A program made the position numbers and the translations under genes. Shown here piece by piece: positions 1-24,366 of a stretch of 24,366 nt of DNA (position 1 is its first letter; each line of letters starts with the position of its first letter). The stretch covers positions 1 to 24,366 of the forward strand of contig JAJRZV010000128.1 of assembly GCA_024275095.1 (NCBI GenBank), written 5' to 3'. The DNA comes from a bacterium. GTDB taxonomy: Bacteria; JAJRZV01. The notes under the pieces are model-generated. The model was given only the letters and a program-made list of their open reading frames with translations. It made no database searches and was not told the DNA's origin.

Positions 1-39
1 AACAGATAAAACCTTCAAGCCAAGATTTTCCAGGAACAT
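1..39 (-). CDS. cdaR: CdaR/YbbR-like protein, N-terminus only (partial)
   Basis: Only the first 13 codons lie inside the window, reading MFLENLGLKVLSV from an ATG at 39. This opening resembles the N-terminus of YbbR-domain proteins, where a short basic or polar start leads into a single membrane anchor (typically ENxGLKxLSLxxA). YbbR (CdaR) genes commonly follow cdaA and their products regulate the cyclase from outside the membrane, which fits the position 34 nt after the cdaA stop. No clear Shine-Dalgarno precedes the ATG, and I saw no in-frame alternative start nearby. The identification rests on a very short peptide plus synteny, so it is tentative. Confidence 0.55.
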   Translation of the reverse strand, partial: MFLENLGLKVLSV

Positions 40-73
40 TCTGCGAAGCGTGAGACGAAGTTTATAGTGAGGT

Positions 74-871
74 TTATACTTCGCTTTCTGCGAAGAGCGT
101 CTCATCGGGTTTCTCCTTTCCCTCTTCAAACAATTCGTAAAGCAGGAACCTCAAATCAGATGCTGCGAGATTCCTGTAAAGGGAACCATCCACCGCCACC
201 GAAATTTCGCCGCGTTCTTCAGACACGACAATTACCACAGCATCCGTCTCTTCCGAAAGGCCAAGCGCTGCTCTATGTCGGGTACCGAGATCAGGGGCCA
301 AATCTCTGGTGGATGACAGCGGCAGCACACAGCCTGCCGCAGTAATCCGACCACGCTGGATAATGACAGCTCCGTCGTGAATCGGCGAATAGGGTAGAAA
401 TATACTCATAAGAATTTCTTTGGTGACATTGGCATCAATCTTTGTACCGATTTCAATAAAATCATTAAGGATGACCTTACGCTCGATGGCGATAATAGCT
501 CCGATCTTTCGTCCGGCAAGTTGATTTACAGCTTTTACAATCTCTTCGATAATTAACGGTGCACCAAATGAAGGGACAGAGGAAAAAAAGGGATTTTTAC
601 CTACCTGTACAAGAGCTTTGCGGATGTCGTTTTGAAAAATCACAATAAGAATAAGCACAATGGAACTGAGAAAATTGTTAAGCATCCACTGGAGCATTGT
701 GAGGTTCAGATACTGGGAAAGGATAAAAGCTGAAACCACTATGAGAAGGCCAAAAGCCATTTGACCGGCCCGGGTCCCCCGCAGGGAATACATAATGCGA
801 TAGATGATGTACGAAACAATTCCGATATCTACCACGGCGCGCAGAATATCAAATCCGCTGGGAAGCCACAT
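74..871 (-). CDS. cdaA: Diadenylate cyclase CdaA (DisA_N/DAC domain membrane protein)
   Basis: This enzyme makes cyclic di-AMP from two ATP. The 265-aa protein has the CdaA layout. An N-terminal membrane region has hydrophobic segments at about residues 10-28, 38-55 and 62-80. It is followed by the cytoplasmic DAC domain, which carries both family signatures: DGA at 166-168 (PIHDGAVI) and RHR at 198-200 (GTRHRAALG). The length matches the usual 265-280 aa. Its start overlaps the end of folP by 23 nt, so it is probably translationally coupled in the ftsH-folP-cdaA operon. The likely next gene is the regulator cdaR. The C-terminus ends in an acidic tail. Family knowledge links c-di-AMP to osmotic, potassium and cell-wall homeostasis; which applies here cannot be read from the sequence. 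A DisA or CdaS type is excluded by the three-helix N-terminus. Confidence 0.93.
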   Translation of the reverse strand: MWLPSGFDILRAVVDIGIVSYIIYRIMYSLRGTRAGQMAFGLLIVVSAFILSQYLNLTMLQWMLNNFLSSIVLILIVIFQNDIRKALVQVGKNPFFSSVPSFGAPLIIEEIVKAVNQLAGRKIGAIIAIERKVILNDFIEIGTKIDANVTKEILMSIFLPYSPIHDGAVIIQRGRITAAGCVLPLSSTRDLAPDLGTRHRAALGLSEETDAVVIVVSEERGEISVAVDGSLYRNLAASDLRFLLYELFEEGKEKPDETLFAESEV

Positions 872-2036
872 TACCTCTATCCTCTGAAGAATAACTTTCT
901 GGAAGGCCTGCTTTCAGCATCGCCTCCATTATGCGGGCAATCTGAACCGCCTCGGATACATCGTGGACACGCAAAATCCTGGCCCCGTGAAGCACTGCCA
1001 CAGCAGACGTGGCAATCGTTCCCGGCAGCCGTTCTTCAGGAGCTGCACCCGAAAAATGCCCGATAAAGGACTTCCTTGAAACCCCTATTAGAATGGGACG
1101 TTTGAGAGCCCAGAAATACTCAAGATGCTTGAGAATGATCAGGTTGTGTTCCGGCTTTTTACCAAATCCAATGCCCGGATCCACGATAATGCGTGTGCGC
1201 TGAAGACCTGACGATACCAATCTGTCAATGCTTTCGTGAATGTAACCAAACACTGTCTCAAGCATGTTTTTGTAATCTGTTCTCTGCTGCATCACCTCAG
1301 GCCGTCCGGATGTGTGCATCACCACAGCACCCGCATCATACGAAGCCACGACTTCGGCCATCTCCTCATCAAATCGCATGCCGCTGATGTCGTTGACCAC
1401 ATCCGCTCCTGCATCAAGAGCTGCACGTGCAACTTCAGCCTTGTAAGTATCCACTGATATAATCCCATCCCACAATTGCCTGAGTTCTTTTATCACCGGT
1501 ACAACGCGCTTTATCTCTTCTCTTGCACTTACGGGTTTTGCACCGGGCCTGGTGGACTCACCACCCACATCAATGATGTCCGCACCTTCACGAATATGTT
1601 TTTCAGCGAGTTTGATTGCTTCAGAAAATGTGGGTCCGCGACTTTCACGGTAAAAGGAGTCCGGAGTTACATTGACTACTCCCATAACCATCACACGTGT
1701 GCGAAGATCTATGGGCTCTCTTTCCTTCAGTTCCCATACCCATTCACAGCAATTCGAAACATCAATATCATCAAAAAATTTCTTCATCATGTGAGAGCAT
1801 CCTGTCAGCAAAAACCAGCCTCTCGATTCTTCTTTTCTTTGCATTACAGTAAAACCACACATATCACGCATTGCAAACGCGGAAATTTTCTCCGGAGTCA
1901 ATTTCGAGTTTTCCGAGACAAGCACACACCACGTTCCAGGCACCAGATTATCCACACAACCGCTTAAAACACTAAATAACTCCTTCACAACCTCCACATC
2001 CCTTTCGTCACGAAGAAAGAAAAGGCGATATCCCAA
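849..2036 (-). CDS. folP: Dihydropteroate synthase with an N-terminal extension
   Basis: This enzyme condenses 6-hydroxymethyl-7,8-dihydropterin pyrophosphate with p-aminobenzoate to give dihydropteroate (folate pathway). The TIM-barrel signatures are complete: MGVVNVTPDSF (118-128), GGESTRPG (158-165), DxxN (VVNDISG, 213-219), DPGIGFGK (286-293), the GVSRKSF loop (318-324) and RVHDV (356-360). The catalytic part is about 275 aa. It is preceded by about 112 residues that I do not recognise, containing several Cys (27, 37, 60, 80, 96, 97). DHPS proteins with N-terminal extensions of this kind occur in other deltaproteobacterial genomes. The start is a TTG at 2036, two nucleotides after the ftsH stop, with AAGAGG about 7 nt upstream inside ftsH. 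It overlaps cdaA at its 3' end. Confidence 0.94.
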   Translation of the reverse strand: MGYRLFFLRDERDVEVVKELFSVLSGCVDNLVPGTWCVLVSENSKLTPEKISAFAMRDMCGFTVMQRKEESRGWFLLTGCSHMMKKFFDDIDVSNCCEWVWELKEREPIDLRTRVMVMGVVNVTPDSFYRESRGPTFSEAIKLAEKHIREGADIIDVGGESTRPGAKPVSAREEIKRVVPVIKELRQLWDGIISVDTYKAEVARAALDAGADVVNDISGMRFDEEMAEVVASYDAGAVVMHTSGRPEVMQQRTDYKNMLETVFGYIHESIDRLVSSGLQRTRIIVDPGIGFGKKPEHNLIILKHLEYFWALKRPILIGVSRKSFIGHFSGAAPEERLPGTIATSAVAVLHGARILRVHDVSEAVQIARIMEAMLKAGLPESYSSEDRGNVASQRI

Positions 2037-2038
2037 TG

Positions 2039-3862
2039 TCAGGCCTCTTTTGCCTCCTGCGTTCGGACCTTTAATTCCCCGGTTGAATTTATAATTTCAT
2101 CTATATCCTGTGCCTCAAGCACTTCTCTCTCAATCAGTGCCGAGGCCATGTTATGAAGTACAAAATTCTTTTGCGAAAGAATGCTCTTCGCCCTCTCATA
2201 GCAATTGAAAATAATTTTTTGAATTTCATTATCCACCTGTATGGCAGTCCGCTCCGAGTAATTCTGCTGACGGGCGAGTTCTTTTCCAAGAAATATGTGT
2301 TCCTCTACCCTGCCCAGTGTCATAGGTCCAAGAGTCTCGCTCATCCCCCACTCGCACACCATCCGGCGAGCTATATCCGTGGCACGTTCGAGGTCATTGG
2401 AAGCACCTGTAGATAGTGTTTTCAGAGCAAGCTCTTCAGCAGCCCTTCCTCCTAAGAGAACGGTGATCTGATCTATCAGGTATTCCTTTGTATAAGTGTA
2501 CCGGTCCTCCTCCGGAAGTTGCTGAGTTAACCCAAGAGACATTCCGCGTGGAATAATAGTCACTTTGTGAACAGGGTCAGAATGTTCCACACTCTTGGCA
2601 ACGATCACGTGTCCTGCTTCGTGATATGCAATAACGCGTTTCTCTTCATCCGAAATAATCATTGTACGACGTTCGCGGCCCATAAGTATTTTGTCTTTCG
2701 CTTCCTCGAAATCCTGCATCTCAACCTTTGAACGCCCTTCTCTCGCAGCAATAAGAGCGGCCTCGTTAACGAGATTCGCCAGATCTGCTCCTGAAAAACC
2801 CGGAGTACCTCTCGCTATCACAGAAAGGTCAACATCTTCTGCAAGGGGAATCTTTCGCGCGTGCACCTTCAGGATAGCTTCACGTCCCTTAACATCTGGT
2901 TTCGGAACGATGACTCTTCTATCAAAGCGACCAGGCCTTAAAAGTGCAGGGTCAAGAATATCCGGTCGGTTGGTGGCAGCAATTACAATAATGCCCTCAT
3001 TGCTCTCAATTCCGTCCATTTCCACCAGCAACTGGTTAAGTGTCTGCTCGCGCTCGTCGTGACCTCCTCCCAGACCCGCACCCCGCAACCTGCCCACTGC
3101 GTCAATTTCATCTATAAACACAATACAGGGAGCGGTTTTTTTCGCCTGTTCGAATAGATCCCTCACACGAGAAGCTCCCACACCTACAAAAAGCTCAACG
3201 AAATCTGAACCACTGATAGAATAAAAAGGCACTCCTGCTTCTCCTGCAATGGCTCTTGCAAGAAGAGTTTTTCCCGTGCCAGGGGCACCGATGAGAAGCA
3301 CACCCTTCGGGATCTTGGCACCAAGCCGGGCAAACCTTTTGGGGTCTTTGAGAAAATCAACAATCTCACGCAGTTCCTCTTTTGCCTCCTCTATACCCGC
3401 CACATCGTCAAAGGTAACTTTCTGTTTATCTTTATCAATGAGTTTGGCACGTGACTTTACAAAAGAAAGGGCTTTGCCTCCGGCCATCTGCATGTTGCGC
3501 ATGAAAGAAATCCAGAGAAATACAATCACAAGCACCGGTACCCACGTAATAAGGAGGTTTTTCCAGAACGCATCAGCATCAGCAGGTTTAACACGAATGG
3601 TCACACCGGCCTGGGCAAGTTTTTCAGTCAGTTTGGGGTACTCAGGAGCATATGTTTTAAAACGTTTTTTATTTTTCAAAGTGCCCGAAATCTCCTCACC
3701 CTGAATCACCACCTCTACAATTTCTCCCTTTTTCAGATGATTGAGGAATTCACTGAAAGGGATTTCTGGTGCTGGTGTTACTCGAGAAAGATACTTAAAA
3801 ATTGTCATAAAAATAAGGATTATAACCAGCCACAGAAGAATATTTTTCAAATTTTGGCGCAT
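2039..3862 (-). CDS. ftsH: ATP-dependent zinc metalloprotease FtsH
   Basis: This is the membrane-anchored AAA+ protease that degrades misfolded membrane proteins and short-lived regulators. The 607-aa protein is complete. TM1 spans about 6-23. The extracytoplasmic domain (about 30-100) is followed by TM2 at about 103-121. Walker A is GAPGTGKT (192-199), Walker B is VFIDEID (248-254), and the second region of homology carries RPGRFDRR with arginine fingers at 309 and 312. The zinc site HEAGH is at 414-418, with the third ligand expected at Asp490 ([11 protein letters not shown]). It heads the minus-strand operon and ends 2 nt before folP. Many bacteria have tilS and hpt upstream of ftsH; here the upstream neighbour is instead a divergent ABC ATPase gene 98 bp away, so the promoter must lie in that gap. 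No good Shine-Dalgarno precedes the ATG. Confidence 0.97.
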
Positions 3863-3883
3863 TTTAACACCGTCATTGTGAAA

Positions 3884-3913
3884 AGTTTACCATTGCATTC
3901 ATCTATATGACAA
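3884..3913 (-). promoter_or_regulatory. Weak sigma70-like promoter candidate for ftsH
   Basis: On the minus strand a -35-like TTGTCA (3913-3908) and a -10-like TAAACT (3889-3884) are separated by 18 nt, about 21 nt before the ftsH start codon. Each box matches consensus only partly. The 3863-3960 gap must serve two divergent genes. I saw no comparably placed promoter for the plus-strand ABC gene. Confidence 0.25.
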
Positions 3914-3960
3914 GGTTAACATGCTAAAAATACAAATTCAGCAAAAAGACAACTTTTGAA

Positions 3961-5286
3961 ATGGGATACGCAGGAGATAGAAAAAATACTCCAACAGTGC
4001 TGGAAGCACGAGAGATAACGAAAAAATTCCCTACACCGGAAGGAGGCGAGGTTACGGTTATCTCCGGTGTTTCCATCAGCATTAATGAAGGTGAATTCAC
4101 CTCCCTCCTGGGACCGTCAGGTTCTGGTAAATCAACGTTCTTAAGAATACTGGCGGGTCTCATCCCACCTTCTTCCGGCACTTTGTTATATCGAGGGCAG
4201 CCGGTCAATCACCTGCGCCCGCGAACGGCCATGGTCTTTCAAAATTATGCCCTTATTCCCTGGCTTAATGTACTGGAAAATGTGGAACTGCCTCTTATTC
4301 CTCTGGGATTCAGTCGCCGAGAAAGAGAAATAAAAGCACTGCGAGTGCTGGACATGGTTGGACTGGATGGCTACGAAACCGCTCACCCGCGAGAGCTCTC
4401 GGGAGGAATGAAACAACGTGTTGGACTGGCGCGCGCACTAGTGGTGGACCCTGAAGTTCTTCTGATGGATGAACCCTTCTCTAACCTTGACGTGCTTACT
4501 GCAGAAAACCTGCGTAGAGACCTTCTGGAACTGTGGAACAGGGAAAAGCTCCACACCCGGTCCATTTTCATGGTCACACACAGCATTGAGGAAGCAGTTT
4601 TTATGTCCAACAGGTGTATCATTTTCAGTAAAAATCCTGCTAAGGTTATTGCAGAAGTAGAAATACCCCTGCCCTATCCACGAGACATGCGATCCAAAGA
4701 ATTCATGAAAATTGTAGATAGAATATACACGCTCATGACCAAGCCACTCGGCGAAAGGCGCGTAATACTTCCTGAAAAAATTGAAATGCTCCCTCACGCC
4801 AGACCCGGCGGTATTATTGGATTGCTGGAACTGTTGCTTGAGCGGGGGGGAAAGGTTGACATGTGGGATTTTGCCCAGGATCTAAACCTGGAAATAGATG
4901 ACATTTATCCCAGCATTGAAGCTGCCAATCTTCTGGGTTTCCTCAAAATCGAAGAAGGTGACCTTATCGTTACTGACAAAGGCCGTGAAATTGCAGAAGC
5001 GGACATCATCCATCAGAAAATTTTGTTCCGCGAAGCCCTCATAGACCATATTCCCCTCATCAGGCAAATGTATAATCTTTTAAAGCAGACAAAACGCCGG
5101 GAACTTCCAAGGGACTTTTTTGTAGACCTTATCGATGCCTACTTTTCAGAAAGTGAATCAGAAAAACAGATTGACACAGCCATTTCGTGGGGACGATTCG
5201 CAGAGCTCTTCGGTTACGACGAAGAAACAGACAATGTATTCCTTGATCCTTCTGTAGAAGAAAGTAAAAGCTTAGCCCTTTCTTAA
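3961..5286 (+). CDS. ABC transporter ATP-binding protein, nitrate/sulfonate/taurine type, with C-terminal AAA-associated domain
   Basis: This is a cytoplasmic ATPase subunit of an uptake ABC transporter. Residues 13-240 are a complete nucleotide-binding domain: Walker A GPSGSGKST (51-59), Q-loop Q94, signature LSGGMKQR (146-153), Walker B VLLMDE (166-171) and switch His207. Sequence style is closest to the NrtD/SsuB/TauB group. Residues about 278-428 match what I know as the AAA-associated C-terminal domain (PF09821 type): a winged-helix-like, leucine-rich segment starting PHARPGG. Proteins of this architecture usually sit beside one or two SsuC-like permease genes. None is in this window, because the neighbours are ftsH (divergent) and a LysM protein (convergent). 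The ATG start has no Shine-Dalgarno. A GTG at 3997 is an alternative that would leave the NBD intact. The substrate is unknown. Confidence 0.88.
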   Translation: MGYAGDRKNTPTVLEAREITKKFPTPEGGEVTVISGVSISINEGEFTSLLGPSGSGKSTFLRILAGLIPPSSGTLLYRGQPVNHLRPRTAMVFQNYALIPWLNVLENVELPLIPLGFSRREREIKALRVLDMVGLDGYETAHPRELSGGMKQRVGLARALVVDPEVLLMDEPFSNLDVLTAENLRRDLLELWNREKLHTRSIFMVTHSIEEAVFMSNRCIIFSKNPAKVIAEVEIPLPYPRDMRSKEFMKIVDRIYTLMTKPLGERRVILPEKIEMLPHARPGGIIGLLELLLERGGKVDMWDFAQDLNLEIDDIYPSIEAANLLGFLKIEEGDLIVTDKGREIAEADIIHQKILFREALIDHIPLIRQMYNLLKQTKRRELPRDFFVDLIDAYFSESESEKQIDTAISWGRFAELFGYDEETDNVFLDPSVEESKSLALS

Positions 5287-5304
5287 AACCAGCGTACCGG
5301 TTTT
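5285..5304. terminator. Bidirectional intrinsic terminator
   Basis: Inverted arms AAAACC (5285-5290) and GGTTTT (5299-5304) flank an 8-nt loop. Each strand ends the stem in a T run (TTTTATT on plus, TTTTAAG on minus). The element covers the TAA of the plus-strand ABC gene (5284-5286) and that of the minus-strand LysM gene (5303-5305), so one compact hairpin can serve both convergent genes. The stem is short and A/T-rich at its base, so its strength is uncertain. Confidence 0.6.
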
Positions 5305-6985
5305 ATTGAGGCCGTGGAATAACAATATCCATCCCGGGTTTCAGTCTGTTCGGATTGGGACCAATTTTATCCCGGTTGGCTTTATAGATAATTTTCCATT
5401 TTCTGGGGTTACAGTAGTACATGGCCGCAATCCAGTGTAAATCCTCTCCTTCCCTCACCGTATGAAGCAGAGGGTAATCCCAATCACACTTGAGAGACGT
5501 GATAAGTTCCCCGGGCTTGATAGGGGGTGGGGTTACGCGTATGGGCTCATGTACGGGAGGAGGAGCCGGGGCTGGTGAAGGTGACGGTGCAGGAGCTATT
5601 GCAGGAGTAGAAGGCTTTTCAACGGGTTTCACCGGTAACTCCACCGTCTCCTCAACCTCTTCAGAAGGAGCCTCTTCGATTTCTTCACTTACGGGCGCAG
5701 GGGTTTCTATAACTCCCTCTGGTTTACCCCCAGGAGGAGCTGCTGGTGGCGCTTCGGGTATGGAAGACTCGACCTCTTCTTCAACAGGAGCCTCTTCGCT
5801 CGGCGCAACAGCAGGAGCGGTTTCTGCGGGTATCTCCTCTTCCACACCTGCAGCGGTTGCTTCTTCAGGAACCTCCTCAGCAGGCACTTCTTCTTCTGGA
5901 ACCAGTGCCTTCTCCCCCGTCTCCTCTACAGGACCGGTTTCAACGGTTTCTGCTTCTTCACCTTCCTCAGGTGCCAGTGCCTTCTCTTCCGTTGCCGGGG
6001 GAACTTCTTCTGTCACGCCCGCCTCTTCCACCTCTTCAGTAATTCCTTCGGTTTCCTCTTCTGGTGCAAGTGCTTTTTCAGCAGGCACCTCTTCTTCTAT
6101 CACTTCCTCTTCTTCGGGTGCTGTTTCTGGAACTTCAGCTGCTTCCTCAGGAACAGCAGTAGCCTCTTCAGGGACGGTAGCTTCCTCAGGCAACACTTCC
6201 TCTTCTTCCACACCAGCTTCTTCGGTAACGGCTTGTCCGGCTTCTCCTTCTGGAGTGACAGCTTCTTCAATCCCTTCTTCTTTTGCAGGTACTTCCTCTT
6301 CCACAACAGCTTCTTCAGACGGAGCCTCTTCTACCGCCTCTTCCTCCACTGCAACGCCCTCCTCTTCAACACCCTCTTCCTCTGCGGCGGCTTTTTCTTC
6401 AACTGGCTCCGTCACCTCCTCTTCGGCAACCTCTCCTTCCTTCGGTGCTTCCTCCGGAGCCTCTTCTTCCTCTATAATTTCCTCTTCCTCTGCAGCAGTG
6501 ACTTCTCCCGCCTCTGTCTCCTCAACCGCACCTTCTTCCGCCACTTCCTCTTCACCGGCCTCTTCAACAAGCTCTTCTCCTGTTACTTCTTCCGCTGGCT
6601 CCGGCTCTTTCACCTCCGCCTCTTCTGTCTCGGGCTTCACACCTTCAACTTCCTTTTCTTCCTCTGTTTCCTCAGCAGTGACGGTTTCTTCACCCTCCAC
6701 AGGCTGGGCTTTTTCAGTTTCTGATTCTTCCTCGACTTCCGGGATCTCCTCGACAACCTCTACATCCTCTTCAATCACCGGTTCTTCTTCCCCGGTCTCC
6801 TCTTCGATTTCAACAGGTTCTTCCCCTTCTGTCGCGGTCAGCACCGCATTCTCATCCCCGTGAGCAAGTTGGGAAACAGGTAAAAAAGAGGTAGGCAAAA
6901 ACAGCAGCATTGTTACTATCATCATAATTTTTACAGATATACATTTGGATAAAATAAATTTATTGAACAGCCGGTGTTGTTCCAT
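5303..6985 (-). CDS. Exported Glu-rich low-complexity protein with C-terminal LysM domain
   Basis: The 560-aa protein has three parts. Residues 1-42 form a signal peptide with a long n-region and a hydrophobic core (IMMIVTMLLFLP). Residues about 48-455 are an extremely acidic, disordered tract made of Glu, Val, Ala, Pro and Thr with only about ten Lys and no Arg. It contains three copies of EKALxPEE (about 303-310, 334-341, 358-365). Residues 455-495 are Pro-rich (APAPSPSPAPAPPP), leading to a single LysM-like domain at about 505-560 (HTVREGEDLHWIAAMYY, then NRLKPGMDIVIP). LysM binds peptidoglycan glycan strands, so the protein is probably a periplasmic or wall-tethered polyanionic spacer. 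The start is well supported: AGGAGGTG (7000-6993) lies 7 nt before the ATG. A LysM family is clear; the role of the acidic tract is unknown. Confidence 0.85.
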   Translation of the reverse strand: MEQHRLFNKFILSKCISVKIMMIVTMLLFLPTSFLPVSQLAHGDENAVLTATEGEEPVEIEEETGEEEPVIEEDVEVVEEIPEVEEESETEKAQPVEGEETVTAEETEEEKEVEGVKPETEEAEVKEPEPAEEVTGEELVEEAGEEEVAEEGAVEETEAGEVTAAEEEEIIEEEEAPEEAPKEGEVAEEEVTEPVEEKAAAEEEGVEEEGVAVEEEAVEEAPSEEAVVEEEVPAKEEGIEEAVTPEGEAGQAVTEEAGVEEEEVLPEEATVPEEATAVPEEAAEVPETAPEEEEVIEEEVPAEKALAPEEETEGITEEVEEAGVTEEVPPATEEKALAPEEGEEAETVETGPVEETGEKALVPEEEVPAEEVPEEATAAGVEEEIPAETAPAVAPSEEAPVEEEVESSIPEAPPAAPPGGKPEGVIETPAPVSEEIEEAPSEEVEETVELPVKPVEKPSTPAIAPAPSPSPAPAPPPVHEPIRVTPPPIKPGELITSLKCDWDYPLLHTVREGEDLHWIAAMYYCNPRKWKIIYKANRDKIGPNPNRLKPGMDIVIPRPQ

Positions 6986-7287
6986 TAGTTTTCACCTCCT
7001 TTCCCGTGCCCCCTGAATATGGTATTAGGAAAATTTCTCATTATCTAAACCCGGGGCTTCATTTTATTTTATTATTTTAAGATAAATTTTTACTGTTTAA
7101 AAGCCAAAATCAGACAAGCAGTGTATCTACTTGATAGAAGCAATTCGGTACACACGATGCGCTGATTAACGCACTATGCCTGACATCGCATCGAAGATAT
7201 AGGCGCTGAAATCAATTGGTAAATTTATCAAAAACATATACACAAACCACTCAAGTGCACATGCTGTCTCTTTGACGAGTAAAAGGC
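6986..7287. other. Divergent intergenic region between the LysM gene and the GntR gene
   Basis: About 300 bp without a supported gene. The 6993-7000 part is the Shine-Dalgarno of the LysM gene. 7050-7110 is strongly A/T-rich and probably holds its promoter, though no single pair of boxes stands out. 7155-7193 carries an inverted repeat. A lone ATTGGT half-site at 7215-7220 matches one arm of the GntR-gene operator 90 bp downstream and could be a secondary binding site. Confidence 0.5.
7155..7193. repeat. Inverted repeat CGATGCG ... CGCATCG
   Basis: Perfect 7-bp arms at 7155-7161 and 7187-7193 flank 25 nt in the divergent intergenic region. It is not followed by a T run, so it does not look like a terminator. 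It could be a looped regulator site or chance. Confidence 0.35.
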
Positions 7288-7316
7288 TTGACAAAAACAA
7301 AAAATTGGTTTAACAA
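7288..7316 (+). promoter_or_regulatory. Promoter of the GntR-family gene
   Basis: A perfect -35 TTGACA at 7288-7293 is followed after 17 nt by TAACAA (7311-7316), a weak -10 matching TATAAT at three positions. The predicted transcription start falls only a few bases before the ATG at 7327, so the mRNA would be leaderless or nearly so. That agrees with the absence of a Shine-Dalgarno. The longest ORF uses the TTG of this -35 box as its start, which is evidently an artefact. Confidence 0.55.
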
Positions 7317-7326
7317 TTTAACCAAT
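7304..7326. promoter_or_regulatory. Palindromic operator, probable autoregulation site
   Basis: ATTGGTT (7304-7310) and AACCAAT (7320-7326) are perfect inverted 7-bp arms around a 9-bp A/T-rich centre. The site lies over the -10 region and ends at the base before the ATG of the GntR gene. The left part, TGGTTTAACAA (7306-7316), also fits the TNGTNNNACNA pattern typical of FadR/FCD-subfamily operators. Binding here would block the promoter, so negative autoregulation is the simplest reading. Confidence 0.6.
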
Positions 7327-8064
7327 ATGACCATACTGCCGTTAAAAAGAACATCACTTCCTGCAGAAATCGCCTCGCGACTGCGGGTTATGATTTTCTC
7401 GGGCGAATTCAAACCCGGCGATCGATTGCCATGCGAAAGAGAGCTCGCTTCCATGTTTGGAACAAACAGAAACACTCTTCGAGAGGCCCTGCGTTCGCTG
7501 GAAATGGTGGGCCTTATAGAAATAAGACAGGGAGCAGGAATATTCGTTAAAGATGTTCGCATTCATGGGAACCTTTCACTGCTCAATCATTTCATCAAAG
7601 AAGGATATAAAAGTCCTTACGCCCTGGAAGTTCTGGAGGACATGTTCCTCTTTCGCAGACGTTTCTTTCAGTGGGTCATCCCGGAAGCCGTCGAAAAATG
7701 TGAATGGGAAGATCTCGACTTTATTCAAAACTCTCTTCGTGAAATCCTGAAACTGAAAGGCACTCCTCAATCATCCGAAATTTTCACACACGACACCGCT
7801 ATATTCAGACGCCTCATTGCCTCCACCAGGAGAGCCTTTTACATGTGGACATTCAACACCATTGCAGAAATGGGCTGGAATATGATGAAAGTGGCGGGGG
7901 AAAACTGGATCTTTCCCGAGTTTTACTTTCACACGATGAAACGTTTTGTGAAAAAAGTGCTTGCAAAAGATGTAAAGGGCGTAATGAAAACACTGGAGAC
8001 ACATCTTAAACGTATGGATAACTTCACGCTCAAACTATCCAGAAACATTCTTTCACAGGGGTGA
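7327..8064 (+). CDS. GntR-family transcriptional regulator (FadR/FCD subfamily)
   Basis: A 245-aa repressor-type regulator. Residues 10-76 are the winged helix-turn-helix: LPAEIASRLRVMIFSGEFKPGDRLPCERELA, then TNRNTLREALRSLEMVGLIEIRQGAGIFV, a textbook GntR signature. Residues about 95-232 are an all-helical effector domain of FCD/FadR_C type, with candidate ligand-binding or metal residues in FTHDTAIF (153-160) and ETHLKRM (224-230). The ATG at 7327 was chosen over an upstream TTG because that TTG lies in the -35 box. The longer form would also add 13 residues not expected in the family. It ends 4 nt before the Tat-signal gene and so probably belongs to the same transcript. It may control the dehydrogenase genes; FCD effectors are usually organic acids, sugar acids or acyl compounds. 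The actual effector is unknown. Confidence 0.88.
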   Translation: MTILPLKRTSLPAEIASRLRVMIFSGEFKPGDRLPCERELASMFGTNRNTLREALRSLEMVGLIEIRQGAGIFVKDVRIHGNLSLLNHFIKEGYKSPYALEVLEDMFLFRRRFFQWVIPEAVEKCEWEDLDFIQNSLREILKLKGTPQSSEIFTHDTAIFRRLIASTRRAFYMWTFNTIAEMGWNMMKVAGENWIFPEFYFHTMKRFVKKVLAKDVKGVMKTLETHLKRMDNFTLKLSRNILSQG

Positions 8065-8068
8065 AAAA

Positions 8069-8581
8069 GTGAAATTGTCACGCAGGCGATTTTTGGGTTT
8101 CAGCGCAGGCGGAGCTGTTGTTGCTACAGCGGGGTACATTCTCCTGCGTCATTTATCGTACGGCCCTCCTGCAAAAAACCGCTGCCAGACAAAGCACCTG
8201 ACACCGCGTGAAGTTTCAATCATTGAGAAACTTTTTCACGATTTTTTTGAGCCTGACATAACAGGATTTCCCGTGGTCATAGATAAAGTGATACGCCGTG
8301 CTGATGAATATATCGGATTATTGCCTTCCAGGAATAAAAGAATGCTCAAGGGTGGACTTTTAATTATCGAACACGGCACCCTTTTTTCACGTCGCATATT
8401 TAGTCCCTACACCCGCCTTTCCAAGGAAGATAGAATGCAGTACCTGGAAAGCTGGGAGTCTTCCTCGAGTATTATTAAGCGTCAAATCATCGCCGGCATC
8501 AAAATGTTCATAGGACTGCTTGTGTTTTCTCTGGAAGAACCCAACGAATTTCTGGGAGTGCACAAGGAGTGTGGAGGATGA
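8069..8581 (+). CDS. Tat-signal 'gluconate 2-dehydrogenase subunit 3'-like small subunit
   Basis: The 170-aa protein starts with a Tat signal, SRRRFLGFS (residues 4-12), and a hydrophobic stretch to about residue 27. The mature part, from LTPREVSIIEKL to the C-terminus, follows the gluconate 2-dehydrogenase subunit 3 pattern (PF13618 type): LSKEDRMQYLESWESS and RQIIAGIKMFIGLLVF. In characterised FAD-dependent glucose, gluconate and fructose dehydrogenases the small subunit carries the Tat signal and escorts the signal-less catalytic subunit across the membrane. The start is GTG with AGGGGTG a few bases upstream. Its TGA overlaps the ATG of the next gene (ATGA), which is strong coupling evidence. 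I infer it is the hitch-hiker partner of the GMC protein downstream. Confidence 0.82.
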   Translation: MKLSRRRFLGFSAGGAVVATAGYILLRHLSYGPPAKNRCQTKHLTPREVSIIEKLFHDFFEPDITGFPVVIDKVIRRADEYIGLLPSRNKRMLKGGLLIIEHGTLFSRRIFSPYTRLSKEDRMQYLESWESSSSIIKRQIIAGIKMFIGLLVFSLEEPNEFLGVHKECGG

Positions 8582-10095
8582 GCGGGCGCATTCACAACTT
8601 TGAAGAAGTACCGGTCGGCACATCAATATCTACAGACGTAGTGATAATCGGTAGTGGATGCGGAGGAGCGGTAGCTGCTGCTTCGCTGGCTGAAAAAGGT
8701 TTCAACGTGGTGGTGGTGGAAGAAGGGCGGCACTGGAAGATCGAGGAATTCCCAGACGATTTTGTTACAGCCATGGAGAAATTGTACCGGGAAAAGGGTA
8801 TGCGAAGTGCCGTCGGAAACACAGTTATAACGCTTCCTGTTGCCAGAATGCTGGGTGGCACATCCGTGGTCAATTCCAGTATTTGTTTTCGCATACCCGA
8901 TTTCGTGCTCGACGAATGGGAGAAAGAAACAGGATTTGAAATTGACCGTGAAGAGTTATCAGCACATTACAGGGCTGCGGAAGAATTCCTCCGAGTCGGC
9001 AAACCAGGCCCCGAAATTGTTACCAACAACGACCGACTTCACAAGGAAGCAGCTGATATGCTGGGCTGGAACAACGACTATTTCGACCTCAATGCACCTG
9101 ACTGTGAAGGGTGCAATCGTTGCAACATCGGGTGTCCCGTGGGCGGGAAAACCAGCATGGACATGAGCTATATCCCCCGCGCCGTTGCCGCAGGCGCCAG
9201 AATTTATACGTGTACGCGCGCAGACGAAATAATCGTGCGAAAAGGAATATCACGCGGGATAAAGTGTACTGTACAGGATCCTGACTCAGGTCAAATTCGA
9301 GGTGTCCTGGAAATCCTGGCACGTGCTGTTGTGCTTGCGGCTGGAGCCATAGAAACACCCGTGCTTCTCATGAAGAACAAACTTTGCAGCACATCCGGAT
9401 GGCTGGGTCATAACCTCCACATCCACCCTGCTACCGGGGTTTTCGGTTTTTTCCCAGACCGCGAAATTAAACTCTGGCGCGGAGTGTTTCAGGGTCATTA
9501 TATTGATGAATTCATCGAAGATGGATTTGTAATAGAAACAGCCTCTGTACCTCCAGAAGCCATATTCTCAGCCATGCCATTCATAGGAAAAAAAGCTGTC
9601 GAAATCCTGAAAAACATGGCTCACTTCACATCATCCGGCGCCATGATACGTGACTCCAGCAAGGGGCGAGTTAAACCCGGGGATGAAGACCACGTGAACA
9701 TCACATATTTTGTAAACGAGGATGACCGCCGGAAATATATAGAAGGCATGTCAAAAATCGCTCTATTGCTACTCAAGGCAGGGGCAAAGTGGGTCAGGCC
9801 CGCCATTTATACTGAAGAGTTTATATACAGTGAAAGTGACATACTTCATGTGCTATCACATAAACATCTGAAACCAGAACATATCTTTTTATACGCAAGC
9901 CACCCACAGGGTACCGCACGCATGGGTACCATGAAAGACCGGACCGTAACAGATATGAACGGTGAAACCCACGAGGTCAAAGGGCTGTTCATTGTGGACG
10001 CCAGCGTATTCCCACTGGCAGCAGGAGTCAATCCCCAGCTGACCATTATGGCACTGGCATCATACCTGGCAGAACGAATCGCCAGTAAAATATAG
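8578..10095 (+). CDS. GMC-family FAD-dependent oxidoreductase with a CxxCxxCxxxCP cluster
   Basis: This 505-aa flavoprotein oxidises an alcohol or sugar-type hydroxyl. The FAD Rossmann motif is VVIIGSGCGGAVAAASLAEKG (21-41). The GMC C-terminal domain carries SHPQGTARMG with the catalytic His442, and the second active-site residue is Asn485 (AAGVNPQLTIMALA). That His/Asn pair resembles cholesterol oxidase-type GMC enzymes. Cys176, 179, 182 and 186 form CEGCNRCNIGCP, the spacing of a ferredoxin [4Fe-4S] motif. Related dehydrogenases (FAD-GDH, FDH) carry a [3Fe-4S] cluster in this subunit. The protein has no signal peptide, consistent with co-export with the Tat-bearing partner. The start at 8578 is preferred over GTG 8569 because AAGGAG lies 8 nt upstream and because of the ATGA overlap. 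No cytochrome c subunit is adjacent. The substrate is unknown; long-chain alcohol, sterol and sugar remain possible. Confidence 0.9.
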   Translation: MSGRIHNFEEVPVGTSISTDVVIIGSGCGGAVAAASLAEKGFNVVVVEEGRHWKIEEFPDDFVTAMEKLYREKGMRSAVGNTVITLPVARMLGGTSVVNSSICFRIPDFVLDEWEKETGFEIDREELSAHYRAAEEFLRVGKPGPEIVTNNDRLHKEAADMLGWNNDYFDLNAPDCEGCNRCNIGCPVGGKTSMDMSYIPRAVAAGARIYTCTRADEIIVRKGISRGIKCTVQDPDSGQIRGVLEILARAVVLAAGAIETPVLLMKNKLCSTSGWLGHNLHIHPATGVFGFFPDREIKLWRGVFQGHYIDEFIEDGFVIETASVPPEAIFSAMPFIGKKAVEILKNMAHFTSSGAMIRDSSKGRVKPGDEDHVNITYFVNEDDRRKYIEGMSKIALLLLKAGAKWVRPAIYTEEFIYSESDILHVLSHKHLKPEHIFLYASHPQGTARMGTMKDRTVTDMNGETHEVKGLFIVDASVFPLAAGVNPQLTIMALASYLAERIASKI

Positions 10096-10178
10096 GAAAA
10101 AGCATCGGGGTCTGGTCTCAACATTGGACATTCGGGATTTACGCCGGGGTTTTGCATGGAATTGGGGGAATAGAACCC

Positions 10179-10215
10179 GGGATCGCTTCGGTCGTCCTGC
10201 CTCTGGCAGGATCCC
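10179..10215. repeat. Bulged hairpin / REP-like element
   Basis: The right arm GGCAGGATCCC (10205-10215) pairs with CCTGCC (10196-10201) across a 3-nt loop, and then with GGGATC (10179-10184). The two left-arm pieces are separated by an 11-nt bulge (GCTTCGGTCGT). This reads as an 11-bp perfect hairpin interrupted on one side. It has no T run, so it is not an intrinsic terminator. It may be one copy of a dispersed repeat. Confidence 0.45.
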
Positions 10216-10316
10216 TTACAATAGCTGGATGTCGGGTAATATAAAGCGCGTGTTACCTGCGCGCCCCAAAAACAGGGACAGAGCGGGAAACACAAAGCTC
10301 AGCGCGAGAGGCTCAT

Positions 10317-10328
10317 GTGACCGGTCAC
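10317..10328. promoter_or_regulatory. Perfect 12-bp palindrome, candidate operator
   Basis: GTGACCGGTCAC is fully self-complementary and lies about 115 bp upstream of the acyl-CoA dehydrogenase start. Short perfect palindromes in this position are often repressor sites for fatty-acid or acyl-CoA genes. It does not resemble the ATTGGTT/AACCAAT site, so a different regulator would be implied. Confidence 0.35.
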
Positions 10329-10359
10329 TGCTGCCCGTAGCACGAACCGAAAGCATCCG

Positions 10360-10387
10360 TGGCGGGAGCACGAAGATTCGAACTTGT
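10360..10387 (-). other. tRNA 3'-end-like relic
   Basis: Read on the minus strand from 10387, the sequence has ACAAG, the T-loop-like TTCGAAT, CTTCG, a 7-nt TGCTCCC, one base and CCA, which is exactly the spacing of a tRNA T-arm, acceptor 3' strand and CCA end. Only three of five T-stem pairs form, and no matching 5' acceptor (GGGAGCA) or D/anticodon arm follows, so it is not a functional tRNA. It could be a decayed tRNA fragment, such as an old attachment site, or chance. Confidence 0.35.
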
Positions 10388-10442
10388 AATGAAACCCATT
10401 CAGGAGAAAAATAATTCCATCCCTTTAGGTAAGGAGGAAGCT

Positions 10443-11678
10443 ATGTTTGATTTCAAATTAACACCTGAACAAAAAAAACTACGTGAAGAAGTGAGAGAAT
10501 TCGTCAAGTCTATTCCGCGTCAATTTCTGCTCGACCTGGACGCTGATAAAATACGGTACCCCAAAGACTACGTAAAAGACCTTGCCAGGAGGAAACTGCT
10601 GGGGCTGCGTTTCCCTGAAAAATACGGCGGTAGAGGCCTTGGCTGGCTTGAAGAAGTCATTGCCATTGAAGAAATCGGGGTACTTGGAACCACCCCTGCA
10701 TGTCTTTACTCACTTCCCAGCATAGTTGGAGAAGCCATTAATATCTTCGGTACACAGGAGCAAAAAGAAAAGTATCTCAAGGCCACACTCGAGGGCAAGC
10801 TCTTCACTGCCGAGGCCCTTACAGAGCCGCGAGGCGGTTCAGATTTCTTCGGTGCAACCACCACCGCCGTGCGTGAAGGTGATTACTACATCCTCAACGG
10901 GCAAAAACGCTTTGTTGTTGGCTCTGAAGGAGCCGATTATTTCCTCGTATATGCACGTACTGATCCCAATGCGCCGGGACACAAATCCATCAGCGCCTTC
11001 CTCGTGGACCGTGATGAAACGGTGGAGGTGAAACACGTATACGGACTCATGGGAACACGCGGCGGGGGCACAGGAAGACTTTTATTTAAAAACACAAAGG
11101 TACCCGTAGAAAACCTCATCTGGAAAGAAAACCAGGGAGCAGACGTGTTCTACCAAATGATGATTCCCGAACGCATGACTTCTGCAGCCGGAGCACTGGG
11201 CATGGCAAAGGTGATTGAAGTGGCAGCCCGGTACGCTGACAGGCGCAAGGCCTTTGGCCAGAAAATTCGCAAATTCCAGGGGGTCAGTTTCAAAATTGCG
11301 GATTCAGTAACCAAACTCGATGCAGCACGAGCTCTTGTTTACTCCATTGCTGAAGCGATTGATAGCGGCAAAGAGGACCCTGGTAAGCTGCGAAGACTGG
11401 TATCCGAGGCAAAAAAATTCGCCACGGATGTGGCATGGGAAGTAGTCAACGATGCCATGCAGATCATGGGAGGCATCGCTTACACAAATGTTTATCCTAT
11501 CGAAAGGATACTCAGAGATACCCGCCTCATTATGATCTGGACAGGTACCAACGAAATTATGAACCTCATCATCCAGCATGAATACTTTAAAGAAATCCTT
11601 GAAAAAGAACCCGAAGGAAGAAATATTGAAATGGATGCTCCAGATGCAGACAAGGAGGAAGAAAAAGTGTATGAGTAA
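10443..11678 (+). CDS. Acyl-CoA dehydrogenase
   Basis: A 411-aa cytoplasmic flavoenzyme that introduces the alpha-beta double bond in an acyl-CoA and passes electrons to ETF. The ACAD layout is complete: helical N-domain with [15 protein letters not shown] (6-20), middle beta domain with LTEPRGGSD (126-134) and [23 protein letters not shown] (151-173), and C-terminal domain with [11 protein letters not shown] (265-275), [11 protein letters not shown] (339-349) and [10 protein letters not shown] (364-373). The usual catalytic Glu of the YEGT loop is Thr367 here, while Glu243 (IPERM) lies where the isovaleryl- and long-chain enzymes have their base. The C-terminus ends in an unusual acidic tail (from about 388). 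The start ATG has AAGGAGGAAGCT immediately upstream; the longer frame from 10359 runs through non-coding sequence. An SDR gene follows after 38 bp. The acyl substrate is unknown. Confidence 0.93.
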
Positions 11679-11716
11679 ATTATTTTATACTTGCATGAGC
11701 AGGGGGCAGCTGAATA

Positions 11717-12493
11717 ATGGAAAAATCTCTTCTCAACCGTTTTAGAATGGATGGCAAAAAAGCGCTGGTAACAGGTGCTTCCAAGGGTATCGGGCGGGCG
11801 GTTGCTGTAGCTCTGGCAGAGGCTGGAGCCGACGTGGCTGTAGTGGCACGGTCCAAGGACCTGCTCTATTCACTGAAAGAAGAGATCGAGGGTTTTGGAC
11901 GCGTATGTGTTGTACTTCCATGTGACGTTTCTCAGGAGTCAGCGGTAAAACGCAGTATAGAAGAAGCATGGGAAAAACTGGACGGACTCGACATTCTCAT
12001 CAACAATGCTGGTGTAACTTCGGTTTCACCCGCAGAGGACCTGGATACCGAAAACTGGCGACGGATTCTGAGCATCAACCTGGATGGAGTTTTTTATTTC
12101 TGCCGCACATGGGGTAAAAAAGCAATCTCAGCAGGTAGAGGCGGTTCTGTAGTGAACGTTACAAGTGTTCTCGGACTTGTGGCCACGAAATACGTGGCTC
12201 ATTACAGTGCATCCAAGGGTGGTCTCATCAGCCTCACACGCGCCCTCGCCCTTGAATGGGCACGTTATGGAATACGCGTAAACGCGGTGGCACCGGGATG
12301 GGTCAAAACCGAAATGACAGCGGGAATTCAACAAAGTCCCGACGTGTATCAGAAATACTTAAAAAACATTCCCATGAGACGATGGGCTGATCCTGAAGAT
12401 ATTGCAACAGTTGTATTATTTCTCGCCTCTGATGCCTCTTCTTACATGACCGGCCAGACAATAATTGTCGATGGTGGATTAACTATTTTATAG
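11717..12493 (+). CDS. Short-chain dehydrogenase/reductase (classical SDR, FabG-like)
   Basis: A 258-aa NAD(P)-dependent oxidoreductase. It has the cofactor motif TGASKGIG (19-26), NNAG (96-99), and the full tetrad Asn121, Ser150, Tyr163 and Lys167 (HYSASKGG). It ends with the VNAVAPGWVKTEM loop and the C-terminal MTGQTIIVDGG. The length is standard. Ala41-Val-Val-Ala-Arg45 after beta-2 has Arg45 where NADP-preferring members often carry a basic residue, so NADPH is plausible. It lies 38 bp after the acyl-CoA dehydrogenase and probably shares its transcript. The natural substrate could be a 3-hydroxyacyl compound or an alcohol, and FabG function itself is not established. A G-rich stretch (AGGGGGC) about 12 nt upstream is a weak ribosome-binding site. 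Confidence 0.9.
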   Translation: MEKSLLNRFRMDGKKALVTGASKGIGRAVAVALAEAGADVAVVARSKDLLYSLKEEIEGFGRVCVVLPCDVSQESAVKRSIEEAWEKLDGLDILINNAGVTSVSPAEDLDTENWRRILSINLDGVFYFCRTWGKKAISAGRGGSVVNVTSVLGLVATKYVAHYSASKGGLISLTRALALEWARYGIRVNAVAPGWVKTEMTAGIQQSPDVYQKYLKNIPMRRWADPEDIATVVLFLASDASSYMTGQTIIVDGGLTIL

Positions 12494-12513
12494 GTATTTT
12501 CCCAGGAGACCAG

Positions 12514-12576
12514 ATGTTTAAAATCCTATCTGTTCTTTCAAATAGTCAAAGAAAATTTGCCTTGGAAATCCTGTGA
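12514..12576 (+). CDS. Small ORF upstream of trpB, 20 codons
   Basis: An ATG at 12514 follows AGGAG with 5 nt spacing, a better Shine-Dalgarno than trpB itself has. The peptide reads MFKILSVLSNSQRKFALEIL and ends at TGA 12574-12576, 18 nt before trpB. It contains no Trp codon, so it is not a classical trp leader peptide. Part of it overlaps the proposed trpB promoter. It may be a leader ORF, a coupling device for read-through transcripts from the SDR gene, or chance. Confidence 0.35.
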   Translation: MFKILSVLSNSQRKFALEIL

Positions 12577-12585
12577 CGTTATTAT
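12557..12585 (+). promoter_or_regulatory. Promoter for trpBA
   Basis: TTGCCT (12557-12562) and TATTAT (12580-12585) are spaced by 17 nt, matching consensus at four and five of six positions. Transcription would start about 12592-12595, right at the trpB ATG (12595), giving a leaderless message. That fits the lack of a Shine-Dalgarno. Confidence 0.5.
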
Positions 12586-12594
12586 CAAAACCTC

Positions 12595-13791
12595 ATGAAG
12601 GTTCACAAGAAATTCGGTGCGCCTCCGGAAAAGGGATTTTTCGGACCTTACGGAGGCCGCTATGTCCCTGAAACTCTCCATTTCGCCCTTGACGAACTGG
12701 AGGAAGCCTTTCGGACATCCTTAAAAGACAGGAACTTTAAAAAAGAACTGGATTTTTATCTGAAAGAATATGCAGGCCGCCCCACCCCCCTCTACTTTGC
12801 AAAACGTTTGAGTGAAAAGTGCGGATTCAGAGTATATCTCAAGCGTGAAGACCTCTGCCATACGGGCTCCCATAAAATCAACAACACCATCGCGCAGGTG
12901 CTCCTGGCAAAACATATGAAAAAAAAGCGCATTATCGCAGAAACCGGTGCTGGCCAGCACGGTGTGGCCACTGCGACCGCAGCAGCGCTTTTCGGATTAA
13001 AATGCGAAATCTATATGGGCAAAACCGACATGGAGAGGCAAAGGCTCAACGTTTTCCGCATGCGCAGTCTCGGTGCAGAGGTTCACCCCGTATCCTCTGG
13101 GACGAAAACCCTGAAAGATGCCATGAATGAGGCAATTCGCGACTGGGTGACAAATGTCCAGACCACCCATTACGTTATCGGATCCGTTGCTGGACCGCAT
13201 CCTTATCCCTGGATGGTAAGAACTTTCCAATCCGTTATAGGACGGGAATCAAAACAACAAATCCTCAAGAAAGAAAAACGGCTCCCAGATGCCGTAGTGG
13301 CCTGCGTGGGAGGTGGTAGCAACGCAATGGGGATTTTTCACGCTTTTCTCAACGACCCGGTGGAGCTTATCGGTGTAGAGGCCGCCGGAAAAGGGCTCTC
13401 CTCGGGAGCTCACGGAGCATCACTCACCAAGGGAGAACCAGGGGTTTTGCACGGAATGCATACGTATCTTCTTCAGACAGAAGACGGGCAGGTACAGAAT
13501 CCTCATTCAATAGCAGCAGGGCTGGATTATCCTGGAGTCGGCCCTGAGCTCAGTTATCTGAAAGATGAGGGAAGAGTGCACATACACGCGGTCACCGACA
13601 GGCAGGCAATTGAAGGATTTAAACTCCTGGCATCAACAGAAGGAATTATCCCGGCTCTTGAAAGTGCCCATGCTGTGTACTGGTTGTGGAAAAACAGGAA
13701 AAATTTTTCCAGAAACGCTGTTGTTATCGTTAATGTAAGTGGACGTGGTGACAAAGATGCAGAAATAGTGGAATTTTTTACAAATGGGTAA
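12595..13791 (+). CDS. trpB: Tryptophan synthase beta chain
   Basis: This subunit converts indole and L-serine to L-tryptophan with PLP. The 398-aa protein is of the TrpB1 type: [12 protein letters not shown] (17-28), [12 protein letters not shown] (61-72), [15 protein letters not shown] with PLP Lys94 (83-97), the catalytic Glu115 in AETGAGQHG (114-122), and the phosphate-binding GGGSNAMG. The start agrees with the normal TrpB N-terminus. It lacks a Shine-Dalgarno and has a promoter whose start site would fall at the ATG. It overlaps trpA by 8 nt, the usual coupling that matches the alpha2beta2 complex. No other trp genes (E, D, C, F) are in the window, so the pathway is split in this genome. 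Confidence 0.97.
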
Positions 13792-14587
13792 AGAAAGCCT
13801 GTCCATATTGTTTCGAGAAAGCGCGGTTAGCAACGAGAGAGTGCTTGCCGTCTTTGCAACAGTGGGATTCCCTTCCTTCCAGGGAAGCATTGAAGCGATT
13901 ACAGGAGCCGTTGAAGCAGGCGCCGACATTATAGAACTGGGGATTCCGTTTTCCGACCCCGTGGCAGATGGCCCCGTAATTCAAGAAGCCTCGAGTGTGG
14001 CTCTTCAAAATGGTATCAACATAGAGAAAGCGCTGGAAGCAGCCTCTAAAATTAAAAGCTTCGCAGACGTTCCGTTGATGCTTATGGGATACTTTAATCC
14101 TTTTTTGCACTACGGCATTTCAAAACTTTTCACAGATGCCTACGAGGCGGGAGTCGACGGGTTTATAGTACCTGATCTTCCACCTGAAGAAGGACACGCT
14201 TTTTACACCCGCGCCAACGAATTGGGCTTCGCCACAGTGCTGTTCCTTTCACCGGTAACAAAAACACCCCGTGTAAAACTCATCAATGAACTCACAACAG
14301 GTTTTGTGTATTTCATCTCCGTGACAGGAATAACAGGAGCAAAACTTCAATCATCCGAAACTGTAGCACTGATGGTTCAGCGGTTTAAGAAGAAGGTAAA
14401 AAGGCCTCTCCTGGTGGGATTTGGCATCTCTTCTCCTGCAGAAGCCGCCGTTATAGGGAAAGCAGCCGACGGTGTCATTGTTGGTACTGCATTTTTAAAA
14501 ACCCTCAAAGACAAAGGTTTGAAGGCGGCCACCCAATTTATTGCACACCTAAAAGACGCTTTGAAGAATACAGTGACATCAATCTGA
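13784..14587 (+). CDS. trpA: Tryptophan synthase alpha chain
   Basis: This subunit cleaves indole-3-glycerol phosphate to indole and glyceraldehyde 3-phosphate and channels indole to TrpB. The 267-aa TIM barrel keeps the two catalytic residues Glu51 and Asp62 in [15 protein letters not shown] (50-64), followed by the [10 protein letters not shown] strand and [10 protein letters not shown]. The phosphate site is [10 protein letters not shown] with VIVGTAFLK. The ATG at 13784 lies inside the trpB 3' end and matches the family's normal N-terminus. Nothing resembling an intrinsic terminator follows. The next promoter is about 40 bp downstream. Confidence 0.97.
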
Positions 14588-14626
14588 AACCACAAAATAA
14601 AAATAAAAGTGAGTGAAAGGATTTAG

Positions 14627-14635
14627 TGATATAAT
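14627..14635 (+). promoter_or_regulatory. Extended -10 promoter for the lipoprotein operon
   Basis: TG-A-TATAAT (14627-14635) is a perfect extended -10 element about 37 bp before the GTG of the first lipoprotein gene. The -35 region (around AAGTGA) is poor, as is common for extended -10 promoters. The message would have a leader of about 30 nt with a strong Shine-Dalgarno (AGGAGGAG), unlike the leaderless trpB and GntR genes. Confidence 0.55.
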
Positions 14636-14671
14636 ATTTTTGATATTGATATTCATCTCAGGAGGAGAAGG

Positions 14672-17161
14672 GTGAAAAACGAAAGTAAATACAGATTAAC
14701 GATTGGCATGGTTGTGCTGTTCAGCACAGTGGTAATGGGGTGTAGTATAGGTGAAAAGTGCTCGCCTTCACTGTTTATCCGTGAGCCTGCACAAAAAAGC
14801 CTGAATATTCGCAAAGGAGCCGTTATGGAATTCAGTGCCGCAGCCACATCATGCGTCGGCGATACGGGGTTCTCTTACGAGTGGATAGTTAACGGCAAAC
14901 CCCAGGGGTTCGAAAATACCTTTCGATTTTATGCATGTGAAAGCGCATCAGTACCTATCACTGTAGTCGTAAGAGCCACAAACAGCTCCGGAGAAGTGGT
15001 TGAACAAAAATGGACTGTATCCATTACGGACACGGGACGCATAATTCGTCCCCAGGAAGTTCAAGATGCCATCATGACCATTAAGGGCAATCACACTTTT
15101 AACCCGGCGTTTCCGGAAATTTACACACAGTCCGTCACGGCATTTCAGCAAGCAGTGAGTGTATTAGATATATATCTGAACACCACCAACGCCTGTGACT
15201 TCGACGCCAGTTATGCTGACGGGCTTGCAAGGCTTGTTCTTTTACTAACACGGGTTCCGGAATATTACAAAATGCGTCAGCAGATGACTCCCTCCGATGT
15301 GTTCCAGATTATCGACGAAGACATGCTGCCCATCGTGGAAAGACTGGACGTGGTCAGGCGGTATGCACCCGACAATTTCTCGTTCAAAATTGACAACCTT
15401 TTTGTGGTGGTACTGGAAGATTTGCCCGATGTCCCCGGCAATCAGTTCGTCGCAGTAGACCTCAGTGGCGAGCATGACTATACAGACGTGCTCTTCTTTT
15501 CTTCTGGAGCTGCAGCAGGGATGGCGGCACTACACATGGCCCTCGCATACAATGGAATTGTTAATTTTGCCCTCTCTCTACCCAACCCTGACGAAATGGT
15601 ATATCTGAAAAAGTTCGCCCAGGGCTTAACAGGACAGTTCATCCTGGAAAGTGCCATCATCGAAAAACTTGAAGACGACCCCACTTTTCTCATGCTGAGT
15701 CCCCCGGACGAAAAAGGCATTGACGGCCGGGGACACCTTGCCATTGCTCAAAAACTGCTGGCGGTCGCCATGAGGGACTTTGAAGCAGCCCTCGGTTCAC
15801 TCGTATCTGAACCCAATACAGAAGCAGATCCTCAGGATGACGACCTTGTAAGGTACTGGGATTGCGGAAGTGACGGGGTCTGCCCCGGCGACCCGGAAGA
15901 ACGCTCCAACGTAAATGCCCCCTGTGAAGATGCCAACGGCAACACTCAGGCTTACACGGATAAGAACTTTAACGGCGAATGCAATCCACCTCACTGTGAT
16001 ACAGACGGTGACGGACAGCTCGATCTCACACCTGACACAAATCCGTACGATCCCAAGAAAGAAACGGTCTGTGTCGCCCCTGACGAAGGGGAAATGAACG
16101 GTCAGTTTGATTATGGTGAGCCGGTGGGCTTCGAATTCGTCCGCGTATTCAAAAACGAAACCGAGCGTTACAGCCTTCCTGTGCAGGATTACATCAGGAA
16201 TGACATACTCATGCTGGCAGACAATATAGAAGGTGTAGACCGGGACGGAGATGGAGAACCAGACCCTCTTAACCTCAACGCTTTTGTACCGGGCTTTGAT
16301 GTGTATGCTGCCATGGAAGCATACGGCATTCCCAAGCCCGACATTCGACTGGCAGAGTTCTTCCAGACGCCTTCCAACCTGCGTGACCTTGTACCCTTAT
16401 ATGCACGTCCTGGATGTCTGTATCACGGCTTCGAAAACCAGTTTATTTTCACCGAAGAATTTGAAGCTTTTGTGGACAATGGATATGACCACCTGTGGTC
16501 TTACGAAGAACCGGGATACGATGCAATCACCAACAGGGACCCATCCCACGACGATTACGACCCCGTGTGTGATCCACAATGTAACAGCAACGACGGCTGG
16601 GACAACGACCAGGATGGAAAATGCACACCTGACGAATGTTCAGCATGTCGCAGCAATTACAACAATGCAAATTTTGCGTGCGATGATACGTCCAGCATTG
16701 GAGTAAATACCGACAATGGGACAGAAGGCAATTATCACTGGGACTGCAAGTCGCCCCAGGAAGTCAGTAACGGCATTCAGTGCGCTGGTGATGCGGAAGA
16801 GTTTATAGATGAGGGGGTATTCAACGGCGTAGAATTTATCGGTGCGAACGACGGCGTATATAATAGAATTGACATGGAACACATATGGCCCACTGATGCA
16901 TGTATCGGAGGAATACAACCGGGAATCACAAGCGACCCCCGAAACGGTGTTGACTCTCCAAGCCTCGACACACTGGAAGAAAATGGCAACCTTTACGATC
17001 CATTTTACGCCTTTTTTCCTGATCCCACCTTCAGCGGCGTAATTCGATTTGAAGAAGAAATCGTCAACAGCGATGGAGAAGCTCTCAACAACAACGCGAA
17101 ACTCATGCGTTTTCTGACAAAACTGTATAACCTTGCAGTTATGTTTGGTGCTATTGATTAA
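14672..17161 (+). CDS. Large lipoprotein with PKD-like N-terminus and Asp-rich Ca-binding motifs
   Basis: An 829-aa predicted outer-membrane or surface lipoprotein: signal peptide with lipobox VMGC (Cys24). Residues about 33-120 look like an Ig/PKD-like fold (FSYEWIVNGKPQ, VVVRATNSSGEVVEQKWTVSITD). Residues about 125-380 are mostly helical and unrecognised. The second half carries thrombospondin-3-like calcium loops: DTDGDGQLD (443-451), DRDGDGEPD (523-531) and NDQDGKCTPDEC (645-656), amid many Cys that probably form disulfides. The start is GTG with AGGAGGAG 4-5 nt upstream; in-frame translation before it lacks a signal. It is first in a run of lipoprotein genes, 15 nt before the next. I do not recognise the family and no enzyme motif is visible. 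Confidence 0.85.
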   Translation: MKNESKYRLTIGMVVLFSTVVMGCSIGEKCSPSLFIREPAQKSLNIRKGAVMEFSAAATSCVGDTGFSYEWIVNGKPQGFENTFRFYACESASVPITVVVRATNSSGEVVEQKWTVSITDTGRIIRPQEVQDAIMTIKGNHTFNPAFPEIYTQSVTAFQQAVSVLDIYLNTTNACDFDASYADGLARLVLLLTRVPEYYKMRQQMTPSDVFQIIDEDMLPIVERLDVVRRYAPDNFSFKIDNLFVVVLEDLPDVPGNQFVAVDLSGEHDYTDVLFFSSGAAAGMAALHMALAYNGIVNFALSLPNPDEMVYLKKFAQGLTGQFILESAIIEKLEDDPTFLMLSPPDEKGIDGRGHLAIAQKLLAVAMRDFEAALGSLVSEPNTEADPQDDDLVRYWDCGSDGVCPGDPEERSNVNAPCEDANGNTQAYTDKNFNGECNPPHCDTDGDGQLDLTPDTNPYDPKKETVCVAPDEGEMNGQFDYGEPVGFEFVRVFKNETERYSLPVQDYIRNDILMLADNIEGVDRDGDGEPDPLNLNAFVPGFDVYAAMEAYGIPKPDIRLAEFFQTPSNLRDLVPLYARPGCLYHGFENQFIFTEEFEAFVDNGYDHLWSYEEPGYDAITNRDPSHDDYDPVCDPQCNSNDGWDNDQDGKCTPDECSACRSNYNNANFACDDTSSIGVNTDNGTEGNYHWDCKSPQEVSNGIQCAGDAEEFIDEGVFNGVEFIGANDGVYNRIDMEHIWPTDACIGGIQPGITSDPRNGVDSPSLDTLEENGNLYDPFYAFFPDPTFSGVIRFEEEIVNSDGEALNNNAKLMRFLTKLYNLAVMFGAID

Positions 17162-17175
17162 GCAGGAGGGTAACT

Positions 17176-20100
17176 TTGAAGAAACTATCGGCAGCAAGCT
17201 GTATTCTTATCACTTTTGCTGTTTCTCTTTACGGCGGATGTGAAGGGAAAAAAGTCACACCTGAAATAAAACTGGAAACCACTGCCAACCCTCCAGGCGG
17301 TAAATATCGACGCAATGAACTACCATTTTTTGTCACCCTTTCATCGAGTAAAAAAGCCACCATTTACTACACCCTCGACGGTTCTGCTCCTCTGCCCGGA
17401 AGAGATACCACATTTTCCGCTCCCAGTCCTGTCACAGGTATCGAAATTAACGGTCCCACGACCCTGCGCTATTTTGCAGAAGACGAGGAAGGCAACCGCG
17501 AGAGTGTAAAAACCGAAGTTTACGAAATCGACGAACCGCCCGAAACCGTGGCATTGCCACCAGGGGGGCGATTCGCTGACAACATCACGGTCACCCTTTC
17601 TGCATCCGAGCCAGCAACCATTTATTACACGATGGACGGAACGGATCCCACACCCGAACATTACGACAACACCTGTGCCAACTCCTGTCAGGTGAAAATT
17701 ACGTGTCCTGAAACCGAGGAAGAATGTACAACCATTTTAAAATTCTTTGCGATAGACCAATCAGATATCGAAGAAGAAACCATCCACCAGGAAACGTACA
17801 TCATTGACCGTAAAAAACCAACTACTTACATTACTCCGCCCGGTGGTCACTATGACGGTCCCCAAAGCGTGCAGCTTCTCACCGATGAACCCGCAATCAT
17901 TTACTACTGCATCAACGGGGGAGTCCCCTCTACCCAGCCTGAAAATTTTATTGAAAACGGCGGTTGCACTTATCGCGCGGAAAATTCAGCAGCCATAGAA
18001 GTGAATGATCATACTATCCTGCGTTATTTTGCCGTAGATGAAGTGGGCAACCAGGAAGACATGCACACTCAGATATACAGAATAGGCGATGCTCCTATTG
18101 CTGTCCTCGATCCTCCTCCGGGGCTCTACAACTACCTGCCATTCGTCGTCACCGTCACATCATCCCCACAGCCGGCCACGTTCTACTATACTCTCGACGG
18201 TACTGACGTGACCATCGGTTCTTCATCCTTCTGCAACACACCCTGTACATTCACCATCACCAATCCCGAAGCCAACGTGGTCAAGTACATTATTACCGAC
18301 GGGGTCAATCACGATAAACAAAGGGAAGCACTCTACATTCTGGACATAACACCCCCCACAACAACAGCGGACCCCGCAGGCGGATATTACGATTCACCAA
18401 TTTCCGTAACCATTTCTGCAAACGAAGACAACGTTACTGTGTATTACACTGTCATTGAGGGCCAGGACGGCTGCAGCACCACACCCCCTTCCTCTGCGCT
18501 TTCCAAAGCCAAAGCACCGGTAAAAAACATCAGCATTTACGCTGATAGTGCCATTTACTATTACGGAGTCGACCTCGCGGGAAACCAGGAAAATGCAAAA
18601 TGCGAAGAGTACAGCATATACGGCCGTTTTACCGAAGACTTCAGCAACGATACCTACATAGACACCGCAAATACCGATGCAGAAATTGACTACGTGAAGA
18701 CAGAAGTTCACCTCAGTATTGACAGACCGGAAGTTGTAAATACTCTTCCTCTCAACGTCGTACCTCAGGCAATGGCCGTCTCGGGCAAATACCTACTGGC
18801 GGCTGGGGGGGCTCAGGGAATCCTCGTGTTTGATATTTCAATGCCCGACGACCCTGTTTACCTGGACAGCTATCTGCCCGAACTTGGACGAACTTATATA
18901 TCTTTGAAATTCTACGGCAGGTATTTACTCGCAGGATGGACAACACCTACAGAAATTGGTGTAGACCTTATAGATGCAGCCAATCCGTCGGTTCTGGTGG
19001 GTGCAAATCCACCTTCACCAATCACCTCTTACACAGAACCGGCAGATACCGGCAAAGCACCTGTAAGAATCGAGGTCATAAACGACCATGTCCTTGTAGC
19101 CATGGGCACCCCTGGAGCTGGAACATGGTCTTCCAGGCTGGTCTCTCTGATCACAGATTACAGCTCCATTCTCGATTATGTCACCGAAGTTAACAACCTG
19201 AGTTATCATCCGTATTACGCACTTCTTATAAACGGTGACTTTGCTTTCGGAGGAAGTGTAGATGGCTGGGTTGACTCATTCAGCATAAAAAACCTGGACG
19301 CTTTCCCAAACAGCCCTTCCGATTTAGTAAGTCTTGACGGCCCTGTATACGACATGGTCATGAAAGAAGGATACATACTCGCTCTTGTAGATGCAGGCAG
19401 CACTTCACGCCTGCGCATCATCAACGCTACCGATCCCACTGCAATGAATCTGCTCTCTAACTATCTTGAATTTAACGCGGACACACCTTACCGAATCGTC
19501 CTCAATGGAGCCACGGCCTATATTGCTTCTTCCGCTCGTTTGCTTGTACTCGACGTGAGGAATCCATCATCACCGGTGAAACTGGTGGAAATGGACGCAC
19601 CTGGTTGTAGAGACCTTGTCATTGTCGGCGAATACGCTTACTGTGCCGGACTTGCTGCTGAGCTGATAACCCTTCGAATTGGTGAACGTTCCGCTTTGAG
19701 TTCGGTGAAGGAATGGGATGCAGGCAGTACCATCACAAAAATAGGTTTATCGGGAGACTATCTCTATGCTATTACATCCGGTGCTGTCTCACTACTTACC
19801 ACTGACCTCGAAACGATCTATTCCATCGGCGTGTCTGGTGCTACTGGATTTTCACATTTTGGAATGGACATATATAACAGAAACGTAGGTGTCGTTGCAT
19901 CATCTTCTGGACTTCAGTATTTCAACCTGGAAAACACCGCGCCCATCTGGATTACCAGTGCAGCAATAGGTCGGGTGGACGACCTTGTCATCGACGGAGA
20001 TATGATATATACAGCATCGGGAGATTCCGGATGTGGTATATACGACGCATCTGAAGTATTTTCACCATCATTAAGCGCCGTATTTTCCATTGTCGGCGAG

Positions 20101-20847
20101 TCATGCCTCGATGTGCTCGCCGCTGGTCCTGAGTTGCTTACATTATTCAATGCATCGGGACTGTATGTGGTAGACGTAAGAACACCCTCATCACCTGCAC
20201 AAATGGGCACTTACAATACATCAGGCAATCCTCAAACAATGGGGCTCGAGGGCAATATGCTCGTCGTAGCGGACGGACTCGGGGGAGCCGTGACGCTGGA
20301 CATAACGAACCGCTACACACCACAACTCCTTTCAACAACCCCCACAAGTAATGCAAAAGATGTGGAGGTCTTTGGATTTACAGCCTATCTGGCCGATGGG
20401 AGCGGTGGGCTTAAATCCATCAACCTTACTATTCCCGATACACCCCTTATCGACCGAAGCCTGTCATTGCAGGATTCACGATCCATAGCCTTTGATGGTG
20501 AATATATATACGTAACCGATGGTGCCCGCCTCCTTAAAGTAAACTCGCTGAAACCCCTCGCCAGTTATCGACCAACAGGAACGGTCACTTCCCTCAACAT
20601 TAATTCATCCGGTCTCAATGTAAAGAAAGGTCGCATCCAGATAGATGCAACAATACCAGATGGAACATCCGTAACTCTCTATCTATCAAATGATGGTGGG
20701 ACTAACTGGTTGCAGGTGTACCAGGGGCAATTCGTCACCTTTCCCAATCTGGATGCTGACCTGAGATGGAAAGCCGTTCTCAAAACAAACGATCCCCGCA
20801 AAACGCCGGTAATAAGATCAGTTACTGTAGTGTACTACTACGAGTGA
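17176..20847 (+). CDS. Lipoprotein with five chitobiase-C-type repeats and an LVIVD-type beta-propeller
   Basis: A 1223-aa predicted surface lipoprotein with lipobox YGGC (Cys22). Residues 33-480 hold five tandem repeats (about 33-118, 122-210, 214-303, 307-389, 392-480). Each begins PPGGxY or a variant, passes through an IYYTxDGxxP core and ends at xLRYFAxDxxGNxE. This is the pattern of the chitobiase/hexosaminidase C-terminal (CHB_HEX_C) domain. Residues about 510-1130 contain many blades of the LVIVD type (AMAVSGKYLLAAGG, VFDISMPDDPVYLDSY, LVLDVRNPSSPVKLVEM, VVDVRTPSSPAQMGTY), a predicted propeller. The C-terminus (about 1135-1223) is a separate beta domain. The start is TTG, supported by AGGAGGG 5 nt upstream and the signal peptide. 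There is no catalytic domain, so a binding or adhesion role is inferred. Confidence 0.87.
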   Translation: MKKLSAASCILITFAVSLYGGCEGKKVTPEIKLETTANPPGGKYRRNELPFFVTLSSSKKATIYYTLDGSAPLPGRDTTFSAPSPVTGIEINGPTTLRYFAEDEEGNRESVKTEVYEIDEPPETVALPPGGRFADNITVTLSASEPATIYYTMDGTDPTPEHYDNTCANSCQVKITCPETEEECTTILKFFAIDQSDIEEETIHQETYIIDRKKPTTYITPPGGHYDGPQSVQLLTDEPAIIYYCINGGVPSTQPENFIENGGCTYRAENSAAIEVNDHTILRYFAVDEVGNQEDMHTQIYRIGDAPIAVLDPPPGLYNYLPFVVTVTSSPQPATFYYTLDGTDVTIGSSSFCNTPCTFTITNPEANVVKYIITDGVNHDKQREALYILDITPPTTTADPAGGYYDSPISVTISANEDNVTVYYTVIEGQDGCSTTPPSSALSKAKAPVKNISIYADSAIYYYGVDLAGNQENAKCEEYSIYGRFTEDFSNDTYIDTANTDAEIDYVKTEVHLSIDRPEVVNTLPLNVVPQAMAVSGKYLLAAGGAQGILVFDISMPDDPVYLDSYLPELGRTYISLKFYGRYLLAGWTTPTEIGVDLIDAANPSVLVGANPPSPITSYTEPADTGKAPVRIEVINDHVLVAMGTPGAGTWSSRLVSLITDYSSILDYVTEVNNLSYHPYYALLINGDFAFGGSVDGWVDSFSIKNLDAFPNSPSDLVSLDGPVYDMVMKEGYILALVDAGSTSRLRIINATDPTAMNLLSNYLEFNADTPYRIVLNGATAYIASSARLLVLDVRNPSSPVKLVEMDAPGCRDLVIVGEYAYCAGLAAELITLRIGERSALSSVKEWDAGSTITKIGLSGDYLYAITSGAVSLLTTDLETIYSIGVSGATGFSHFGMDIYNRNVGVVASSSGLQYFNLENTAPIWITSAAIGRVDDLVIDGDMIYTASGDSGCGIYDASEVFSPSLSAVFSIVGESCLDVLAAGPELLTLFNASGLYVVDVRTPSSPAQMGTYNTSGNPQTMGLEGNMLVVADGLGGAVTLDITNRYTPQLLSTTPTSNAKDVEVFGFTAYLADGSGGLKSINLTIPDTPLIDRSLSLQDSRSIAFDGEYIYVTDGARLLKVNSLKPLASYRPTGTVTSLNINSSGLNVKKGRIQIDATIPDGTSVTLYLSNDGGTNWLQVYQGQFVTFPNLDADLRWKAVLKTNDPRKTPVIRSVTVVYYYE

Positions 20848-20855
20848 GGAAAGCA

Positions 20856-22028
20856 ATGAGGAGACCAGTTACATATTTAATGCTTCTTATCATGATATTT
20901 ACAGGTTGTGCAGCTGACAACTCAGAAGATAATAAGGACGAAAACAAGGGCAATACGTATGCCTCCGTAACCTATGAATTCTCTCTCATGCCGGACGAGG
21001 CGTGGATGAATACAGGTATTGTTATTCATCCTTATACAGTTATAACAATTACGTCCAGCGAAGAAGCAATGGGAGACCCCGTTGTTCAGAGTATGGACCC
21101 GGTGGAAGGATTCGGCCACAGAGGCCTTATCGGCAAGATCGGTGTTGACGGAAGACCATTTGCCATTGGTAGGTACAAAGAAATTCAACTGCACGCAGAT
21201 TATGAAGGCAAAGAACTGTATCTGGGATGGAACGATTCATTTAACGACGCTGATATAAACTATGCCCAACTGACACCTCTCGATGTTCAGGTCACCGTGG
21301 AAGAAACAGACGCACCACCCCTTATTTCACCCGAGGATGGCATCTGGGTCACCACCCAGACCCCTGTGTTTGAATGGGAAGACTTCAACCACGCCATACA
21401 GTACGTCATTCAAATATCGCCCTTTGATGATTTCCGAGTACTTGAAGAAGAGCTCAATACCACCAACTCCTTTCTCAATACAGCTCAACCTACTATTGGA
21501 TACCCTACTACTCAACAACTTCAGAACCCCCTACAAATGGCCGAAGGTGTACATTACTGGCGCGTGAGAGCACAACTCAACAGATGTTCCACTTTCAATC
21601 CCTGCGCTGAATGGACCAGATGGTCTGCACCTTTCAAAATGGGGGTCGAACTCGGCAATGCTCCGGAAGAACCAGACATTGTTAATCCAACAGGGTCATC
21701 CTTTACATCAGGTGAAAAGGTTCTTTTTGAATTTCGGCAGGTCCCTGATCCCAGTGGAACATACTGGCGGTATCGTATCGTTACAACAGCATGTGGCGAT
21801 ACACCACAGATAGACCCTGAAGATCCTTCATCAGGCAATCCTTCAAACTGGGCTGTTTTTCAAAACCCCTCACCCTTTCCCGGTGGGCGTGTGGATGTAC
21901 CCATGTACTATGCAAGCTTCTACACTCCCAGACTTACAAAAGGTGAATGGCTCGTACGTATTGAAATTAAAGACGGACTCGATAACATCACTTACGTGGA
22001 CTATAAGTTTTCTGTGGATTGCGAGTGA
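20856..22028 (+). CDS. Lipoprotein with FN3-like domains
   Basis: A 390-aa predicted lipoprotein. The ATG at 20856 is chosen over an upstream in-frame ATG (20766) because it opens a clean signal (MRRPVTYLMLLIMIFTGC, Cys18). It follows GAGGAA and comes 8 nt after the preceding stop, whereas the longer frame overlaps that gene and would bury the signal. After a low-complexity linker (DNSEDNKDENKG) there is an N-terminal beta domain. It is followed by two fibronectin-III-like segments: LISPEDGIWVTTQTPVFEWE to HYWRVRAQL, then PDIVNPTGSSFTSGEKVLFEF to the end. The WRVRA and EWLVRIEIKD strands are typical of such folds. The family is unknown. Confidence 0.83.
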   Translation: MRRPVTYLMLLIMIFTGCAADNSEDNKDENKGNTYASVTYEFSLMPDEAWMNTGIVIHPYTVITITSSEEAMGDPVVQSMDPVEGFGHRGLIGKIGVDGRPFAIGRYKEIQLHADYEGKELYLGWNDSFNDADINYAQLTPLDVQVTVEETDAPPLISPEDGIWVTTQTPVFEWEDFNHAIQYVIQISPFDDFRVLEEELNTTNSFLNTAQPTIGYPTTQQLQNPLQMAEGVHYWRVRAQLNRCSTFNPCAEWTRWSAPFKMGVELGNAPEEPDIVNPTGSSFTSGEKVLFEFRQVPDPSGTYWRYRIVTTACGDTPQIDPEDPSSGNPSNWAVFQNPSPFPGGRVDVPMYYASFYTPRLTKGEWLVRIEIKDGLDNITYVDYKFSVDCE

Positions 22029-23968
22029 AGGACGACATCCGGGACTCAAAACAATATACCCCTGTATCTACAATAACCATCCTGCTGCTGGCAGTAGGGA
22101 TTTCTTGTACATTCGTTACAGGTGGATGTACAAAGAAAACCGGGGAAAGTGTAAACACTCCATCCGCCCCACATTCACTCACCGCAAAATTTCAAAAAAA
22201 TCACGTTCTTATCCAGTGGGAAGCACCAGTGGAAGAAATAGTAGACTACTACGGAATATACAGGCGCCTGAGCAATGCGGAAGAATATTCCTTCCTTTTA
22301 TCCGTTACAGAAACAACCTATTCAGATTTCCACATCCAGCCAGGTAGTACATACTGGTATGTGGTCACTGCATTCAAAAATGGACGCGAAAGCCCTTTTT
22401 CCAACGAGGTCAGTATTACAATACCGAACAGGTGCCTGCCCGGCGAAGAGGTATGCGATGGACTGGACAACGATTGCGATGGAGATATTGATGAACTGCC
22501 TGTTTGTACAGGGATCTGTGATTCAAGAGACGCTTTGTTTATCTATAAATTCTCGCCTCCTGAAGGAGAATTCACTGTTGCATCAAGAATAAATTTTTCT
22601 GCGGATGTGTTCTATAACGTTGCGAGTACCACATCCACCACCCTGGGCCTTTACCTCGACGATGCTTCAGGCCTTTCATTTCCCCCTGCCTCAACTCACG
22701 TACTCGCCCTTACAACGGCATCCGGTTGCAACAGCGTGCACTTCCAATCTTCCCTTACCATCCCACCTGCAAAGGCGCTTATCCTCTCTGTACGAATGAC
22801 AACACCTGAAGGCAACTTCATAAAAAGGTTCTTTTATTCCCCATCAGGGGAATTTTTGAAACCCATCACCGTAGTGCCCGAACCACGAACGAAATTCACA
22901 GGAGCAATGACATTTTCCGCTCATGTAACCGCCTATTACAGGTCAAGCATTACGTCTCAGCCCGTGATCTGGTTGGAAGCACTGGACGACGAAGGGAACT
23001 ATTACGACGAGTTTGTACAGGGATATACCGAAGGTTATACAGAGTTCAGCTTTACTATGCCTGTTGACTGTTTCACTGACGAGATCAACGTGTCCGTCTA
23101 TATGATGGACGTTTTTGGCACAGGGGCAATACTTGCAGGATGGGACGGAATTTATTTCTTCAAGACTCTTGACAGGTTTATCGTCAACACCGGATGGTTC
23201 CTCTTTGGAGTAGAAAATGCCACGCTCTCGAACCCCGAAGCTGACACTTTATCTTTAAACCGGGAATGTGATACCTCAGGAGATTTTACTATACAACCAT
23301 CAGCATCATGGATTGAAACAACCCCCGCATCAGGAAATACACCTTCAAGCATCAGTGTGTCCGTAAAACCATCTTATTTTATGTCCTTTGGGCTTTTTGA
23401 AAGCAAAATCGAAATATCCGGAAGCAATGTTTCTGCCGAAAACCTTACGGTGGTGGTGCTATCATATGCTTCAACCATTTTCACAGAAGACTTCGAAAAC
23501 AGTATCACGGGGTGGACGTATTCCGGCCTGTGGCATCTTGTTACCGACGGGGCGACAGCAGCACCTGCGTCTTCTATTTCACCCTCACACGCGTTCTGGT
23601 ATGGCCAGGAATCCACCGGGAACTACGATACAGGCCTTACCAGTACAGGTGGGCTCACGTCACCTGTATTCAGCATCCCTGCAGGTTTGGAAAGGGTGTA
23701 CCTGATGTTTTACTCGTGGGAAGAAACCGAAAATTTCCCTGGTTACGACGTAAGACAGGTTTACATAGGACCACCTGCAAATCCATTTGAAACTCTTATA
23801 TTTGATTCTGAAGCCTCGCCTTCCTCCTGGCGAAGGTTGTTGATAACCATACCACCTTCATACATAGGAACAAGTGTTGTCCTTACTTTCTACTTTGACA
23901 CAGGAGACGAATTCGATAATGCCTACCGCGGCTGGATGATTGACGATATTATGGTTGTGGGATACTGA
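22025..23968 (+). CDS. Lipoprotein with FN3 domain, MopE-type metal-binding motif and jelly-roll-like C-terminus
   Basis: A 647-aa predicted lipoprotein with lipobox TGGC (Cys35). I place the start at GTG 22025, whose GTGA overlaps the previous stop; a TTG two codons upstream is also possible. Residues 46-134 form a fibronectin type III domain (HSLTAKFQKNHVLIQWEAP to YWYVVTAFKNG). Next comes EVCDGLDNDCDGDIDE (142-157), the MopE-type putative metal-binding motif common in myxobacterial and related surface proteins. The central 170-470 region is beta-rich and unrecognised. The C-terminus (FTEDFENSITGWTYSGLWH to FDNAYRGWMIDDIMV) resembles the MAM/jelly-roll domains with a GWxIDDI ending seen in secreted proteins. 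It is overlapped with the gene before and followed 1 nt later by the next gene. Confidence 0.84.
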   Translation: MKDDIRDSKQYTPVSTITILLLAVGISCTFVTGGCTKKTGESVNTPSAPHSLTAKFQKNHVLIQWEAPVEEIVDYYGIYRRLSNAEEYSFLLSVTETTYSDFHIQPGSTYWYVVTAFKNGRESPFSNEVSITIPNRCLPGEEVCDGLDNDCDGDIDELPVCTGICDSRDALFIYKFSPPEGEFTVASRINFSADVFYNVASTTSTTLGLYLDDASGLSFPPASTHVLALTTASGCNSVHFQSSLTIPPAKALILSVRMTTPEGNFIKRFFYSPSGEFLKPITVVPEPRTKFTGAMTFSAHVTAYYRSSITSQPVIWLEALDDEGNYYDEFVQGYTEGYTEFSFTMPVDCFTDEINVSVYMMDVFGTGAILAGWDGIYFFKTLDRFIVNTGWFLFGVENATLSNPEADTLSLNRECDTSGDFTIQPSASWIETTPASGNTPSSISVSVKPSYFMSFGLFESKIEISGSNVSAENLTVVVLSYASTIFTEDFENSITGWTYSGLWHLVTDGATAAPASSISPSHAFWYGQESTGNYDTGLTSTGGLTSPVFSIPAGLERVYLMFYSWEETENFPGYDVRQVYIGPPANPFETLIFDSEASPSSWRRLLITIPPSYIGTSVVLTFYFDTGDEFDNAYRGWMIDDIMVVGY

Positions 23969-23969
23969 G

Positions 23970-24366
23970 ATGCAGGGTGTTGCTTTACTCTTTGTTATGT
24001 TATCTTTCCCAGTGGGTATTACTTTTCAGCACAGTCATGAAATCAAAAATCTGGACGCTTCATTAGCCCGAAGTCTTGAAAAAGGAAAAATCGTCAAATT
24101 TACATCGGTAGAAGAAGGCAAGGATGGTAGGCACTATGGCTGGGGCACCAGCCTGGGGTTGATCAATGCACCTTTTGAACGACTCAAAGACATTATTCTC
24201 GACTTCGAAAAATTCCCAAACTTTCTACCAAACTTGGTAGAGCTTAAAGTTTTGTCACGTAGGGGCAATAAAGCAAAAGCCTATCATAAAGTAAAGGCTT
24301 TATGGCTGGAGATGAAATACTATCTCATATACACCATTAACGAAACTCCAGAATCAGTCACAATCA
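23970..24366 (+). CDS. Exported START/SRPBCC-like protein, N-terminal part (partial)
   Basis: The frame from ATG 23970, one base after the preceding TGA, stays open to the window edge (132 codons). It begins with a short hydrophobic signal-like stretch (MQGVALLFVMLSFPVG) and continues into a START-like fold: INAPFERLKDIILDFEKFPNFLPNLVELKVLSRRGNKAKAYHKV. The phrase 'lost at each step: xxDxxxFPxFLPxV' is the hallmark of polyketide-cyclase/COQ10-type lipid-binding domains. The tight spacing places it in the lipoprotein operon. Such proteins bind hydrophobic ligands; the ligand here is unknown. The stop lies outside the window. Confidence 0.72.
   Translation, partial: MQGVALLFVMLSFPVGITFQHSHEIKNLDASLARSLEKGKIVKFTSVEEGKDGRHYGWGTSLGLINAPFERLKDIILDFEKFPNFLPNLVELKVLSRRGNKAKAYHKVKALWLEMKYYLIYTINETPESVTI

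Follow-up and report, generated by a model that had tools for sequence, protein, structure and literature searches.

We identified three lipoproteins, referred to here as P1, P2, and P3, that are encoded consecutively in one bacterial genome and recur together, mostly as adjacent genes, in distant lineages. As they co-occur and are adjacent in such distant lineages, the three are not a chance set. We tentatively propose, at a little under an even chance, that they constitute one ancient, lipid-anchored envelope module whose members jointly hold a polymer or glycan. The genes were found in a DNA stretch of 24,366 nt, here called the window, which is one entire contig (C106) of a 2.45-Mb genome that is 97% complete and whose closest relatives in the genome collection share only the domain level with it. 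The relevant features of the window are as follows.

14661 to 14671, plus strand: Shine-Dalgarno sequence AGGAGGAG before P1, 84 nt downstream of trpA
14672 to 17161, plus strand: P1, 829-aa lipoprotein with a GTG start, from a family without a Pfam match
17176 to 20847, plus strand: P2, 1223-aa lipoprotein with a TTG start after GGAGGG
20856 to 22028, plus strand: P3, 390-aa lipoprotein
22025 to 23968, plus strand: P4, 647-aa lipoprotein whose GTG start overlaps the P3 stop
23970 to 24366, plus strand: P5, exported START/Polyketide_cyc protein, truncated by the contig end

All five genes lie on one strand downstream of trpBA, with good ribosome-binding sites upstream of P1 and P2; P3 may alternatively start at an in-frame GTG that overlaps the P2 stop. 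The intergenic gaps from P1 to P5 measured 14, 8, −4, and 1 nt. The initial annotation had called a tightly spaced five-gene operon, which we confirmed; its last three gaps agree with ours, but its first, 15 nt, does not. The first 141 nt of another contig of the same genome (C8) are an exact copy of the window end, and C8 completes P5 as a protein of 218 aa with its stop at C8:399-401. We consider the C106-C8 join credible because the ends of two further contigs of this genome, C116 and C45, also overlap by 141 nt, probably the word length of the assembler. A convergent CLC chloride-channel gene ends 21 nt past the P5 stop. Extension of the contig beyond position 24366, a check suggested earlier, thus located the operon end: since C8 completes P5 and the convergent gene follows, the operon consists of exactly five genes, of which P5 is the last. 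A promoter scan returned fewer sites than shuffled sequences, and a terminator scan gave a weak excess over shuffles with none sited at the operon boundary. The products had been described as giant and unrelated; the first term applies to P1 and P2 but not to P3 and P4, and the second was borne out, as P1 to P4 showed no similarity in mutual comparison. Elsewhere in the window, a 560-aa exported protein without a Pfam match is encoded on the minus strand (5303-6985), around which the GC skew is strong (−0.38 at 6001-7000). Upstream of trpBA, positions 7288-12493 consecutively encode a GntR regulator, a small Tat-signal-like protein, a GMC oxidoreductase, an acyl-CoA dehydrogenase, and an SDR protein.

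A first search of a 192-genome sample found P1 homologs in four other genomes, and a P1 profile search returned ten named contigs; a scan of the genome collection with P3 alone gave no match. Of the 11 genomes examined that carry P1, the window genome included, 10 contain P2 and P3 as well. The exception, G048, which carries P1 without P2 or P3, is 84% complete and fragmented, and its P1 lies on a 5-kb contig. Within a 386-genome sample, full-length P1 was found in seven genomes, P3 in six, and full-length P2 in six, the remaining P2 matches spanning the propeller only; the P2 and P3 genome sets were identical and both fell inside the P1 set. The order P1-P2-P3 is shared by the window, the isolate STA_72 (L026), and a Lake Pavin MAG (L028). 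P1 and P2 are adjacent in five genomes of the Candidatus Calescibacterium group (L029-L033), where P3 is unlinked but present in every genome, and P2 and P3 are adjacent in two f44 genomes, G043 (L065) and G189 (L066), the adjacency in the second spanning a contig break. Genomes in which P3 lies apart from the others nonetheless encode it, at E < 1e-78. With shared ancestry ignored, Fisher's test puts the probability of the overlap between the P1 and P3 sets at about 2e-12; counted by lineages, including those of L026 and L028, the overlap amounts to about four cases. Because of shared ancestry, the co-occurrence represents few independent events. An all-against-all comparison of the neighborhoods revealed no other family common to different lineages, housekeeping matches excepted. 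The expectation that all five genes would co-occur therefore holds for P1, P2, and P3, which are not scattered but adjacent in distant lineages, and fails for P4 and P5.

P4 contains FN3, a MopE-type motif, a BACON-like stretch, and a C-terminal adhesin-like beta domain. The FN3 and MopE motifs noted earlier score 23.9 and 21.1 bits in P4 itself, under the Pfam cut-offs of 25 and 27 bits, but a paralog in the window genome exceeds both. This paralog, the true relative of P4, is a 705-codon frame split over C116 (L089 3676-4958) and C45 (L088 8506-9481), whose overlapping ends jointly encode it; it combines FN3, MopE, and an adhesin-like C-terminal domain, and an ECF-sigma-like gene is located not far away. 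No P4 ortholog was found in other genomes, where FN3/MopE pieces were the only matches, and P4 was accordingly ruled out as having an ortholog elsewhere. The complete 218-aa P5 passes the PF03364 cut-off (24.4 versus 23.4 bits), as expected of START/Polyketide_cyc exported proteins and in support of the START-like identity first assigned to it. Weak START-type relatives occur in most genomes with the trio, but none is linked to it, as they never lie on the trio contigs. The suggestion that P5 serves as a lipid carrier was not upheld, its relatives being weak and unlinked to the trio elsewhere. From their distribution, P4, which is lineage-specific, and P5 are local additions. The five genes as one conserved unit were ruled out because P4 and P5 do not track the trio.

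P1 had no Pfam match and represents a new family. Single-chain structure prediction, which had been put forward as a check, gave for P1 a model with an Ig/PKD domain (residues 28-121, with Cys61-Trp71-Cys89) and a confident helical domain (residues 128-390), followed by an Asp-rich part modeled with low confidence. The family signature YWDCGxDxxC lies at 395-404, and DPTFSGV forms a C-terminal motif. The Asp loops of calcium-binding type pointed out previously were recovered as four DxDxDG-type loops in P1, compared with 0.2 expected from shuffles. A P1 profile search of PDB sequences gave PKD/Ig matches only, and a fold search with the whole model was filled by Ig-domain matches. The helical domain recurs in lipoproteins of ~660 aa in the Calescibacterium group (L116-L122), some of which join TPR-like N-terminal repeats to it, so P1 is part of a wider superfamily. 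Both f44 genomes carry two tandem, diverged P1 copies (L024 3550-8065; L025 2-4463), located away from P2-P3.

The CHB_HEX_C-type repeats and LVIVD-type propeller earlier ascribed to the operon were both supported by Pfam in P2. Five CHB_HEX_C_1 stretches (E 1e-46, 157 bits, well over the cut-off) accompany an LVIVD beta-propeller region at about 530-1120 (E 7e-17, 61 bits against a cut-off of 20.2) and a C-terminal beta domain, and both repeat types are above the cut-off in all eight P2 members. LVIVD-repeat proteins are cell-surface proteins (PMC2447325). P2 resembles them in its propeller repeats of about 42-47 aa but differs in adding the five CHB_HEX_C repeats and the C-terminal beta domain, and in being genetically tied to P1 and P3. 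Seven clear blades were counted in the short f44 P2 (about 860 aa, one propeller) and 12-13, mostly weak, in the L026/L028 proteins. The window P2 gave only eight weak blade matches, and its length suggests that it may contain two propellers. A P2 profile search of PDB sequences returned nothing convincing. A propeller-like lipoprotein of 955 aa is also encoded on contig C118 of the window genome (G000; L090 5155-11260), where its gene adjoins that of an exported 1081-aa protein whose BPI/LBP-type match is weak; the two form a second large envelope pair in this genome.

The predicted model of P3 revealed a feature absent from the initial annotation. Residues 39-151 superimpose on the PA-IL (LecA) lectin (2vxj) with Z 13.4 and an rmsd of 2.2 Å over 107 of 120 residues, the next match being far below at Z 9.4, and residues 151-390 are modeled as two FN3/Ig-like domains. 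We therefore assign the first domain, as modeled, to the PA-IL fold. P3 differs from LecA in that Pfam PA-IL matched none of the 10 P3 members (E up to 1), and in that the domain is fused to FN3-like domains and lipid-anchored. LecA holds calcium and galactose via an Asn pair. Asn126 is invariant in the P3 family, the next residue is Asp in only three of the 10 members, and the loop varies in length. LecA-type galactose binding by P3 is thus doubtful, since neither the Asn pair nor the wider Asp/Asn ligand loop is conserved across these 10 members. A P3 profile search of PDB sequences gave no match. In another lineage (G150; L097 1018-3240), a 740-aa lipoprotein joins the P3 FN3-like part (E 1e-24) to a P3-like start.

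The lipobox cysteines are C24 in P1, C22 in P2, and C18 in P3, and the anchor cysteine occupies an invariant column in each family alignment (12 rows for P1, eight for P2, and 10 for P3). For these three proteins, the lipoboxes recognized at the outset were thereby substantiated, though that of P2 (LYGGC, with Tyr at −3) is noncanonical; its cysteine is conserved, and its relatives carry lipoboxes such as LAAGC and LISSC. Asp at +2 is absent from all P1, P2, and P3 family members, and by the Escherichia coli sorting rule this absence fits sorting to the outer membrane. As the window genome encodes LpxK, KDO transferase, and a lipid A acyltransferase, its gene content makes an LPS-type outer membrane likely. 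Given the invariant anchor cysteines and the encoded lipid A and KDO steps, P1, P2, and P3 are likely outer-membrane lipoproteins.

Based on these data, we envisage that P1, P2, and P3 are exported together, are lipid-anchored, most likely to the outer membrane with an outward orientation, and either make up or contribute to a single envelope assembly. In this scheme, P1 would be a calcium-dependent scaffold with its Ig/PKD domain on a helical body bearing Asp-rich loops; P2 would provide a long stalk of five CHB_HEX_C repeats bearing one or two propellers, through which proteins or ligands would be contacted; and P3 would present a sugar- or polymer-binding head, its PA-IL-fold domain standing on two FN3-like spacers. 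The adhesin-like P4 and START-like P5 would have been added in the window lineage. We thus regard the trio as a putative assembly of lipoproteins that is anchored in the outer membrane, binds a polymer or glycan, and probably depends on calcium. The operon and its end, the conserved trio, its co-occurrence, the conserved anchor cysteines, and, as predictions, the domain folds are what the data show; the physical complex, its outer-membrane and surface location, calcium binding, and the class of ligand are what we infer. A surface assembly that binds a polymer or hydrophobic ligand had been suggested from the outset. This part stands for P1-P3, which are all lipid-anchored and consist of binding or adhesion modules, and the polymer-binding reading is strengthened by the lectin fold of P3; the five-gene unit does not stand. 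No catalytic domain was found in P1-P3, in line with the lack of catalytic motifs reported before.

The closest likeness we considered is to SusD/SGBP and Sas-type starch adherence, in which unrelated, lipid-anchored, Ig/FN3-rich binding proteins that are not enzymes are encoded together; Sas6 and SGBP-B are among the fold matches of the P1 Ig domain. However, no SusD fold was detected in the trio, and the architectures of P1 and P2 are foreign to those systems. Neither a TonB-dependent transporter (SusC) nor glycan hydrolases were found among the window genes, the next C8 gene, or the conserved trio neighbors, and a Sus-type uptake locus was ruled out for want of an adjacent TonB-dependent transporter or glycoside hydrolase. 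The papers searched contained no description of the P1-P2-P3 set, in agreement with the earlier remark that no system of such composition was known; its parts are known domains except P1. To one further possibility we give somewhat less than even credence: the trio would be a hitherto undescribed envelope complex of three lipoproteins, found throughout the Calescibacterium phylum and also in a few further deep lineages, and P1 would be the founding member of a new calcium-binding scaffold family.

Other explanations were weighed against this proposal. In the RpoB tree, the window genome lies beside the Calescibacterium group (100/100) and f44 near it with weak support, the L026/L028 genomes standing apart; the P1 tree resolves f44, L026/L028, and Calescibacterium as three distinct groups, each with long branches, and the P2 tree was a quick tree. 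Both old inheritance with loss and some transfer fit these data. The RpoB placement means that the co-occurrence partly reflects shared ancestry, and this, together with the unlinked P3 of the Calescibacterium group, would suit three lipoproteins of related but independent functions that owe their joint occurrence in a few lineages to inheritance and form no assembly. We find this rather improbable, since adjacency has been kept or rebuilt as P1-P2 or P2-P3 at about 30% identity and persists in lineages that have no other neighbors in common.

An unlikely, if less improbable, alternative is a structural envelope layer, in which the trio would permanently cover the outer membrane with calcium-stabilized Ig-type proteins, as a coat, a sheath, or a lattice resembling an S-layer, and would capture no outside ligand. 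The presence of P1 in all five Calescibacterium-phylum genomes examined, the location of the trio among housekeeping genes and not in a catabolic locus, the calcium-type loops of P1, and the Deinococcus HPI S-layer among the Ig-type fold matches of P1 and P3 are all consistent with such a layer. The S-layer matches are, however, generic Ig-domain matches, level with many unrelated ones, and a lattice normally consists of a single, highly abundant protein and not of three lipoproteins. We give least weight to a periplasm-facing or trans-envelope maintenance machine for lipid, LPS, or protein traffic, with P5 carrying lipid, which is quite improbable. P5 is in the operon, 1 nt from P4, and belongs by score to the Polyketide_cyc/START family; but its relatives in other genomes do not accompany the trio, no conserved transporter or chaperone lies beside the trio, and P1-P3 are made of binding modules.

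The lipid-anchored binding module thus remains our preferred, tentative reading. With this trio, hitherto anonymous lipoproteins from uncultured bacteria become a defined, testable unit of three families, of which P1 is absent from the domain libraries searched. The unit would characterize part of the cell surface both of the Calescibacterium phylum and of other deep lineages without cultured members, and it provides a marker set and an expression target for learning what such bacteria hold on to.
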